64,000 nucleotides of DNA from Paenibacillus spiritus (lineage in GTDB: Bacteria > Bacillota > Bacilli > Paenibacillales > Paenibacillaceae): positions 1 to 64,000 of the forward strand of contig NZ_VYKK01000001.1 in NCBI RefSeq assembly GCF_008710135.1. Reading direction: 5' to 3'. Shown here in pieces: positions 1 through 64,000 of the stretch. The notes under the pieces are model-generated. The model was not told where the DNA came from. It worked only from the letters and a program-made list of their open reading frames with translations, and made no database searches. Numbering within the stretch: position 1 is the stretch's first letter; each line of letters starts with the position of its first letter. The translations under genes were made by a program, and so were the position numbers.

Positions 1-2
1 GC

Positions 3-3000
3 GAGGCGCTGGACGAACGGGCAGCCGGAGCGCTTCACCCCGACGCTGCCCCCGCCCGTCCGCTGCGCACCGCCTGGGTCTTCTCCGGCCACGGCGGCTA
101 TTGGCTCGGCATGGCCGCCGGCTGTCTGGACTTCCCCGTCTTCGCCGCCGTCATCGACCGCTGCGAGACGCTGTTCCATGCGCTTGACCCTGCGCTGCCT
201 TCGCTGCGCACGCATTTTCAGCCTGCGCCCGATTCCGGCAGCCCGGCAGAAGCCGACGACGCCGACGCGCAGCTGGCCGTCTTCGCCGTCCAGGCCGGAC
301 TCGCCGCGCTCTGGCGCTCGTGGGGCTGCGTCCCCGCCGCCGTCTGCGGCCACAGCATGGGCGAAGTCGCCGCGGCCCATGCCGCCGGCATCCTCTCGCT
401 GGAGGATGCCGCCTGCGTGCTGCTGCACCGCACCCGGCTGCTGCGCCGCCTTCAGGGCCAGGGACGCATGGCCGCCGCCGTGGTCTCCCCCGGGGCGGCG
501 GCCGAGCTGGCCGCCGAAGCCGGCGGCGGCATCTACGTCGCCGCGGTCAACAGTCCGCGCGCGGTCATCTTCTCCGGCGAAGCGGCGGCGATGGAAGCCT
601 GGGTGCCGGCGCTCAAGCGGCGCGGCGTTCCCGTGCGGTTCGTTCAGGCCCGCACGCCCGGCCACTGCCCGCTGACCGCGCCGGTTGCCGCCGAGCTGGA
701 GCAGGCGCTGGCGGGAATCCGTCCGCAGGAGGCGGCGGTGCCGTTCTTCTCGACTGCGGACGGTACTTTTCTAGGCGGCTCCGAGCTGGGCGCCGCTTAC
801 TGGGCCCGGCAGCTCTGCCAGCCGGTGCGCTTCCTGGAAGCGGTCCGGGCGCTGCGCCGCGAAGGAATCGGCGCCTATCTGGAGATCGGGCCGCATCCGG
901 TGCTGTCATCGGCGCTGCGCGATGCGACCGCCGAGCCGGAAGGCAGCGGCATAGAGCCTGCCTCCCAGAGCCCGGCTGCCGGCGAAGCGCCGGAGGACTT
1001 GGCTTCTCGCGGTGACTCTGCTTCCGGTGAGGACCTGGCTTCTCCCGATGGTTTTACTTCTGGTGAGGGCGCTGCTTCTCGCGGTGGCTCTGCTTCTCGT
1101 GGAAATCTCCCTTCTCGTAATACCTCTGCTTTTCGTGAAGTTCAGGCTTCGCTGGAGGCTCCTGCTTCCAGCGAAGAAGCCGACTTCCCGGAGGAACGGG
1201 AGCCGCTGCTGCTGTCCTCGCTTCGCCGGGGCGAGGAGGACGCTTCCGTCCTGCTTGAAGGACTCGGGGAGCTGTACGCCGCCGGACTGGAACCGCTCTG
1301 GAGCAGCTTTTACCCGGCCGGGCCGGTGTTGTCGCTGCCCCTCTATCCGTGGCAGCGGCAGCGTCACTGGTTCGAGCTGCCCGGCGGCACAATGCCCGCA
1401 AGCGCAGCGGACCCGGACGGAATCCCGTCCGCCCTCGCCATCTCCAGCGGAGCTGCTTCAGGCTCGCGGGGAGCATCCGGCCCATCCGCCCTGGCCGATT
1501 CGGCCCGCCGAACCGGCCAAGTTCTGCCGCTGCCGGCCTTGCACGAGACATCCGCTGCGGCAGACCTGTCCTCCGATGCCATTGAAGCGGAGCTGCGGCT
1601 GGAAGTTGCCCGGATTCTGCGCCTTCCCACAGAGCGCATTCCGCTGAATCGTTCGCTTGTCCGGCTCGGTCTGGACTCGCTGATGAGCATTGAGCTCCGC
1701 GGACGGCTGCGCACCCGCTTCGGAGCCGATCTTCCCGTCTCCGATCTCCTGACCGCTCCCGGCATCGGCGAACTGGCACAGCGGTTATTGTCCCTGATGC
1801 CAAGCGCCGCGCCCGCCGGGCCGGATGGATGCGGAGAGCCGGAGCTGCAGTGTGATCCCGCATCGGCCCATGAGCCGTTCCCGCTGAATGACATTCAAGA
1901 GGCGTACTGGATCGGACGGGCTGCCGGCATGGAGCTTGGCAATGTATCGGGAGGACTGTTCCTCGAGTTCGAAGGTCCTCTGCTGGACCATTCCCGGCTG
2001 GAGTCCGCCTGGAACCGGCTCGTTCAGCGGCACGGAATGCTTCGGGCGTTCGTCCGGGCCGACGGAAGGCAGGAGATTCGTCCGGAAGTGCCGGTCAGCC
2101 GGATCGGCAGACAGGATCTGCGCTTCCGTTCTGCGGGAGAGCGTCTTCGGCTGCTGACGGAAATGCGGAAGCGGCTGACCCGCAGAGCAACGCCGGACGA
2201 AGGCTGGCCCGGCTTCGAAATCTGCGTCGTCCGGCTTCCGCAGGACCGGCAGCGGACGATGTTTTTCTTCGACGGATTTGTGGGAGACGCCGCGAGTCTG
2301 ATGATTCTGATGGAGGAATGGAGGCGGCTGTACGAGAACCCGGAAGCGGAGCTGGAGCCGCTTGAACTGAATTTTCGCGATTATACGCTGCACGAACAGA
2401 ATCGCCGCTCGCTGCCGGAATATGAGTGCGACCGCGCCTATTGGCTTGGCCGTCTCCCTTCGCTGCCGTCCGCGCCGGAGCTTCCTCTCCAAAGACAGCC
2501 GGAATCCGTGATCCGCCCGGACTACGTCAGACGCACCTTCTCCCTCTCTCCCGGGGAGTGGGAGGCCTTCACGGAACAGGCCAGGAATTACGGCCTCACC
2601 CCTGCGCTTGCACTCTGCGGAGCGTATACGGAGGTTCTGCGCAAATGGAGCCGTTCGCCGGATTTCACGCTTAACCTGACACTGTTCGACCGCCGGCCGG
2701 TGCACCCGCATACGGACCGCATTGTCGGTGACTTTACGAGCTTGCTGCTGCTGGAGGCTGAAGATGCGCCGGGCTTGTCTTTTACAGCCAAAACTCTGCG
2801 TCTTCAGGAACAGTTCCAACAGGATCTGGGCCACACAAGGTTCAACGGAGTGGAGCTGATTCGGGAAATCAACCGCCGTTCGGGTCAAGCCCCTAAGGCC
2901 GTCATGCCCGTCGTGTTCACCTGCATGCTGCGCGATTTCGGAGAAGCGCTGGATTGGCTCGGCGAACTGAAGCACGGGACGGCCGAGACGCCGCAGATCT

Positions 3001-6000
3001 GGCTGGATCATGTCGCTGTACTGAACCGGGGCGCCGCCGAGCTGATCTGGGACTGCGTCGACGACCTGTTCCCGTCCGGCATGCCGGGTGCGATGTTCGC
3101 CGCTTATACCGGTCTGGTCCGCAGACTGGCCTGTGACCCTGAAGTCTGGGAAGCATCGGCTTCCGGAGTCCTCGTTCCCGCAGGCTGGCCAATCGAATCA
3201 GCCCCCGCCGGCCCGCCGGCGCTCCCCGGAGGTCTGCTGCATTCTCCGTTCCTGGATCAGGCCCGCCGCGATCCGCAGCGAATTGCCCTGATCGACGGTC
3301 CGTTCCGGATGACATACGGGGAACTGATGAAGACAAGCGGACGGCTGGGACAGCAGCTGCGCGGACTTGGCGCGCAGCCCAATGCGCTGGTTGCCGTCGT
3401 GCTCGAGAAGGGCTGGGAGCAGGCGCTGGCCGTCCTCGGCATCCTCCGGTCGGGTGCGGCCTATCTGCCGCTCGATCCCGGCCTTCCGGCGGAACGCTTG
3501 AAGCAGCTGCTGGAGATCGGAGAAGTCAGGCTGGCCGTTACGTCGGAGAACCTGATGAACACCCTGGAGTGGCCGGACGGGGTAACTCCCGTAGTCCTCG
3601 AAGAAGCTTCCGAAGAAGCCTCCGAAGAAGACAGCGAACGCCTGCTTCCGGATCCGCTTCAGGGCCCTCGCGATCTGGCCTATGTCATCTTCACTTCGGG
3701 TACGACTGGTACGCCCAAAGGCGTGATGATCGACCATCTCGGAGCGCTGAATACGTGCCTGGACATCAATCGCCGATTCCATATAAACGAGCAGGACCGC
3801 GTGCTTGCGCTCTCGGCGCTGAACTTCGATCTGTCGGTCTACGATCTATTCGGAGGACTCGCGGCCGGAGCGGCGGTGGTCTTCCCCGGGGAAGACGGAA
3901 GCCGGAACCCGGTTCAATGGGCCGAGACCGTTGCCTGCGAAGGCGTCACCATTCTGAACACTGTACCGGCACTTGCGGGGCTGCTCGCCGAAGCTGCCGA
4001 GAACGGGACTCCCGGCAGACTGGACAGCGTCCGGCTGCTGATGATGAGCGGAGACTGGATTCCGCTGCCGCTCCCGGAGAGATTCCGCCGGCTCGCACCG
4101 GAGGCCGAGATTGTCAGTCTCGGCGGAGCAACCGAGGCGTCGATCTGGTCCATCTGCTATCCGATCGGAGAGATCGACCCCGATTGGACCAGTATTCCGT
4201 ATGGAAGGGCGCTGAGCGGCCAATCGGTCCAGGTGCTTGACTGCGAACTGGAGCTCCGCCCCGCCGGCGTGCCCGGCAAGCTGTACATCGGCGGCGCCGG
4301 TCTGGCCCTGGGCTACTGGCGCGATCCCGGCAAGACCGAGGAAGGGTTCGTCGTCCACCCCCGAACCGGAGAACGGCTGTACGATACCGGAGACTGGGGA
4401 CTTTATCTGGAGGATGGAACGATCCTGTTCCTGGGCCGCGACGACGCCCAAATCAAGCTGAACGGCTACCGGATCGAGCTGGGAGAAATCGAAGCGGCGT
4501 TGGCGGAAGACGAAGCAGTGCGGGAATGCGCCGCATCTCTGATCCGGGACGAGCGGGGAAGCGGAAGTCTGGCGGCGTATATTGTCCCTTCCGAATCCGC
4601 CTCTCCGGGCGAATCCGGCGAGATCCGCAGCCGTCTTGCCGCCAGACTGCCGTCTTATATGCTCCCTTCTCATCTGGTCTTTCTGGATGGCCTCCCGCTG
4701 TCGCCCAACGGCAAGGTAGACCGCAGCCGTCTGCCGCAGCCGGAGTTCGGCCATTCCGGCGGCGGCTCGCTTGAACCGCCGTCAACGCCGAACGAAATCT
4801 GGCTGGCCGGGCTGTGGAAGGAACGGCTGGGCCTGGATGCCGTCGGAAGGGATTCGAACTTCTTCTCGCTAGGCGCAAGCTCTGTCGATGCCATTCAGCT
4901 GTCGGTGCAATTGAACAAGAGCGGATATCCGCTCAGTCCCCAGGCTCTGTTCGAGCGGCCGACACTTCGGGCGCTGGCGGCGCTGCTCGATTCTTCCGCA
5001 GCTCCTGAGGCGAAAGCCGTTCAGCTGCATCCGGTGTCAGATGCAGACGGCCGGCCCCCGCAGCAGACCGCTTGTTCCAGCGGGAATGAAAGGGGCCTGC
5101 TCCAGCCTGTCACGGGCGGAGATGAGCGGACACTGCCTCCTTCCGCGGACTGGGGGCAGCGGGCGGAACGGGGACAGCGGGCAGAACGCACGCCGAGCTC
5201 GATTCTGCTGACCGGAGCAACCGGCTTCATCGGCGTTTACCTGCTGAAGGAAAGCCTGGAGCGGACGGACGCCGTAGTGCATTGCCTGGTACGGGGCGCC
5301 GGACATCAGGAGGCTTACCGCCGCCTGACGGAGCAGCTTCGCTGGTATTTTCCGCAGGGCTTGACCGAGGAGCAGATGTCCCGCATTTTTGTATATCCGG
5401 CAGACCTGACACAGGAACGGCTCGGACTGGACAGCGAAGATTACAACTTTCTCTGTCTCCTGGTCGATACGATCTACCACTGCGCAGCGGATGTCAGGCA
5501 TTTCGGAAGCGAGGCGGCTTTTGAAGAAGTGAACCTCGAAGGGACCCGCCGCCTGCTTGCCTTCGCCCGGGAAGGCAAGGACAAGTCGCTTCATTATGTG
5601 TCGACCATTGCCGTCAAGGGGGAGGCTGAAGGTCCCTTCGGCGAGAAGGATCTCGATATCGGCCAACAGTTCGATTCTCCATACGCCAGGACCAAGTTCA
5701 AGGCAGAGATGCTGATTCGCAGCGAAATGGAGCGCGGCTTGGCCGCATCCGTCTATCGCCTTGCCTTTGTCGGAGCCGATTCACGGTCCGGCCGCTTTCA
5801 GCGGAATATGGCGGACAACGCGCTCTATACGAGTCTTCGGGCCATCTCCCGGGTCGGACTGGCTCCCCGTCTGGAAGCCGTCGTGGATCTGATGCCCGTT
5901 GATTTCATTGCAGCCGCCATTGTCGAACTGTCGCTGGTTCCCGCAAGTCTCGGCGAAACCTACCACCTCACCCATCCGAGGCCGTATGCCCATAGTGAGC

Positions 6001-6356
6001 TGATCGCCCTGCTGCAGGCTCTCGGGTATGCGATCTATTGGGCCGACCGGGCGGAATACCGGGAACTGCTGCTGGAGTGGAGCGAGGAACCGGAGCTCCG
6101 GCAGGATATCGCCTACCTTATTTCGCACATGGAGAGCGGAATTCTTCCACCCGAGCCGGCGGAGAGCACAGACACCCGAGCTGCGATGGCCCGCTTCGGA
6201 ATCCGGCTCCGGCAGCCGGATTCGAAATGGCTGCGGCGCTCGATCTCCTATTGCATCGAGACCGGCTTCCTGCCTCCTCCGCCGTCCTGGGACCGCATTC
6301 AGCGCCTGGCCCGGGCAGAATCCGCAGCCGCCATGTCGCCGGATCTTATCTTCTAA
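3..6356 (+). CDS. Hybrid PKS/NRPS megasynthase, 5' truncated (AT-ACP-Cy-A-PCP-reductase)
   Basis: The frame is open to the window edge, so the N-terminus (probably a ketosynthase) lies outside; 2117 residues are visible. Numbering from base 3, an acyltransferase has GHSMGE (Ser 118), followed by the post-AT linker ending LPLYPWQRQRHW. An ACP follows with GLDS (Ser 559). The condensation domain opens with FPLNDIQEAYW (626) and has DGFVGDAAS (757), the DxxxxDxxS motif of heterocyclisation domains in place of HHxxxDG. The adenylation domain has TSGTTGTPKG (1231), and its specificity residues read by eye as D-L-Y-N-M-S-L-I-W, one change from a known cysteine code. A PCP (Ser 1627) and a thioester reductase with GATGFIG (1738) and YARTK (1894) finish the chain. 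Predicted role: extend an acyl chain, add and cyclise Cys to a thiazoline, and release it reductively. An rRNA-like SD at the 3' end serves the thioesterase gene. Confidence 0.93.
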   Translation, partial: EALDERAAGALHPDAAPARPLRTAWVFSGHGGYWLGMAAGCLDFPVFAAVIDRCETLFHALDPALPSLRTHFQPAPDSGSPAEADDADAQLAVFAVQAGLAALWRSWGCVPAAVCGHSMGEVAAAHAAGILSLEDAACVLLHRTRLLRRLQGQGRMAAAVVSPGAAAELAAEAGGGIYVAAVNSPRAVIFSGEAAAMEAWVPALKRRGVPVRFVQARTPGHCPLTAPVAAELEQALAGIRPQEAAVPFFSTADGTFLGGSELGAAYWARQLCQPVRFLEAVRALRREGIGAYLEIGPHPVLSSALRDATAEPEGSGIEPASQSPAAGEAPEDLASRGDSASGEDLASPDGFTSGEGAASRGGSASRGNLPSRNTSAFREVQASLEAPASSEEADFPEEREPLLLSSLRRGEEDASVLLEGLGELYAAGLEPLWSSFYPAGPVLSLPLYPWQRQRHWFELPGGTMPASAADPDGIPSALAISSGAASGSRGASGPSALADSARRTGQVLPLPALHETSAAADLSSDAIEAELRLEVARILRLPTERIPLNRSLVRLGLDSLMSIELRGRLRTRFGADLPVSDLLTAPGIGELAQRLLSLMPSAAPAGPDGCGEPELQCDPASAHEPFPLNDIQEAYWIGRAAGMELGNVSGGLFLEFEGPLLDHSRLESAWNRLVQRHGMLRAFVRADGRQEIRPEVPVSRIGRQDLRFRSAGERLRLLTEMRKRLTRRATPDEGWPGFEICVVRLPQDRQRTMFFFDGFVGDAASLMILMEEWRRLYENPEAELEPLELNFRDYTLHEQNRRSLPEYECDRAYWLGRLPSLPSAPELPLQRQPESVIRPDYVRRTFSLSPGEWEAFTEQARNYGLTPALALCGAYTEVLRKWSRSPDFTLNLTLFDRRPVHPHTDRIVGDFTSLLLLEAEDAPGLSFTAKTLRLQEQFQQDLGHTRFNGVELIREINRRSGQAPKAVMPVVFTCMLRDFGEALDWLGELKHGTAETPQIWLDHVAVLNRGAAELIWDCVDDLFPSGMPGAMFAAYTGLVRRLACDPEVWEASASGVLVPAGWPIESAPAGPPALPGGLLHSPFLDQARRDPQRIALIDGPFRMTYGELMKTSGRLGQQLRGLGAQPNALVAVVLEKGWEQALAVLGILRSGAAYLPLDPGLPAERLKQLLEIGEVRLAVTSENLMNTLEWPDGVTPVVLEEASEEASEEDSERLLPDPLQGPRDLAYVIFTSGTTGTPKGVMIDHLGALNTCLDINRRFHINEQDRVLALSALNFDLSVYDLFGGLAAGAAVVFPGEDGSRNPVQWAETVACEGVTILNTVPALAGLLAEAAENGTPGRLDSVRLLMMSGDWIPLPLPERFRRLAPEAEIVSLGGATEASIWSICYPIGEIDPDWTSIPYGRALSGQSVQVLDCELELRPAGVPGKLYIGGAGLALGYWRDPGKTEEGFVVHPRTGERLYDTGDWGLYLEDGTILFLGRDDAQIKLNGYRIELGEIEAALAEDEAVRECAASLIRDERGSGSLAAYIVPSESASPGESGEIRSRLAARLPSYMLPSHLVFLDGLPLSPNGKVDRSRLPQPEFGHSGGGSLEPPSTPNEIWLAGLWKERLGLDAVGRDSNFFSLGASSVDAIQLSVQLNKSGYPLSPQALFERPTLRALAALLDSSAAPEAKAVQLHPVSDADGRPPQQTACSSGNERGLLQPVTGGDERTLPPSADWGQRAERGQRAERTPSSILLTGATGFIGVYLLKESLERTDAVVHCLVRGAGHQEAYRRLTEQLRWYFPQGLTEEQMSRIFVYPADLTQERLGLDSEDYNFLCLLVDTIYHCAADVRHFGSEAAFEEVNLEGTRRLLAFAREGKDKSLHYVSTIAVKGEAEGPFGEKDLDIGQQFDSPYARTKFKAEMLIRSEMERGLAASVYRLAFVGADSRSGRFQRNMADNALYTSLRAISRVGLAPRLEAVVDLMPVDFIAAAIVELSLVPASLGETYHLTHPRPYAHSELIALLQALGYAIYWADRAEYRELLLEWSEEPELRQDIAYLISHMESGILPPEPAESTDTRAAMARFGIRLRQPDSKWLRRSISYCIETGFLPPPPSWDRIQRLARAESAAAMSPDLIF
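1002..1181 (+). repeat. 18-bp tandem repeat coding for ten hexapeptides in the AT-ACP linker
   Basis: Ten consecutive six-codon units, mostly beginning Ala-Ser (for example ASRGDS, ASGEDL, ASRGGS, ASRGNL), lie between the AT domain and the LPLYPWQRQRHW linker of the megasynthase. The units favour codons ending in T (tct, cgt, ggt), unlike the GC-ending codons around them. This points to expansion of a short DNA repeat rather than conserved protein sequence. It is probably a flexible spacer. Confidence 0.8.
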
Positions 6357-6369
6357 GGAGGAATCGCAT

Positions 6370-7128
6370 ATGATTACCGCTTCAGAATGGTTTGTTGTTC
6401 GCCAGCCCAAACCGAAGGCCAAGCTGCGGCTCTTCTGCTTCCCCTATGCAGGCGGAACGCCCGCCGTCTATAAGGAATGGGGCGCGGCGCTGGAGGACAT
6501 CGAGGTCTGCGCCGTCCAGCTGCCCGGACGGGGCATGCGGATGAACGAACCCGCATATGTTCGAGTGGAGCCGCTGGTGGAGGCTCTGGCGGAGGCGATG
6601 CTTCCTTATCTGGACCGCCCCTTCGCCCTATTCGGCCATAGTCTGGGCGGGCTGATTGCCTTCCAGACTGCACGGCTGCTCGAGGAGCGCTTCCGCCGGT
6701 CGCCGGTGCATCTCTTCATCTCGGGCCGCCTGCCTCCGCATGTGCCCGAAGAACAGGTTCATCATTTGTCCGATCCCGAGTTCATCCAGGTGCTGCGGGA
6801 TTATAACGGGACCCCGCAGGAAGTTCTGAACGATCCCGATCTGATGTCCTATTTCCTGCCTGTGCTGCGGTCGGACTTTGAGCTCAGCAATACCTTCCGT
6901 CTGGAGGGGCGACCCCAGTTGTTCTGTCCGTTCAGCGTGTACAGCGGAATCGACGATTCCCTGGTCGATCCGGAGCTGCTGGAGCAGTGGGAGCGGTATA
7001 CCAAGTACCGCTTCTCGCTGCAAATGTTCCCTGGAGATCATTTTTATCTGAATGCCGATCAAGCCCCCCTCTTCGATATGCTGTACAACGAGGTGATGGA
7101 CTCGCTGTATGCGAGCGGAGTCTGCTAA
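6370..7128 (+). CDS. Type II thioesterase of the PKS/NRPS cluster
   Basis: This 252-residue alpha/beta hydrolase belongs to the free-standing thioesterase family that hydrolyses wrong or stalled acyl groups from carrier proteins. Family marks visible are FCFPYAGG near the N-terminus, the nucleophile motif GHSLGG (Ser 91), an acidic residue in SGIDD, and the catalytic His in GDHFYL (His 224). The ATG at 6370 was chosen because AAGGAGG lies just upstream, overlapping the end of the megasynthase gene 13 bp away. Co-transcription with the megasynthase is therefore very likely. Its job here would be proofreading of the ACP and PCP of the assembly line. Confidence 0.93.
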   Translation: MITASEWFVVRQPKPKAKLRLFCFPYAGGTPAVYKEWGAALEDIEVCAVQLPGRGMRMNEPAYVRVEPLVEALAEAMLPYLDRPFALFGHSLGGLIAFQTARLLEERFRRSPVHLFISGRLPPHVPEEQVHHLSDPEFIQVLRDYNGTPQEVLNDPDLMSYFLPVLRSDFELSNTFRLEGRPQLFCPFSVYSGIDDSLVDPELLEQWERYTKYRFSLQMFPGDHFYLNADQAPLFDMLYNEVMDSLYASGVC

Positions 7129-7169
7129 GCGGCCCGCCGCCAAATTAATTAGTGCCAGGAGGAATCTGA

Positions 7170-9437
7170 ATGTTCGCCCGTATCGCTTCTGTATCTGCCC
7201 GCTGGCCCCGCACGGTAATCGCTCTGTGGGTGCTGCTGCTCGCCGGTTCCCTGCTGCTGGCTCCCAAGCTGCCCGACCACCTGACCAGTGAGGGCTTCAG
7301 TATCCCCGGGAGTGAATCCGCCCAGGCATCGGAGCGCATCCGTACCGGGTTCGACGGCTTCTACGGCCAGACGCTCACGGTCGTTCTCGATCATCCGGGC
7401 TCAGCCGCCGGAGATGCGCAATTTACCGGGAAGCTTCAGACCGCCGAGAAGGCGCTTCGGGATGAACCGATCATCGCCCGCCTGACGAGTCCCGCTTCCA
7501 AGGGAGGGGAAAGCCTCGCCGACGAGAAGAACGGAAGAGTCTTCATCCAGATCGACATGGACGCTACGGAGAAGGAAGCCCGGGCGTTCATCCCGGTGGT
7601 CCGGGATAAGCTCCGGAGCGCCGGCCTGGACCGGGACGGCTTCCGCTTCGACATCACCGGAAGTCCGGCGCTGACCGAAGAGATGAATGAGGTCAGCCTA
7701 AGCAATGTGGAAATGGTCGAGAGAATCGGCCTTCCGATTGTTTTTGTGCTGCTGCTGCTCGTATTCGGTTCGGTGGTAGCCGCTCTGCTCCCGCTGCTGA
7801 TGGGCATGTTCACTATCGTGCTGACGCTGGCCGTTATCTATCTCTTCACCCTCTATATGCCGCTGTCTTCCACGCTGACCAACGTCGTCACGATGCTGGG
7901 GCTCGGGGTCGCCATTGATTACGCGCTGTTCATCACTCAGCGGTTCCGGGAAGAACTGGCCAAGGGAAGCTCCTCTGCTTCGGCCGCGATACTGTCGCTC
8001 TCTACAGCCGGACGTTCGGTCTTTTTTGCGGGCTTGACGGTTATGGCGAGTCTCTCCTCGCTGTTCCTGCCCAACACGATGTTCTTCCGCTCGATTGCGC
8101 TTGGCGGATTGGTGGTCGTCTTCGTCTCCATTCTGACCGCCTTCACCCTGCTTCCGGCGCTTCTGACCCTGCTCGGCAGCCGGGTGGACCGGCTGCGCAT
8201 CCCCTTTGCCTTCAAGAGCAGATCGGGCAGCGGATTCTGGACCCGCTTCATCTCGGTGCTGCTGAAGCGTCCCGCGTTGTTCCTGACCATCGGGGTTCTC
8301 TTCTTCGCCGCACTCGCCTGGCCGATCAGCAAGCTGGAGATGCATATTCCGGTTGCCGCCTTCCAGGAGCTTCCCAAGGACAGCGAAGCGCGCCTCGGGA
8401 TGGAGGCTCTGACCGAACATTACGGTCTGGGCGAGTCTTTTCCCGTTAAGCTGCTGCTGAATACGAACGGGGGCAGCGCGACCGGTGCCGAGGCCTTGAA
8501 GACCGTCGACCGTCTGACCCGGCAGTTCGGAGACAAGGACGGCGTCCAACAGGTCGTCAGCCTGACCTCGGTATATCCGGCCTCCCCCGAGCAGCTGGCG
8601 GCCGCCTATCAGGCGCCGGATCGTCTGCCGGCCGAGGCCCGCGCGCAGCTTCATTCGCTGCTCAGCCGGGGCGGCCGCGAGACGGTGCTCTACCTCATTC
8701 CGAAGGAAGGCCCGACCAGCGAGAAGACGCGCGCGCTGGTGCGCGAGATTCGCGCCGAGCTTCCTTCCGCACTCCCGGGGGGCTACAGCGGACAGGTGAC
8801 CGGCGAGACAGCGACGGGGATGGATTTTGACAAGCAGGTCACGGGAAGTCTGCCGCAGATCGTCCTCTACATTCTGATTCTCTCCTTCGTTCTGCTGGCG
8901 CTGGCTTTCCGGTCGCTCCTGCTGCCGCTCAAGGCGATTCTCCTGAACGGACTGGTCACCGCCTCCACGCTGGGAGCACTGGTCATTCTGTATCAGTGGG
9001 GACATCTGCCCAGCTCTACCGCACAGGCGCTCAATGTAGGGACTCCGGTGCTGATCTGCGCCATTCTGTTCGGACTGAGCATTGACTACGAGGTGATTAT
9101 CGTCTCCCGCATCAAAGAAGCCTACAGCCGGGGCCAGGACAACCGAAGCGCCATCGTCGAGGGATTCACCGCCACCACCGGCATGATCAACGGCGCGGCT
9201 TCGATTATGGTGGTGGTATTCGGAGTCTTTCTGTTCGCCGGATTCCGCTTCGTGCAAGAGCTCGGAGTCGGGCTCGCGATCGCCATTCTGATGGATGCGG
9301 TTATCGTGCGGACGGTGCTGGTTCCCGCCTCCATGCATCTGCTCGGCAGACTCAACTGGTGGACGCCGTGGAATCACCGGACGCTGTTCCCCAAAGAGAA
9401 GAAGCCGGAAGGCAAGAAGTCGCCCAAGGCCGTCTGA
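7170..9437 (+). CDS. MMPL/RND-family transporter, probable product exporter
   Basis: This is a 755-residue membrane protein with the two-fold repeat of the MMPL family. One transmembrane helix lies near residues 13-31, then a large extracytoplasmic loop, a helical bundle (about 180-330), a second loop after another helix near 370, and a second bundle (about 560-730). Typical motifs are GLGVAIDYALFITQRFRE in the first bundle and FGLSIDYEVIIVSRIKE in the second, each carrying the Asp-Tyr pair of proton-driven RND proteins. The start has AGGAGG 7 bp upstream, 41 bp after the thioesterase gene, so it belongs to the same operon. The substrate is most likely the lipidic or peptidic product of the cluster; this is inference from position. 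The C-terminus is Lys-rich. Confidence 0.92.
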   Translation: MFARIASVSARWPRTVIALWVLLLAGSLLLAPKLPDHLTSEGFSIPGSESAQASERIRTGFDGFYGQTLTVVLDHPGSAAGDAQFTGKLQTAEKALRDEPIIARLTSPASKGGESLADEKNGRVFIQIDMDATEKEARAFIPVVRDKLRSAGLDRDGFRFDITGSPALTEEMNEVSLSNVEMVERIGLPIVFVLLLLVFGSVVAALLPLLMGMFTIVLTLAVIYLFTLYMPLSSTLTNVVTMLGLGVAIDYALFITQRFREELAKGSSSASAAILSLSTAGRSVFFAGLTVMASLSSLFLPNTMFFRSIALGGLVVVFVSILTAFTLLPALLTLLGSRVDRLRIPFAFKSRSGSGFWTRFISVLLKRPALFLTIGVLFFAALAWPISKLEMHIPVAAFQELPKDSEARLGMEALTEHYGLGESFPVKLLLNTNGGSATGAEALKTVDRLTRQFGDKDGVQQVVSLTSVYPASPEQLAAAYQAPDRLPAEARAQLHSLLSRGGRETVLYLIPKEGPTSEKTRALVREIRAELPSALPGGYSGQVTGETATGMDFDKQVTGSLPQIVLYILILSFVLLALAFRSLLLPLKAILLNGLVTASTLGALVILYQWGHLPSSTAQALNVGTPVLICAILFGLSIDYEVIIVSRIKEAYSRGQDNRSAIVEGFTATTGMINGAASIMVVVFGVFLFAGFRFVQELGVGLAIAILMDAVIVRTVLVPASMHLLGRLNWWTPWNHRTLFPKEKKPEGKKSPKAV

Positions 9438-9472
9438 CTTCAGCTTTCCCCGCCCGATCCGGCAGCAAAAAG

Positions 9473-9510
9473 AACAGGCTCTTCGCATCAGCGAAAGAGC
9501 CTGTTTTTTT
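9473..9510 (+). terminator. Bidirectional terminator of the biosynthetic operon
   Basis: An inverted repeat (arms containing aggctctt and aagagcct, small loop) is followed by seven T on the + strand. It is preceded by an A-run that serves as the T tract for the convergent HXXEE/PPTase pair. Confidence 0.85.
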
Positions 9511-9558
9511 CGGTGTATGCCGCGGTCATGGACTCCCGGCCCTGTGGGCAGAAATCCG

Positions 9559-10104
9559 TCACGCCTCGCGCGCCGGAGCCAAATATTTGCCTGCCAGGTA
9601 GCCGAAGCCGACCAGCGGAATCAGAATCGCTCCATAGGGAAGGCTCATCCAGATTTCCTTCCAGGACACCAGGCCCTCGTCCGTCAGCCGGTAGAACAGG
9701 TAAGCGGAGTAAGGAAGCGCAATCAGAACCGCGGTCACCACACCCGGGGTGTAGCGCCGAAGCAGAATCGCGTGGCCCAGGTGGGTGAACACATGGATGA
9801 ACATGACGGCGTTGATTCCCAGAAAGAAGGCGTAATGCTGCCGCTCGGCGGCGGCGAAGGTAATCGGAACGAATGCGATGAATTCGAACAGCACCGGAAC
9901 GGCGAACCGCGATCCGGTCAGCCTGCCGTATCTGCCGGCGATCCGGGCGGCCGGAGCGGGAAGTCTGGAGATTAGCCAGGCACCGTGTTTCTGCGTCCAT
10001 CCTTCCATAAAGATAATTTCCTCGAAATCATGAATGATAAAGGCCGCCAAAAAGAGCCAGATAAGCGCCGAGCTGCCAATCTGGGCGTTCAGCGTGTCCA
10101 GCAT
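9559..10104 (-). CDS. HXXEE-domain membrane protein
   Basis: This 181-residue protein has a hydrophobic N-terminal helix running into the motif HDFEE (residues 25-29), which defines the HXXEE family of small integral membrane proteins of unknown biochemistry. Further hydrophobic stretches lie near 70-85, 93-112, 122-140 and 155-172, and a conserved-looking H-x-F-x-H stands in the middle (FIHVFTHLGH). The gene overlaps the end of the phosphopantetheinyl transferase gene by 16 bp and has its own gagggat-type ribosome binding site within it, so the two are cotranscribed. Whether it acts in the same pathway as the biosynthetic enzymes is not known. Confidence 0.85.
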   Translation of the reverse strand: MLDTLNAQIGSSALIWLFLAAFIIHDFEEIIFMEGWTQKHGAWLISRLPAPAARIAGRYGRLTGSRFAVPVLFEFIAFVPITFAAAERQHYAFFLGINAVMFIHVFTHLGHAILLRRYTPGVVTAVLIALPYSAYLFYRLTDEGLVSWKEIWMSLPYGAILIPLVGFGYLAGKYLAPAREA

Positions 10105-10823
10105 GCCGATCCCTCCTCTGCACCGATCCTCCCTGGCCGGGAGCGGACGGTCAGGAACTCATCCAGATCCATCCGTCTCTCCTCCCGGCATTCACTCCCG
10201 TCACTTGCACACAGCGCCATCATATGCCGCTCATCCAGCTTCCATGCCCGGTGAAGCCAACGCTCTTCGGTATCTCTCCGAAGAACGGTGCCCGTCCCGC
10301 CGTCCACCGAGAAGGAATCGAGGGCCAGCGACAGGCCAAGCCCGACCGCCTTGATATAGCTCTCTTTCAATGTCCACAGCCGGTAGAACAGCTCCCCGCG
10401 CTCTTCGGGCGATGCGGCATTCAGCAACCTGCGCTCCTTGTTATGAAAGAACCGCTCCGCAATCTCCAGCGGCGCTTCCCGCAGCTCCTCCACGTCCACG
10501 CCCACCGGGGCAGCGGCAACGGCGCAGACCACCCAATCTCCGGAGTGGGAGAGATTGAAATGCACGCCGCCCGGCGCAGCGAGCAGCGGCTTGCCGTATT
10601 CGTTCTGATCGAATACCAGCGTATTCGATCCTTCCGGCGGCAGATTCAGATGCCGGACCAGCGCCCACCGGATCAGCGCATCGCCCAGCAGCGAGCGCTG
10701 GGCATCCCGCGGGCGGAGGAACCTGGCAATACGCTCTCTTTTAACGGGATCGGTCTGCTCCAGCAGCATTCGGTATTCCGGGCCGCTCAACTCGCGGCTT
10801 AACCGCAAGGCATAGATCTCCAT
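10089..10823 (-). CDS. 4'-phosphopantetheinyl transferase, Sfp type
   Basis: This 244-residue enzyme transfers phosphopantetheine from CoA to the Ser of carrier-protein domains, here most likely the ACP (Ser 559) and PCP (Ser 1627) of the megasynthase at the left. It has the three Sfp-family signatures: FNLSHSGDWV, VGVDVE (metal-binding acidic residues) and RLWTLKESYIKAVG (catalytic Glu and Lys). The frame stays open upstream to 11066. The ATG at 10823 was chosen because aggaaggag precedes it and the family begins at this point (MEIYALRL). It heads the operon with the HXXEE gene. Confidence 0.94.
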   Translation of the reverse strand: MEIYALRLSRELSGPEYRMLLEQTDPVKRERIARFLRPRDAQRSLLGDALIRWALVRHLNLPPEGSNTLVFDQNEYGKPLLAAPGGVHFNLSHSGDWVVCAVAAAPVGVDVEELREAPLEIAERFFHNKERRLLNAASPEERGELFYRLWTLKESYIKAVGLGLSLALDSFSVDGGTGTVLRRDTEERWLHRAWKLDERHMMALCASDGSECREERRMDLDEFLTVRSRPGRIGAEEGSACWTR

Positions 10824-11077
10824 TCGTCTTGCTCCTTCCTGTAGAGCAGTTCGTCTTCCCGGCAGTGCCGGTAAGAGGCAGACACGGGAAACGCGGCAGC
10901 TTATCTGTACCATTTCGGCATTTGGGAAGTATTTCCTCCCCAAGCCCGGAACAAAGGCGCGAACCGTGAGGAAGCGGCTCTTCTTCCGGTTCGCCAACGC
11001 TAAAAGGCGCTGCCTTGCGGCGGTCCGTGCGGATAGAACGGGCGATGTGCACTTCCGCATAAGCACTGGTAGATTTG

Positions 11078-11179
11078 CTATGTATGCTTACTTTTTATCC
11101 ATTTGAATAGGAGCAAAACCAAAAGAATCAGAAGAATCGTCATCATAACGGGCCAAATTGTGTACACCAGCTCTTTCAT
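11078..11179 (-). CDS. Small single-pass membrane protein, 33 residues
   Basis: A short frame encodes a peptide starting MKELVYTI, followed by an almost uninterrupted hydrophobic helix (residues 9-25) and a basic tail ending KWIKSKHT. A purine-rich ggagaggtgg lies about 9 bases upstream of the ATG, and an A+T-rich stretch with tattatac-like elements precedes it. The topology (short N-terminus, one helix, positive C-terminus) is common among small stress, toxin or transporter-modulating peptides. No family was recognised and no partner RNA was proven. Confidence 0.45.
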   Translation of the reverse strand: MKELVYTIWPVMMTILLILLVLLLFKWIKSKHT

Positions 11180-11206
11180 TGAAACTTTCCACCTCTCCAT
11201 TGGTAT

Positions 11207-11256
11207 AATAATCCACTTATGATTATTATATATAAAAATATATTTTTAGGATTATT
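11207..11256. repeat. Nested inverted repeats in A+T-rich spacer
   Basis: The outer arms are AATAATCC (11207-11214) and GGATTATT (11249-11256). Inside is a perfect 16-base palindrome TAAAAATATATTTTTA (11233-11248). The structure sits just upstream of the small membrane protein gene and could be its operator/promoter. Confidence 0.6.
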
Positions 11257-11390
11257 TTTTTAGGAGAAAGGCACTTACCGCTCTGCTCGCAGCAATGGCT
11301 TTATCCATTCGCACATGAGCGAATCCAATGATCGTTTAGCACAAGCACCCTATTTCTAAACACTCGTCACAACCTCTACGAAGTTTCCAC
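11257..11390. other. Gene-poor spacer before the nucleotidyltransferase terminator
   Basis: Apart from a short hairpin (attcgc/gcgaat near 11308) I see no supported gene here. Together with 10824-11077 it separates the PPTase gene from the sugar genes. In 10824-11077 the PPTase frame stays open but without a start signal. Confidence 0.5.
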
Positions 11391-11426
11391 CAAAAAGAAA
11401 GACCGCCGACACGTTGTCGACAGTCT
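11391..11426 (-). terminator. Terminator of the glycosyltransferase operon
   Basis: Read on the minus strand, a 12-bp stem (agactgtcgaca / tgtcggcggtct, three G-T pairs) with a 3-base loop is followed by ttcttttt. It lies 10 bp after the nucleotidyltransferase stop. Confidence 0.85.
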
Positions 11427-11435
11427 GACGCTGCC

Positions 11436-12167
11436 TTACGGCAGCGCATCCTTCAGCTTCTCTCCGGCTTCCCTGAGCGAATCGAACGTGCCGGCATCGC
11501 TCCACCAATCCTTCAATACATCATAGCTCAGCTTGCGGGCCGAAGCATACAGGTTATTGACATCCGTAATTTCCAGCTCGCCCCGCCCCGAGGGCGACAC
11601 CTGCCGGATAAGCCTGAATACCTCGGTGTCATACATATAAATTCCGGTTACGCAGTACCCGCTTCCGGGATGCTCCGGCTTCTCCTCGATTCGGACGATC
11701 CAGGCGGGGTCGCCTGTGTCGAATACCGGAACCCCATAGCGGCGCGGATCATCCACCGGTTTTAGCAGCACCTTGGCGGTTCCCGCGGGCTGCTTCAAAT
11801 ACGCATCCACATAGGGAGCCAGATCATCCTTGAACAGATTGTCTCCCAGCAGCACGACAAAGCGCTCTCCGGGCGGAACAAAATCCCTCGCTGCCTCCAG
11901 CGCCTGTGCGATTCCTCCAGCGGATTCCTGCACCCGGTAGGTGATCGAGACGCCCAGATCCGCCCCGCTGCCGAGAAAATCGGCGTACATCCCGGCCGAC
12001 TGGCGGGTTACCACCAGCAGAATGTCGGTAATGCCTGCCCTGCGCAGCCGGTCGATTCCATAGCAGATCATGGGATACTTCCCGACCGGGAGCAGATGTT
12101 TGTTCAGCATTCGGGTGAGCGGATACAATCGGGTTCCCGTCCCCCCCGCCAGTATGACTCCTCTCAA
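11436..12167 (-). CDS. Sugar-1-phosphate nucleotidyltransferase (RmlA/RfbA-like)
   Basis: This roughly 243-residue protein activates a hexose-1-phosphate to an NDP-sugar. Signature features are GVILAGGTGTRLYPLT at the N-terminus (nucleotide-binding loop), a downstream KHLLPVGKYPM segment, GDNL (metal-binding Asp) and EEKP. It is shorter than housekeeping RmlA (about 290) because the C-terminal extension is missing, as in many pathway-linked homologues. The frame has an ATG at 12200, but a much stronger site (gggaggggag) precedes a TTG at 12167, which begins exactly at the conserved LRGVILAGG, so I prefer TTG. It is last in the operon with three glycosyltransferases and probably supplies their donor. 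The actual sugar cannot be read from the sequence. Confidence 0.9.
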   Translation of the reverse strand: MRGVILAGGTGTRLYPLTRMLNKHLLPVGKYPMICYGIDRLRRAGITDILLVVTRQSAGMYADFLGSGADLGVSITYRVQESAGGIAQALEAARDFVPPGERFVVLLGDNLFKDDLAPYVDAYLKQPAGTAKVLLKPVDDPRRYGVPVFDTGDPAWIVRIEEKPEHPGSGYCVTGIYMYDTEVFRLIRQVSPSGRGELEITDVNNLYASARKLSYDVLKDWWSDAGTFDSLREAGEKLKDALP

Positions 12168-12245
12168 GGCTCTCCCCTCCCACAATAGTCCATCCTGCAT
12201 GCGCGCCTGCCTAATCTTCCGGTTCTTGCGCAGCGACTCCTTCTT

Positions 12246-12980
12246 CTACACAAAATCCAGCGGATCGACGCCCCATTTCTCCTGAAACTGGCGGCGATTG
12301 CGTTCAACCAATTCCTGCCATCCGGCCGGCCGGAGACTTCGGAAGCTGGCGCTCCCCTCGTGATGGACCAGACAATCGCCTGCAATCAGAAGCCGATAGC
12401 CCTTCAACCGGGCACGGTAGGAATAGTCATCATCCTCATAATGCCCCGGTGAAAAACGCTCATCCAGCGGCCCCAGCGCCTCCAGCACCTCGCGCCGGAA
12501 CAGCAGACAGAGGCCGACCAGACGCCGGGTCTCCCGCCACCGCGACGGATCGGGGACATTCCACTTGGCGGCGGCTTCCCTGAATCCGCCCGGTCCGCTG
12601 CAATCGACCGTCACCTGCTGCCGCCCGCTGGCATAATTCGTGACCGGCCCTACCAGACCAATGTCGGGCGCGCTGTACAGCGCCGCCTTCAGATTGGCGA
12701 GCCATCCTGGCGCTACCACCACATCATTGTTAAGCAGCAGCAGCTCATCGCCCGAGGCCAGCGCAAGCCCGTAATTGCAGGCAGCGGGAAATCCCAGATT
12801 GCGGGGAAGCGAAATGAAGGCGATCCGCTCCATCCGGCAGAACTCGCCGGTGCCGTCGTCCGATTCATTGTCGATAACAAGCAGCTCGTGCGGCTCCGGC
12901 GTCGCTTCCCGAATGGAAGCGATGCAGGAACGAAGCAGCGGCAGACCGTTGTAAGTCGGAATGATAATGCTCGTTGTCAT
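12246..12980 (-). CDS. Family 2 glycosyltransferase
   Basis: This 244-residue GT-A enzyme is cytoplasmic, with no membrane helix. It starts MTTSIIIPTYNG (donor-binding beta strand), then has DNESDDGT, NLGFPAACNYG, LLLNNDV (DxD-equivalent metal site) and the acceptor-side GHYEDDDYSYRARLKGY, typical of rhamnosyl- or GlcNAc-type GT2 enzymes. The ATG at 12980 overlaps the stop of the upstream glycosyltransferase by 4 bases (ATGA) and is preceded by ggagg, indicating translational coupling. An upstream in-frame ATG at 13061 lies inside that gene and is unlikely. Acceptor and donor are unknown; the neighbouring repeat protein is the obvious candidate acceptor. Confidence 0.9.
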   Translation of the reverse strand: MTTSIIIPTYNGLPLLRSCIASIREATPEPHELLVIDNESDDGTGEFCRMERIAFISLPRNLGFPAACNYGLALASGDELLLLNNDVVVAPGWLANLKAALYSAPDIGLVGPVTNYASGRQQVTVDCSGPGGFREAAAKWNVPDPSRWRETRRLVGLCLLFRREVLEALGPLDERFSPGHYEDDDYSYRARLKGYRLLIAGDCLVHHEGSASFRSLRPAGWQELVERNRRQFQEKWGVDPLDFV

Positions 12981-14035
12981 TTCGCGTTCCTCCATGCCGC
13001 CACGATCCGGCGGTATGCCGTATTCTGCGGAGACAGATGACCAGACCCGGGGAGCCTGCACCCCGGAGGAAGAGAACGGCCCTCTGCGCCCCGCCGGGCC
13101 AGCAGTTCTCCCAGCGCTTCGGCATGATCGCCGGCAATGAGCTGCTCCATCCGGTTGCCGCTTCCCGTGTTGTCGGCGCCCCGGCGGCGGTTGCGGCGGA
13201 TCACATCGACCGTTCCGGCCGTCTCGACGCGCAGCCCTTCCAGAACGGCGATCGCCTGCGCCCTCGGCGGTACGGCGAGCCCCGAAGGACCGATTGTCTC
13301 CAGAGCCCGCCGCGAGAGAGCATGCGGAACCGCCGTCATCGAAGCGGCGCCGAGATCCCTCCGCCCGAGCGCTTCATTCAACAGCAGCTTGCAGCGCGTC
13401 ACGGTATCTGCGGCGGAGAACGGGGGCAATAGCGGTCCAAGATCGTTGAGGGCGGCGTCTGTCCCTTTGTCTACGGCGGCGGCAAAGGGATACAGGTCCT
13501 CGGCCGCAATCGGAAGATCTCCGTCGAGGAACAGCAGAATGCCGCCCCGGGCGAGCTTCGCTCCGATGCCGCGGCCTACGTCGTGGCCTGCCGCCTCCGG
13601 GCAATGAACGATGATCACTTCCGGGAAGCGGCGTGCGGCTGCGTAGCTGCCGTCCGTGCATCCGTTGAGCACGACGATCAGCTCGTCGGGCTTGAGCCTT
13701 GCGGCTTGGCGGAGTACAGCCGGCAGCGTCTGCTCTTCATTGCGCGCCGTGACAATAACGGACAGGCGCTCCCGCAGCGGCGGGAACGGGCCGCCGGGAG
13801 TAACCCGGGGCGCATAGGCGGCCCGGGGGGCAAGGGCGGCGTTGGCCGCAGCGGACGCACCGGTTCCGTTGCGTCTCGGCCTTCCCAACCCGCCGGGACG
13901 CCGGCCGGAACGGCCGGTCCCCGCCTCTCTCCGTCCCTGTCCCTGTCTCTTGGCGGCGCTGGCCGGAAGCGTCTTGCCCCGACAGGCGAAGCCTGCGCTG
14001 CGTCTCCCCTTCCGGACTTCGCGGCTGCTCTTCAT
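12977..14035 (-). CDS. Family 2 glycosyltransferase with basic low-complexity N-terminus
   Basis: This protein has 352 residues. The first 85 or so are rich in Arg, Gly and Ala without a fold signature. The GT2 domain then starts at LSVIVTARNEEQTLPAVL, with VVLNGCTDGS, GHDVGRGIGAKLA, and FLDGDLPI (the DxD-type metal site is DGD). The C-terminal third shows the GT2 acceptor region without membrane segments. It shares GHDVGR, TAVPHALSR and the general layout with the next gene (14032-14913), so the two are tandem paralogues. Start ATG 14035 overlaps the upstream stop by 4 bases. Possible role: glycosylation of a surface or spore component together with its neighbours. Confidence 0.85.
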   Translation of the reverse strand: MKSSREVRKGRRSAGFACRGKTLPASAAKRQGQGRREAGTGRSGRRPGGLGRPRRNGTGASAAANAALAPRAAYAPRVTPGGPFPPLRERLSVIVTARNEEQTLPAVLRQAARLKPDELIVVLNGCTDGSYAAARRFPEVIIVHCPEAAGHDVGRGIGAKLARGGILLFLDGDLPIAAEDLYPFAAAVDKGTDAALNDLGPLLPPFSAADTVTRCKLLLNEALGRRDLGAASMTAVPHALSRRALETIGPSGLAVPPRAQAIAVLEGLRVETAGTVDVIRRNRRRGADNTGSGNRMEQLIAGDHAEALGELLARRGAEGRSLPPGCRLPGSGHLSPQNTAYRRIVAAWRNAK

Positions 14036-14913
14036 CGCACCATCTCCCTTCGGCGGGCGCCGTCCGTGAAGCCTGCGCGGGGCCCCCGCTCCCGCAGCAG
14101 AAGTTCCATTGCCGCCAAGTGGTCGGCGAAGACCACATCCTGCAGCGGATCGCGCCCCGCGTTCCGGCGCCGGACCGGATTGAGCCGGCCAACGGGCACA
14201 TGCGAAGCCCGGACAACCCGCAGACCGTCCAGCACGGCTCGGGCCAAGGCTGCGGGTGGGACGGCAAGCAGATCGCCAAGCCGCTCCGCCGCTTGCCGGC
14301 TCAGCGCGTGGGGAACTGCCGTCAGGGAGCAGCCTTTCAGATCCGGGCGGCCAAGCAGCGCGTTAAGCCCATGCTTGGCCAGCACGACCGGATGAGGCTG
14401 TCGACGGGAGACCGGCCCGGAATAATCGTTGAGCGCTACGTCTGCCCCCACGGCTACCGCCTCCACGAACGGGCGAAGCCGTGCGGCCGGAATTACCATA
14501 TCCGCGTCAAGAAAAAGCAGAATATCGCCGCTCGCCTCCCTCGCTCCCGCCCGGCGGCCGACATCGTGGCCGAGCGGCTCCGGAAAGTTCAGCACCCGGG
14601 CGCCTGCCGCTGCGGCAATTTTGCCCGTCCCGTCCGAGGAGCCGTTGTCAACGACGATCACTTCGGTCCCCGGAGCAACCGACCGGGCCGCGGCGATGAC
14701 GGCCGCGATGGTCCCGGCCTCATTCATTGCCGGGATGATGACGGATACGGAGGGACCTCCGTCCGCCCGCAGCATCCGAAGCTGCGCGCCTTTCTGAACG
14801 GAACCGCCCGATCTGCCCGTCTTTCGGACTGCCGCTCTCTTCATGCGTCCCCGTGCTCTGCGGCTTCCCGTACCTGCCGGTCTGCCTGGGGATTTTCCGT
14901 TTCTGGATTTCAA
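14032..14913 (-). CDS. Family 2 glycosyltransferase, paralogue of the next gene
   Basis: This protein has about 293 residues. A Lys/Arg/Gly-rich N-terminus is followed by a GT2 domain: SVSVIIPAMNEAGTI, VVDNGSSDGTG, GHDVGRRAGA, and FLDADMVIP (metal-binding DAD). The C-terminal half repeats the paralogue's TAVPHALSR and GLRVVRA-like segments. I prefer a TTG start at 14913: it has gaggtgg six bases upstream, and the resulting N-terminus (LKSRNGK) resembles the paralogue's MKSSREV. ATGs at 14964, 14919 and 14844 are alternatives with poorer signals. Its stop overlaps the next start (ATGA). It is the first gene of the four-gene glycosylation operon. Confidence 0.8.
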   Translation of the reverse strand: MKSRNGKSPGRPAGTGSRRARGRMKRAAVRKTGRSGGSVQKGAQLRMLRADGGPSVSVIIPAMNEAGTIAAVIAAARSVAPGTEVIVVDNGSSDGTGKIAAAAGARVLNFPEPLGHDVGRRAGAREASGDILLFLDADMVIPAARLRPFVEAVAVGADVALNDYSGPVSRRQPHPVVLAKHGLNALLGRPDLKGCSLTAVPHALSRQAAERLGDLLAVPPAALARAVLDGLRVVRASHVPVGRLNPVRRRNAGRDPLQDVVFADHLAAMELLLRERGPRAGFTDGARRREMVR

Positions 14914-15033
14914 GCTCATCCACCTCACTTGCCGGATGCTTCCCTCGTCTTGCAGCACGTTCATTCACAGTCTATGTCCAGAATTCGGCGCGGCCACGGC
15001 CATTGTCCCTGACCGCCCCCGAAACGCAAAGAA

Positions 15034-15069
15034 GAACAGAACCGGGCCGCCGATGGACCGGTTCTGTTC
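15034..15069 (-). terminator. Terminator after the repeat-fibre gene
   Basis: The arms gaacagaacc / ggttctgttc enclose a GC-rich loop; read on the minus strand it is followed by ttcttcttt. It lies 29 bp after the fibre stop, so the glycosyltransferase operon needs its own promoter or readthrough. Confidence 0.8.
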
Positions 15070-15097
15070 CTTGCTTGTGAAACAATGGAGGGTCCAA

Positions 15098-18000
15098 TTA
15101 ATCAAAAGGACGATTCTGTTCCTCTTCAAAAGAGGGCGGGCCGATGGCAATCCAGGACAGCACGCCATAGAAATGCGGCGTATTCTGCAGCCGGACAATC
15201 TGCACGACGGCGCTGCCGCAGTCCCGGCTCTTGAGGGAGGCCTGGAAGAAAGGCTGGTTCGTCATCGCTACCAGCACATAACCGGTATGACCGTAGGGCT
15301 CATCGAACGTGAGGGTAACCTCGGTGTGGACAGCGGTTCCGACGAACATGAAGGCGGTCATTCCGAACTGCTGCAGCGCAGAGCGTCCTCCGCCGCTGTG
15401 AACCGGCACGAACCGGAGATGCTCCGGTTCCACCGACCCGTCGGCCAAGTGGCGGGAGTGTATGGCACCGTCCGCCAGGTGATTCTCTAGCACGCTGCCG
15501 TCTTGTAGATGGGCGGAACCTACGGACGACGCGGACAGATGGCTGCCGCTTACTGCGCCTTCCTGAAGCGCGGACGTTCCAACCGCTCCCGGGGCCAGCT
15601 GCTCCGGCCCGATGCTGCCCAAAGCCAGCTTCTCGCCCGTGACGCTGCCGTCCTCTAGATGAAGTGAACTTACGGACGACGCGGACAGATGGCTGCCACT
15701 TACTGCGCCTTCCTGAAGCGCGGACGCCCCGACCGAGCCCGGAGCCAGCTGCTCCGGTCCCACGCTGCCCGAAGCCAGCTTCTCGCCCGTGACGCTTCCA
15801 TCTTGAAGATGGAAGGAACTTACGGACGACGCGGACAGATGGCTGCCGCTTACTGCGCCTTCCTGAAGCGCGGACGCTCCGACCGAGCCCGGAGCCAGCT
15901 GCTCCGGCCCGACGCTGCCCGTTGCCAGCTTCTCGCCCGTGATGCTTCCATCTTGAAGATGGAAGGAACTTACGGACGACGCGGACAGATGGCTGCCGCT
16001 TACTGCGCCTTCCTGAAGCGCGGATGCTCCGACCGAGCCTGGGGCCAGATGGTTTCCGTCTACCGCGCCCTCCTGAAGCGCGGACGCTCCGACCGAGCCC
16101 GGAGCCAGCTGCTCCGGCCCTACGCTGCCCGATGCCAGCTTCTCGCCCGCGACACTGCCGTCCGGCAATAGCTCGACAAACGTAATGCCAGACGAGAAGT
16201 GGCGCGGCTCCAAGCAGCCGTCTTCCAGCAGATCTGCGGCGCAGAATTCATTTCCCAGATGCGCCAGAGTAATCGTACCCTTTTTAATATGCCGCCCTTC
16301 GATCGTCTCTTCGGCAAGATGGCTGCCATGTACGCTTGAGAGAGCAAGATGGGAGGCGTCCACCGTCTCCGATGCCAATTTCTCTCCCGTGATACTGCCG
16401 TCCGGCAAAAGCTCCGGTCCGCAGACCTCTGCGGCCAAGTGAATGAGGCTTACCGCTCCTTCCTGAATCGCGGACGTTCCGACCGAGCCCGGGGCCAGTT
16501 GCTCCGGCCCCACGCTGCTCGGAGCCAGCTTCTCGCCCGTGACGCTGCCGTCCTCTAGATGAAGAGAACTTACGGATGAAGCGGACAGATGGCTGCCTCC
16601 CACCGCATCCTCCTGAATCGCGGACGTTCCGACCGCCCCCGGGGCCAGTTGCTCCGGCCCCACGCTGCTCGGAGCCAGCTGCTCCGGCCCGACGCTGCTC
16701 GGAGCCAGCTTCTCGCTTGTGATGCTGCCGTCCTCTAGATGAATAGAACTTACGGACGATGCGGACAGATGGCTCCCGTCCACCGCGCCTTTCTGGAGTG
16801 CGGACGTTCCGACCGAGCCTGGGGCCAGCTGCTCCGGCCCGACGCTGCTCGGAGCCAGCTTCTCGCTTGTGATGCTGCCGTCCTCTAGATGAAGAGAACT
16901 TACGGATGAAGCGGACAGATGGCTGCCTTCCACCGCGCCTTCCTGGAGCGCGGACGTTCCGACCGACCCCGGGGCCAGCTGCTCCGGCCCCACGCTGCCT
17001 GAAGCCAGCTGCTTCGGTCCCACGCTGCCCAAGGCCAGCTTCTCGCTTGTGATGCTGCCGTCCTCTAGATGAAGAGAACCTACGGATGAGGCGGACAGAT
17101 GGCTGCCTTCCACCGCACCTTCCTGGAGCGCGAACGTTCCGACCGAGCCCGGGGCCAGTTGCTCCGGCCCGACGCTGCTCGGAGCCAGCTTCTCGCTTGT
17201 GATGCTACCGTCCTCTAGATGAATAGAACTTACGGATGAGGCGGACAGATGGCTCCCGTCCACCGCGCCTTTCTGGAGCGCGGACGTTCCGACCGAGCCT
17301 GGGGCCAGCTGCTCCGAACCAACGCTGCCCGGAGCCAGCTTCTCGCCCGTGACGCTGCCGTCCTCTAGATGAAGAGAACCTACGGATGAGGCGGACAGAT
17401 GCCTGCCTTCCACCGCACCTTCCTGGAGCGCGAACGTTCCGACCGAGCCCGGGGCCAGTTGCTCCGGCCCGACGCTGCCCGGAGCCAGCTTCTCGCCCGT
17501 GACGCTGCCATCTTGAAGATGGAAGGAACCTACGGACGATGCGGACAGATGGCTGCCATCCACCGCGCCTTCCTGGAGCGCGGACGTTCCGACCGAGCCC
17601 GGGGCCAGTTGCTCCGGTCCCACGCTGCCCGAAGCCAGCTTCTCGCCCGTGACGCTGCTGTCGGGAAGCAGTTCCGGCCCGCAGACCTCTGCGGCCAGGT
17701 GCTTCAAGCTCACTGTGCCGTACGCCAGGTGACGGCCTTCTACGGTTCCAGCCGCCAGGTGACGGCCCTCTACGGCTCCAGCCGCCAGATGCTCTCCGCC
17801 AACCGCCTCTTTCGCCAGCTTCTCCGGGCCGACTGCGCCGTCCGCCAGCTTCGCACCGGTAACGGCCAGGTTGCCGAGCTTGTCGGTCACGACGCTCTCC
17901 GGCGACAGCTTCAGCGGCGTGACGGCATAGTCGGACAAATGATGGGGCAGCACCGCTTCGGCTGCCAGATTCCGGCTCTGGACCGCTCCGTCCGCCAGGT

Positions 18001-19810
18001 GGCCGGAAGTCACGGTCCCGGCGCGCAGCGCCTCGGCGCCGATACTGCCCCGGTGCAGGTGCCGCTCTTCGATGATCCCGTCCGCCAGATGTCCGGCGCC
18101 GATCGCTCCCTCCTGAAGAACCCGGCTTCCGACGCTGCCGTCCGCCAAATGCTGCTCCTCGACCGTGCAGAGAGCGATATGCTCTCCGCTGACGGCTCCT
18201 TTGGCGATTGCGGCAGAGCCGACCGCTTCGGCCGCCAGCTTCGGTCCGGTGACGCTGCCGCCTGCCAGCTTCGCCGCAGTGATGCTGCCTTCGGCCAAGT
18301 GTCCGCTTCCGACCGCTCCCGGCGCAAGCTGCCGGGAGCGGACCGACTCGGCGTCCAGGTGGGCAGTCTGCACCGCATCGGCCTGCAAATGGCGGGAACC
18401 CACCGCCTCGGGCGCAATTCGCTCGCCATCGACAGAATCCAGCTGGAGCTGCGCATTGCCTACCGACCCGGCCGCCAGATGCATCGACCGAACCGATGCC
18501 TTCGCCAGATGGCGGGAGCCGATGCTTTCATCGCACAGCTTAGTGCCCGGGATACTCTGATCCGCGATTTTGGACGAAGTGACCGCCTGCTCCACCAGCT
18601 GGGCCGTCCCGACGCTGCTCTCCGCAAGCTGACGGCTGGTAATTCCCCGGGGCGCGATATGGCGGCCGGCGATTTCCCCTTCGGCGATGTGGGCTCCCTG
18701 GACACTCTCCGGCGCCAGATGCTGGCTGCGGATCGCTTCGGCCGCCAGCTTCCCGGCCCCGACCGCTCCGTCCGCCAGATGGCCCCGCTCCACAGCACCG
18801 GCTTGCAGCTGGCCGCTTCCGATGATCCGTCCGGCCAGCTGGCCGCTTCCGATGGCTCCCGGAGCCAGATGCTCCGCCGTAATGACGCCGGTTCCGATAT
18901 GGCGGCCTTCCACCGCCCGATCGGCCAGCTTGGAAGCGTCCACCGCTCCTGCCGAGATCGCGGCTCCTGTAACCGCGCCTCCCGCCAGCTTGGAGGCGTC
19001 GATACTGCCGCCTTCCAGATGACGTCCGACGACCGCTCCGCTTGCAATTTTGTCTCCGGTTACCGAGCCGTCCTCGAGCACTTCCCCTGTAACGACGAAC
19101 CGGCTCAGGTGGCGGCTCTCCAGCGCTCCGTCGGCGATTTTGTCGCCGCCGATGATCCGGTCGGCGAGCTTGTCGGGACCAATGCTTCCGTCTTTCAGCT
19201 TCTCTCCGCCGATGGAACGGTCCAACAGCTTGCCGCCGGATACGCTGGCTTCGGCCAGATGCTCGCCGGTAACCGAGGCGGGCGCGATCTTGGCAGAGGT
19301 CACAGCGTGTTCGGCAATATGGATGCCCTGAACCGCGTAATCCTGAATCCAGGGAGAGCCGATGCTGCCATACTTGAGCTTGGAACCGTCTACGCTCCGG
19401 GGGGCCAGCTTGCTGGCGGTAACTGCAGCGTCCGACAGATCATCCGTGTAGACGAGCGTCCGCCGCCGATCCGGCTGTACGGGCTTGCTGCCTTCGTCTT
19501 CCTCAGGCACTCCTTCACCGGAAGCTGCCGGAGCCGTTCCCGCCGATTCCTCTTCACCTTCTGAAATTCCCGTGTCCGCCGGCTCCAAGTCCTCGCCCGC
19601 ATCCACCTCGATTCCCTCCGGTTCCCCGGTGAACTCCCCTGCAAACGCGGGCGCGGCCGCATGGATCGTCATCTCTTCCGACGCTGCGGCTCCCTCCGTT
19701 ACCTCCGAGCGGCCTTGCTCCAGCAGACACAGCTCCATAATATCGGGGTTATCGACAACGAACAGGCGTTTTGGAGCACGGCCGCTCGGTTTCTTTCTGA
19801 TTTTGCCCAC
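15098..19810 (-). CDS. Giant decapeptide-repeat fibre protein with small C-terminal head (candidate spore/surface appendage)
   Basis: This protein has 1570 residues. A basic start (VGKIRKKPSGRAPKR) is followed by an acidic Ala/Glu-rich stretch to about residue 120. Then come roughly 134 ten-residue units of the form [G/S]-[S/A]-[V/I]-x-x-x-[K/H/Q]-L-x-x, from about base 19440 to 15432. The last roughly 100 residues form a different, non-repeated module with Phe/Trp-rich strands ending near VLSWIAIG, resembling lectin- or phage-tail-tip-like heads. There is no signal peptide, membrane segment or sorting motif. Similar ten-residue repeats occur in phage tail fibres and bacterial surface fibres, where they form trimeric beta structures. 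GTG at 19810 was chosen for AAGGAGG nine bases upstream; the open frame continues to 19879. Neighbouring glycosyltransferases and a divergent YheC/YheD-type gene suggest a glycosylated spore-surface filament; this is inference. Confidence 0.85.
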   Translation of the reverse strand: MGKIRKKPSGRAPKRLFVVDNPDIMELCLLEQGRSEVTEGAAASEEMTIHAAAPAFAGEFTGEPEGIEVDAGEDLEPADTGISEGEEESAGTAPAASGEGVPEEDEGSKPVQPDRRRTLVYTDDLSDAAVTASKLAPRSVDGSKLKYGSIGSPWIQDYAVQGIHIAEHAVTSAKIAPASVTGEHLAEASVSGGKLLDRSIGGEKLKDGSIGPDKLADRIIGGDKIADGALESRHLSRFVVTGEVLEDGSVTGDKIASGAVVGRHLEGGSIDASKLAGGAVTGAAISAGAVDASKLADRAVEGRHIGTGVITAEHLAPGAIGSGQLAGRIIGSGQLQAGAVERGHLADGAVGAGKLAAEAIRSQHLAPESVQGAHIAEGEIAGRHIAPRGITSRQLAESSVGTAQLVEQAVTSSKIADQSIPGTKLCDESIGSRHLAKASVRSMHLAAGSVGNAQLQLDSVDGERIAPEAVGSRHLQADAVQTAHLDAESVRSRQLAPGAVGSGHLAEGSITAAKLAGGSVTGPKLAAEAVGSAAIAKGAVSGEHIALCTVEEQHLADGSVGSRVLQEGAIGAGHLADGIIEERHLHRGSIGAEALRAGTVTSGHLADGAVQSRNLAAEAVLPHHLSDYAVTPLKLSPESVVTDKLGNLAVTGAKLADGAVGPEKLAKEAVGGEHLAAGAVEGRHLAAGTVEGRHLAYGTVSLKHLAAEVCGPELLPDSSVTGEKLASGSVGPEQLAPGSVGTSALQEGAVDGSHLSASSVGSFHLQDGSVTGEKLAPGSVGPEQLAPGSVGTFALQEGAVEGRHLSASSVGSLHLEDGSVTGEKLAPGSVGSEQLAPGSVGTSALQKGAVDGSHLSASSVSSIHLEDGSITSEKLAPSSVGPEQLAPGSVGTFALQEGAVEGSHLSASSVGSLHLEDGSITSEKLALGSVGPKQLASGSVGPEQLAPGSVGTSALQEGAVEGSHLSASSVSSLHLEDGSITSEKLAPSSVGPEQLAPGSVGTSALQKGAVDGSHLSASSVSSIHLEDGSITSEKLAPSSVGPEQLAPSSVGPEQLAPGAVGTSAIQEDAVGGSHLSASSVSSLHLEDGSVTGEKLAPSSVGPEQLAPGSVGTSAIQEGAVSLIHLAAEVCGPELLPDGSITGEKLASETVDASHLALSSVHGSHLAEETIEGRHIKKGTITLAHLGNEFCAADLLEDGCLEPRHFSSGITFVELLPDGSVAGEKLASGSVGPEQLAPGSVGASALQEGAVDGNHLAPGSVGASALQEGAVSGSHLSASSVSSFHLQDGSITGEKLATGSVGPEQLAPGSVGASALQEGAVSGSHLSASSVSSFHLQDGSVTGEKLASGSVGPEQLAPGSVGASALQEGAVSGSHLSASSVSSLHLEDGSVTGEKLALGSIGPEQLAPGAVGTSALQEGAVSGSHLSASSVGSAHLQDGSVLENHLADGAIHSRHLADGSVEPEHLRFVPVHSGGGRSALQQFGMTAFMFVGTAVHTEVTLTFDEPYGHTGYVLVAMTNQPFFQASLKSRDCGSAVVQIVRLQNTPHFYGVLSWIAIGPPSFEEEQNRPFD
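15480..17690 (-). repeat. Higher-order 150-bp tandem repeats in the fibre gene
   Basis: Five 30-bp units form a 150-bp block that recurs with very high identity (near-identical segments begin at 15541, 15691, 15841 and 15991, and again at 17101, 17251, 17401 and 17551). Occasional 30- or 60-bp insertions of extra units occur (around 16020-16080, 16680 and 17010). The 5' part of the gene (17700-19440) keeps the 30-bp period but its units have diverged. Confidence 0.9.
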
Positions 19811-20062
19811 AGGCACTCCCCTCCTTGACGGATGATTGCTTCTCAGGCCATCGTATGCGGGTATATGGGCGAATGACACTATACGGTCCCATAGGCGCCA
19901 TGATCTGCCTTATCCCGGCTGCGAAGGAGGGAGATTCGCGTTCTTCCGGCAAAGGGGCGGCTGCCCCCGCACATTGGTCCACCCCAAAGGCACAGGCGGA
20001 GCATAGAATGAGGGAGAAGGCCGCCTGCCAAGCGCGCCTAAGCATCCGGGAGGGAAGCAGGT

Positions 20063-21142
20063 ATGGAGCAGAATCTCGTCGGAATTCTGATGAATGCCGC
20101 GGTGCACCGGGGCATCCCCCACGGAGCAACGGGGCAGGAATCGCTGCATAATTACGAAGAAGCCGCCGCCGCTTTCGGCCTGGTTCCCTGCTACCTGAAG
20201 CTCGCGGACATTGATATCCCCTCCCGAACATGCCGCGCCTATATTCGCCGGCGCGGCGGATACCGGCGAGAGGAACTGCCGCTCCCCGCCGTTATTCACA
20301 ACCGGGCAATCTATGGACCGGACAGCCGGGGAACGGAGGCTCTGGCCGCAGCCGGAAGCGTCGTCTTTAACCGGAACACGCGCCGGGGCAAGGATGAGAT
20401 TCACCGGCTGCTGGCCGATGTCCCGGCCCTCCGCCGCCATCTTCCGGATACCGAGACCGGGCTCCCGGGGCTCCGCAGACTTATGCTGCGCTGCGGCGAT
20501 ATTATTCTGAAGCCGTGCCGGGGCAGCGTAGGCGAAGGCGTCATGCGCCTGACGCGGAAGGGAAGCGGCTGGGTCTGGACCTACCGGCCGGCGGGAAGCC
20601 GCCGGCTGTCACAGATCGGTTTTAACGAGGAACGGCTGCCGCAGAGACTGGCTGCGCGCCTCGGCGCTGTGCCTTACCTGGCGCAGGAACGCATCCCTCT
20701 GGCCGAGGCGGACGGCAGCCCGTTCGATCTTCGGGTCACGGTGCAGAAGGGCTGGGGCGGAGAATGGGGCGTAACCGGCTTGTTCGCCAAGCTGGCCCCT
20801 CCCGGCAGCTTCATCTCCAACGTAGCCCGGGGAGGCTCAGCCCTTCCGTCCTCCCGGCTGCTGGACCGGGTCTTTCCCGGTCCTCTGGCAGCCCATCTGC
20901 GCATGTCGGCAGGCGCGCTTGCTCTGGAGATTGCCCGGGCGCTGGAGCCGCGCCTGCCGGGTCTTGCAGATCTTGGCCTGGACCTTGGAATCGACCGGAA
21001 CGGACAGCTCTTCTTCATTGAATGCAACGGGCGGGATCAGAGATACGGATTTCTGAAAGCGGGACTTCCGGAGGTCTGGAAGGAGAGTTACCGGCGGCCA
21101 ATGGGCTACGCCCGCTATCTGCTGGAGCAGCGGCAGCCGTGA
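20063..21142 (+). CDS. YheC/YheD-family ATP-grasp protein, spore-coat associated
   Basis: This 359-residue protein matches the YheC/YheD family of ATP-grasp proteins described as endospore coat-associated in Bacillus. The N-terminal part starts VGILMNAAVHRG. Then come a central PAVIHNRAIYG and FNRNTRRGKDEI, and the ATP-grasp core with IILKPCRGSVGEGV (nucleotide-binding Lys and glycine loop), FDLRVTVQKG, and the Mg-binding FFIECNGRDQ near residue 316. ATP-grasp enzymes join a carboxylate to an amine or thiol; the substrate of this family is not settled. ATG 20063 has ggaggg 7 bases upstream. It is divergent from the repeat-fibre gene, which supports a spore-surface role for that locus. Confidence 0.88.
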   Translation: MEQNLVGILMNAAVHRGIPHGATGQESLHNYEEAAAAFGLVPCYLKLADIDIPSRTCRAYIRRRGGYRREELPLPAVIHNRAIYGPDSRGTEALAAAGSVVFNRNTRRGKDEIHRLLADVPALRRHLPDTETGLPGLRRLMLRCGDIILKPCRGSVGEGVMRLTRKGSGWVWTYRPAGSRRLSQIGFNEERLPQRLAARLGAVPYLAQERIPLAEADGSPFDLRVTVQKGWGGEWGVTGLFAKLAPPGSFISNVARGGSALPSSRLLDRVFPGPLAAHLRMSAGALALEIARALEPRLPGLADLGLDLGIDRNGQLFFIECNGRDQRYGFLKAGLPEVWKESYRRPMGYARYLLEQRQP

Positions 21143-21182
21143 ACAGCGGTTATTGATTTGTCTTCCGTTCTATGTCAAGATA

Positions 21183-21227
21183 ATGCAGAGTGGAAGGTTC
21201 CGGGCTCCGGGGCTTTCCACTCTGCAT
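21183..21227. repeat. Long hairpin between the ATP-grasp gene and psd
   Basis: The arms atgcagagtggaag (21183-21196) and its near-perfect complement (21213-21227) enclose a GC-rich loop. There is no T-run on either side, so this is more likely a leader or processing structure in the psd mRNA than a simple terminator. Confidence 0.55.
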
Positions 21228-21245
21228 CATGGAAGGGAGATGGGC

Positions 21246-22037
21246 ATGGTAAAACAATTGCTGCGGCTGATGACCGAGCTCTCCTCGCACCGATGGCTGT
21301 CCCGGTTCATGGGAGCTTGTTCCCACAGCAGAATCAGCCGCTACTTCATTCCCGCCTTCATCCGGCTTTATCAAATTCCGGTCGACGAGGCGGAGAAAGA
21401 TCCCGGCCAGTACCGCTCGCTGAATGAATTCTTCAGCCGGCGGCTTAAGCCGGGCATGCGTCCGGTGGCAGAAGGCGCAGACCGGGTAGCCAGTCCCGTG
21501 GACGCGCAGATCACAGCCATGGGCGAGGTTCACTCCGGCACGATACTGAATGTCAAAGGCCAGGATTACCGGCTGGAGGAGCTGCTCAATCACTCTCCGC
21601 ATCTGGAGCTGTACAAGAGAGGCTTCTTCTTCATCCTGTACCTCAGTCCGACGGATTATCACCGGATTCATGCGCCGATCAGCGGCCGCAAGGTCGAGAG
21701 CGATCATATCCGCGGACGGGCATATCCCGTCAATGAATTCGGCATGAGACATATGAGAGGTGTTCTCAGCCGCAACGAGCGGCTGATTACGTATATTGCC
21801 GGAGCGGGCGGCGAAGCGGCCGTAGTGAAGGTAGGCGCCATGAATGTCAGCAGCATCCGCTACACCGATGAAGAAGCGGACGCCTGGGAGATCGGCGACG
21901 ATCTCGCCTATTTTGAATTCGGCTCTACCGTCGTGCTTCTGTTGGAGAACGGAACCTTCACCCCAAGGCCCGGTCTGACCGCCGGCGTCAAGGTGAAGAT
22001 GGGCGAACTGCTCGGCGCGATGATTCGTCCGGTCTAG
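21246..22037 (+). CDS. psd: Phosphatidylserine decarboxylase
   Basis: This 263-residue pyruvoyl-dependent enzyme turns phosphatidylserine into phosphatidylethanolamine at the membrane. Visible signatures are LSPTDYHRIHAP (residues around 138-149, containing the catalytic His) and EFGSTVVLL near residue 222, where self-cleavage between Gly and Ser makes the beta and alpha chains and the pyruvoyl group. The length fits the compact Psd type. The ATG at 21246 has ggaaggga seven bases upstream; earlier in-frame ATGs (21240, 21153) lack spacing or signal. No phosphatidylserine synthase gene is next to it in this window. Confidence 0.95.
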   Translation: MVKQLLRLMTELSSHRWLSRFMGACSHSRISRYFIPAFIRLYQIPVDEAEKDPGQYRSLNEFFSRRLKPGMRPVAEGADRVASPVDAQITAMGEVHSGTILNVKGQDYRLEELLNHSPHLELYKRGFFFILYLSPTDYHRIHAPISGRKVESDHIRGRAYPVNEFGMRHMRGVLSRNERLITYIAGAGGEAAVVKVGAMNVSSIRYTDEEADAWEIGDDLAYFEFGSTVVLLLENGTFTPRPGLTAGVKVKMGELLGAMIRPV

Positions 22038-22102
22038 CGGGCGTACCGCCAGCTGCCCGGAATACGGCCTTTCGGCCGGCCACCCACGAATAAATAACAA
22101 AG

Positions 22103-22140
22103 AAGGCACTCCTTCGCTCCTTCGAGCGGGAGTGCCTTTT
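22103..22140 (+). terminator. Bidirectional terminator between psd and gpmA
   Basis: The arms aaggcactcc / gggagtgcctt have A residues upstream and TTTT downstream, placed between two convergent genes. Confidence 0.85.
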
Positions 22141-22145
22141 GAAGA

Positions 22146-22895
22146 TTATTCCGTTACCTTCCCCTGGTTCGCGACTTCCCGCGCCTTCTCCTCCACCTTC
22201 TCCGGTTCGCCGAGATAGAACCGGCGGATCGGCTTCACTTCATCGTCCAGCTCATAGACGAGCGGAATGCCGGTCGGAATATTGAGATGGAGCAGCGCCG
22301 TCTCGTCAATATCTTCCATATACTTGATGAGCGCTCTCAGCGTATTGCCGTGAGCCGAGATCAGTACTCTCTCCTTCTTCATGACCAGCGGAACGATTCG
22401 CTGGTTCCAGAACTCGCCGACCCGGTGGACCGTATCCTCCAGGCTCTCGCCCAGCGGAATGTCGCCGGGACGCACCTCGGCATAGCGGCGGTCGTTCCGG
22501 GCGTAGCGGGAGTCGTCCGCCGTCAGAAGCGGCGGCCGCACCGACAGGCTGCGGCGCCAGATCTGAAGCTGCTCGTCGCCGTATTTGGCGGCGGTTTCGA
22601 TTTTGCTGAGGCCCTGGAGCGCGCCGTAGTGCCGTTCATTGAGCTTCCACGACTTCTGCACCGGAATCCACAGCAGATCCAGCTCCTCCAGCACGTAGTT
22701 CAGCGTCTTGATCGACCGCTTCAGCACCGATGCAAATGCCAGATCGAACGTGTATCCCGCCTCCTTGAGCGTGCGTCCGGCGGCCCGCGCCTCCTCTACC
22801 CCTTTCTCTGTCAGGTCGGGGTCGCTCCAGCCGGTGAACAGATTCTGCCGGTTGTATTCGCTCTCGCCATGGCGGAGCAATACGATTTGATACAT
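22146..22895 (-). CDS. gpmA: 2,3-bisphosphoglycerate-dependent phosphoglycerate mutase
   Basis: This 249-residue glycolytic enzyme interconverts 3- and 2-phosphoglycerate through a phospho-histidine. It has LLRHGESEYN at the N-terminus (phospho-acceptor His 8), the acid/base Glu in LNERHYGALQG, a downstream SRYARNDRRYA segment, and ISAHGNTLRAL (second catalytic His). The length matches the dPGM family. The ATG at 22895 is preceded by aaggagagag; the frame runs further upstream without a start signal. Confidence 0.96.
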   Translation of the reverse strand: MYQIVLLRHGESEYNRQNLFTGWSDPDLTEKGVEEARAAGRTLKEAGYTFDLAFASVLKRSIKTLNYVLEELDLLWIPVQKSWKLNERHYGALQGLSKIETAAKYGDEQLQIWRRSLSVRPPLLTADDSRYARNDRRYAEVRPGDIPLGESLEDTVHRVGEFWNQRIVPLVMKKERVLISAHGNTLRALIKYMEDIDETALLHLNIPTGIPLVYELDDEVKPIRRFYLGEPEKVEEKAREVANQGKVTE

Positions 22896-22979
22896 GTCGT
22901 CTCTCTCCTTTCCGTTTCTCCTCCTTACTATATTGACCATTCCCGCCGTTTGAATCACATCGCCCCTCGGGCAGAACGC

Positions 22980-23012
22980 AAAAAAAACCGCCAAAGGCGC
23001 ACCCCGGCGGTT
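22980..23012 (-). terminator. Terminator facing the minus strand, downstream of a 39-residue ORF
   Basis: The stem aaccgcc/ggcggtt, read on the minus strand, is followed by eight T. It lies upstream of gpmA and so must end a transcript coming from the right. Confidence 0.8.
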
Positions 23013-23063
23013 CTTGCGGCCGGCAGGCCGCCGCTTCCTGATGAAGTTGGGATTCCGTTGGAT

Positions 23064-23183
23064 TTAGAACCAGCTCTCGCCTGTAACGGCTTCGGCTCTC
23101 TGCCGGCGCAGCCGGCTGCGGAACAGATTGCCTCCGCCGGCATGGCTGCCGCAGTTGTTGCAGATTCGGCGTCTTGCTATCAT
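23064..23183 (-). CDS. Small basic CxxC protein, 39 residues
   Basis: This short frame begins MIARRRICNNCGSH, rich in Arg with one CNNC pair followed by a nearby His, which could form part of a zinc site. It has ggaggg seven bases upstream of the ATG and ends 52 bp before a strong minus-strand terminator that no other gene explains. Those two flanking signals are the main reason to call it. No family was recognised. Confidence 0.5.
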   Translation of the reverse strand: MIARRRICNNCGSHAGGGNLFRSRLRRQRAEAVTGESWF

Positions 23184-23273
23184 GATGCTCGCTCCCTCCG
23201 GATGTGGTCAACGGTTCGGTAAAAGCTTGTATGCTAAGCGTATTTACCCCGGCGTTCCGGCTGTGAAACCGCT

Positions 23274-24059
23274 CTATCTGATCTCGGAAGGGCTCTTGCC
23301 CGTGTACTGTTTGAATTGGCGGCTGAAGAAGAAAATGTCCCGGTACCCGAGCGCATCCGCCACTTCCGTCACATTCATCCCGGCGTAGAGCAGCAGATGC
23401 TGGGCCCGCTCGATCCGCGTCCGGATCACATAGGATTGGACGGACGAGCCGATCAGCTCCTTGAACTTGATGGAGAAATAACGCGGCGACAGACCCGCCC
23501 GCGCCGCCAGCTCCTCGACCCGGTGGGACGCGCCGGGATGCTGGCTGATGTAGTTCGCAATCTCATGGATCGCTTCCGTAAGCTGATTGCTGGCATTGCG
23601 CTCCACGGGCTGAACCCGGTCTTCCCGCAGCAGATGAATCATGAGCTGCTTGAGCACAAGCTGCCCCTCCTCCTCGGCGGCGAACGTCTTCACCAGGAAC
23701 AGCCGGACATAGCGGGCCAGCATATGCTCGAACTCCAGCGTATCCTCCAGCACGCGGTAGGGCTGCGGAATCTCGGTGACGGGAGACGATACGTCAAAAT
23801 GTATGTAAGTCAGTACAAGCGGCTTCTGAGGGTTATGCGTGGCGCTTGTCTGATCGCCGGGACGGAACAAGAAGCAACTCCCTTTCCCGACCCGGTAGGA
23901 TTCTCCGTTTCGGACTACCGTTCCCTCGCCGCTCCAGATATAGAACAGATCATAGTTGGGCAGCGGCTTTTCCCGCACCTGCCATTTCCATCCCGGTTCG
24001 CAGACGATTTTGGCCAGGGCGGGCAGAATGACGAAGTCGCTGGGCGCGGCATGCAGCAT
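23274..24059 (-). CDS. AraC-family transcriptional regulator with N-terminal cupin
   Basis: This protein has 261 residues. The N-terminal half has the cupin pattern of AraC sensors (DLFYIWSGEGTVV, then GKGSCFLFRPGDQ). The C-terminal 100 residues hold two helix-turn-helix motifs, the first around VEELAARAGLSPRYFSIKFKE and the second at VTEVADALGYRDIFFFSRQFK. Members of this class usually sense a sugar or cell-envelope precursor. The ATG has gaggagg nine bases upstream. It ends about 90 bp from the 39-residue ORF and is followed on its 5' side by the co-oriented MocR gene; no obvious target operon adjoins it. Confidence 0.92.
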   Translation of the reverse strand: MLHAAPSDFVILPALAKIVCEPGWKWQVREKPLPNYDLFYIWSGEGTVVRNGESYRVGKGSCFLFRPGDQTSATHNPQKPLVLTYIHFDVSSPVTEIPQPYRVLEDTLEFEHMLARYVRLFLVKTFAAEEEGQLVLKQLMIHLLREDRVQPVERNASNQLTEAIHEIANYISQHPGASHRVEELAARAGLSPRYFSIKFKELIGSSVQSYVIRTRIERAQHLLLYAGMNVTEVADALGYRDIFFFSRQFKQYTGKSPSEIR

Positions 24060-24095
24060 ATCCAGTCCTCCTCTCTTACTCTGTATGATAACGGT

Positions 24096-25601
24096 TCAGC
24101 GGCCGTTTTGCACATCCGACCAGGCCAGCGCCAGGCGCTCCGTCCCTTCGATCAGCTTCTCTTCATCCAGATGGGCAAAAGCGAAGCACGCCGCGGGCTC
24201 CCCCGGCGTCATCCGGTAGCGGGCGGCATCGGCGTAATCGACGCCCCGCCGCCGCGCGGCTTCTCCGTAGCGCCTGTAGGCCTCGGCGCTTCCGAGCCAC
24301 CGCGCGTACACATGCAGCCCCGCGTCGCCCGGGGCGGCTTCCCAGACCCCGCCAAGCCGCTCCTTCAGCAGCGAGCGGAGAAGAAGGCCCCGCGCCCCGT
24401 AGAGGCGCGTCATCCGGCGCAGGTGCCGGAGGTAGCCGCCCTGCGCCATGAACCGGCCCAAGGCCCGCTGCTCCAGCAGTCCGCCCGGCACCGGCTCAGG
24501 CAGCGCCCGGGCCATGGCGGCCGGCCGGACCAGCGCCGGCGGCAGTACGGCGTACCCGATGCGCAAGCCGGGGAACATGCTCGTGGAGAAGGAGCCGATG
24601 TAGAGGACCCGGCCATGGCGGTCCAGCGCCTTCAGCGGCTCGATCGGCCGGCCCGACCAGCGGAATTCGCTGTCGTAATCGTCCTCGATAATATAGCCGT
24701 CCGCCGCTGCGGCCCATTCCAGCAGCCGGCGGCGGCGCGAGAGCGGCAAGACGGCGCCGGTCGGATACTGCCGGGCCGGCGTGACGAACACCAGCCGGGC
24801 GTCCCAGTCTCCCGGCACGAGTCCGTCCCGGTCTACCCGCCCGGGGACCGCAATGCCGCCCGCGGCTTCCACCGCCCGGCGGATGCCCGGGAAGCCGGGG
24901 TCCTCGGTCACCGCCTTCTCCCCGGGCGCAAGCAGCAGCGCCGTCAATTCTACGATGCCCTGCATCGACCCGCGGTAGATCATGATCTCGCTCGGCTCGG
25001 CGGAAATGCCGCGCGCAAGGCGCAGATGGGCGGCGACGGCCCGCCGCAGCCCCTCGTCCCCTTGGGGCGGTGCGGTCTGCGCCAGCTCCGCTCCGCCGGC
25101 TCCGAGCGCGTCCGACAAGGCCCGCCGCCACCCGGCGACCGGAAACTGCGACAGGTCCGCTCCGCCTGCGCGGAAGCTGATGAGGTCCGCGGCCGGGTCT
25201 GCCGCGGCTTCGGCAGCTACCCCGGGCATCCCCGCCAGCGACGCCGCAAGGCGTTGTCCCCAGGGCGAGAGCCGCAGGCCGCCGCCCGGGGAGACCCCGG
25301 CTTCTTCGCCGCTCCCGGCGGGCAGCGCGCCGCTCCTCCGGTCCGCGTCTCCGGCGACGAACGTCCCGCGTCCGGTCTCTCCCCGGACGTACCCGTCCGC
25401 CGCCAGCATGTCGTACACCTGGGCGGCGGAGCCGCGCGAGAGGCCGAACATCACCGCAAGCCGGCGGGTCGGCGGCAGGCGGGCACCGGCGGGCAGGCCG
25501 CCGTCCAGAATGGCGGCGCGCATGGCGTGATACAGCGCCAAATATTTGTACCGGTGCTCCTCCAGATACCGGTCATACGCCAGGGTCGGCATCCAGTCCA
25601 C
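24096..25601 (-). CDS. MocR-family (GntR-HTH plus aminotransferase fold) regulator lacking the PLP lysine
   Basis: This 501-residue protein has a GntR winged helix at about residues 17-80 (ALYHAMRAAILDG, LPPTRRLAVMFGLSRG) and an aminotransferase fold from about 130. The fold is recognisable at EIMIYRGSMQGI, EDPGFPGIRRA, EDDYDSEFRW and SMFPGLRIGY. In MocR regulators a Lys in the F-S-K-x-(L/M)-F-P segment binds PLP. Here the segment reads FSTSMFP, and codon 340 (24582-24584 on the minus strand) is ACG rather than AAG. It starts at a GTG preceded by AAAGGAGG and is divergent from a flavin-binding protein gene, the usual kind of target. It either works without covalent PLP or is impaired. Confidence 0.92.
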   Translation of the reverse strand: MDWMPTLAYDRYLEEHRYKYLALYHAMRAAILDGGLPAGARLPPTRRLAVMFGLSRGSAAQVYDMLAADGYVRGETGRGTFVAGDADRRSGALPAGSGEEAGVSPGGGLRLSPWGQRLAASLAGMPGVAAEAAADPAADLISFRAGGADLSQFPVAGWRRALSDALGAGGAELAQTAPPQGDEGLRRAVAAHLRLARGISAEPSEIMIYRGSMQGIVELTALLLAPGEKAVTEDPGFPGIRRAVEAAGGIAVPGRVDRDGLVPGDWDARLVFVTPARQYPTGAVLPLSRRRRLLEWAAAADGYIIEDDYDSEFRWSGRPIEPLKALDRHGRVLYIGSFSTSMFPGLRIGYAVLPPALVRPAAMARALPEPVPGGLLEQRALGRFMAQGGYLRHLRRMTRLYGARGLLLRSLLKERLGGVWEAAPGDAGLHVYARWLGSAEAYRRYGEAARRRGVDYADAARYRMTPGEPAACFAFAHLDEEKLIEGTERLALAWSDVQNGR

Positions 25602-25737
25602 GGCGCCCCGCCTCCTTTTTGAGAGAATTGGACCAATAAAAATACAATAAATCGGCCCTTTCTTCCTGTCAATTCAGCAAGTAGACTGATTGAAAATCAA
25701 TGAACCGCCTCATGACGCGGCAAGGAGTGAAGCGATA

Positions 25738-26355
25738 ATGCGAAGACAAGAGTTTCAAATCGACCAGCCGGAAGAACTGGAGTCCTTCCTCGCCGGCATG
25801 ACGTTCGGCTTTCTCGGCACCGTCGACGGCGAAGGCCGCCCCCGGGTGACCCCGTTGAATTTCGTCTATGCGGACGGGGCCTTCTATTTCCACGGCAGCC
25901 ATGCCGGGAGCAAAATGAAGGACATCCGCAGCCGGGACGCCGTCACTTTCTCGGTGGCCGACGAGGTTGCGCTGATTCCGTCCTATTTCACCGATCCGTC
26001 CTTGGCCTGCCCGGCCACCGCCTACTTCAAAAGCGTGACCGCCCGCGGCCGGGCGGAGACCGTAACCGACCTTGCCGAGAAGGCGCGGGCGCTCTCCCTG
26101 TTCATGGCCAAGCTTCAGCCGCAGGGGGGCTATGATCCGATCACGCCCGAAGACCCGCGTTACCGCCCTCAGCTCAAGGCGGTATCCGTTGTGCGCATTG
26201 ATGTGGAAGAGCTGACGGCCAAATTCAAGTTCGGCCAGAATCTGCAGGAAGACGAACGGGAAGCGGTCATCGGCGGCCTGGTGAAGCGCGAAGGCGCGCG
26301 GGACGAAGAGACGATTGCGCTGATGAAGAAATACTGCCCGTATCACTCTTCCTGA
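25738..26355 (+). CDS. Pyridoxamine 5'-phosphate oxidase-like FMN-binding protein
   Basis: This 205-residue split-barrel flavoprotein of the NimA/PPOX-2 type starts MRRQEFQI. It has a strand FGFLGTVDGEGRPRVTPLNF, followed by FHGSHAGSKMKDIRSRDAVTFSV, the region that binds FMN phosphate in relatives. The reaction cannot be told from sequence; relatives reduce nitro groups or bind flavin or haem. ATG 25738 has aaggag nine bases upstream, while an earlier ATG at 25690 lacks one. It is divergent from the MocR regulator, with palindromes (attggaccaat at 25627-25637; attgaaaatcaat near 25690) between them that may be the operator. Confidence 0.88.
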   Translation: MRRQEFQIDQPEELESFLAGMTFGFLGTVDGEGRPRVTPLNFVYADGAFYFHGSHAGSKMKDIRSRDAVTFSVADEVALIPSYFTDPSLACPATAYFKSVTARGRAETVTDLAEKARALSLFMAKLQPQGGYDPITPEDPRYRPQLKAVSVVRIDVEELTAKFKFGQNLQEDEREAVIGGLVKREGARDEETIALMKKYCPYHSS

Positions 26356-26379
26356 CCTGACATGCCGGAGAATGCCGAA

Positions 26380-26422
26380 CAAGCCTGAACCGCGGGACTG
26401 CGCCCGGGTTCAGGCTTGATTG
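26380..26422 (+). terminator. Terminator after the flavin protein gene
   Basis: The arms caagcctgaacc (26380-26391) and gggttcaggcttg (26406-26418) are followed by attgtctt. It also lies where the convergent SDR gene ends. Confidence 0.8.
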
Positions 26423-26457
26423 TCTTCTTGGGGATTCTTGGCCGAAGGCCTGTGCCG

Positions 26458-27210
26458 TCAGATCGTATACGGTACCGCTTCCAGCGATTCCGCCTTCGCG
26501 ACCGCTTCCTCAAGCGACAGCCCCGTGAACTGCTGGGCATGGAAGAAACGTCCGCTCTTGCGGTCGTTCACGAAGGCTCCGACGGCAACTCCCGGAATGG
26601 CGCTCTCGGGAGCATCCGGCGCGTTCGGCCCGCCGAGGTCGGTGCGGCACCAGCCCGGATCGGTCAGGCTGAGAATGACGTCGGTGCCGTCAAGACGGGA
26701 GGCCAGATCCTTCGTGTATTTATCCAGCGCCGCTTTGCTCGCCGCATAGGCCGACTGCTCCGGCTCGTTGCGGATGCCGCTGGTTGTATTGACGACGCGC
26801 CCGAAGCCGCGCTCGATCATCTTTGGCACCAGACGGCCGCAGATCATCGCGATGGAGATGAAGTTAATCCGGAAGCTCTGCTCGAAGTCCCCGATGGGCG
26901 TCGCCCAGTAATCGGTGCGGTAGGCGACCTGGACGGCGGCATTGTTCAGAATAATATCCACCGGCGTGCCTCTGCGCTCGATCTCGTCCAGCATCGCTTC
27001 AACCTCTTGCGGCTTACCCAGCTCAGCCTGGACGGCGTAAGCTTCAACGCCCAGTTCTCTTGCTTCGCGCTCCACTCGGGCCGAATGTTCAAGGTTCCGG
27101 CTGTGCAGAATCAGGTTGCAGCCCTGCCGGGCCATGAACAACGCCGCCTGATAGCCGATTCCCCGGCTTGCCCCCGTAATCAGCGCCCATCTTCCTCTAA
27201 CGTCCACCAT
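26458..27210 (-). CDS. Short-chain dehydrogenase/reductase
   Basis: This 250-residue Rossmann-fold NAD(P)-dependent oxidoreductase has TGASRGIG (residues 12-19, cofactor loop), NNAAV, the catalytic Ser in VNTTSGI and YAASK (Tyr and Lys). The substrate is unknown. The ATG at 27210 follows gggagg; the frame also offers an ATG at 27255 without a site. A good sigma-A promoter lies at 27278-27306. Confidence 0.9.
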   Translation of the reverse strand: MVDVRGRWALITGASRGIGYQAALFMARQGCNLILHSRNLEHSARVEREARELGVEAYAVQAELGKPQEVEAMLDEIERRGTPVDIILNNAAVQVAYRTDYWATPIGDFEQSFRINFISIAMICGRLVPKMIERGFGRVVNTTSGIRNEPEQSAYAASKAALDKYTKDLASRLDGTDVILSLTDPGWCRTDLGGPNAPDAPESAIPGVAVGAFVNDRKSGRFFHAQQFTGLSLEEAVAKAESLEAVPYTI

Positions 27211-27277
27211 CTGTTCAGCCTCCCTGGATGACTTATATGAAAGCGATGCCAACATTCGTTAGCCTGTTAGCACGTTC

Positions 27278-27306
27278 ATTATAATCTTCTCTATTCTTGA
27301 TAACAA
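27278..27306 (-). promoter_or_regulatory. Sigma-A type promoter of the SDR gene
   Basis: Read on the minus strand: TTGTTA, 17 bases, TATAAT. A direct repeat gttagc-ct-gttagc follows within the leader and could be an operator. Confidence 0.7.
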
Positions 27307-27399
27307 GACGGTGTGTCCGGGAGGCGGGGAGCGGGAGGATTACCCGATGTTTAACATTTTCGGGAAAATGCCATTTATCGAAGTGACGCCCGCCGGGGC

Positions 27400-27411
27400 T
27401 GGTGATATAAT
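27400..27411 (+). promoter_or_regulatory. Extended -10 promoter of the aminotransferase gene
   Basis: TGGTGATATAAT includes a consensus TATAAT (27406-27411), with a TG pair close upstream and only a weak -35 (GTGACG, 17 bases). It lies 33 bp before the start codon. Confidence 0.5.
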
Positions 27412-27444
27412 GTTAGGCAATGTCAAGCTGGAAGGATGAATTCG

Positions 27445-28749
27445 ATGAACGCATTAGCAGGCCAGTTGAACGAGAACATCAAAGCCGGCAACAGCCATGT
27501 CTATGACATGCTGTCCGCGCTCGGCAGGGAGATTTTTTTTCCGAAAGAGGGAATTCTGAGCCAGTCCGCGGAGGCTACCGCCCATGCCAAGAAGTACAAT
27601 GCGACGATTGGCATCGCCACCGAGAAGGGGCTGCCGATGCACCTCGGCGTCATTCAGGAGAAGCTGTCGGCTTATTCGCCGAAGGATCTGTACGGCTACG
27701 CGCCGCCCGCCGGCAAGCCTGAGCTTCGCGCCGCCTGGCGCGAGAAGATGGTGAAGGAGAATCCGTCGCTTGAAGGCAAATCGTTCGGCAATCCCATTGC
27801 CACGAACGCCTTGACGCACGGTCTGAGCATCGTTGCCGACCTGTTCGCCGAAGCCGGGGACGCCGTGGTCTATCCCGACAAGAACTGGGAGAATTACGAC
27901 CTGACCTTCGGCATCCGCCGGGGAGCCGAGATGGTCACCTACCCGCTCTTCACCGAAGAGATGAAGTTCAACAGCGACGGCCTGCTGGAAGCGCTGCTCG
28001 CCCGCAAGGGCCAGGGCAAAGCCATCGTGCTGCTTAACTTCCCGAACAATCCGACCGGCTATACGCCGGGGGCCGCCGAAGGCGAAGCGATCATCGCCTC
28101 CATCCTGCGCGCCGCCGAGGAAGGCGTCAATATCGTCGCCGTCTGCGACGATGCGTACTTCGGACTGTTCTTTGAAGATTCGCTCAAGGAGTCGCTGTTC
28201 GGCAAGCTGGCCGGTCTGCATCCGCGCGTATTGGCGGTGAAGGTGGACGGAGCTACGAAGGAAGAGTATGTCTGGGGCTTCCGGGTCGGCTTCATTACCT
28301 ACGCGTCGGAGAGCAAGGAGGTCCTGGCTGCGCTGGAGCAGAAGACGATGGGCATTATCCGCGCCACCATCTCAAGCGGTCCGCACCCGTCGCAGACCTT
28401 CGTGCTGGATGCCCTGCGCGCACCGGATTTTGAAGCGCAGAAGGATGCGAAGTTCCGCATCATGAAGGGACGCGCGAACAAGGTCAAGGAACTGCTCGAC
28501 AGCGGCAAATACGGCACTGAAGTCTGGACGTATTATCCGTTCAACTCCGGTTATTTCATGTGTCTGAAGCTGCACACCGTCCAGGCGGAAGAGCTGCGCG
28601 TTCATCTGATTCACAACTACGGACTGGGCACCATTGCCCTGGGCGAGACCGATCTGCGCATCGCCTTCTCCTGTATCGAGGAAGAGAGCCTGGAAGATCT
28701 CTTTGATCTGGTCTATGCCGGCATCAAGGATCTGGAACAGAACCGGTAA
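27445..28749 (+). CDS. PLP-dependent aminotransferase, class I/II fold
   Basis: This 434-residue fold-type I PLP enzyme has the substrate/PLP region around YAPPAGKPELRAAWREKM, NFPNNPTGYTP (arginine/PLP-phosphate contact area), CDDAYFGLF (Asp that pairs with the PLP ring nitrogen), and the Schiff-base lysine in GATKEEYVWGFRVGF (Lys 272). The N-terminus FFPKEGILSQSAEA and the overall pattern match the large group of Firmicute aminotransferases of unclear amino-acid preference. ATG 27445 has ggaagga eight bases upstream, better than the ATG at 27436. It is monocistronic, with a terminator 37 bp after its stop. Confidence 0.93.
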   Translation: MNALAGQLNENIKAGNSHVYDMLSALGREIFFPKEGILSQSAEATAHAKKYNATIGIATEKGLPMHLGVIQEKLSAYSPKDLYGYAPPAGKPELRAAWREKMVKENPSLEGKSFGNPIATNALTHGLSIVADLFAEAGDAVVYPDKNWENYDLTFGIRRGAEMVTYPLFTEEMKFNSDGLLEALLARKGQGKAIVLLNFPNNPTGYTPGAAEGEAIIASILRAAEEGVNIVAVCDDAYFGLFFEDSLKESLFGKLAGLHPRVLAVKVDGATKEEYVWGFRVGFITYASESKEVLAALEQKTMGIIRATISSGPHPSQTFVLDALRAPDFEAQKDAKFRIMKGRANKVKELLDSGKYGTEVWTYYPFNSGYFMCLKLHTVQAEELRVHLIHNYGLGTIALGETDLRIAFSCIEEESLEDLFDLVYAGIKDLEQNR

Positions 28750-28785
28750 TCTCGGACTGCCGGATATCCGCTTATCGACACAAGG

Positions 28786-28826
28786 ATGCTGTAGAGCCGC
28801 CGCGGCGGCTTTACAGCATTTTTTTG
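28786..28826 (+). terminator. Terminator of the aminotransferase gene
   Basis: The arms atgctgtagagccgcc and ggcggctttacagcat form a 16-bp stem with one mismatch, followed by seven T. Confidence 0.9.
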
Positions 28827-29012
28827 CGTAGTTTCGCTAAGAACCCCCAGCTTTCGCACACCCCGCTGCACCCGTTCGGCCGATTCTTGGGTTTCCCGTC
28901 TGCGGTTCCAGTCTTTGGGTTCAAGACCAACGGCCTATATTATTTCAAAATTCAATCATTTATGCTTGAATACAGCCTTTTCCAAATTCGATACCCAGCG
29001 AGGAGAGTTGTC

Positions 29013-29684
29013 ATGCAGAAAAAATGGATCGCAGCCGGAACCGCAGCACTCGTCTTTATGTGCACCGCCGCAGGAGCTTATGCCGGAGCCAATCTGAAGC
29101 CGATCAAGGCTTTCCTGAACCCGTCCATGAAATTCCAGGTGAACGGCCAGCCGTTCCAGCCGCAGAATGACAACGGAGCCGTCCTGGCGCCGATTGTGTA
29201 CAACAATACGACCTATTTGCCGGTACGCTCGATGTCCAAGGCGCTGGGCGTAGCGATTGATTACAACCAGCAGACCAACACCATCTACCTGGGCGAAAAA
29301 GCCGAAGGCGTCTCCGTGGCCGGCACCTTCAGCGGCGACTTCCGGACCAAGGACCCGCAGCTTACTACATACGGAGACAAGGACTATAAGGACGTCTTCT
29401 TCAACAATTCTTCAGGCACGCGCGGCGCCAGCTTCATGCTCTATCCGAAGGGCAAGTATACGAAGCTGTATCTCCAAGTGGCGGCCGTCGGCAAGGATGT
29501 CGAAGAAATCTTTGTCCAGGACGCCGATACCGATATCAAGCTGAAGATCGGAACCGTGGCCGTCTCCGAAGGGATCAAGACCTTCGAGGTGGACATCAGC
29601 GGAGTGAATGATCTTTTCGTTCATGCCGACGTGAAGTCGGGCGGCAGTCTGTTCGTTCCGCTCACCACCTCCTTCTACAAATAA
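29013..29684 (+). CDS. Secreted protein with copper amine oxidase-like N-terminal domain
   Basis: This 223-residue protein has a cleavable signal peptide (MQKKWIAAGTAALVFMCTAAG, cleavage likely after AYA). Residues 35-90 are the stalk domain known as copper amine oxidase N-terminal-like: VNGQPFQ, then NNTTYLPVRSMSKALG, then DYNQQTNTIYLG. It is very frequent in secreted Paenibacillus proteins and has no oxidase activity by itself. The remaining 130 residues look like a beta-rich domain (FYLY-rich strands, GASFMLYPKG) similar to a discoidin/NPCBM-like carbohydrate module. ATG 29013 follows gaggaga; the frame upstream lacks a signal. It probably acts at the cell wall. Confidence 0.85.
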   Translation: MQKKWIAAGTAALVFMCTAAGAYAGANLKPIKAFLNPSMKFQVNGQPFQPQNDNGAVLAPIVYNNTTYLPVRSMSKALGVAIDYNQQTNTIYLGEKAEGVSVAGTFSGDFRTKDPQLTTYGDKDYKDVFFNNSSGTRGASFMLYPKGKYTKLYLQVAAVGKDVEEIFVQDADTDIKLKIGTVAVSEGIKTFEVDISGVNDLFVHADVKSGGSLFVPLTTSFYK

Positions 29685-29732
29685 GACCGGAGATCCGGGC
29701 CAATATTTTTGGCCTTCCCGGCATTGGCCTAT

Positions 29733-29760
29733 ACCTCTTCCCCCCGGGGTACATAGTATA
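29733..29760 (+). promoter_or_regulatory. Sigma-K type promoter of the YjcZ-like gene
   Basis: AC (29733-29734), 17 bases, then CATAGTATA (29752-29760), a full match to CATANNNTA. It sits 44 bp before the start of a small sporulation-type gene, which is where a mother-cell promoter would be expected. Confidence 0.6.
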
Positions 29761-29803
29761 CGGTGTACTCCAGTACAACAACTTACCGGAAGGGGAATGA
29801 ACC

Positions 29804-29914
29804 ATGAGCGAAGAAACAAGAGGCGGATACGGATACGGTCCTTTCACGAGCACTGGCGCAATTCTCGTACTCTTCATCCTGCTGGTCATCATCAGCCGTT
29901 CCCTGTTCGTGTAA
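29804..29914 (+). CDS. YjcZ-like small sporulation protein, 36 residues
   Basis: This short gene encodes a peptide with a Gly/Tyr-rich head (ETRGGYGYGPF) and a C-terminal hydrophobic helix (AILVLFILLVIISRS), the layout of the YjcZ family found in spores of Bacillales. Its ribosome binding site ggaagggg lies eight bases upstream, and the sigma-K type promoter above it fits late mother-cell expression. A hairpin terminator follows 24 bp after the stop. The function of the family is unknown; the peptide is probably inserted in the spore membrane. Confidence 0.85.
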   Translation: MSEETRGGYGYGPFTSTGAILVLFILLVIISRSLFV

Positions 29915-29938
29915 CCCTTCAGGGGCAGGAGCAATGCC

Positions 29939-29970
29939 GGAAGAGAGCCTGGCGCTCTCTTCCTTGCTTA
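29939..29970 (+). terminator. Terminator of the YjcZ-like gene
   Basis: The arms ggaagagagc / gctctcttcc are followed by ttgctt, a weak T tract. Confidence 0.6.
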
Positions 29971-30016
29971 GAGGGAGGCCGGCCTTCTGCCGGAGTCACC
30001 GCTCATCTTACGTCAC

Positions 30017-30056
30017 AAAAAGGGCATCCCCGCCGCAAGGCCGGGATGCCCTCTTT
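30017..30056 (-). terminator. Bidirectional terminator, mainly for the alpha-glucosidase gene
   Basis: The arms agggcatccc / gggatgccct are flanked by A-rich sequence on the left (T-run on the minus strand) and by cttttg on the right. Confidence 0.85.
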
Positions 30057-30107
30057 TGTCAGTTGCCGCCAACGAGGCCGCCCTATCCGGCTTCCGCCTC
30101 TCTGAAC

Positions 30108-31745
30108 CTACACCAGACGCGCCGCGAACGCTTCGTACGGACGCAGCTCCAGCTTGGTGAAGTCCGCCGATGGTCGCTCATAGTTCGCAATCAGAATATC
30201 GCCGGTCCGGCCCAGTCCGGACCGCTCGACCGTTACCGGACTGCCGCCGAAGTTCGCGGCGACGATCCAGGTCTCGCCCTTGTAGCGGCGCAGGTACATA
30301 AACACCTGATCCGGCACATCGTTCACCAGCTCGAAGTCGCCCCATACGATGATCGGATGCTCCTGCCGGAGCGCAATCAGCTTGCGGTAGCAGTGGAAGA
30401 CCGAGTCCGGGTCCTCCAGATTGTTGGCCACATTGATCTCCGTATAGTTCGGGTTGACATGCAGCCACGGCTTGCCCGTCGTGAACCCGCCGTTCGGCGT
30501 ATCGTCCCACTGCATCGGGGTCCGGGCGTTGTCCCGTCCCTTGGCATTAATGGAAGCGATAATCTCCTCCGGCTTGTAGCCGGCTTCCAGCCGCTCCCGG
30601 TACATGTTGATACTCTCGATGTCCTGCACCTCTTCAATGCCGCTGACCGGATAATTCGTCATGCCGATCTCTTCGCCCTGATAGATGTACGGAGTTCCCT
30701 TCATCAGATGAAGGAGGATGGCGAACATCTTGGCGCTCTCCGTCCGGTATTCGGTATCGTTGCCCCAGCGCGAGACAATGCGCGGCAGATCATGATTGTT
30801 CCAGAACAGGCTGTTCCAGCCTTCCTCGCCGAGCTCGGTCTGCCACTTGGCGAGCACCGCCTTCAGTTCGCGGATGTCCAGAGGCTTCAAATCCCACTTG
30901 TCCTTGCCTTCCTGCTGATCCAGACCGACATGCTCGAACTGGAAGACCATCGACAGCTCGCCGCGTTTCGGATCGGAGTACAGCTTGGCAATCTCGGGGG
31001 TCGCGCCCCAGGTCTCTCCGACGGTCATCACGTCATGCTTGCCGAAGGTCTCGCGGTTCATCTCCTGGAGATATTCATGGAGCTTCGGACCGTTTCCGGT
31101 AATTTCCTGGTCGGGAATTTTGCCGATCAGATCGATGACGTCCATCCGGAAGCCGCCGACTCCTTTGTCCAGCCAGAAGTTCATCATGTCCCACACTTCC
31201 CGGCGAACCTTCTCGTTCTCCCAGTTCAGGTCGGGCTGCTTGCGGCTGAACAGATGCAGATAATACTGGCCGCTCTCCTCGTCGTACTCCCAAGCCGGTC
31301 CGCTGAAGATCGACTTCAGCCCGTTCGGCACTTCATTGTCCACCGGATTGCGCCATACATAGTAGTCGCGGTACGGATTGTCCTTGCCTTTGCGGGCCTC
31401 GATAAACCAGGCGTGCTCGTCGGAGGTATGATTGACCACGAGGTCCATAATGATGCGAATGTTCCGCCGCTTCGCCTCCGCGATCAGCTCGTCCATGTCG
31501 GCCATCGTACCGAATTCGGTCATGATGTCCTGATAATCGCTGATGTCGTACCCGTTGTCGTCGTTCGGCGACTTATACACCGGGCTGAGCCAGATCGCCG
31601 TGATGCCGAGCTGCTCCAAATAATCGAGACGGCTGATGATCCCCCGCAGGTCGCCGATGCCGTCCCCGTCGCTGTCCTGAAAGGACCGCGGATAAATTTG
31701 ATAAATGACTGCTGTGTGCCACCACTTACTGTCCACTTTGTTCAC
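30108..31745 (-). CDS. GH13 alpha-glucosidase (oligo-1,6-glucosidase / DexB type)
   Basis: This 545-residue cytoplasmic enzyme hydrolyses alpha-glucosidic ends of short oligosaccharides. The (beta/alpha)8 barrel shows VIYQIYPRSFQDSDGDGIGD, DLVVNHTSDEH, the nucleophile Asp 202 in FRMDVID, the acid/base Glu 244 in VGETW, and Asp 319 in NNHD. The segment MVFQFEHVGLDQ resembles alpha-1,6-acting enzymes more than maltases. No signal peptide is present. Two cre-like sites lie just upstream of the start, so carbon catabolite control is likely. No sugar transporter adjoins it. Confidence 0.93.
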   Translation of the reverse strand: MNKVDSKWWHTAVIYQIYPRSFQDSDGDGIGDLRGIISRLDYLEQLGITAIWLSPVYKSPNDDNGYDISDYQDIMTEFGTMADMDELIAEAKRRNIRIIMDLVVNHTSDEHAWFIEARKGKDNPYRDYYVWRNPVDNEVPNGLKSIFSGPAWEYDEESGQYYLHLFSRKQPDLNWENEKVRREVWDMMNFWLDKGVGGFRMDVIDLIGKIPDQEITGNGPKLHEYLQEMNRETFGKHDVMTVGETWGATPEIAKLYSDPKRGELSMVFQFEHVGLDQQEGKDKWDLKPLDIRELKAVLAKWQTELGEEGWNSLFWNNHDLPRIVSRWGNDTEYRTESAKMFAILLHLMKGTPYIYQGEEIGMTNYPVSGIEEVQDIESINMYRERLEAGYKPEEIIASINAKGRDNARTPMQWDDTPNGGFTTGKPWLHVNPNYTEINVANNLEDPDSVFHCYRKLIALRQEHPIIVWGDFELVNDVPDQVFMYLRRYKGETWIVAANFGGSPVTVERSGLGRTGDILIANYERPSADFTKLELRPYEAFAARLV

Positions 31746-31760
31746 TCCTATCCAATGAAT

Positions 31761-31774
31761 TGAAACCGTTTACT
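31761..31774 (-). promoter_or_regulatory. cre-like operator (CcpA site), copy 1
   Basis: TGAAACCGTTTACT matches the cre consensus TGNAANCGNWNNCA except for the last base. It is 15 bp upstream of the alpha-glucosidase start. Confidence 0.5.
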
Positions 31775-31778
31775 TCTG

Positions 31779-31792
31779 TGCAAACGATACCA
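31779..31792 (-). promoter_or_regulatory. cre-like operator (CcpA site), copy 2
   Basis: TGCAAACGATACCA fits TGNAANCGNWNNCA at all fixed positions and lies 4 bp beyond copy 1. A LacI-type local repressor site is an alternative reading. Confidence 0.55.
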
Positions 31793-31919
31793 CCATTTCG
31801 TGCAGGCGGCCCGCCTGCTTGCTGCCTCTCTATCATACCGGAGTTCGTTCAGGCTGAAAAGCGGCAGATCCGCGTCATAGTGATAGTGAACCCTTTCATT
31901 CATTTGGGGAGCATCGGGT

Positions 31920-32801
31920 TTATGCCCTTAAGCGCTTTATATCTTCTCTTGGTGGAGAGCCGAACATTCGGGAATATTCCCGACTAAATTGCGACGGGCT
32001 TTCGTATCCTACTCGAAATGCAATCTCTGTCGCATCTGCCGATTCGGTTAACAGCAATCGGCGTGCTTCCTGAAGTCTCAGCTGTTTCTGATATTGAATT
32101 GGACTCATAGCCGTTACTTCCTTGAAGTGTCGATGTAACGATGACACGCTCATATTGGCAATCCCTGCAAGTTCTTCAATCCGAAGAGAACGGACATAGT
32201 GGCTCGTAATATATTCAATGACTTCGTTTATTTGATGGGCAGAACTGCCTTCTGTTGCAATTTGCCCAAGTGTACTGCCTTGCTCGCCCTGAAGTATACG
32301 GTACAGAATCTCTTTCGTATACAAGGGGGCAAGTACCGCGATATCGTTTGGAGCATCAAGCAAACGAGCCAGCCTAATGACCGTATCCAGCAAAGGCAGG
32401 TTCATTCGACTGACAAACATCCCTCGCTTTGCATTTTCTCCAGGTCGAACTCTTTTTTCTAAATCATGCAAAACCTCTAAGACTTGAGTTGCCGTAAATT
32501 CAAGTTTAAAGCCCAGATAGGGAACTTCAGGGGTCGCTTCAATGACAACGGCAGTAACAGGCAGATGAACTGAAGCAACCAGATAGTCGGCAGGGCTGTA
32601 TCGAAATCGCGCTTCACCTAGCCATACTTCCTTCGACCCTTGAACAACCACACAGAAGGATGGCTTGTATACGCCGGGGTTAGGTACGGAAGCATTGGAA
32701 TCGCGCATGAGATATAAGGAAGGAACCGCGGTTTCATGTACACCGTCCTGCTTTGCATAACGCACGATAATTTGAACAAGCTCTGCCTGCAGCTGCGACA
32801 T
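31920..32801 (-). CDS. AraC-family transcriptional regulator (AraC_N sensor type)
   Basis: This 293-residue protein has an N-terminal sensor of the AraC_N type (PSLYLMRDSNASVPNPGVYKP, VVVQGSKEVWLGE, YLVASVHLPV) and two C-terminal helix-turn-helix motifs (IEELAGIANMSVSSLHRHFK; ATEIAFRVGYESPSQFSREY). Regulators of this type are often paired with an oxidoreductase gene, and here an aldo/keto reductase is divergent 173 bp away. The ribosome binding site is aaggagagg. Base composition is visibly more A+T-rich than the flanking genes, as in the reductase, suggesting the pair came in together. Confidence 0.92.
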   Translation of the reverse strand: MSQLQAELVQIIVRYAKQDGVHETAVPSLYLMRDSNASVPNPGVYKPSFCVVVQGSKEVWLGEARFRYSPADYLVASVHLPVTAVVIEATPEVPYLGFKLEFTATQVLEVLHDLEKRVRPGENAKRGMFVSRMNLPLLDTVIRLARLLDAPNDIAVLAPLYTKEILYRILQGEQGSTLGQIATEGSSAHQINEVIEYITSHYVRSLRIEELAGIANMSVSSLHRHFKEVTAMSPIQYQKQLRLQEARRLLLTESADATEIAFRVGYESPSQFSREYSRMFGSPPREDIKRLRA

Positions 32802-32959
32802 TGGGACCCTCTCCTTTGATCTGTTAATAATATGGATTATAGACGATAAACGTTAGTTACATAAGTTGCCGTGAGAGAATTAGGCAATGATTTGATCCGA
32901 TTGAGATATCGGCCGCTTTGTCTTATGCCGCATAATGGAGGATATGAAGAAGCTCATAA

Positions 32960-33826
<867 letters not shown>

Positions 33827-33902
33827 TTAAGATTAACGAAGAAATTTGCGTCATTTATGCCGTTAAAATAAAGGATTCCAGTTTTTGTTGCGCTTATGAG
33901 CA

Positions 33903-33945
33903 GGGAGCAGCAGGGAGCGGTTATCGCTCCCTGCTGCTCCCTCTG
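33903..33945 (+). terminator. Long hairpin terminator between convergent genes
   Basis: This is a perfect 17-bp stem, arms 33903-33919 and 33925-33941, with a 5-base loop. T tracts on either side are weak, but it stands between the reductase and ecsB stops. Confidence 0.7.
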
Positions 33946-33955
33946 TCTTCCCGCC

Positions 33956-35176
33956 TTACAAATCTTCTTCATTCGGCTGCCGAAGCCTGCGGTCCAGACG
34001 ATAACGCGTCAGCCCTGCGACGGCGGCGCCTCCCGCCAGGGTCAGCAGGGAAGCGCCCAGTCCGTCTGCGCCGTTCGCCAGCAGCGGCAGCCACAGCAGC
34101 ACAGCCCAGATGAGATGCTGGCCGAATACCAGCGAGACGGTGCTCCGGCGGCGGCTTCCCTCCGGCAGCGGATACACCGTCAGCCAGAACGACTCCTCAT
34201 GCGGCTTGGCCACGCCGGAGAGCTGGACGCCGATGACGAACAGGAAGAAGAGATAGAGCACGGGCGCGCCCCAGCCGCCCCGCGTCCAGTAGACCAGCAG
34301 CAGCGTGAGTACGCCGATGCGCGTCACCATGCCGAGCGTCTCGCCCCGGGCCAGCGTCTTGGTCAGCAGGAACCGGTACGCGGTCTCCTTCTTCCACGGC
34401 AATCCCGCTCCCCAGCGGGACAGCCAGCGGCGGCGGTATACTTTCTGGCCGCGTCCCGGCACATCCACGAACCAGCCCAGCAGCAGCAGGGCGCGTTCGG
34501 CCTGGGCTTTCTCGGTGGCGATCAGCCGGTCCCACGCCACCCTGTGGCGGGCCGGCACAGCCAGGGCTGCGAGATACGCGGCTGCCAGCAGGCCGGAGAA
34601 GAGCAGACCCCGCAGCGCAGGCTGCCACAGCCAGGCGGCGGCGATCAGCAGGCCGACTGCCCAGCGAAGCAGCCGGTACCCGGCCGCTGCCGGCGGCGAG
34701 ATCAGGTTCAGTTCTCTCCAGCAGCCAAAAGAGGAGAGCACTTTCACGCCCAGCAGCAGCAGCAAGGTGGCTGCCAGCGCCTTCGGCTCGGCGGCGCTTC
34801 GGATATAGAGCGGCCACAGCAGCAGAAGCAGCAGGAGCAGCCGAAGGCTTTTCCAGACCGTTCCGCTGACCCAGGCCGGAGCAAAGTACGCCTTCATCCG
34901 GTGTCCCTGGGGCAGCAGAAAGATCGCATCCGGCTCCTGCAAATAGGTTCGGAAGCTGCTGTGCACCGCCGCCGGAGCCAGTACGGCCAGCATGATCGGA
35001 AGAATCGGCAGCCCTTCGGGCACATCCTGCAGCAGCGCCGTGTACCAGGCGGCAAACGCAATCAGGCCAAAAGCGAACACCATGGCGACGCCGCTCTGGA
35101 TAATATAACCGACATAAGGCATAATTCCGCCCATCGCCTGGCTGCGTCTTCGGCCGCGCAGTTCGCGCAGATCCAT
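33956..35176 (-). CDS. ecsB: ABC transporter permease EcsB
   Basis: This 406-residue membrane protein has many hydrophobic segments (about 20-45, 53-70, 112-130, 140-160, 175-215, 290-330, 350-390). It matches the EcsB family by size and by its position right after an EcsA-like ATPase. Ecs transporters affect protein secretion, intramembrane proteolysis and competence in Bacillus; the transported substrate is unknown. The ATG is one base after the ecsA stop, with gggaggg inside the ecsA end, so the two are translated together. The C-terminus is short and charged. Confidence 0.87.
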   Translation of the reverse strand: MDLRELRGRRRSQAMGGIMPYVGYIIQSGVAMVFAFGLIAFAAWYTALLQDVPEGLPILPIMLAVLAPAAVHSSFRTYLQEPDAIFLLPQGHRMKAYFAPAWVSGTVWKSLRLLLLLLLLWPLYIRSAAEPKALAATLLLLLGVKVLSSFGCWRELNLISPPAAAGYRLLRWAVGLLIAAAWLWQPALRGLLFSGLLAAAYLAALAVPARHRVAWDRLIATEKAQAERALLLLGWFVDVPGRGQKVYRRRWLSRWGAGLPWKKETAYRFLLTKTLARGETLGMVTRIGVLTLLLVYWTRGGWGAPVLYLFFLFVIGVQLSGVAKPHEESFWLTVYPLPEGSRRRSTVSLVFGQHLIWAVLLWLPLLANGADGLGASLLTLAGGAAVAGLTRYRLDRRLRQPNEEDL

Positions 35177-35177
35177 G

Positions 35178-35930
35178 CTACTTCCCTCCCTGGACCAGCT
35201 CGTAGAACAACTGCTCCAGCGGAAGACCCGGCCGTCCGGCGGCGGCCGTCATTTCGTCCAGCGTTCCCTGGGCGACCACCTTGCCCTGGTGAAGCACGAT
35301 GAAGCGGTCGCAGTAGTTCTCAATCGTCGAAAGAATATGCGAGCTCAGCAGAATCGAAGCTCCCTCCCGCCGCAGCTCCTGCATGAAGTCCAGCAGGGAG
35401 CGGATGCCAAGCGGGTCCAGACCCAGGAAAGGCTCGTCGATGACATAGAGCGACGGTCTGGCGACGAACGCGCACATGATCATTACTTTCTGCTTCATGC
35501 CTTTGGACAGATGGCCGGACAGCGTATCCAGCTTCTCTTCCATTCGGAACAGCGAAGCCAGCCGGGCGCTCCGGGCCTCGTAATCGGCGCGGTCCACCCC
35601 GTAGGAGCGGGCTGTGAATTCCACATGCTCGCGGACGGTCATCTCGTCGTACAGCAGCGGGGCCTCCGGTACGAAGGACAGCGCGGCATGGTAGCGCTCC
35701 GGGTCCTTGTCCCGGGTGACGCCGTCTACGGCGATGCCGCCCTTATGCGGCGTCATCAGGCCGAGAATATGCTTCATCGTCGTGCTCTTGCCCGCCCCGT
35801 TCAGGCCGATGAGGCCGACCATTTCGCCCCGGCCGACGCTGAGCGAAATATCATGCAGCACCGGCTTGTTGAGGCTGTAGCCGCCGGTCAATCCCTGAAT
35901 CTCCAGTACGTTCGCGGCAGCTGCGCTCAT
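35178..35930 (-). CDS. ecsA: ABC transporter ATP-binding protein EcsA
   Basis: This 250-residue nucleotide-binding subunit has Walker A (GLNGAGKST, around residues 41-49), a signature region LSKGMKQKVMI, Walker B with catalytic Glu (LYVIDEPFLGLDP) and the switch His (LLSSHIL). It pairs with the EcsB permease directly downstream. Its ATG overlaps the stop of the upstream DEAD-box helicase gene by 4 bases (ATGA), so all three genes form one coupled operon, which is unusual for ecs. Confidence 0.93.
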   Translation of the reverse strand: MSAAAANVLEIQGLTGGYSLNKPVLHDISLSVGRGEMVGLIGLNGAGKSTTMKHILGLMTPHKGGIAVDGVTRDKDPERYHAALSFVPEAPLLYDEMTVREHVEFTARSYGVDRADYEARSARLASLFRMEEKLDTLSGHLSKGMKQKVMIMCAFVARPSLYVIDEPFLGLDPLGIRSLLDFMQELRREGASILLSSHILSTIENYCDRFIVLHQGKVVAQGTLDEMTAAAGRPGLPLEQLFYELVQGGK

Positions 35931-37426
35931 TGGCCGTCACCCCGCGGTCCCTTGTCCTTGAGCCAGCGGGGCGCGCCCTTGCTCTTGCGGTCGCGCTCCC
36001 GCTCGCTGCGGCCCCGTCCTCCCGGGCCGCTGCTGGCACCCGCCGCCGGGCGCGCTGCGCCGTCCCGGCGTCCTTCCCCGCCCGCTTCGCCCGGGCGGGG
36101 CGCTGCCGTGCGGGCGCTCTTCTCCGCGCCCGCCTTCTCTCCGGCCGCCGGCCGGCCGGAGACGGATGCCCGCGGCTTCTGCGCGGGCACAGCGGCGGAT
36201 GCCCGCGGCTTATGCGCGGGCACAGCGCCTGCGCGCGCGGACGCCTCGCCGCGCGGCTTCTGGCGCGGCCCTGCTCCGCCGCGCACGCTGTCCGGCGGCA
36301 GCACCTGGCCGCCGTAGAGTACCCGTTCGCTGAGCTCGATCCCCAGCTCGCGGGCGAATTTGCGCATGATGAACGTCTCGGGCGCCGTCACAATGGACAG
36401 CGAGACGCCGCTCTTGCCCATCCGTCCGGTCCGGCCCGCCCGGTGCACATAGTGCTCCGAGTCGAACGCCGGGTCGAAGCTGACCACGAGGTTCAAATTC
36501 TCGATATCCAGTCCCCGGGCGGCCACGTCGCTGGCGACAAGCACCCGGAAGCGGCCTTCGCGGAACCGGTTCAGCACATGGCTGCGCGTCACCTTGTCCG
36601 TCTCGCCGTAGAGCGCAGCCGCGCTTAGCCCCAGATGATTCAGCTTCGCTTCGACATCCGCAATATGGGCCGTATCGTTCACGAACACGATCGTCCGCGG
36701 AGAGTTGTAGTGCCGGATGGCGCGGCGCAGCGTGTCGATCTTGTTCCGCTCTTCGGCAACGACATAGAGATGCTCCAGCCCCCGCGCCGTCGTCCGTTCC
36801 GGCTCGATGCCAATCTCGACCGGATCTTTCATCTCCCGGGCGGCCAGTGCGCGCGTCGCCGGTCCGATTGTGGCGGACAGCATGACGAGCTGGCGGCTGC
36901 GCAGCGCGCTGCCGACAATCTTCTTCACGTCGCCCTCGCCGCCAAGCTGGAACATCTGGTCCGCCTCGTCGATTACGATGGTGCGGATCTCGTGCATCTT
37001 CAGCTTGCGCAGACTGATCAGCTCCAGCACGCGTCCCGGCGTACCGACGACAAGCTGGGGATGCTCGCGCAGCTTCTCGATCTGCCGCTTGATCGCCGCG
37101 CCGCCGATCAGGCCCATTACGCCGATGCCCCGCTGGGCGCCGTAACGCTCCGCCTCGCGCACGATCTGCATCGCCAGCTCCTGCGTAGGCGCCAGGATCA
37201 GCTTCTGCGCCGCACGCCGGGAAGGGTCAATGCCCTGAAGAAGCGGCAGCAGGTAGGCCAGCGTCTTGCCGGTCCCGGTCTGGGACGCAGCCAGCACATC
37301 CCGGCCCTCCAGCAGCGGCGGAATCGTCTCCTGCTGAACCGGCGAAGGCTCGGTAATGCCGAATTCGGCCAATCTTGCTTCCAGGTCTTCCTGAATGCCG
37401 ATCGCCGCAAATGAAGCTTTTTCCAT
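35927..37426 (-). CDS. DEAD-box RNA helicase with disordered basic tail
   Basis: This 499-residue helicase has Q motif ITEPSPVQQ, Walker A SQTGTGKT (49-55), PTQELA, TPGR, DEAD (153-156), SAT, RGLD and HRAGRTGR, so both RecA-like domains are complete. From about residue 385 the sequence becomes low-complexity Arg/Ala/Pro/Gly, with short imperfect repeats (PAHKPRASA, PAQKPRASV) ending in a Lys/Arg-rich stretch; such tails bind structured RNA. The ATG at 37426 was chosen because aaggatg precedes it at proper distance; an ATG at 37438 is possible. Likely roles are RNA unwinding in ribosome assembly or cold adaptation. It is the first gene of the helicase-ecsA-ecsB operon. Confidence 0.93.
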   Translation of the reverse strand: MEKASFAAIGIQEDLEARLAEFGITEPSPVQQETIPPLLEGRDVLAASQTGTGKTLAYLLPLLQGIDPSRRAAQKLILAPTQELAMQIVREAERYGAQRGIGVMGLIGGAAIKRQIEKLREHPQLVVGTPGRVLELISLRKLKMHEIRTIVIDEADQMFQLGGEGDVKKIVGSALRSRQLVMLSATIGPATRALAAREMKDPVEIGIEPERTTARGLEHLYVVAEERNKIDTLRRAIRHYNSPRTIVFVNDTAHIADVEAKLNHLGLSAAALYGETDKVTRSHVLNRFREGRFRVLVASDVAARGLDIENLNLVVSFDPAFDSEHYVHRAGRTGRMGKSGVSLSIVTAPETFIMRKFARELGIELSERVLYGGQVLPPDSVRGGAGPRQKPRGEASARAGAVPAHKPRASAAVPAQKPRASVSGRPAAGEKAGAEKSARTAAPRPGEAGGEGRRDGAARPAAGASSGPGGRGRSERERDRKSKGAPRWLKDKGPRGDGQ

Positions 37427-37557
37427 AGGGATATTCATCCTTTTCGCTTGTATGATCTCTTCATTATATGCCAAAAAAGGCCGCTCCACCAACTGGAGGG
37501 CCCTGCGCGCCAATTCTCTCGGCTATAGAGAAGCCGCACTTGCCGCCGAACCGGAAA

Positions 37558-38334
37558 TCACTTCCGGCTCATGCTCTTATAGGTCAGCCGGTCGGCCAGA
37601 CGGGGAACCATACCGTACGCCCGGATGGCCCAGGCCGCCCAGCGGGGGAGATCGACTTCTTCCCGGCCGCTCTCCATGACGCCGACAATCTTCTTCGCCA
37701 CATACGACGGCTTCATAATCATGCCGCCGAGATTCTTGACATAGGTCCCGTCCGGGTCGGCGATGTCGAAGAACTCGGTATCAATCGGCCCGGGGTTCAC
37801 AGCCGATACGGTAACTCCGCTGCCGCGCAGCTCCTGGCGCAGCGCGTTGGTGAAGCCCAGCACCGCATGCTTGGAGGCCGAATAGGCCGTCGATTTGGCG
37901 GTGGCGATTTTGCCGGCCATGGAAGCGACATTAATAATTCTTCCGGCTCCCTGCTCCAGCATCTTCGGAAGCACAGCCTTGGTACAGCGGACCGTTCCCA
38001 TGTAATTAACGTTCATCATCATCTCGTACTCGTCGATGCCCGTCTCGGGCGTAAGGGCGAACCGGCCAAATCCCGCATTGTTCAGCAGCACATCCACCCG
38101 TCCGTACACGCCAAAGATGCGGGCAAACGTCTCCTCCACCTCGGCGGAGCTGCCCACATCGCAGCGGTACATTCCGTATTCTCCCGGCAGGCTTCCGGCA
38201 ATCGCCTTCAGCTTGTCCTCCGAGCGGGCCACCAGTACCGGGATGGCTCCGCGCTCGGCCGCCATCTGCGCCGACAGCGCTCCGATTCCGCCGGAAGCGC
38301 CGGTCACTACCACAATCTTCCCTTTAAGTTCCAT
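37558..38334 (-). CDS. Short-chain dehydrogenase/reductase
   Basis: This 258-residue classical SDR has TGASGGIG (11-18), NNAGFG, catalytic Ser in NVASMAG, and YSASK (Tyr/Lys). The C-terminus RAYGMVPRLADRLTYKSMSRK is basic and partly hydrophobic, as in the YqjQ/DltE-like group of membrane-associated SDRs. The substrate is unknown. It lies between the helicase operon and cheX, same strand as both, with about 130 bp and 64 bp gaps. Confidence 0.9.
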   Translation of the reverse strand: MELKGKIVVVTGASGGIGALSAQMAAERGAIPVLVARSEDKLKAIAGSLPGEYGMYRCDVGSSAEVEETFARIFGVYGRVDVLLNNAGFGRFALTPETGIDEYEMMMNVNYMGTVRCTKAVLPKMLEQGAGRIINVASMAGKIATAKSTAYSASKHAVLGFTNALRQELRGSGVTVSAVNPGPIDTEFFDIADPDGTYVKNLGGMIMKPSYVAKKIVGVMESGREEVDLPRWAAWAIRAYGMVPRLADRLTYKSMSRK

Positions 38335-38398
38335 AGAAGCTCTCTTCCCAACTCCAATCGCTGGAATTGCGGCCGCCTTCGCCGCTTCTGCTTCTATT

Positions 38399-38857
38399 CT
38401 AAGAGATCATGACCTGAATATCCAGTTCGCCGATGCCGTCCATCAGCAGCGGGATGCTCAGGGCCTTGCGCGGCAGGAACGATACGATATTCTCCGACTT
38501 CATAACCTTCGGCGGCGTAATATCCACCGTCACGCCCTGATTGGACAGGATCGTGCTGGCATTGCCGCTGATCATATTGCCAAGCTCCGAGATCGCGCTC
38601 TGGCTCATCTCGTCCATCTCCGTAATGGTATAGCCGCCCATCATAGCCGAAACCATCCGCAGCGCTACATGCTCTTCCAGTCCAAAGACGATATTGCCGC
38701 TGAGCTGTCCCGTCATGCCAACCTGAATCCATATATGGTTATCGATTACCTCAATATCCTTTATGCCCAGGTTACCAGTGGACGGCGAGACCTGAATTAC
38801 CTGTTCGATCACGGTGCGCGCAGATTCCAGAAACGGATTGATAACTTCTGCTTTCAT
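38399..38857 (-). CDS. cheX: Chemotaxis protein CheX (CheY-P phosphatase family)
   Basis: This 152-residue protein of the CheC/CheX/FliY phosphatase family has the active-site helix SELGNMISGNAST (Glu and Asn spaced as in CheX) around residues 91-103, and a C-terminal strand with IPLLMDGIGELDIQVM. It would dephosphorylate CheY-P and reset flagellar signalling. A sigma-D type promoter lies 75 bp upstream. The start ATG has ggtgaggggg about 11 bases before it. No other che gene is adjacent, but a chemoreceptor gene lies about 2 kb away. Confidence 0.88.
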   Translation of the reverse strand: MKAEVINPFLESARTVIEQVIQVSPSTGNLGIKDIEVIDNHIWIQVGMTGQLSGNIVFGLEEHVALRMVSAMMGGYTITEMDEMSQSAISELGNMISGNASTILSNQGVTVDITPPKVMKSENIVSFLPRKALSIPLLMDGIGELDIQVMIS

Positions 38858-38931
38858 GAAGTGTGTGTCCCCCTCACCGGGCTTTAGTCTTACACCAAAA
38901 GTCCCAATACCATAGATATAGTATACCTAAT

Positions 38932-38959
38932 ATATCGGCACATTCCAGCAAAAGTTAAT
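38932..38959 (-). promoter_or_regulatory. Sigma-D (flagellar) type promoter of cheX
   Basis: Read on the minus strand: TAAC (or TTAA one base earlier), 14-15 bases, then GCCGATAT, a full match to the sigma-D -10 consensus. It is correctly placed for cheX. Confidence 0.6.
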
Positions 38960-39096
38960 AACATTCTCAAGGTTTTCGAGCCCGGATTTGCCGCCCGCAT
39001 TGCCCATCCGGGGGGAATCTCCTATAATTTAATCAAATGCCCGTATACGGCGTAAGATAAGGTACATACAGATACGTGAACCGGAGGGGGGATTCC

Positions 39097-39999
39097 ATGA
39101 ACATCAGCCAGTTGGAGACCTTGATTATGATTTCCAAAACCATGAGCTTCCGCAAGGCCGGAGAGTTGCTTAACCTGACGCAGCCGGCGGTATCGGCCCA
39201 GATCAAGAGCCTTGAGGAAGAATTCAAAACCCAGTTGGTCGACCGGAACCAGCCCGTCACGCTGACCGACCGGGGACAGGTATTTCTCGCCCACGCAGAA
39301 CGGATTGTAGATATCGTGGACGAGCTGAGACAGCGGCTGGCGGACCTTGAGGAGACGCCCCAGGGCCATATTGTTCTCGGGACAACGACCTCCATTGCTA
39401 TCCAGATCCTGCCGCGTATTCTGTCCTATTTCCAAGACCAGTTCCCCCATATCAAGACTTCCATCCAATCCATGTCGTCTTCGCAGATCTACCAGCAGGT
39501 GGAGAACGGAATTGTGGATGTCGGCATCGGCTATCTCATCGGCCAGAACCCGGGCTTCAACACCTCGGTTCTGTATTATGACACGTTCGAGCTTGTGGTA
39601 TCGCCCCGGCATCCGTTGGCTTCCCAGCGGACCGCAGGCGTTGAGGCGCTTGGCCGCACGCCGCTGATTCTGCTCTCCCCCGACACTGTCGGCCGGCGTT
39701 TTGCCGAAGAGGTCTTCGCCCGCCACGGCATCCAGCCCCAAGTGATTATGGAACTGACGAGCAGCGAAGAAGTGAAGCGGATGGTCGAGCTGGATCTGGG
39801 AGCAGCCATTATCTCCAAGCAATCGGTCGCTTCCGAAGTACGCGCCGGGACGCTGCGGATTGTTCCGATTCTGGAACTGGAGGTTACCCATCCCGTCGGA
39901 GTCATCACGAAGGCCGGCAAATACGTCAATTCGGCAATGAGGCAGTTCCTCAGCGATCTCAAGGGCATGCCCGAGGCCCAATTCATCGGTTCTGAATAA
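39097..39999 (+). CDS. LysR-family transcriptional regulator
   Basis: This 300-residue protein has an N-terminal winged helix (MNISQLETLIMISKTMSF, then LNLTQPAVSAQIKSLEEEF) and a C-terminal substrate-binding-like effector domain beginning at GHIVLGTTTSIA. The closest feel is the CysL/CbbR-like group, but the effector is not predictable. ATG 39097 follows ggagggggg; the GTG at 39076 is less likely. The PHP phosphatase gene starts 11 bp after its stop, so they are cotranscribed. Confidence 0.92.
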   Translation: MNISQLETLIMISKTMSFRKAGELLNLTQPAVSAQIKSLEEEFKTQLVDRNQPVTLTDRGQVFLAHAERIVDIVDELRQRLADLEETPQGHIVLGTTTSIAIQILPRILSYFQDQFPHIKTSIQSMSSSQIYQQVENGIVDVGIGYLIGQNPGFNTSVLYYDTFELVVSPRHPLASQRTAGVEALGRTPLILLSPDTVGRRFAEEVFARHGIQPQVIMELTSSEEVKRMVELDLGAAIISKQSVASEVRAGTLRIVPILELEVTHPVGVITKAGKYVNSAMRQFLSDLKGMPEAQFIGSE

Positions 40000-40010
40000 G
40001 GAGTGATTCC

Positions 40011-40823
40011 ATGACCAGCTTTGACCTGCATACCCATCATTCCCGCTGCGGGCACGCCGACGGAAGTATTCGCGACTATGTGGAGGCGGCTATCGCCTCC
40101 GGACTTCAAGTCGTAGGCATTTCGGACCATACGCCCTATTTCGGCAGCAGCGAAGATCAGGCCTTTCCGAACATCGCCATGGCCAAATCGCAGTTCCGGG
40201 AATATGTGGATGAAGTGCTGTCTCTCAAGAAGGAATACGCAGGCGTCATTGACGTTCTGCTCGGCATCGAATCGGATTACTTCCCGGAACACGCTGAGCT
40301 GTACCGGAGCAAGCTGGCCGAGCTTCCCTTTGACTATGTGATCGGCTCCGTGCACAGCGTAGGCGGCGTCAGCATCTTCAACAAAGGACGCTGGAAAGGA
40401 TGCGGCGCTAAGGAGCGAATCGCTGTCAAATCCGAGTACTACCGGCTGATCGCCGAATCGGCGCGCACCGGCATGTTCCAGATTCTCGGACATATTGACG
40501 CCATGAAGGGTAACTTCCCGGCTTTCTCGGACATTCCCGCAAGCGGCGCCATCGACGACTGTCTGCGGACCATCGCCGACTGCGGCACCGCCATCGAGAT
40601 TAACACCTCCGGCGGCACGAAGCTGTGCGGCGGGTGGTATCCGTCCGACGACATTCTGGAGCGGGCGCTGCATTTCGGCGTCCGGGTGACCTTCGGTTCC
40701 GATGCGCATCGGCCGTCGCGGGTGGCGGAGGACCGGGAAGCCGTCGCCGCCAGGCTGAAGGAGATCGGTTTCGGCTCCTGGGTCTACTTCAAGGAACGGC
40801 GGCCGGTTACGGTGCCGCTCTAA
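40011..40823 (+). CDS. PHP-family histidinol-phosphatase-like phosphatase
   Basis: This 270-residue PHP-domain metal-dependent phosphoesterase has metal-binding motifs in the right order: DLHTHHSRCGHADG at the N-terminus, ISDHTPYF, GIESDYF, GSVHSVGG, LGHIDAMK and SDAHRP near the C-terminus. Length and pattern match HisJ/HisK-type histidinol-phosphatases, which carry out the last phosphate removal in histidine synthesis, but no his gene is near and other sugar or nucleotide phosphates are possible. It has aaggag upstream of the ATG and is the second gene of a LysR-phosphatase pair ending at a terminator. Confidence 0.88.
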   Translation: MTSFDLHTHHSRCGHADGSIRDYVEAAIASGLQVVGISDHTPYFGSSEDQAFPNIAMAKSQFREYVDEVLSLKKEYAGVIDVLLGIESDYFPEHAELYRSKLAELPFDYVIGSVHSVGGVSIFNKGRWKGCGAKERIAVKSEYYRLIAESARTGMFQILGHIDAMKGNFPAFSDIPASGAIDDCLRTIADCGTAIEINTSGGTKLCGGWYPSDDILERALHFGVRVTFGSDAHRPSRVAEDREAVAARLKEIGFGSWVYFKERRPVTVPL

Positions 40824-40850
40824 CAGACCGAACTGTCTAACCGCAATTAG

Positions 40851-40887
40851 AGAAGCAGGCTGCCGTCAGCCTGCTTCTTCGTATTTT
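40851..40887 (+). terminator. Terminator of the LysR-phosphatase operon
   Basis: The arms agaagcaggctg / cagcctgcttct are followed by tcgtatttt. Confidence 0.85.
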
Positions 40888-40999
40888 CCGGATTATCCTT
40901 CTTGAATTCCACTTATTTCATCTTCATGGAATCCCTGCCCTGGTCGATATAGTAATAGCAACGGCATCAAGATTCTATGCAGAAGGGTACGGATGCAGC

Positions 41000-42694
41000 A
41001 TGAAGAGGAGTTTTCGGTTCAAAAGCTTAAAGAAAAGGATTTTATTTGGTTTTTCCATCGTTTTGTTCGTTGTGGTTCTTCTGGGCGGCTACAATTATCT
41101 GGCCATCAAGGCTTTGAATGATAAAAATGACGAAGTGGTCGATCATCCGCTGTCTTTGTTGATGATTACCGAGAAAAGCGCGCTGAATATGTCGCAGCGC
41201 ACCTCCCTTGCCCGCGGCTCCGTCCTCTATGAAGATGCCGCGCTCCGGAAGGAACTGGATCAGCTCAGCGCAGAGAATATCAAGCTGGAACAAGAACTGC
41301 TGAAGCTGAACGCTTCGCCGGAAGCCAAGCAGCTGGTGGAGAAGAATGCCGCTTGGGAAAAGGTGCTGGACAGCGTCTTTCAGGCGTTCGACGCCGGTAA
41401 CGAGGCAGAAGCCGAGGAGCTGCTGAAGACGCAATCAAAGCCTCTGGAGATCGAAATTCTGAAGGGTTATACCGATATGGCTGCATTGGCTGAGAGCTCC
41501 ATTTCGGATCAGGTGAACTATATTCAACATTACGGGGATTCTTCCCTTAAGGTGGATATTGGTGTTTCGGTCTTCGTTATCGCCGTTGGGATCTGGGTTG
41601 CTCTCCTGATGGCGAGAAAAATATCCCGTCCTATCATCGCTCTGAAGGACCGGGTCGAAATGATGGCGGCCGGCGATTTCAGCCAACCGGCCCTGCCCGT
41701 AGCGACCGCGGATGAAATCGGACAGCTGGTGACGGCGCTCAACGGGATGAATGAAGGGACGAACGGGCTGCTGAATCGGATTCATACCGTATCCGACACG
41801 GTATGGAACCACAGCGAGCAACTCACGCAGGCGGCCGGGGAAGTCAAGATGGGCACCGGACAAATCGCGGTGACCATGGAGGAGATGGCTACAGCCGCCG
41901 AAACGCAGGCCAACAGCGCAAGCGATTTGTCGGATCTGATGGAAGGCTTCACCGCTACAGTCAACGAAGCGAACGACCGCGGGCAGGAAGTTCATACGTA
42001 TTCGGAGAAAGTGCAGGACCTGACCGAGAAGGGCAGCCTGCTCATGGAATCCTCTTCCCGGCAGATGGCCAACATCCATCATATCGTCCGGGACGCCATG
42101 AACCAGATGGAGCGTCTGGACGCCAAGTCGCAGGAAGTCTCCAAGCTGGTCTCGGTCATTAAGGACATCGCCGAGCAGACCAATCTGCTCGCCTTGAATG
42201 CAGCCATTGAAGCGGCTAGAGCGGGCGATCAGGGACGTGGCTTCGCGGTAGTGGCCGATCAGGTGCGCAAGCTGGCCGAACAGGTGGCCTTCTCTGTGCA
42301 GGACATTACTCAAATCGTGAATCAGATGCAATCCGAATCGGATGCGGCCTCCCGGTCCCTGCTGAGCGGGTATCAGGAAGTGGAACAGGGAACGGCCCAG
42401 ATTCACACCACCGGCGAGACCTTCAACGAAATCAGCGATGCCGTACGCGAAATGGCCGCAGGCATCAGCGGCATCTCCCGGTCCTTGTCCGATGTGACCG
42501 AGAGTACCCGCAAAGTCGGGGGATTCATCGAGGAAATCGCCTCCGTCGCCGAAGAAACGGCGGCCGGCGTGCAGCAGACGGCCGCTTCCGCGGAGCAGGC
42601 AAGCAGCTCTATGGAAGGCGTGGCGGGAAGCTCCGAGCACCTGGCCAAACTTTCGGAAGAGCTTCGGGAGCTGGTCCAGCAGTTCAAAATCTGA
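41000..42694 (+). CDS. Methyl-accepting chemotaxis protein
   Basis: This 564-residue receptor has a membrane helix near residues 13-33, an extracellular four-helix-bundle sensor (about 35-183), a second helix (184-206), a HAMP domain (about 207-262, with [21 protein letters not shown]) and the cytoplasmic signalling hairpin. The conserved tip [18 protein letters not shown] sits near residue 392. The sensor is helical, of the 4HB_MCP class, so the ligand cannot be named. An imperfect sigma-D -10 (gtcgatat, 40943-40950) lies upstream but lacks a clear -35. A terminator follows the stop. Confidence 0.95.
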
Positions 42695-42757
42695 TCGAAA
42701 TGGGATCGAAAATGAATCGAACCGGCCTGGACGGGCGCGTATCGCTATCGTCTGGAG

Positions 42758-42798
42758 ACCCTCAAAGGCGCTTCTGCCCTTGGGGGTTTTCTTGTTTT
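42758..42798 (+). terminator. Terminator of the chemoreceptor gene
   Basis: The arms accctcaaaggc / gcccttgggggt (one mismatch) are followed by tttcttgtttt. Confidence 0.8.
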
Positions 42799-42852
42799 CT
42801 TGTTTTCTTCTTTGTACGGGGAGTGCCCGCCGACTCTGAGCCTTATTTCTGC

Positions 42853-42937
42853 ACAAAAAAAGGAGACCCGTTCTTCCCGGGTCTCAAAGTCATATATTCA
42901 AAAGGGGGTCATGTCTGTATCTTACCCGTTCTCTGTT
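42853..42937. repeat. Two-copy intergenic element, copy A (with minus-strand terminator hairpin)
   Basis: The element has an A-run, hairpin gagacccg/cgggtctc, then aaagt..tatat..aaaagggggtca-tg-ct-ta--ttac. A second copy with the same order lies at 48372-48454. On the minus strand the hairpin followed by seven T works as a terminator for the metallophosphoesterase operon, and the CCCCC block lies 5' of it. On the plus strand agggggtc precedes an ATG opening a 12-codon frame. Confidence 0.6.
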
Positions 42938-42985
42938 AGAGTTCGATAACGGTATGATTTCATTTGTGTAACAAAACGTCACAGG

Positions 42986-43909
42986 CTAGTTCCGCCGCAG
43001 CGTGATGACCGTCAGCTCCGGGCGGCACAGGAACCGAATCGGCATATACGTCTCGCCGAAGCCGCGGTTGACGTACAGCTTCATGCCTCGGCCGCCGATC
43101 TCGTACAGGCCGTCTATGTACTTGAGCGAGCCATCCGGCGTGAAAAGGGCGCCCAGAACCGGAAGCCGAATCTGCCCGCCGTGGCTGTGGCCCGAGAGCT
43201 GAAGCCGTACGGGATAGGCCTGTATCAGATCGGCATAATCCGGCTCGTGCATCAGCAGCAACGTGAATACGTCGTCCGGGATATCGCCGAGCGCCGCCCG
43301 CGGATTCGGCTCGCCGTGCAGTTGGTCTTCCATGCCGGCTACCGCAATCCGGCTGCCGCCAAGCTCGACCATTTCATGTTCGTTGCGAAGCAGCCGGAAT
43401 CCCGCCTGCTTCCACAGCTTGGCGAGCAGCTCGGTATTCTTGTAGTCATGATTGCCGAGAATGGCGAACCGGCCAAGCGGCGCGGTCAGCTCCGCCAAAA
43501 TCGGAACCGATTCCGCCATATCCTCCGCATAGCTGTCTACAATATCGCCGCTGAAGCAGATCAGATCCGGGCGGACGGACTGAATATGATTGACAAGCCG
43601 CCTCGTATCCCCGGCGTCCTTATTAAAGCCGAGATGAATATCGCTGATATGAACAATCCGGACGCCGTCAAAAGAAGCGGGCAGGTCTTTCCACCCCAGC
43701 TCCAGCCTGACGGTCTGAAGCCATCTTGGCTCCCCCTGCCAGGCATAGCCGCCGGTCAGCAGACCGGCTCCGATTACCGTTCCTGCCGTTCGCTTCAGGA
43801 ACTGGCGGCGCGTCATCATACGCCCCCGGACACCCGGGCTTTCTCCTCCGGTTCCCCGGTCCCCGGGGTTGTCTGGTGCGGGAGAATGTCCCGCCGGTTG
43901 GCCCCGCAT
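42986..43909 (-). CDS. Exported metallophosphoesterase with Tat signal (YkuE-like)
   Basis: This protein has 307 residues. After a Gly/Pro-rich N-terminal stretch comes a twin-arginine signal (TRRQFLKRTAGTVIGAGLL), so it is probably exported folded with metals bound. Calcineurin-type metal motifs follow: ISDIHLG, FSGDIVD, LGNHDY and LSGHSHGGQI. The family includes YkuE and YaeI, implicated in envelope or lipid phosphoesters. ATG 43909 has gaggag eight bases upstream. ATGs at 43819/43816 next to the Tat motif would give a conventional-length signal but have a weaker site. It follows a potassium-channel gene by 20 bp. Confidence 0.9.
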   Translation of the reverse strand: MRGQPAGHSPAPDNPGDRGTGGESPGVRGRMMTRRQFLKRTAGTVIGAGLLTGGYAWQGEPRWLQTVRLELGWKDLPASFDGVRIVHISDIHLGFNKDAGDTRRLVNHIQSVRPDLICFSGDIVDSYAEDMAESVPILAELTAPLGRFAILGNHDYKNTELLAKLWKQAGFRLLRNEHEMVELGGSRIAVAGMEDQLHGEPNPRAALGDIPDDVFTLLLMHEPDYADLIQAYPVRLQLSGHSHGGQIRLPVLGALFTPDGSLKYIDGLYEIGGRGMKLYVNRGFGETYMPIRFLCRPELTVITLRRN

Positions 43910-43929
43910 GGGCATCTCTCCTCTTCTGC

Positions 43930-44685
43930 TTAGTCTTTCGGTCTGATTCGGGCCGAAGTCGTCACATTCTTCTCGACCGTCCCCCCGTTGTCCGTCCTGC
44001 CGCCATTCGATTCCCCGCCGCCGCTCTGCCGCCCGGTATCGATACTGACATCGATCTCTGCTTCGACTTCCTCCTCGGGCATATCGCCCAGAATCTTGCG
44101 GAACAAGCCGAGCATGGACAACGCGTAGGCGACCGTAATGAAGCTGAAAGCGATCTGCATAACGACCACCAGACGCGAAGTGCTGTCCACCGCTGCGATG
44201 TCGCCGTATCCAACCGTGGTGAAGGTCGCGACACTGAAATACAGGAACGCAACCAGTTCAGTCAGCAGATCGCTTCCGATGCCGTCTCCATGAAAGGAAG
44301 AGGCTCCGAACAGCTTGTAGATGGAGGTGTATACGACGGTGAAGAAGAGCACGCAGATGATGGCGGCCAGGCTGATCCGCCGCAGCGTGTCCTTGAGTCG
44401 CACCTCCCGGTCGTTCGATTCCTTGATCTCATGAAAGATAAAGATCAAATAGAAGACCACGGAGAACAGGCAGAACAACAGGATAAGCGTTCGCATGCCG
44501 GCATTCCCTGCCGCAAGCCGTTCGAGGCTGATGAGATCCAGCAGATCCTCCACCGAGAACAGCACATACACCAGCAGCGGTACAATCAGAATGCCTTTAT
44601 TCACCCATTTGATCTTCGACCGATAAAACAACACGATCAGCGCTGCAATGGCTGCTGCATTCAGCATCCAGATCCATCCGTCCAT
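43930..44685 (-). CDS. Two-pore-helix type potassium channel protein
   Basis: This 251-residue protein has three N-terminal hydrophobic helices, a charged linker (HEIKESNDREVRLKDTLRR), then the two-helix ion-channel module: helix AAIICVLFFTVVYTSIY, the pore with selectivity filter TVGYGD (about residue 180), and helix VVVMQIAFSFITVAYALSML. The C-terminus is acidic, then Gly/Ser-rich, with no RCK domain, so gating is unknown. ATG 44685 follows caggag; the frame upstream lacks a site. It is first in a two-gene operon with the metallophosphoesterase. Confidence 0.9.
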   Translation of the reverse strand: MDGWIWMLNAAAIAALIVLFYRSKIKWVNKGILIVPLLVYVLFSVEDLLDLISLERLAAGNAGMRTLILLFCLFSVVFYLIFIFHEIKESNDREVRLKDTLRRISLAAIICVLFFTVVYTSIYKLFGASSFHGDGIGSDLLTELVAFLYFSVATFTTVGYGDIAAVDSTSRLVVVMQIAFSFITVAYALSMLGLFRKILGDMPEEEVEAEIDVSIDTGRQSGGGESNGGRTDNGGTVEKNVTTSARIRPKD

Positions 44686-44765
44686 TATCGACGCTCCTGT
44701 CCCTGACTTGAGGATGCGGCGGCTACGGCGCATCCGTTAAGGGTAAGTTCTTCCGGCGCTTGCGC

Positions 44766-45563
44766 TTAGGGCCGGGGCACCTCGCCCGGTGCGATTCCAA
44801 TTCGGATCCTTTCCTCCTTGGCCGACCGGTCAGCGGCCGCCAGCCCCTTCGCCCGCGCTTCCGCAGCCGAGACCCGCCGCAGCGGCAGTTCCACCTCAAA
44901 GCTCTCCTTGAAGGGATACGGTTCGAGCAGCAGCGTAGTTCCCTGCCACTTCGCCGTCACGGGGCGGCCGCTGGTGAAGGAGAAGTCCTCCGTTCCCCCG
45001 AAGCCGTCCTTGAACCACGGATGCTCCTCCGGCTTCGGGGAGCCGGGTTCATGCAGGCCGAGGTAGAGCGACAGGTCATCGCAGAATTGCAGCAGCCGCA
45101 TATCGTAGTACAGCTCGTCCTCCGCAGCAGCCTCGCTCTTCGCCTCCAGCTCCCGGTGAATCCGCGATCGGCGTTCCCGTTCCTCTTCCTGGTAGGCATC
45201 CAGCGATTCGCCGCGCTCTCCCGACGCTTCAATCAGCCGGTCGTAGTGCAGGCTGCACAGCAGCGCTCCGTAGGGGGTCTCCGCTTCCAGCTCATCCAGT
45301 CCCTTCCGGTAGAAATTCAGCTTAGGCACTACCGGATAATCGAGGAAGCTGTACGGGGCCTTCGCTTCATCATTCCAGAAAGGGGTCTCGTCCAGGTCGA
45401 TCCAGCCCCGGTCATGGTGCGCAACGGCATACAGCACGGCTTCCCGGCGGTGCTTCGCCGGCGCGTCCGCTTCATTGAAACGGGCCGCGAACTCTCCGGC
45501 CACCAAGCCATGATCGTGCTGCCGAATCAAAATCCAATCTCCGCTTTGTTCCCGACAAATCAA
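44766..45563 (-). CDS. DUF3891 family protein
   Basis: This protein of about 265 residues matches DUF3891 by ICREQSGDWILIRQHDHGLVAGEFA at its start, VAHHDRGW and EVELPLR. The conserved His/Asp residues (QHDH, HHDRGW) look like a metal site of HD-like character, but no activity is known. The TTG at 45563 was preferred: gggagg lies eight bases upstream and the family begins at this point. An in-frame ATG at 45599 would add 12 residues. It is divergent from the broken paralogue at 45670. Confidence 0.85.
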   Translation of the reverse strand: MICREQSGDWILIRQHDHGLVAGEFAARFNEADAPAKHRREAVLYAVAHHDRGWIDLDETPFWNDEAKAPYSFLDYPVVPKLNFYRKGLDELEAETPYGALLCSLHYDRLIEASGERGESLDAYQEEERERRSRIHRELEAKSEAAAEDELYYDMRLLQFCDDLSLYLGLHEPGSPKPEEHPWFKDGFGGTEDFSFTSGRPVTAKWQGTTLLLEPYPFKESFEVELPLRRVSAAEARAKGLAAADRSAKEERIRIGIAPGEVPRP

Positions 45564-45669
45564 CGTCCATTCCTCCCTGATCCCTATGCTGTAACGCATG
45601 GTGCAGATAATATGGAGATTATATCATAAGGGGGCAGCCAATTCGAAAGCCGGAGCCGGAGGTGCCATA

Positions 45670-46185
45670 ATGACTACAATTACACGCGTGTTCCGAACAA
45701 GGAAACGGTACCTTCTATTCCTCGTGCTCGCTTGTCTGGCCTATGAGGTCTTCCAAGGTTATAGGTACACCCGCTCCTATTACACGCAGGAGCATATTAA
45801 ATGGGCAATGGTAATCTTACGGGACAATAAACCGGGAATCGGGTCGAGCTCTCAATCGATTACCACAACCGACGAAGAGGAACTTGCCGATATCGTCAAG
45901 CTCCTGAAGAAGAGAACGCCGATTCGACTATGGCCTGACTTGGGGCCTGTTAAGTCTTATACCCAAGAATTTCAGGAATTGCATATTGAGCTTCTGTCGG
46001 ATAATGAGGTAACGCTGGATTATTATCTTGATTCTTTTGGAGGCATCCAGGTTGTACAAGGATTCGACGATGACGCATGGCATGGGATTCCTTGGGGCGG
46101 AAGCCGGAAGTAATGGTTCAACGAGCTGAAGAGTTTCTTCGAAGCAAAGAAAGAGAACGGGCTGTGGACGTATCAGGAGCATTGA
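45670..46185 (+). pseudogene. Small membrane-anchored protein gene interrupted by one in-frame stop
   Basis: The frame starts at ATG 45670 (ggaggtg upstream) and encodes an N-terminal membrane helix (RYLLFLVLACLAYEVF) and a soluble part. It aligns along its whole length with the protein at 47790-48290: YYxQEHIK, SQSIT, LKKRTxI, KxYTQxF, IELxSD. Codon 148 is TAA (46111-46113) where the paralogue has AAA (Lys, in GSRKKWFNEL). After it the match resumes (WFNEL, then KKENGLW) to a TGA at 46183-46185. So a single A-to-T change truncates the last 23 residues. The shorter 147-residue form may still be made. Function unknown. Confidence 0.8.
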
Positions 46186-46873
46186 AGCAAGACATCACCG
46201 ATACATGGCAATGCCGTCCATGAAAAACCCCCCCCGGGTAGTATTTCATTCGTCAGTTCAAACGGTCAAGCGCTTCCTTGATCGTCGGGCTTAAGCTATA
46301 GGTTTTGATAATCGTCTGGATGTGCAGCCACGGTTTAGCTCTCGTGCAATGGTAAGAGCAGGACGACCTAGCGCTTTACCGTTCCATCGGCACGACCACA
46401 CTAACCAGTGCAGCGCCTCTAGTTGTCCTCATTCATTTGTGCTAAGTAAGAGGGGAGTAGTTCATCTTGGATCTCCTTGTGAAAACTGATTGGTAAACCC
46501 ATTTCACACGAAACCAGCATGGTCTATTACACTTCATATTACATTACAATCCATCATTTTTAAAAAAATATAGAAATTCATGGATAATTATGGTATAAAG
46601 GTTGTAGGTGGTCACTAAACTTATAATAAATTTGTTAATTCCTAGTTATCATCTGTTGCTATTTTGAAATAAGAAAGGGGGACGCGATACATTAAATTTG
46701 TTGAATGTATTATATTGACCATCATATTCCAACGTTATCACTTATGATTGGAAGCGCTTTAAATCTTCAAAGGATCCAGAAAAGTTCAAAATCATTTATT
46801 ATTTCCCAAAATCTTTTTGCTTTTATTGAAGCGTCTTATGTATTAAAATAAATAATCTGATGGGAGAATTTTC
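46186..46873. other. A+T-rich gene-poor stretch with decayed coding remnants
   Basis: No intact gene is seen in these roughly 690 bases. On the minus strand between 46519 and 46252 there are pieces of reading frames in different phases: a 33-codon frame ending AQMNEDN at 46418, another containing GRPALTIAREL, and a third ending KEALDRLN at 46252. Together they look like one gene broken by frameshifts, though the family was not recognised. The right part (46550-46873) is strongly A+T-rich and holds the promoter region of the secreted protein gene (tatggtataaag near 46590). Confidence 0.5.
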
Positions 46874-47788
46874 ATGAAAAAAACTTTATCTTTGTTATTA
46901 TCTTGCACATTATTTATATTTTCAGGAGTGAATATTTCTTTTGCCTCCTCACTTACAGATTCTAATAAAGAACTGAATACTCAACAAGCTAATATTGAAC
47001 GTTCAATCACAAGCCAATCTAAATTACCTCTGCAAAAAATAAAAATCAATCCTCTTAACAGTAAAGAGGTTGAGGGAACTATCAATAATTATCAGTTACA
47101 GCCAGAAACAGTGAAAGATATCCGTGAATTCGCTAAAAAGGTTCAAAATGGAGAAATAACTGCTGCTACTATGAATATTTATGTACCTGCTGTGAGTCAA
47201 GAAGTTACTTTAAATTCACTTGCTTCAACTCTATCAACATCTTCTAACAGAACTTACACGGGTTATAATAATAAAACTTATTATGAAGAAACAGTAACTT
47301 ATAGTGGTATAAGTAGTGAGAAAGAAATAAATAAAACAACAAAAAGCAACTGGATAAATTACCTTAACGGTACTATAACTGAAGTTGCTAAATTTTTCGT
47401 GGATAAGGGATTGAATGCTATAACTTTAGGCTATTGGGATATAGCAAAAATATTCACTTCTGGTATCCCTGGTGCAGTTTCTAATTATACTGAAGTTACA
47501 CACACAGCTAAACTAATTCAAACTGTTGTTAAGAAAAACACCTACTTAGTAATGGATAACCAGTATTACTTTGGTTATAAGGGAGAATATTCAAATACAA
47601 ATTTCCAAAATTTTGTTAATATACCGGGATATGCTCAAGTTAACGGTTTAATCACTGAAGTCAAGGCAGCTTATACACCAAGTTTTTATGAGGGTGATAA
47701 AAAAGCTTGGCTGAACTATGTAAATGGGGGATATGTTGAAAATTTTAATAATTATTCTTATGGAAATACCTCATTCCCTGCAATGTAA
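46874..47788 (+). CDS. Secreted protein of unknown family, A+T-rich
   Basis: This 304-residue protein has a clear signal peptide (MKKTLSLLLSCTLFIFSGVNIS, cleavage likely after SFA). The mature part has a charged N-terminal region (about 30-95), a Ser/Thr/Tyr-rich section, a central stretch with amphipathic or hydrophobic helices (TEVAKFFVDKGLNAITLG, DIAKIFTSGIPGAVS; residues about 178-207) and a Tyr/Asn-rich C-terminus. There are no cysteines after the signal peptide and no known enzyme motif. Codon use is far more A+T-rich than nearly everything else in the window. Its stop is one base before the start of the membrane partner gene. A large unmodified bacteriocin or other secreted effector is possible, but that is a guess. 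Confidence 0.8.
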   Translation: MKKTLSLLLSCTLFIFSGVNISFASSLTDSNKELNTQQANIERSITSQSKLPLQKIKINPLNSKEVEGTINNYQLQPETVKDIREFAKKVQNGEITAATMNIYVPAVSQEVTLNSLASTLSTSSNRTYTGYNNKTYYEETVTYSGISSEKEINKTTKSNWINYLNGTITEVAKFFVDKGLNAITLGYWDIAKIFTSGIPGAVSNYTEVTHTAKLIQTVVKKNTYLVMDNQYYFGYKGEYSNTNFQNFVNIPGYAQVNGLITEVKAAYTPSFYEGDKKAWLNYVNGGYVENFNNYSYGNTSFPAM

Positions 47789-47789
47789 C

Positions 47790-48290
47790 ATGAAAAAAGG
47801 AATAATCATCCTCTTGGGTACATTAATTCTCGGAATATTATCTTATGTTACCTATGCGGGTTATAATTACGTCCCTCTATACTATAAACAAGAGCATATA
47901 AAGGGCGTAATTATACAGCTTACTGACAATATACCAGGCGCAGGAAATGGATCAATCTCCCAAAGCATTACCTCAACCGCTCCAAAGGAAATTGCTGAGG
48001 TGGTTCGGGTATTAAAAAAGAGAACTCTCATAAAAACATTTTCTGACATGGCTTCTCCCAAAATATATACCCAAAAGTTTAGTGAAGTTAAAATCGAACT
48101 TATATCTGATACAGGTTTAACTTTAGAATATCGGATCAATTCTCTAAAAGAAGTCAAAATTAAGAAGGGTTTTTCAAATAAAGCATCTAACGTAATTGTT
48201 TTAGACGGAAGCCGGAAGAAATGGTTTAATGAGCTAGTAGCATTGTTTGAAGAAAAGAAGCAGAACCGGTTATGGATTTATAAAAAGTAA
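47790..48290 (+). CDS. Small membrane-anchored partner protein, intact paralogue of the broken gene
   Basis: This 166-residue protein has an N-terminal membrane helix (KKGIIILLGTLILGILSYVTYAGY) and a soluble basic/acidic domain (YYKQEHIK, SQSIT, VLKKRT, IYTQKF, GSRKKWFNELVALFEEKK), most likely outside the cell. Its ATG is one base after the stop of the secreted protein gene and has no clear ribosome binding site of its own, so it probably depends on translation of that gene. This arrangement is common for an effector with its immunity or maturation partner. A strong terminator follows. No family was recognised. Confidence 0.8.
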   Translation: MKKGIIILLGTLILGILSYVTYAGYNYVPLYYKQEHIKGVIIQLTDNIPGAGNGSISQSITSTAPKEIAEVVRVLKKRTLIKTFSDMASPKIYTQKFSEVKIELISDTGLTLEYRINSLKEVKIKKGFSNKASNVIVLDGSRKKWFNELVALFEEKKQNRLWIYKK

Positions 48291-48302
48291 GTTTAAAGCA
48301 AC

Positions 48303-48350
48303 GAGCGCTTTGTCTCCACAGAGACTGCCGGAGACAAAGCGCTCATTTTT
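48303..48350 (+). terminator. Terminator of the secreted-protein/partner operon
   Basis: This is a perfect 15-bp stem (48303-48317 with 48330-48344) followed by five T. Confidence 0.92.
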
Positions 48351-48371
48351 CATGTCCTCTTCCCTATGTTA

Positions 48372-48454
48372 CAAAATAAAAGGACCCCGCCGTCACCGGC
48401 GGGGCCAAGTTCTATATCAGGGGGTCAATGGCTATACTTTACATTCTGCAGCTT
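48372..48454. repeat. Two-copy intergenic element, copy B (with minus-strand terminator hairpin)
   Basis: The order is the same as at 42853-42937: acaaaa-taaaagga, hairpin ggaccccgccg/cggcggggcc, aagt..tatat..agggggtca-tgg-ctata-ttac. On the minus strand it ends in ttttatttt and serves as the terminator of the sdh operon, about 135 bp after the sdhB stop. Confidence 0.6.
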
Positions 48455-48541
48455 AAAGGTGCATGAAATCCCGCTAAAAATTGCATGAAATAAATAAAGC
48501 TGCAGACTGGCGGGCCGCAGGCTGGGAGGCTTCGCCCGCTG

Positions 48542-49306
48542 CTACACGCCAAGCCAGCGCTTGAACATATGCTTCGTCGTCTGCTTGTTGATCTCGGCGA
48601 TGGAGGTTGTCAGCGGGATGCCCTTCGGGCAGGCGCGGACGCAGTTCTGCGAGTTGCCGCAGCCGTCGATGCCGCCGTCCTGCATCAAGGCCTCCAGCCG
48701 GTCGTCGGCGTTCATTTCGCCGGTCGGATGGGCGTTGAACAGGCGGACCTGGGAGATTGCCGCCGGACCGATGAAGTTGGTCCGCTCGTTGACATTCGGG
48801 CAGGCTTCCAGGCAGACGCCGCAGGTCATGCACTTGGACAGCTCATAAGCCCACTGGCGCTTCTTCTCGGCCATGCGCGGGCCGGGCCCGAGATCGTACG
48901 TGCCGTCGATCGGAATCCAGGCCTTGACCCGCTTCAGAGCGTTGAACATCCGGCTGCGGTCGATCACGAGGTCCCGCACGACCGGGAAGGTCTTCATCGG
49001 CTCGACGCGCACCGGCTGCTCCAGGTTGTCGATGAGCGCCGCGCAGGCCTGCCGCGGCTTGCCGTTAATAACCATGGAGCAGGCGCCGCACACTTCCTCC
49101 AGACAGTTGGACTCCCAGCATACGGGAACGGTATTCTGGCCGGATGCGTTGACCGGATTGCGCTGAATCTCCATCAGGGCGCTGATTACATTCATGCCCG
49201 GCCGGTAAGGCAGCTCGAACTCCTCGGTATAGGGAGCGCTCTGCTGATCGTCCTGGCGGGTGATAATAAACTTGACCGTTTTGGCTGCTGCCGCTGTATC
49301 CGCCAT
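48542..49306 (-). CDS. sdhB: Succinate dehydrogenase iron-sulfur subunit
   Basis: This 254-residue subunit passes electrons from SdhA flavin to the membrane quinone through three clusters. The ferredoxin-like domain has the [2Fe-2S] cysteines in CWESNCLEEVCGACS, the last in RQAC. The second domain has CMTCGVCLEACP for the [4Fe-4S] cluster and CGNSQNCVRACPKG for the [3Fe-4S] cluster. It is last in sdhC-sdhA-sdhB, 37 bp after sdhA, the usual Bacillus order. N-terminal Ala-rich start MADTAAAAK. Confidence 0.97.
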   Translation of the reverse strand: MADTAAAAKTVKFIITRQDDQQSAPYTEEFELPYRPGMNVISALMEIQRNPVNASGQNTVPVCWESNCLEEVCGACSMVINGKPRQACAALIDNLEQPVRVEPMKTFPVVRDLVIDRSRMFNALKRVKAWIPIDGTYDLGPGPRMAEKKRQWAYELSKCMTCGVCLEACPNVNERTNFIGPAAISQVRLFNAHPTGEMNADDRLEALMQDGGIDGCGNSQNCVRACPKGIPLTTSIAEINKQTTKHMFKRWLGV

Positions 49307-49343
49307 CTTGATTGCCTCCTTTGGCGTACGCTATAGTGTCGTC

Positions 49344-51089
49344 TTATTTCTCCTTGGAATAATCGCGAATCCGGGGAGGGATCAGGGAGACATCCACTTC
49401 CTCGTATGAGATGCTTGGACCGTCGGGGGTCCAGGACGCCATTGTGGTCTTCAGGAACTCCTCGTCGTTGCGGGTCGGGAAATCCGGCTTGTAATGTGCG
49501 CCCCGGCTCTCGTTGCGCAGGAGCGCGCCCTTCGTCATGGCTTCGGCCAGCTCCAGCATATTCCACAGCTGGCGGGTGAAGGCGACGCCCTGGTTGTTCC
49601 AGCGCGACGTATCGGTCATATTGATGCGCTGATAACGCTCCTTCAGTTCTTTAATTTTACCGATGGTCGCTTCGAGCTTGTCGTTGTAGCGTACCACCGT
49701 CATGTTCGCCGTCATCCACTCGCCCAGCTCTTTGTGAATGACATAGGCGTTCTCGGTGCCGTTCATGCCAAGCAGGGACTCGTACTTGCCGCTCTGCTTC
49801 TTCTGGTAGCCGTCGAAGAGCGCGGAAGAGACATCCTGCGTCCGCTTCTTCAGCCCCTTGATATATTCGACGGCCTTCGGGCCCGCCATCATGCCGCCGT
49901 AGATGGCCGACACCAGCGAGTTCGCGCCCAGACGGTTCGCGCCGTGATACTGGTATTCGCACTCTCCCGCGGCGAACAGGCCGGGGATATTGGTCATCTG
50001 GTTGTAATCGACCCACATGCCGCCCATGGAATAATGAACGGCCGGGAAGATCTTCATCGGGATTTTGCGCGGATCGTCGCCCATGAATTTCTCATAGATT
50101 TCGATGATGCCGCCGAGCTTGACGTCCAGCTCCTTCGGGTCCTTGTGGGACAGGTCCAGGAAGACCATGTTCTCGCCGTTCACGCCGAGCTTCTGGTTGA
50201 CGCAGACGTCAAAGATCTCGCGGGTGGCGATGTCGCGCGGCACCAGGTTGCCGTAGGCCGGATACTTCTCTTCCAGGAAGTACCACGGCTTGCCGTCCTT
50301 GTAGGTCCAGATGCGTCCGCCTTCGCCGCGGGCCGATTCGCTCATCAGCCGCAGCTTGTCGTCGCCGGGAATCGCGGTCGGGTGAATCTGGATGAACTCC
50401 CCGTTCGCGTAGGTCACGCCCTGCTGATAGACGGCGCTGGCGGCCGTGCCGGTGTTGATGACGGAGTTCGTGGTTTTGCCGAAAATAATCCCCGGCCCCC
50501 CGCTCGCCAGAATAACCGCGTCCGCCGGGAAGGTCGAAATCTCCATCGTGCGCAGGTCCTGCGCGCAGATGCCGCGGCATACGCCCTCGTCGTCGATGAC
50601 GGCGGAGAGGAACTCCCAGTTCTCGCGCTTCGTGACCAGCCCTTCCACTTCCCAGCGCCGCACCTGCTCGTCGAGCGCGTACAGCAGCTGCTGGCCGGTG
50701 GTCGCGCCCGCGAACGCTGTCCGGTGATGCTTCGTGCCGCCGAACCGGCGGAAGTCGAGCAATCCTTCCGGCGTGCGGTTGAACATAACGCCCATCCGGT
50801 CCATCAGGTGGATGATGCCGGGCGCAGCTTCGCACATCGCCTTGACGGGCGGCTGATTGGCGAGAAAGTCTCCGCCGTAGACGGTATCGTCAAAATGCTC
50901 CCAGGGCGAGTCGCCCTCGCCCTTCGTATTGACGGCTCCGTTGATGCCGCCCTGGGCGCAGACGGAGTGGGATCTTTTGACCGGAACGAGAGAAAAAAGC
51001 TGTACATGCGCGCCGGCTTCGGCCGCTTTGATGGTCGCCATCAGGCCGGCGAGGCCGCCGCCCACGATAATGATATCGGCTGTTGCCAT
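49344..51089 (-). CDS. sdhA: Succinate dehydrogenase flavoprotein subunit
   Basis: This 581-residue catalytic subunit oxidises succinate to fumarate. It has the FAD-binding GGGLAGLMATIKAAEAG at the N-terminus, the covalent-FAD histidine in RSHSVCAQGGING, the dicarboxylate-binding IQIHPTAIPGDD, the substrate Arg region SARGEGGRIW, and GLFAAGECEYQYHGANRLG. The sequence is complete and close to the Bacillus type (581-590 residues). The ribosome binding site is aagggag. It sits 28 bp after sdhC in the operon. Confidence 0.97.
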   Translation of the reverse strand: MATADIIIVGGGLAGLMATIKAAEAGAHVQLFSLVPVKRSHSVCAQGGINGAVNTKGEGDSPWEHFDDTVYGGDFLANQPPVKAMCEAAPGIIHLMDRMGVMFNRTPEGLLDFRRFGGTKHHRTAFAGATTGQQLLYALDEQVRRWEVEGLVTKRENWEFLSAVIDDEGVCRGICAQDLRTMEISTFPADAVILASGGPGIIFGKTTNSVINTGTAASAVYQQGVTYANGEFIQIHPTAIPGDDKLRLMSESARGEGGRIWTYKDGKPWYFLEEKYPAYGNLVPRDIATREIFDVCVNQKLGVNGENMVFLDLSHKDPKELDVKLGGIIEIYEKFMGDDPRKIPMKIFPAVHYSMGGMWVDYNQMTNIPGLFAAGECEYQYHGANRLGANSLVSAIYGGMMAGPKAVEYIKGLKKRTQDVSSALFDGYQKKQSGKYESLLGMNGTENAYVIHKELGEWMTANMTVVRYNDKLEATIGKIKELKERYQRINMTDTSRWNNQGVAFTRQLWNMLELAEAMTKGALLRNESRGAHYKPDFPTRNDEEFLKTTMASWTPDGPSISYEEVDVSLIPPRIRDYSKEK

Positions 51090-51117
51090 AACGGTTCACT
51101 CCCTTGGAAGGTAGAAG

Positions 51118-51783
51118 TCAGATGAAAGATTGCAAGGTCTGGGCTGCGGAGGCTGCGGCCTGGAATTCGTCATCCCGGAACGTGACCAGGGACAGCAGGA
51201 ACATGAAGGTTACAACGACGAACAGTCCGAGACAGATAAAGGAAGAGACGCGCTGCGACCGGGGGCCCACCGTGATGCCCCAGCTGATCAGGAACGACCA
51301 CAGGCCGTTCGCAAAATGGAAGCAGGCCGCCACAATGCCGATGATGTACACGGCCAGAAGCGCCGGATTGCTCGTAATGTCGTGCATAACGCCGCCGAGC
51401 TCTTCATGCGTCACGTTGCCAAGCGCCACCTGCACGCGCGTCTCGTAGAGGTGCCAGACGATGAAGATGAAGGTGACGATGCCCGTTATCCGCTGCAGGG
51501 TATAGCGCCAGTTGCGCTCCAGATTGAAGCGGTTCAGGTTCGGCTTCGCCTGGTAGGCGATGTACAGGCCGTAGACCCCGTGGTACAACAGGGGAAGCCA
51601 GATGAACAGCAGCTCCAGGAAGAAGACCAGCGGCAGGCTGTTCAACCAGGCCACGCTGTCCTGGAAGCCGGAAGCGCCGCCCTCGACCGCCGAGAAATTC
51701 GTCAGCATGTGCTCGATGAAGAATGCGCCGAGCGGGATTACGCCAAGCAGGGAATGAATTTTTCGGGAATAAAATTCTCGCAT
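51118..51783 (-). CDS. sdhC: Succinate dehydrogenase cytochrome b558 subunit
   Basis: This 221-residue membrane anchor has five transmembrane helices (about 11-30, 55-77, 92-112, 139-165, 183-205). It carries the haem-ligand histidines expected of the Bacillus single-subunit type (IEHML, LYHGVYG, VWHLYET, CFHFANG), binding two b haems and menaquinone. It is the first gene of sdhCAB; aagggg lies upstream. An overlapping frame from 51898 is not supported. Confidence 0.95.
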   Translation of the reverse strand: MREFYSRKIHSLLGVIPLGAFFIEHMLTNFSAVEGGASGFQDSVAWLNSLPLVFFLELLFIWLPLLYHGVYGLYIAYQAKPNLNRFNLERNWRYTLQRITGIVTFIFIVWHLYETRVQVALGNVTHEELGGVMHDITSNPALLAVYIIGIVAACFHFANGLWSFLISWGITVGPRSQRVSSFICLGLFVVVTFMFLLSLVTFRDDEFQAAASAAQTLQSFI

Positions 51784-51881
51784 TCGAAGTGGCCCCTTTC
51801 AGTTTAACAGCGTTTTCATTAATGCTCATACACGGGATGGAACAGGTGTGAATCAGCGGCAGTCCGCCTTTGTATTCCTTT

Positions 51882-51908
51882 TCACAAATTGTGACCATCT
51901 TGTGTCAC
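51882..51908. promoter_or_regulatory. Inverted repeats between sdhC and the divergent LysR gene
   Basis: TCACAAATTGTGA (51882-51894) is a perfect dyad. It partly overlaps a second one, GTGAC-8 bases-GTCAC (51891-51908). They sit 100 bp upstream of sdhC, a plausible place for a redox or LysR regulator. Confidence 0.5.
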
Positions 51909-51944
51909 TTTGTATGTTACTCCTTTTTAGCTTATAAGGGAATT

Positions 51945-51972
51945 GCAATCTAATTATTAAACGTTATACACT
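51945..51972 (+). promoter_or_regulatory. Possible sigma-A promoter of the LysR gene
   Basis: TTGCAA, about 16 bases, TATACA, roughly 58 bp before the start codon. The match is moderate. Confidence 0.35.
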
Positions 51973-52029
51973 ATCTGCATAAGAGTAATTCCAAAGTGAT
52001 CATAATTCTCATTTAGAAGGATGGCTGTT

Positions 52030-52935
52030 ATGTTCGACGATCTGGATATTTTTGCAACCGTGGTGGAACAGTCCAGCCTGAACCGGGCCTCCCGTCTCCT
52101 GAATGTATCCCAGCCAGCGCTCTCCCGGAAAATCGCCAAGCTGGAGGAACGCCTCGGCGTAACGCTCTTCGCCCGCCAGGGCAAGCGGCTGGAGCTGACG
52201 GAGGTCGGAAGGCTGACTTATACGTATGCGCTGGAGCAGCGGCAGCAGCGCGCCAAATTCCTGGAGACGCTCTCGCGCTTCCGGCAGGGCGAGCCGCTGC
52301 TGCTGACGCTGGGCGCCAGTCTGACGACTCTTCAGACGACGCTTCCGCCACTGGTCCATGCGTATATGGATAAATACCCGGCGGCCGAGCTGAAGCTGAT
52401 TACCGGCAAGACGCACGAAATTGTCTCGTCGGTCGCCGAAGGCCGGTATGATGTCGGCATCATCGCTTCCGCCACGCGGGAGCCGGGCCTGCGCTGCATA
52501 CCGCTGTTCGAGGATCAGCTGCGCCTCGTCGTGGCCGGCCATCATCCGCTGACGGCGGTTCCGGCGCTGACGATGGAGCATCTGCACCGCCAGCCGATGA
52601 TTCTCTTCTCCAAAGGCACCTGGTACCGCCGGATGACGGACGAGCTGTTCCAGCGCAGCGGCATCGAACCGGATGTGCGCATGGAGATCGACTCGTTCGA
52701 GGCGATCGTCCGGCTGCTGCCGACGATCAAGGCGGCGGCCCTGCTGCCGAAGTCTTACCTTCGGCCGGAGCTGCTGACCAGCGGAGGGCTGGCGTCGCTG
52801 CATATCAAAGAGCTGGAGCAGACGCAGCGCTCGACCTGCCTGATCTACCGCGACGGCCCGCTCAGCGCCGCCGCGCGGAGCCTCGTGCAGGTCACGGAAG
52901 AGGTGTTTCCGGGCGGCAGCCGGCCTCTGGGCTGA
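52030..52935 (+). CDS. LysR-family transcriptional regulator
   Basis: This 301-residue protein has an N-terminal winged helix (FDDLDIFATVVEQSSLNRAS, NVSQPALSRKIAKLEERLG) and an effector domain from about residue 85 (LLLTLGASLTTLQTTLPPLV). ATG 52030 has agaagg nine bases upstream; ATG 52021 overlaps it. Divergent placement against sdhCAB, with dyads between, makes regulation of succinate dehydrogenase or central carbon flow the first hypothesis. CcpE/CcpC-like citrate sensing is one possibility, but the effector pocket cannot be read from sequence. Confidence 0.92.
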   Translation: MFDDLDIFATVVEQSSLNRASRLLNVSQPALSRKIAKLEERLGVTLFARQGKRLELTEVGRLTYTYALEQRQQRAKFLETLSRFRQGEPLLLTLGASLTTLQTTLPPLVHAYMDKYPAAELKLITGKTHEIVSSVAEGRYDVGIIASATREPGLRCIPLFEDQLRLVVAGHHPLTAVPALTMEHLHRQPMILFSKGTWYRRMTDELFQRSGIEPDVRMEIDSFEAIVRLLPTIKAAALLPKSYLRPELLTSGGLASLHIKELEQTQRSTCLIYRDGPLSAAARSLVQVTEEVFPGGSRPLG

Positions 52936-52976
52936 AGGCCGAATGCGGCAGGACAAGTTGGCGGAAAGAGCGGAAA

Positions 52977-53022
52977 GACACAGAAAGAGCTGCAGGCCCT
53001 GGGCCTCAGCTCTTTCTGTGTC
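52977..53022. terminator. Hairpin between convergent LysR and ktrA genes
   Basis: A perfect 16-bp stem (52977-52992 with 53007-53022) without a strong T tract; position suggests a shared terminator. Confidence 0.65.
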
Positions 53023-53065
53023 ATCCGCCGACCGGCGGCGGTACCTCTGCGGGAGGTTCGCCCGC

Positions 53066-53749
53066 TTATTCGTCGCTCTCAATCGCTTCCTGCTCAAACC
53101 GGTTGATGCTCTCGTTGGTCCCGATCACGACCATAATATCGCCTTCGTACAGATAGTCGTGGGCCGTCGGGGCCACGATGACGCCTTCCTCCCTGCCCTC
53201 GCCCCGCTTCAGGGCGATGATGCTGCAGCCGTAGCGGGCCCGGGTATTGATCTGGGCCAGGCTTTTGCCGTCCATGCAGGCAGGCACCGTCAGCTCCACG
53301 ATCCGGTAATCCTTCGATAATTCAATGTAATCCAGCAGGTTCGGCGTGACCAATTGATGCGCCACCCGGATGCCCATATCCCGCTCGGGAAAAATCACCC
53401 GGTCCACATCCAGCCGCTCCAGGGCCCGGCCGTGCAGGATCGAAATCGCCTTGGCGACCACCTGCTTCACGCCGAGTTCCTTCAATAGAATCGCGGCCAG
53501 AATGCTCCGCTCCATATTGTCGCCGATGGCGACGATGCCGCAGTCGAAATTGCGGATGCCGAGGGAACGCATGACGCTCTCGTCGGTCGCATCGGCCATC
53601 ACGGCATGCGTCAGCAGATCGGACATCTCCTCCACGCGCTCTTCGATATGATCGATCCCGAGCACCTCGTATCCCAGCTCCATCAGCGTCAGAGCCAGGC
53701 TGGCTCCGAACCGGCCCAGGCCGATTACGACAAATTGCTGCGCTCTCAT
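53066..53749 (-). CDS. ktrA: Potassium uptake regulatory subunit KtrA (RCK/TrkA-N)
   Basis: This 227-residue cytoplasmic ring-forming subunit gates KtrB. The RCK_N Rossmann domain has VVIGLGRFG (7-15), an acidic residue for adenosine binding in VLGIDH, and MADATDESVM; the C-terminal RCK_C domain starts near residue 140. Relatives bind ATP/ADP and often c-di-AMP. It starts 15 bp after the ktrB stop in the same operon. Confidence 0.93.
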   Translation of the reverse strand: MRAQQFVVIGLGRFGASLALTLMELGYEVLGIDHIEERVEEMSDLLTHAVMADATDESVMRSLGIRNFDCGIVAIGDNMERSILAAILLKELGVKQVVAKAISILHGRALERLDVDRVIFPERDMGIRVAHQLVTPNLLDYIELSKDYRIVELTVPACMDGKSLAQINTRARYGCSIIALKRGEGREEGVIVAPTAHDYLYEGDIMVVIGTNESINRFEQEAIESDE

Positions 53750-53764
53750 CTTGTCATGTTCTCC

Positions 53765-55123
53765 TTATCCAATGATGATTTTGCCTTCGGGATGCCGGTA
53801 CAGCTCTCTGCCCCTGCGCGGTCCGACCGCATAGGCCAAAGTGAGAATTCCGAGCCTGCCCGCGAACATCGTGAGACTGATCAACACCTTGCCGGGCACG
53901 GACAACTCGGGAGTAAGCCCCATACTGAGACCTACGGTGGCAAAAGCGGAGGTGGCTTCGAACAGCACCGTGAGAAACGGTGCGTCTTCGGTCGTGGACA
54001 GCCCCATCGATACGCCGACGATCAGCAGCAGCGCCACCACGGTTACAGTGAGCGCCTTCGATACCCGCTCCGGGTGAAGCCGGTAGCGGAACATGACGAT
54101 GTCCTCGCGGCCGCGCAGCATGGCGATCACGGCGCCGACCATCAGCGCGAACGTCGTGGTCTTGATCCCGCCGCCGGTCGATCCCGGCGAAGCGCCGATG
54201 AACATCAGGATCACGATGAAGAACTGTGTGGCCTGTCTCAGCCCTGTGATGTCCACCGTGTTGGCTCCGGCCGTCCGCGGCGAGACGGACTGGAAGAGAG
54301 CCCCCCAAATCTGCCCTCCGGTATTTAGGGAACCGAGCGTGCGCGGATTCGTATATTCAAACAACAGGATCACCAGCGCGCCTATTCCGATTAGCACGCC
54401 GGTCATCGACAGCGCCACCTTGGCGTGCAGCGAGAGTCTGCGGGTGCGCCGGAATTCGAACAGCTCCGACAGAACGATGAAGCCGATGCCGCCGGTCACA
54501 ATCAGAAGCATGACCGTCAGGTTGACCACCGGATCGGCCGCGTATCCGGTCAGGCTGCGATAGTGGCCGAACAGATCGAAGCCGGCGTTGTTGAACATCG
54601 AGACGCTGTGAAATACGCCGAAATAGACGGCGCGCCCCGCCGGCATGTCCGACGACCAGCGCAGCGCCAGCAGCACGGCGCCCACCGCCTCGATCCCCAG
54701 CGCGAAGACCAGAACCCGGCGGATCAGCCGGACGATGCCTTCCATCGAGCCCTGGTTCATGGCTTCCTGGAGCAGCAGGCGCTCGCGCAGCGATATCCGC
54801 CGCCGAAGCACAAAGGCGATCAGCGTCGCCATCGTCATGAAGCCCAGACCGCCGATCTGGATCAGCGCCAGAATGACCACCTCTCCGAATATGGTGAAGG
54901 TTGTAGCCGTATCATGCACGACGAGACCGGTCACACAGGTTGCAGAGGTGGCGGTGAAGAGCGCATCCACGAACGGCAGAGAACCGGGGGCTGCGGTAGC
55001 GCCGGGCAGCATCAACAGCCCGGTTCCCAGCAGAATGATGACGGCGAAGCCGATTACCAGAATCTGCGGCGGCGACAGCTTCAGCCAGCGCAGACGGGGC
55101 GGGGCAACAAGCGGTCCAGCCAA
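53765..55123 (-). CDS. ktrB: Potassium uptake membrane subunit KtrB/TrkH
   Basis: This 452-residue ion-conducting subunit has four repeated helix-pore-helix units; the first selectivity region is visible in ALFTATSATCVTGLVV, with further pore loops near NNAGFD, SVSPRTAG and EATSAFATVG. Together with KtrA it imports K+ driven by the Na+ or membrane gradient, helping osmotic adaptation. A TTG start at 55123 is used, with gaggtg seven bases upstream. First gene of ktrBA. Confidence 0.94.
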   Translation of the reverse strand: MAGPLVAPPRLRWLKLSPPQILVIGFAVIILLGTGLLMLPGATAAPGSLPFVDALFTATSATCVTGLVVHDTATTFTIFGEVVILALIQIGGLGFMTMATLIAFVLRRRISLRERLLLQEAMNQGSMEGIVRLIRRVLVFALGIEAVGAVLLALRWSSDMPAGRAVYFGVFHSVSMFNNAGFDLFGHYRSLTGYAADPVVNLTVMLLIVTGGIGFIVLSELFEFRRTRRLSLHAKVALSMTGVLIGIGALVILLFEYTNPRTLGSLNTGGQIWGALFQSVSPRTAGANTVDITGLRQATQFFIVILMFIGASPGSTGGGIKTTTFALMVGAVIAMLRGREDIVMFRYRLHPERVSKALTVTVVALLLIVGVSMGLSTTEDAPFLTVLFEATSAFATVGLSMGLTPELSVPGKVLISLTMFAGRLGILTLAYAVGPRRGRELYRHPEGKIIIG

Positions 55124-55310
55124 TAAAATTCACCTCATCAGATCCGTAATGGGGACATACAATGATTTTATGCTACAGGCTATGTTATCAAAATCATGCC
55201 ATCATTTCACGTTTTTTCTGAATGGCCGCATTCGTGACCATCCCGCTTGGCTAGCCGCCCGGCGTATGATATGGTACAGAAAGTGAATTTACAATTACAG
55301 GAGGCGCTCC

Positions 55311-57047
55311 ATGAATTCAGTCGGTCAGCCGCTCCAACAGCGGCCCATCAATCGGAGGCTGCTGACGGCCGCCATCGTCGGCTTGCTTATTTTTATCGGC
55401 TTCAACTGGGTCCCGTCCTGGTATCAATCGGTCTCGGATGAACCTTCGGGCGCGGTCATCAGCCGGGACACCGCGGCAGAACGGGCTTCCGCCTTCGCCG
55501 AAGCCCGACTCGGCTATACGCCCGCACCGGGCGACACCTGGTCCGTTCTGTATGAGTCCGACTCCAAATTCTACGGCTACCTGTCGCGCAAGAATTTGAC
55601 GGAACGCTATATGGACCGGAATCTCGACGAGAAATATCCGTACGACTACTACCGGGCGACGCTCATTCCGTCGGGCGCGGACGATGAATCGGTGGCGGTC
55701 TTCCTGAATATGTACACCGGGGATGTCGTCGGCTTCAATCATACCCTTCAGCGGACCGACAGCGAAGCGGCGAACCGGCAGACGCTGGCGAGCAAATCGG
55801 ACACGCTCTCCGAGCCGCAGATGCGGGAACTGGCAGAGCCTTGGCTGAAGCTGTGGGGAGCCAACCTGGACAATCTGACTTACAGCGCCGGCTCCGACCT
55901 GGTTGTAACGGATAAATCGGTCGCCGTCGGCGAAGCTTCACTGCAATACCGGTTCGGCTTTGAGCGCGAGCAGGTGAATGCACTGACAACCCGCTTTACC
56001 GTTCCGCAGTGGCACACCGACTATATGGACAGCCAGAAGAGAACAGCCACTCTCCTGACCATGGTGGGATACGGACTGCCCACTCTGATTCTGGGCATTC
56101 TGGCGCTGATCTACAGCATTCTGCGCCGGCATCATACGTCTTTCAAACGCGGACTGTTCCTGAGCCTCTTCTATTTCGCCGTCATGATGTCCACGACCTA
56201 TAATGTATATGCGAGCCCCGAGCAGGCTCTGAACGATTCCAGGGTTACGAACATCATCCTGTTCGTCGTCTATACCTTGTACAGTCTGCTCATGTCGGTC
56301 CTGCTCTATTTCTCGCTTGTCGGCGGCGACGGCCTGTGGCGCAAGGAAGGCGTCAATGCCTGGCCGCGTGCGCGCGAGCAGGGCTATGGCCGCTATGTGC
56401 TGGACAGTGTCTATACCGGCTATCTCTGGGCCTTCGTTCTGCTCGGCGTCCAGACGCTGATCTTCATCGTCCTGCAAAATGTGCTGGGCAGCTGGTACAC
56501 AACCGACGCGTCGCAGTCGACCTACAATATGAAATATGCCTGGCTGCTGCCCTTAACCGCCTGGCTTGCCGGGCTGTCGGAAGAAGCGCTGTACCGGTTC
56601 TTCGGCATCCGGATGCTGAGCAAAGTCGTGCGCAGCACCGTGCTGGCCAGTCTGATTACGACATTGGTGTGGGCGTTCGGCCACACGCTCTACCCGATCT
56701 ATCCGGTCAGCTCCCGTCCGATTGAACTGACGGTAATCGGCCTGCTCTTCAGCTTCATCTTCCTGCGTTACGGCTTTATCGCCGTCATGTTCAGCCATGT
56801 CATCTTTGACAGCATCCTGATGGGCAGCTCCCTCATCTTCATGAAGGATGCCGTGAATATCGGCTCGGGCATCGTGTCGATGATTCTGCCGCTGATTGTC
56901 GGCTACCTGGTCTACCGCTTCAACCCGCCCGGGCGGGAGAGAACGGTCAGACTTTGGGACTCTCCCGCTCCGGAGCTTGGTCCCATCGGCGGCGCGCCCG
57001 CCGGAGAGAACGGCGGACGCGGCGAAGGACCGGACACGATCCGCTAA
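55311..57047 (+). CDS. CPBP-family intramembrane protease with large N-terminal domain
   Basis: This 578-residue protein has a membrane helix (19-35) leading into a region of about 200 residues predicted outside the cell (up to about 240, with YRATLIPSGADDESVAVFL), then a multi-helix membrane part. The CPBP/Rce1 motifs are LSEEALYRFFG (EExxxR, about residue 424), FGHTLYP and FSHVIFD. The family includes CAAX-type prenyl proteases and bacteriocin-immunity or regulated-proteolysis enzymes; the substrate is unknown. The long extracytoplasmic domain is unusual for the family. The ribosome binding site is aggagg; it is monocistronic with a terminator behind it. Confidence 0.88.
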   Translation: MNSVGQPLQQRPINRRLLTAAIVGLLIFIGFNWVPSWYQSVSDEPSGAVISRDTAAERASAFAEARLGYTPAPGDTWSVLYESDSKFYGYLSRKNLTERYMDRNLDEKYPYDYYRATLIPSGADDESVAVFLNMYTGDVVGFNHTLQRTDSEAANRQTLASKSDTLSEPQMRELAEPWLKLWGANLDNLTYSAGSDLVVTDKSVAVGEASLQYRFGFEREQVNALTTRFTVPQWHTDYMDSQKRTATLLTMVGYGLPTLILGILALIYSILRRHHTSFKRGLFLSLFYFAVMMSTTYNVYASPEQALNDSRVTNIILFVVYTLYSLLMSVLLYFSLVGGDGLWRKEGVNAWPRAREQGYGRYVLDSVYTGYLWAFVLLGVQTLIFIVLQNVLGSWYTTDASQSTYNMKYAWLLPLTAWLAGLSEEALYRFFGIRMLSKVVRSTVLASLITTLVWAFGHTLYPIYPVSSRPIELTVIGLLFSFIFLRYGFIAVMFSHVIFDSILMGSSLIFMKDAVNIGSGIVSMILPLIVGYLVYRFNPPGRERTVRLWDSPAPELGPIGGAPAGENGGRGEGPDTIR

Positions 57048-57085
57048 CGGCGAGCCAGACTTCATGACCGCCGAATTCCATACCG

Positions 57086-57126
57086 AACAGGCCAGTTCCG
57101 AGCATTCGGAACTGGCCTGTTCAATT
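57086..57126. terminator. Bidirectional terminator between the CPBP and CueP genes
   Basis: This is an almost perfect dyad aacaggccagttccga / tcggaactggcctgtt, with ttcaattt to the right. Confidence 0.8.
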
Positions 57127-57164
57127 TGTGTTGTGGGGAGCGGGCAAGCCGCAGCTGAACGGCT

Positions 57165-57719
57165 CTACTTCAGCTGCATCGTCGTTACGCAGGTATCATC
57201 GCTCTCGAAGGTGGACAGGTCCGATTCGGCCACCCGTCCATTCTGCTCAAGCTTGACGTGATAGCGTCCCTCCCGGGGCAGCCACAGGTCGAGGAACCCG
57301 TTCGCATAAGAGGTCATCTCCCGGTCCACCACGGTGCGGCCGGAATGATCCGTAATCTTCACTTGAAAGGACTGATCGGCCATTTCGCCCTGGCAGCCGG
57401 TCAGGTTATGGGTGGCACACGGATGGGTCTCCTTCAGATACGGGGCAATGGACAGGAAGAACTCGTCGCCCGGCAGCTTGTAGGCTACACGGCTCTGATC
57501 CGCCTGCGTCACCACCAGCTTCGTGGAGGAGATGGAGGCGGACTCCGCCTTCATCTCTCCGGTGCTGTAACTCTGCACGAGTTCCTTAATGTCCACACCG
57601 GCCGGAAGCACACCGGCCTCTTCGCTCTTGCCCGGCTGCTGGCCGCCCGCGGACCAGAAATAGGCGACGGCCCCGACGGCAATTACAGCAGCAGCCATAG
57701 GGATCATTCGTTTATTCAT
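57165..57719 (-). CDS. cueP: CueP-family metal-binding protein
   Basis: This 184-residue protein has an N-terminal signal/anchor helix (MIPMAAAVIAVGAVAYFW) and a periplasm- or wall-facing domain. Family marks are LSIAPYLKETHPCATHNLTGCQGE and SDDTCVTTMQLK; the three cysteines and the His residues form the copper site in the CueP family, first described in copper resistance of Salmonella. It is alone on its strand, with no copper ATPase in the window, so regulation is unknown. ATG 57719 follows gagg. Confidence 0.88.
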   Translation of the reverse strand: MNKRMIPMAAAVIAVGAVAYFWSAGGQQPGKSEEAGVLPAGVDIKELVQSYSTGEMKAESASISSTKLVVTQADQSRVAYKLPGDEFFLSIAPYLKETHPCATHNLTGCQGEMADQSFQVKITDHSGRTVVDREMTSYANGFLDLWLPREGRYHVKLEQNGRVAESDLSTFESDDTCVTTMQLK

Positions 57720-57818
57720 CGGATTGATTCCTCCGTTTCGCTTGTCTGTGCTGTCTTAGTGTAGCACAGGCGGAGGCGCGGAGAAGCGGCAGATTTTAAC
57801 AGTTTCTTGTAGCTCTGC

Positions 57819-59816
57819 CTATACCGTCTCTTCATCCTTGAGGGCGTCCAGAATCTGACGGGCCAGCTTGTCGCCGATCGACAGCGGCCGGAAGTCCTCG
57901 ACGGAGGCTTCCCGAATCTTCTTCAACGAGCCAAAATGCTTCAGCAGCAGCTTGCGGCGTTTCTCGCCGATTCCCGGAATGGCATCCAGCCGGGAAGTGA
58001 CCATGGACTTGCCCCGCTGCTCGCGGTGGAAGGTGATCGCGAAGCGGTGCACCTCATCCTGGATGCGCTGGAGCAGATAGAACTCCTCGCTGTCCCGGGC
58101 AAGCCGGACCGGCTCAGGCGGATCGCCGACGAGCAGCTGCGCGGTCTTGTGCTTGACGTCCTTCACGAGCCCGCATACCGGAATGAACAGACCCAGCTCG
58201 TTCTCCAGGATATCGACCGCCGCCGAGATCTGGCCGCGCCCGCCGTCCACGACAATCAGGTCCGGCTGCGGCAGATTCTCCTTGAGCACCCGCTCATACC
58301 GGCGGCGAATGACCTCCCGCATCGTCTCGTAGTCATCGGGACCCTGTACGGTGCGGACTTTGTATTTCCGATATTCCTTCTTGGCCGGCTTGCCGTCGAT
58401 GAAAACGACCATCGCCGACACCGGATTCGCCCCCTGGATGTTCGAGTTGTCGAACGCCTCGATCCGGCTGAGCCGCTCCAGCCCGAGACTCCCGGCCAGG
58501 CCGGCGGCCGCGCCCGACGTCCGCTCTTCGTCGCGCTCGATGAGCCGGAACTTCTCGTCCAGCGCCACCCGGCTGTTCTCGCAGGCCATGCGGACCATCT
58601 TCGTCTTCAGTCCGCGGCGCGGCACCAGCACCTTGACGCCCAGCCACTGCTGCAGGGCGGCCGCTGCGCCGGCGGGGTCGACCACGCCGGCTGCGGCCGA
58701 GCGCGCCGCTTCGGCTGCGGCGGCGGACTCCCCGGCGGCTTCCTCTGCGCCGCCGTCCGCTTCGGCGTCTTCATCCGCCGAAGCCGCTCCCTGGCCGGAG
58801 CTCTCTTCCGCTCCGGCCGAACCCGGCCCTTCCGCCGTCTCCGGCGGAAGCACGGAAGCCGCGTCCTCCAGACGGAGGACGTCCGGCAGCAGAATCTCCT
58901 GCGGCAGGGCCGGGTTGTCGCTGTAATATTGAGTGACGTAGGACATGAAGTCACTGTAGGCTTCGCCATAGAACGGGAAGCTGGAGGCGTGCCGTTGGAT
59001 CATTTTCCCCTGGCGCATGTACAGAATCTGCACGCACATCCAGCCCTTGTCGACCGCATAGCCGAAGACGTCCCGGTCCTTCGTATCGGCGGTATTGATA
59101 TTCTGCTTCTCCATCAGAGCGTCAATGTGCATGATCTGGTCGCGCAGTTCCTTCGCCCGTTCGAAATACAGCTCCTCGGCCGCCTCCTGCATCTTCTGCT
59201 GGAGGTCTTTCTTGACCGCCTCATGCCCGCCGCCGAGAAAGGCCGCGATGCTCTGGGTGATCTCATCGTACTCGGATTTAGCCACCTCTTTCTCGCACGG
59301 CGCCAGACACTGGCCCATATGATAATAGAGACAGACTTCCTTGGGCATCGCATTGCACTTGCGCAGCGGGTACATCCGGTCCAGCAGCTTCTTGGTCTGA
59401 TGGGCGGCATAGGCATTCGGATAAGGGCCGAAATATTTAGCTTTATCTTTAAGCACCCGGCGGGTCACTTCGAGCCGCGGATGGCGTTCGTTCGTAATTT
59501 TCAGATAAGGAAAGGTCTTGTCGTCCTTGAGCTGGACATTATAGCGCGGCATATGCAGCTTGATGAGATTGCACTCCAGAATGAGCGCTTCCATGTTGCT
59601 GCCGGTGACGATGTATTCAAAATCGCGGATGTCCGCGACGAGCCGCTGGGTCTTGCCGTTATGGCTGCCCGTAAAATACGAACGGACCCGGTTCTTCAGA
59701 ATTTTGGCCTTGCCTACATAGATAATGGTGCCTTCGTCGTTCTTCATCAGATAGCATCCCGGGAGATCCGGCAAAAGCGCCAGCTTGCTCCGGATATTGT
59801 CCATGTAATCCGCCAT
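57819..59816 (-). CDS. uvrC: Excinuclease ABC subunit C with an Ala/Glu-rich insertion
   Basis: This 665-residue nuclease makes both incisions in UvrABC nucleotide-excision repair. The order is GIY-YIG domain ([24 protein letters not shown]), UVR motif (about 205-235), RNase H-like domain with [15 protein letters not shown] and VVDGGRGQ, then a helix-hairpin-helix ([19 protein letters not shown]). Between the first half and the RNase H part an insertion of about 65 residues (roughly 318-388; bases 58650-58860) is almost only Ala, Glu, Ser, Gly and Asp. ATG 59816 has aggaggg upstream. Confidence 0.96.
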
Positions 59817-59888
59817 GCTGCGTCCCTCCTGTATCGCGTTAGAAGAGCGCATCTTCCAACCGCTGCCTTGTCGCCTATAGCGCACAAA

Positions 59889-59916
59889 GCGCCTCCGGTT
59901 GGAGAACCGAAGGCGC
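59889..59916 (-). terminator. Terminator of trxA
   Basis: The arms gcgccttcggtt / aaccggaggcgc, read on the minus strand, are followed by tttgtg; a weak T tract allows readthrough into uvrC. Confidence 0.65.
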
Positions 59917-59962
59917 CGCTGCCTGAGCGAAGATGTTCAGGCTTCTACATGCAGATTCAGAC

Positions 59963-60280
59963 TTATTGGTGTTTCGCGACGATATTCTTCAGGGATTCCT
60001 TCGAGTTCAGGCCAACAACTTTGTCGACCGGCTGGCCGTCCTTGAAGAAGATCAGCGTTGGAATGCTCATGACGCCGAAGCGGGAAGCCGTCTCCGGGTT
60101 CTCGTCCACATTCAGCTTGGCAATCTTCACGCTGTCGCCCAGTTCGCTGGACAGTTCGTCCAGAATAGGAGCCAACATTTTGCAAGGGCCGCACCAAGGC
60201 GCCCAGAAATCTACAACGACGGTACCTTGACCAGCCACTTCGTTGTTGAAGGATTGGTCGGATACGTTAACAATAGCCAT
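59963..60280 (-). CDS. trxA: Thioredoxin
   Basis: This 105-residue protein-disulfide reductase has the active site WCGPCK (Trp-Cys-Gly-Pro-Cys, near residues 28-33), the cis-proline loop SIPTL, and the KLNVDENP segment. Length and sequence are those of the main TrxA. The ATG at 60280 has aaggagg at proper distance; the in-frame TTG at 60286 is not needed. uvrC lies downstream on the same strand. Confidence 0.98.
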   Translation of the reverse strand: MAIVNVSDQSFNNEVAGQGTVVVDFWAPWCGPCKMLAPILDELSSELGDSVKIAKLNVDENPETASRFGVMSIPTLIFFKDGQPVDKVVGLNSKESLKNIVAKHQ

Positions 60281-60442
60281 ATTCAAGCTCCTCCTTATAG
60301 TTCAAGTATGCAAAGATGCATGTAATAGGATAACCAGAATCCTTAATGCCGACACGGATTAAGTATAACATATCTGATCCCGATATGTGAAACCTCACAG
60401 TGTGAACCTCGCCATCCGTCCTGCCGGAGAGGTTCCCGCAGC

Positions 60443-61405
60443 CTAGGAAGAATGCTGGCCCCGCTGGTTCTCGCCATAGAGCGGAACCGCCTCGACGAAC
60501 GGGCGAATCCGGTCCATCAGCCGTTGGCCCTTATAGAGCTCTTCGCCGTCCTTGCTCGTGAAGCTCAGATGCTTCTCCAGTTCAGGCAGCGGATAATTGC
60601 TCGTATAGAAGGTCGGCTTCCGGTTCATCCGGTAATTCAGGATCGCGCCGAGAATGTGATCGCGGACCCAGGGGTTCAGGTTCTCGGCTCCGATATCGTC
60701 GAAGATCAGCAGGTCGCAGTTCTTCATCGCATCGACCGTCTCCTTCAGCCGCGCGCCGTCCTGCATCATCGTCTTGAGCTCCTCCACAAAATCGGGCATG
60801 TAGACAATGACGCCCGAATGGCCGGCCACGGCCAACTCGTGCAGCAGATAGCACATCAGGAAGGTCTTGCCCGTGCCGAACGCGCCGTGCAGATAGATCC
60901 CCCGGGGTCCCAGCCCGTTCTCCCGCACATGGGCAATATAATTGAAGAGCTTGTTCACCGCGGACATGCGCCGCGGGTCCTTGCCCATGATCTCGATCTC
61001 GTCGTACCCTTCGCTTAAAGCCCGCTCGTCCACATAGAAGCTCGTAATCCGCTTGCGGATGCGGTCCTGCGCGTCCTTCGCCAGCTGCAGCTCGCACGGC
61101 TTCTTCCGTTCATACAGCTCGGGCTGGCCTCCGGGCGCGGTCTCCACCGACAGCTTGCTGTAGTGGCCCGGAAAATCATTCGGACAGTTCGCAAGCCCCG
61201 GGCAATTCGCGCAGTGCTTGCTCTCTTCCACGTATTGATACAGCCGGCTTAAGTGCAGCCGCAGCCGCGACGCTTCCAGCTCCGGGTGCTCCTCCAGCAG
61301 CTCCCGCACCAGCGGGTGCCCGAGGAGCTCCTGCTCCAGCCGGACCGACCGCTGACGCAGATCGGGGGTGCTCATGCTCCGCAGCACCTCGCTCATCGAC
61401 TCCAT
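60443..61405 (-). CDS. dnaI: Primosomal protein DnaI (helicase loader)
   Basis: This 320-residue AAA+ ATPase loads the replicative helicase. The N-terminal part has a zinc-binding Cys/His cluster (HCANCPGLANCPNDFPGH, about residues 63-80); the C-terminal part has Walker A GAFGTGKTF, Walker B LLIFDDIGAE, and sensor 1 in YTSNYPL. ATG 61405 is preceded by agaggtgg. It follows dnaB by 62 bp in the usual Firmicute order dnaB-dnaI. Confidence 0.96.
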   Translation of the reverse strand: MESMSEVLRSMSTPDLRQRSVRLEQELLGHPLVRELLEEHPELEASRLRLHLSRLYQYVEESKHCANCPGLANCPNDFPGHYSKLSVETAPGGQPELYERKKPCELQLAKDAQDRIRKRITSFYVDERALSEGYDEIEIMGKDPRRMSAVNKLFNYIAHVRENGLGPRGIYLHGAFGTGKTFLMCYLLHELAVAGHSGVIVYMPDFVEELKTMMQDGARLKETVDAMKNCDLLIFDDIGAENLNPWVRDHILGAILNYRMNRKPTFYTSNYPLPELEKHLSFTSKDGEELYKGQRLMDRIRPFVEAVPLYGENQRGQHSS

Positions 61406-61467
61406 AAATCCACCTCTATTTCAAAATGGCGCTTCGGCCATGATTGATTCTTCTCTCGTCGGGCGCG

Positions 61468-62985
61468 TCAAGGGGCCTTGAGCGCTCCTTTCTTCTTGCG
61501 GGCTTTGATCTCCGCCGCCTTCTTCATCATCTCCGCGAATTCCTCTTCGGATACCGCTCCGGCCGTGCCGTCATCGGCAGCCATGGCGATCTCCGGCTTC
61601 CCCGGACGGGCGCCGCCCTTCGCATAGGAGGACCGGGACTGCCGTCCGGTCGTCCCTCCCTTGGCCTTGCCCTTCACCTTGGACTGGTCGCGGATATACT
61701 GAACCGCTTTCTCATACGTATTGACCTGCTTCATCAGCATGTTCGAGGCGATCGCCTCTACAAAATTATAATTCAGACGCTGCTCCCCGTCTGCCGCCAG
61801 CATCGTCATCAGGTAATGAATCAGTACATTGATGACTTCCGCCGGCATCCGGTAGCTGTGCTCCATCTTCTCGAACGTATTCATCAGACCGCTCGGCACC
61901 GCTCCCGGAAAGAACGTCTGCAGGAGCCGGGTATACGGTTCGTTGCGAAGCATCATATTATATTGGTGAATATCGCACTTACTCCGGAACTGCGGCGGCA
62001 CCTCGACATAGTACTCCATCTCGACCGCCTGTTCCTGCTGGACGACCGGTTCCTCCGCGCGGAGCGCGACTACCTTGGCCGCCGCGATCTCCCGCTGCTC
62101 CTGCCGTTTCATTGTCTGGCGAAAATGCTGGCTCGCCCGGTGCTGCAGCTCGTCGAGCAGCAGTTCCCCGTCCGGCGCGAACACGCCGTCCTCGTCCAGC
62201 AGCCGGCACACGTCCTGGGCGCCGAGCTGGTATTTATGGGCCACATAATTGACCGCGCCCAAGGCATTATAATCAAAGCGAAGCCGCTCAACATGCCCAC
62301 GGTTAACCGATTCCCGGGGAAAGCGCAGAATAATGTCGCTGTATCCGATGGCATGCTTGCTCTCTTCTGCGGGCTGGGGTATTCGGACCGAGGCCACTTC
62401 CGTGAGCGCCTGCTCCAGCTCATAGTCGATGACATGCGTGTTCAGCTCAAAAATATCATAGAACGGCCGCGAAATGTTCTCCTTGCTGATCCCCGGGCGG
62501 CTCCACTCCTCCGGAGGCCGGCTCCAGAACTGTTCGCGCAGCGCGAGCACGGCGAATTTCCCGATCCGGTCGCGCAGCAGCAGGGTTAAATGCTGGGTCG
62601 CAAAAAAATCCGGCGGCGACAGCGGCGGGAGCAGTTCGTATTCATACATATAATCATCCGTCTCCGGAATATATATCCGGCTCGTCTGCAGCAGGCCGAC
62701 GGCCTCCAGGCGCGAGGCCTGGTCAATCAGCGTCCGCCGGCCTTTCTCGTTCGGCTCGATGCCGAGCGTCAGAAAGAGCCGCCGCTGCGGCTCCGGCGAG
62801 GAATGGCCGATGCATTCGGCCGGCACATGGCCGAACAGCAGCCGGTAGAGCGAAATCGCCAGCGCCCCGGCCATCGGCTGATAGACCGTGCTGAGCATGC
62901 GCTCGTCCACAGTGCTGAGCCCGAATTCGCGGGACACGCAGTATCGGTGATGCTCGGTGAAATGGTGAATTTGACTGATCTGCAT
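61468..62985 (-). CDS. dnaB: Replication initiation and membrane attachment protein DnaB
   Basis: This 505-residue protein is the DnaB/DnaD-family helicase co-loader of Firmicutes (not the helicase). The N-terminal winged-helix region is recognisable (FGLSTVDERMLSTVYQPMAG, LLFGHVP). The C-terminal DnaB/DnaD domain has NTFEKMEHSYRMPAEVINVLIHYLM and NYNFVEAIASNML. The tail is Lys/Arg-rich, fitting DNA binding. ATG 62985 has gaaggggg upstream; a TTG at 63024 would add 13 residues. Confidence 0.93.
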   Translation of the reverse strand: MQISQIHHFTEHHRYCVSREFGLSTVDERMLSTVYQPMAGALAISLYRLLFGHVPAECIGHSSPEPQRRLFLTLGIEPNEKGRRTLIDQASRLEAVGLLQTSRIYIPETDDYMYEYELLPPLSPPDFFATQHLTLLLRDRIGKFAVLALREQFWSRPPEEWSRPGISKENISRPFYDIFELNTHVIDYELEQALTEVASVRIPQPAEESKHAIGYSDIILRFPRESVNRGHVERLRFDYNALGAVNYVAHKYQLGAQDVCRLLDEDGVFAPDGELLLDELQHRASQHFRQTMKRQEQREIAAAKVVALRAEEPVVQQEQAVEMEYYVEVPPQFRSKCDIHQYNMMLRNEPYTRLLQTFFPGAVPSGLMNTFEKMEHSYRMPAEVINVLIHYLMTMLAADGEQRLNYNFVEAIASNMLMKQVNTYEKAVQYIRDQSKVKGKAKGGTTGRQSRSSYAKGGARPGKPEIAMAADDGTAGAVSEEEFAEMMKKAAEIKARKKKGALKAP

Positions 62986-63175
62986 CGAATATGCGAGCCC
63001 CCTTCGGTGTTGGAATGAGATCAACCCAGTAGATTTCTATTCTAACATAAATCGACTGTCAGGAAATGTGGAATAAAGCCCAATTCCGGCGGTTAATCCC
63101 GAAGGATCACCGCAGCGCTCCGGCGTTCTCGTTCTTTTCCTGAACCGGATTTCCATGAACAGAATGTGACCGGGT

Positions 63176-63205
63176 TTGCTCTGGAAGCTTTCGTTGCGCT
63201 ACAAT
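63176..63205 (+). promoter_or_regulatory. Possible sigma-A promoter of hemQ
   Basis: TTGCTC, 18 bases, TACAAT, ending 41 bp before the start codon. Confidence 0.45.
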
Positions 63206-63246
63206 GAGGCAGTAACGGCTTACCAAGAATTCGAGGAGTGATACAC

Positions 63247-63996
63247 ATGAGTGAAGCCGCTTTGACGCTGGAAGGATGGTATGCGCTCCATGACTTCCGC
63301 TCGCTGGATTGGACCGCCTGGACGGCGGCCGACGACGAGGAACGCGCTGTGGCTCTGGAAGAATTGAATGCGTTTATCGGAGAATGGGCCGGGGTCGAGG
63401 AAGCCAAGACCGGCAGTTCCGCTCTCTATTCGATTGTCGGCCAGAAGGCCGATTTGGTTATGATGCATCTGCGCGAGAGTCTGGAGGAGCTGAACCGGCT
63501 GGAGACCGCCTTCAACAAGACCGCCTTCGCCGCCTTCACAACCAAAGCCTACTCGTACGTCAGCATCGTTGAACTGAGCAATTACAACAGCGGCGAGGGC
63601 GGCGGCGATCCGATGGCAAATCCGCATGTGGCAGCCCGCCTGAAGCCGATCCTGCCAAAGGCAGCCCATATCTGCTTCTACCCGATGAACAAGAAGCGCG
63701 AGCTTGCCGACAACTGGTACATGCTCGACATGGAGAAGCGCAAAGAGCTGATGTACTCGCACGGTCTGATCGGCCGCGGCTATGCCGGCAAGGTGAAGCA
63801 GATCATTACCGGTTCCGTCGGCTTCGATGACTGGGAATGGGGCGTGACGCTGTTCGCCGAAGATGCGCTCCAGTTCAAGAAGCTGGTGTACGAGATGCGG
63901 TTCGACGAAGTCAGCGCGCGTTACGGGGAATTCGGCCCCTTCTATGTCGGCAATCTGCTGACGCCCGAGTCGTTCGACGAAATGCTGAAGGTGTAA
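63247..63996 (+). CDS. hemQ: Coproheme decarboxylase HemQ (chlorite dismutase-like)
   Basis: This 249-residue enzyme performs the last step of the Gram-positive haem pathway, turning coprohaem III to haem b with hydrogen peroxide. The chlorite-dismutase fold is seen in [15 protein letters not shown]. Active-site residues are present: Tyr and Lys of FYPMNKKRE, and the haem-ligand His in [18 protein letters not shown]. The ATG at 63247 has gaggag eight bases upstream; the GTG at 63238 is less likely. The gene ends 5 bp before the window edge; what follows cannot be seen. Confidence 0.96.
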
Positions 63997-64000
63997 GCCA

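Follow-up and report, generated by a model that had tools for sequence, protein, structure and literature searches.

The locus raises the question of what a protein built almost wholly of ten-residue units does on the chromosome of a spore-former, among genes for sugar enzymes and beside a YheC/D-type gene, when the spore filaments formed by BclA and its relatives are collagen-like. The locus lies in the 64,000-nt stretch of DNA analysed here (the whole stretch being the window, Table 1) and was compared with corresponding loci in related genomes. The reading we favour, with a probability of roughly 0.65, is that the gene product is a fibre made by the mother cell late in sporulation and carried on the spore surface, a location suggested by co-occurrence with sporulation genes, by promoter boxes and by gene linkage.

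Table 1. Features of the proposed fibre locus, given as positions in the window
Feature	Position	Strand	Basis or remark
Fibre gene	15098..19810	-	1570 aa from GTG at 19810
N-terminal basic motif, ends ...LFVVDNPDIMELCLLE	19712..19810	-	Candidate spore anchor
Decapeptide stalk, first motif YTDDL	15374..19450	-	Repeat analysis, PHROG tail-fibre matches
WIAG-tail head domain	15140..15376	-	NF012201 match; predicted H-type-lectin/pyocin-fibre fold
Sigma-K-type box of fibre gene, GTGTC-N17-CATACGATG	19849..19879	-	
Terminator-like hairpin after fibre gene	15026..15074	-	13-bp stem, z -3.59
Promoter-like box of GT operon, GCCGTGGC-N16-CATAGACTG	14968..15000	-	Variant of GCCGTT[AG]C-N16-CATA
GT2 glycosyltransferase a (GTa)	14032..14964	-	PF00535; a likely start is ATG at 14919
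GT2 glycosyltransferase b (GTb)	12977..14035	-	PF00535
GT2 glycosyltransferase c (GTc)	12246..12980	-	PF00535; longest ORF starts at 13061
RmlA-like sugar-1-phosphate nucleotidyltransferase	11436..12200	-	PF00483
Terminator-like site 3' of nucleotidyltransferase	11400..11426	-	
-10-like box of YheC/D gene, CATAGAATG	20002..20010	+	
YheC/D-type ATP-grasp gene, divergent from fibre gene	20063..21142	+	PF14398, 8.3e-59
Phosphatidylserine decarboxylase, conserved neighbour	21153..22037	+	

The longest open reading frame of the fibre gene spans 15098-19879(-), or 1593 codons; the likely start is the GTG given in Table 1, judging from a ribosome site and from the N-termini of relatives. The first-pass annotation described a 1570-residue protein of about 134 decapeptide units with a non-repetitive tip of roughly 100 residues, no signal peptide and a non-collagen stalk, and this description holds. 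Residue identity reaches 0.33 at lag 10 and stays within 0.05-0.11 at every other lag in the range 2-19, and up to 137 non-overlapping hydrophobic-x4-hydrophobic-x4 units can be fitted, 134 of them starting within residues 100-1480, where 200 shuffles of the protein give a mean of 50 and a maximum of 62. The repeat period is 10 and not 3, and a Pfam scan returned no collagen family. Much of the C-terminal half is organized in 50-residue super-units (150-bp repeats; lag-50 identity 0.42), the final ~100 residues are free of repeats, and ~120 non-repeat residues, comprising a basic motif and an acidic linker, precede the stalk. There is no strongly hydrophobic segment in the protein (best 19-residue Kyte-Doolittle mean 1.15), and hence no sign of a signal peptide. 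N-termini resembling LYYVDNPN..EL are present in many relatives; of 82 long proteins, 59 carry a loose pattern of EL.[WML][LIA] type and 63 have a stalk start of YTDD[LI] type.

The head belongs to a domain that has been catalogued before: it matches the NCBIfam WIAG-tail model NF012201 with an E value of 8.5e-29 and 99.5 bits (cut-off 33) over 79 of 80 model positions, and scores 106 bits in a genome search with the same model. The term 'WIAG-tail' occurs once in the open-licence literature searched, in a gene table of an algal virus. Both the catalogued domain and the near-universal presence of the gene in the family had escaped the first-pass annotation. A structure search with the predicted head model, a check that the same annotation proposed, points to an H-type-lectin/pyocin-fibre fold (Z 9-10). 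The model is a six-stranded sandwich that matches the LKA1 tailspike (Z 10.4), Helix aspersa agglutinin (Z 9.8) and the R1 pyocin fibre (Z 9.3), and aligns with 4q56 at Z 9.8 and rmsd 2.2 over 80 residues. H-type-lectin-like heads stand at the top of the list; BclA, with its jelly roll of TNF/C1q type, is not among the matches listed, which by itself says nothing for or against such a head. At the sequence level, 7 heads scanned against Pfam with an E limit of 10 gave no H-type lectin family match.

The stalk could be read as a monomeric right-handed beta helix of the pentapeptide type, and not as part of a trimeric fibre, given a hydrophobic residue at about every fifth position, a weak HetL match (4.4e-8, far under the HetL cut-off) and weak matches to designed pentapeptide-type beta1 proteins (2.6e-5) and to IcmE. 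We consider this quite unlikely. Profiles of phage tail-fibre families score far higher (PHROG 892, 1.8e-205, and others), albeit with scores inflated by the repeats, and when 217 residues of the stalk were modelled as a monomer with AlphaFold2 the outcome was short turns and no beta helix, at pLDDT 41; pentapeptide helices are usually well predicted. In the accessible text of the cyanophage gp28 study (PMC10575957) the distal fibre was not resolved, and the stalk fold is therefore not settled by gp28. By analogy, the fibre is probably trimeric.

Within the genus, 58 of 61 genomes carry WIAG, as do 260 of 295 in the family, usually as one copy, and 66 of 250 in the class. The 66 positive class genomes all fall among the 179 (of 250) that carry SpoIVA (P 3e-12, a value that ignores relatedness), and the 16 SpoIVA-negative genomes of the family, all from one genus, are every one without WIAG. 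Of the SpoIVA-positive genomes, 113 of 179 in the class lack WIAG, as do 19 of the family's 279. A very long repeat fibre with a head predicted to be lectin-like appears to be common on the spores of Paenibacillus and related genera, although this part of their surface has been little studied.

A stalk that matches tail-fibre families and a head folded like those of pyocin fibres and tailspikes would also suit the tail fibre of a prophage or of a phage-derived particle. This is nevertheless highly improbable: almost every genome of the family has the gene, usually as a single copy; it sits on the chromosome among YheC/D, GT2 and decarboxylase genes in a conserved neighbourhood, the locus being syntenic in the genus; and a search of phage, plasmid and viral collections (50,697 phage records, 72,556 plasmid records and an IMG/VR scan) gave no match to the head, nor does the head match any PHROG family. 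Siting in a prophage in relatives, which the first-pass annotation had said would overturn its spore reading, was looked for and not borne out.

The case for a spore-surface fibre draws further on the sequence upstream of the gene. The sigma-K promoter consensus is CATANNNTA; yabG is a sigma-K gene and spoIVA a sigma-E gene. Of 46 upstream regions scored, many of them from close relatives, 34 contain a box of the form GTG[AT]C-N17-CATA (shuffle mean 0.01, maximum 1); the 46 come from a set of 96 loci, the window and 95 fetched ones, and are those in which the N-terminal motif allowed the start to be placed. The strict AC form is found in 21 of the 46, the window's copy carrying TC, not AC, and none of the 9 upstreams scored in the order's other families has the box. 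As a calibration, AC-N17-CATA was seen at yabG in 12 of 28 loci (30 fetched, two truncated ones omitted) and at spoIVA in 0 of 30. Sigma-E control was rejected for the fibre gene, with ATATT-N12-14-CATA in 0 of 46 upstreams. Across the window's genome the exact box pattern occurs once and a reversed control pattern twice; therefore the rarity of the box alone proves nothing. The earlier proposal of a mother-cell-made spore appendage is partly supported, by SpoIVA co-occurrence and by sigma-K-type boxes within the family.

Pfam confirms the GT2, sugar nucleotidyltransferase and divergent YheC/D-type ATP-grasp gene calls of the first-pass annotation. GTa and GTb overlap by 4 bp (14032-14035), as do GTb and GTc if the latter starts at the ATG at 12980; the nucleotidyltransferase scores under the rmlA equivalog cut-off. 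No Rfam families were found in the window, and the neighbouring phosphatidylserine decarboxylase is probably a housekeeping gene. When loci in relatives were collected, as had been suggested, the fibre gene's linkage to YheC/D and to GT2 and nucleotidyltransferase genes was conserved and the neighbourhood complete in 17 of 21 own-genus loci; in more distant groups the complete gene set was present at 5 of 20, 1 of 19 and 0 of 20 loci (87 of 96 loci counted; L002-L008, L119 and L147 omitted). In B. subtilis, yheC and yheD are members of the sigma-E regulon (PMC517825), and YheD forms a shell around the spores (PMC7911427). Upstreams of the YheC/D gene carry CATA..[AT]T in 11 of 20 cases of own-genus type (shuffle mean 2.8, maximum 7), with no -35 element above chance, the window's copy likewise having no clear -35; comparable boxes upstream of the nucleotidyltransferase or decarboxylase genes did not exceed chance.

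Between the fibre gene and the GT operon lie a terminator-like hairpin, with an only moderately U-rich tail and a shorter stem by pattern scan, and a second promoter-like box that recurs in 31 of the 40 loci where GTa is matched at 150 bits or more (shuffle maximum 1). Gene linkage makes a glycosylation set for the fibre itself plausible, and an operon with its own box behind a hairpin leaves this less than certain. This separation, the lack of nearby GT2 genes at many WIAG loci outside the genus, and promoter and SpoIVA evidence that suits any late spore protein would also fit an inner spore-coat structural protein under sigma-K, with the GT operon making an independent spore polysaccharide. 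We hold this to be unlikely, as variable length combined with a conserved C-terminal head better suits an exposed fibre, as do tail-fibre-like repeats and a receptor-head type of fold.

For the spore-surface fibre we envisage the following sequence of events. Sigma-K RNA polymerase would transcribe the gene from its dedicated promoter, as predicted by comparison within the family, and the protein, having no evident export signal, would stay in the mother-cell cytosol. Chains would trimerise via the C-terminal WIAG head, the decapeptide stalk forming an extended rod of variable length, and the conserved basic N-terminal motif, a candidate anchor, would bind the forming coat or exosporium with the head outwards. 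The adjacent and similarly timed operon, to judge from linkage and promoter type, may make and attach spore-surface sugars, plausibly on the fibre itself, and the head might, more speculatively, mediate adhesion, perhaps to glycans. A tentative and rather doubtful extension is that an ancestral spore-former adopted a phage-type receptor-binding fibre, decapeptide stalk and pyocin/H-type-lectin-fold head included, as a sigma-K-controlled appendage whose head recognises glycans, perhaps those made by the GT operon; if so, spores would clump or stick by means of a self-made lectin-sugar pair.

Among known systems, phage tail fibres with decapeptide repeats and R-pyocin fibres resemble the protein in stalk profiles and head fold, whereas the gene described here is chromosomal and sporulation-linked, and its head did not turn up in any of the searched phage collections. 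Other WIAG-tail proteins share the head model, with a score well above cut-off, although NF012201 is a named domain model only. The H-type lectins (Helix agglutinins, discoidin C-terminal domain) share the predicted fold (Z 9.4-9.8, rmsd 2.2-2.9) but have no Pfam-level sequence match, and sugar binding by the head is putative. F-ENA and F-ENA-2a endospore appendages (DUF4183) are spore surface fibres, as the WIAG fibre would be, and have been reported in the same bacterial family (preprint PMC11952670); the preprint reports F-ENA-2a fibres in Paenibacillus relatives without a tip fibrillum. They are built of small DUF4183 subunits, the Pfam scan found no DUF4183 in the fibre protein, and of the 61 genus genomes 15 carry DUF4183 and 58 carry WIAG, a far lower frequency for DUF4183 that makes a role as F-ENA tip protein unlikely. 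The fibre protein is unnamed in the accessible portions of the open-licence literature on Paenibacillus spore surfaces and glycosylation (including PMC11952670, PMC10470788 and PMC7439481). BclA, the collagen-like nap glycoprotein of the B. cereus group, is similar in layout, with an N-terminal attachment region, a repeat stalk of variable length and a C-terminal head (accessible text of PMC10470788), and in the linkage of sugar enzymes in some species. It differs in its collagen repeats, absent from the fibre protein, in sharing no sequence that we found, and probably in its head, a jelly roll in BclA against a predicted H-type-lectin-like one here. The locus would add another fibre type, unrelated to the collagen-like filaments and present in most genomes sampled from a single large family of spore-formers, as well as in part of the class; to the study of spore surfaces in Paenibacillus relatives it brings a candidate gene with a putative promoter, and a head predicted to be adhesive.

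The window's long decapeptide-repeat gene is real and encodes a fibre-like protein that is widespread and linked to sporulation. The protein's C-terminal head is already catalogued as the WIAG-tail domain, a name that occurs in one unrelated paper of the literature searched; no description of the protein's function turned up in that literature. A GTG start at 19810, chosen from its ribosome site and by comparison with relatives, yields 1570 aa. From the N-terminus these comprise a basic motif, an acidic linker, the YTDDL motif that opens the repeats, the decapeptides and a head of ~80 residues (NCBIfam WIAG-tail, 8.5e-29). The repeat stalk holds ~134 decapeptides, and 50-residue super-units make up much of its distal half. 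Identity at lag 10 is 0.33, and up to 137 units can be placed in the protein, where shuffles never exceeded 62. Both protein length and repeat number agree with the first-pass annotation. Opposite the stalk, the other strand holds an open frame of 721 residues, in all likelihood an incidental product of the repetition. Two low-GC stretches lie elsewhere in the window (Table).

Table. Locations of the fibre gene and of other features in the window, in its genome (G000) and at WIAG loci of relatives (L-numbers)
Feature	Location	Strand	Remark
Fibre ORF	15098-19879	-	longest open frame
Antisense open frame	17399-19564	+	
GTGWC-N16-18-CATANNATR match	19849-19879		
Low-GC stretch	45598-48290		33-38% GC at 46-48 kb
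ORF in that stretch	46874-47788		signal-peptide-like start
Flanking ORFs	45598-46113, 47724-48290		look like relatives of each other
Second low-GC stretch	32000-34000		~45% GC; AraC-like regulator and aldo/keto-reductase-like gene, judged by eye
Small-protein representative	L086:4701-5009	same as WIAG gene	downstream of WIAG gene
Small-protein representative	L065:6439-6783	same as WIAG gene	downstream of WIAG gene
Small-protein representative	L096:7759-8064	same as WIAG gene	downstream of WIAG gene
DUF4183 (F-ENA type) open frame	G000 contig C30, 14929-15543		two matches within one frame

WIAG was detected in 58/61 genomes of the genus, 260/295 of the family, 105/119 of the order sample and 66/250 of the class sample (these samples overlap), and in none of 14 control genomes, B. 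subtilis among them. The sporulation marker SpoIVA, searched in the same class and family draws, is present in 179/250 (177 above its cut-off) and 279/295 genomes, respectively. Every one of the 66 WIAG-positive class genomes carries it (P 3e-12, relatedness ignored), and all 16 SpoIVA-negative family genomes, which belong to one genus, are without WIAG. Since WIAG occurs only in SpoIVA-positive genomes, many of which lack it (113 in the class, 19 in the family), the gene tracks sporulation without being needed for it. That genus, g8, with neither SpoIVA nor WIAG in 16/16 sampled genomes, has apparently given up sporulation. Genus g17 contributes 14 of the 19 family genomes having SpoIVA but no WIAG, which points to probable spore formers that lost the fibre gene and makes it a natural comparison group for spore microscopy.

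The fibre gene is followed on the same strand by the GT operon, which comprises three genes for GT2 enzymes and one for an RmlA-like nucleotidyltransferase; divergent from it are a YheC/D ATP-grasp gene and then a phosphatidylserine decarboxylase. Together with 95 fetched loci the window makes 96, of which 87 were grouped for comparison. The full arrangement was defined as a YheC/D gene that is divergent and no more than 2 kb away, three or more GT2 genes and a nucleotidyltransferase. All 7 relatives from named genomes are Paenibacillus, and on this ground the family is here taken as Paenibacillaceae and the class as Bacilli. The combination of repeat gene, GT2 and YheC/D singled out in the first-pass annotation held in the own genus (full arrangement in 17/21 loci) and grew rarer beyond it, declining through 5/20 in other genera of the family and 1/19 in the order's other families to 0/20 in other orders. 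Looser counts across the same four groups gave a YheC/D gene within 8 kb, in either orientation, in 19/21, 7/20, 6/19 and 7/20 loci, and at least one sugar-enzyme gene (GT2, GT4, nucleotidyltransferase, epimerase, GT-D or Glyco_trans_1_2 type) within 8 kb in 19/21, 13/20, 13/19 and 8/20. The linkage is thus strong in the genus and weaker with phylogenetic distance. Because genomes carry 6 to 16 YheC/D-type matches (31 genus genomes searched), we estimate that one would fall within 2 kb by chance in something of the order of 1 per cent of cases. Some genus genomes encode second, short WIAG proteins (L140-L146; ~190-250 aa, few repeats), with YheC/D and GT2 genes nearby in 7/7 examined and the full set in 3/7, so that a long stalk does not seem to be needed for the glycosylation set to accompany the head. 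Three small-protein families (~101-114 aa) also recur downstream of the WIAG gene and on its strand, at 27, 23 and 20 of the 96 loci; their representatives matched no NCBIfam or Pfam family.

The box GTG[AT]C-N17-CATA lies upstream of the fibre gene in 34/46 scored regions (dinucleotide shuffles: mean 0.01, maximum 1), and among spacings of 10 to 24 the only match besides 17 was one at 22. It occurs in 16/17 own-genus, 12/14 other-genus and 6/6 named-Paenibacillus regions, and in 0/9 from the order's other families, which limits the promoter evidence to the family. Strict AC-N17-CATA was found in 21/46 (shuffle mean 0.79, maximum 4) and sigma-E-like ATATT-N12-14-CATA in 0/46. Calibration within the genus recovered AC-N17-CATA in 12/28 yabG (sigma-K) and 0/30 spoIVA (sigma-E) loci, and ATATT-N12-14-CATA in 5/30 spoIVA versus 1/28 yabG loci. 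A longer pattern, GTGWC-N16-18-CATANNATR, occurs once in the window's genome, a match that is weightless on its own because the reversed control occurs twice. The GT operon has its own box, GTT[AG]C-N16-CATA, upstream in 31/40 regions (shuffles averaged 0.10 and reached 1 at most), a count that excludes the window's variant GTGGC, and a terminator-like hairpin (13-bp stem, z -3.59) separates it from the fibre gene. The two look like separate, similarly timed transcription units.

The fold of the head is a prediction, from a model whose confidence is fairly good over residues 91-170 (block means of 70-88, compared with 61.5 for the model as a whole; pTM 0.45). VIA-align scored LKA1 tailspike at Z 10.4, Helix aspersa agglutinin and discoidin II both at Z 9.8 (the agglutinin with rmsd 2.2 over 80) and R1 pyocin fibre at Z 9.3. 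These values exceed, though not by far, the 7 to 8 that the tool gives as usual where a model has no clear match. Foldseek returned SLL-2 as best and sole match below 0.001 (2.1e-4), and H-type-lectin and tail-fibre predictions ranked top in a viral structure library; sequence profile searches did not detect this relation. The WIAG tryptophan is invariant in 97/97 aligned heads. The stalk matched phage tail-fibre families (PHROG 892 at 1.8e-205, a score inflated by repeats), and the head matched no PHROG. The stalk monomer model failed (pLDDT 41), consistent with, though no proof of, a chain that needs partners.

Beyond the architecture, distribution, linkage and conserved boxes observed, we infer that the fibre would be synthesised in the mother cell at sigma-K time, its chains trimerising at the head to form a rod that the N-terminal motif would anchor and that would be displayed outwards, possibly for adhesion, with sugars added by the co-timed GT operon. 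The YheC/D partner is consistent with this spore reading, since yheC and yheD are described in PMC517825 as sigma-E genes that SpoIIID up-regulates in B. subtilis.

Among known spore fibres, BclA combines an attachment region, a repeat stalk and a trimerising head (PMC10470788), and the WIAG fibre would work alike with the same three parts; it is no BclA-type member, because collagen repeats are absent. An F-ENA identity was rejected, as the fibre has no DUF4183, and the Paenibacillaceae F-ENA-2a preprint reports no tip-fibrillum candidate (PMC11952670). The window's genome carries DUF4183 (Table) as well as WIAG, so both kinds of spore fibre may occur there.
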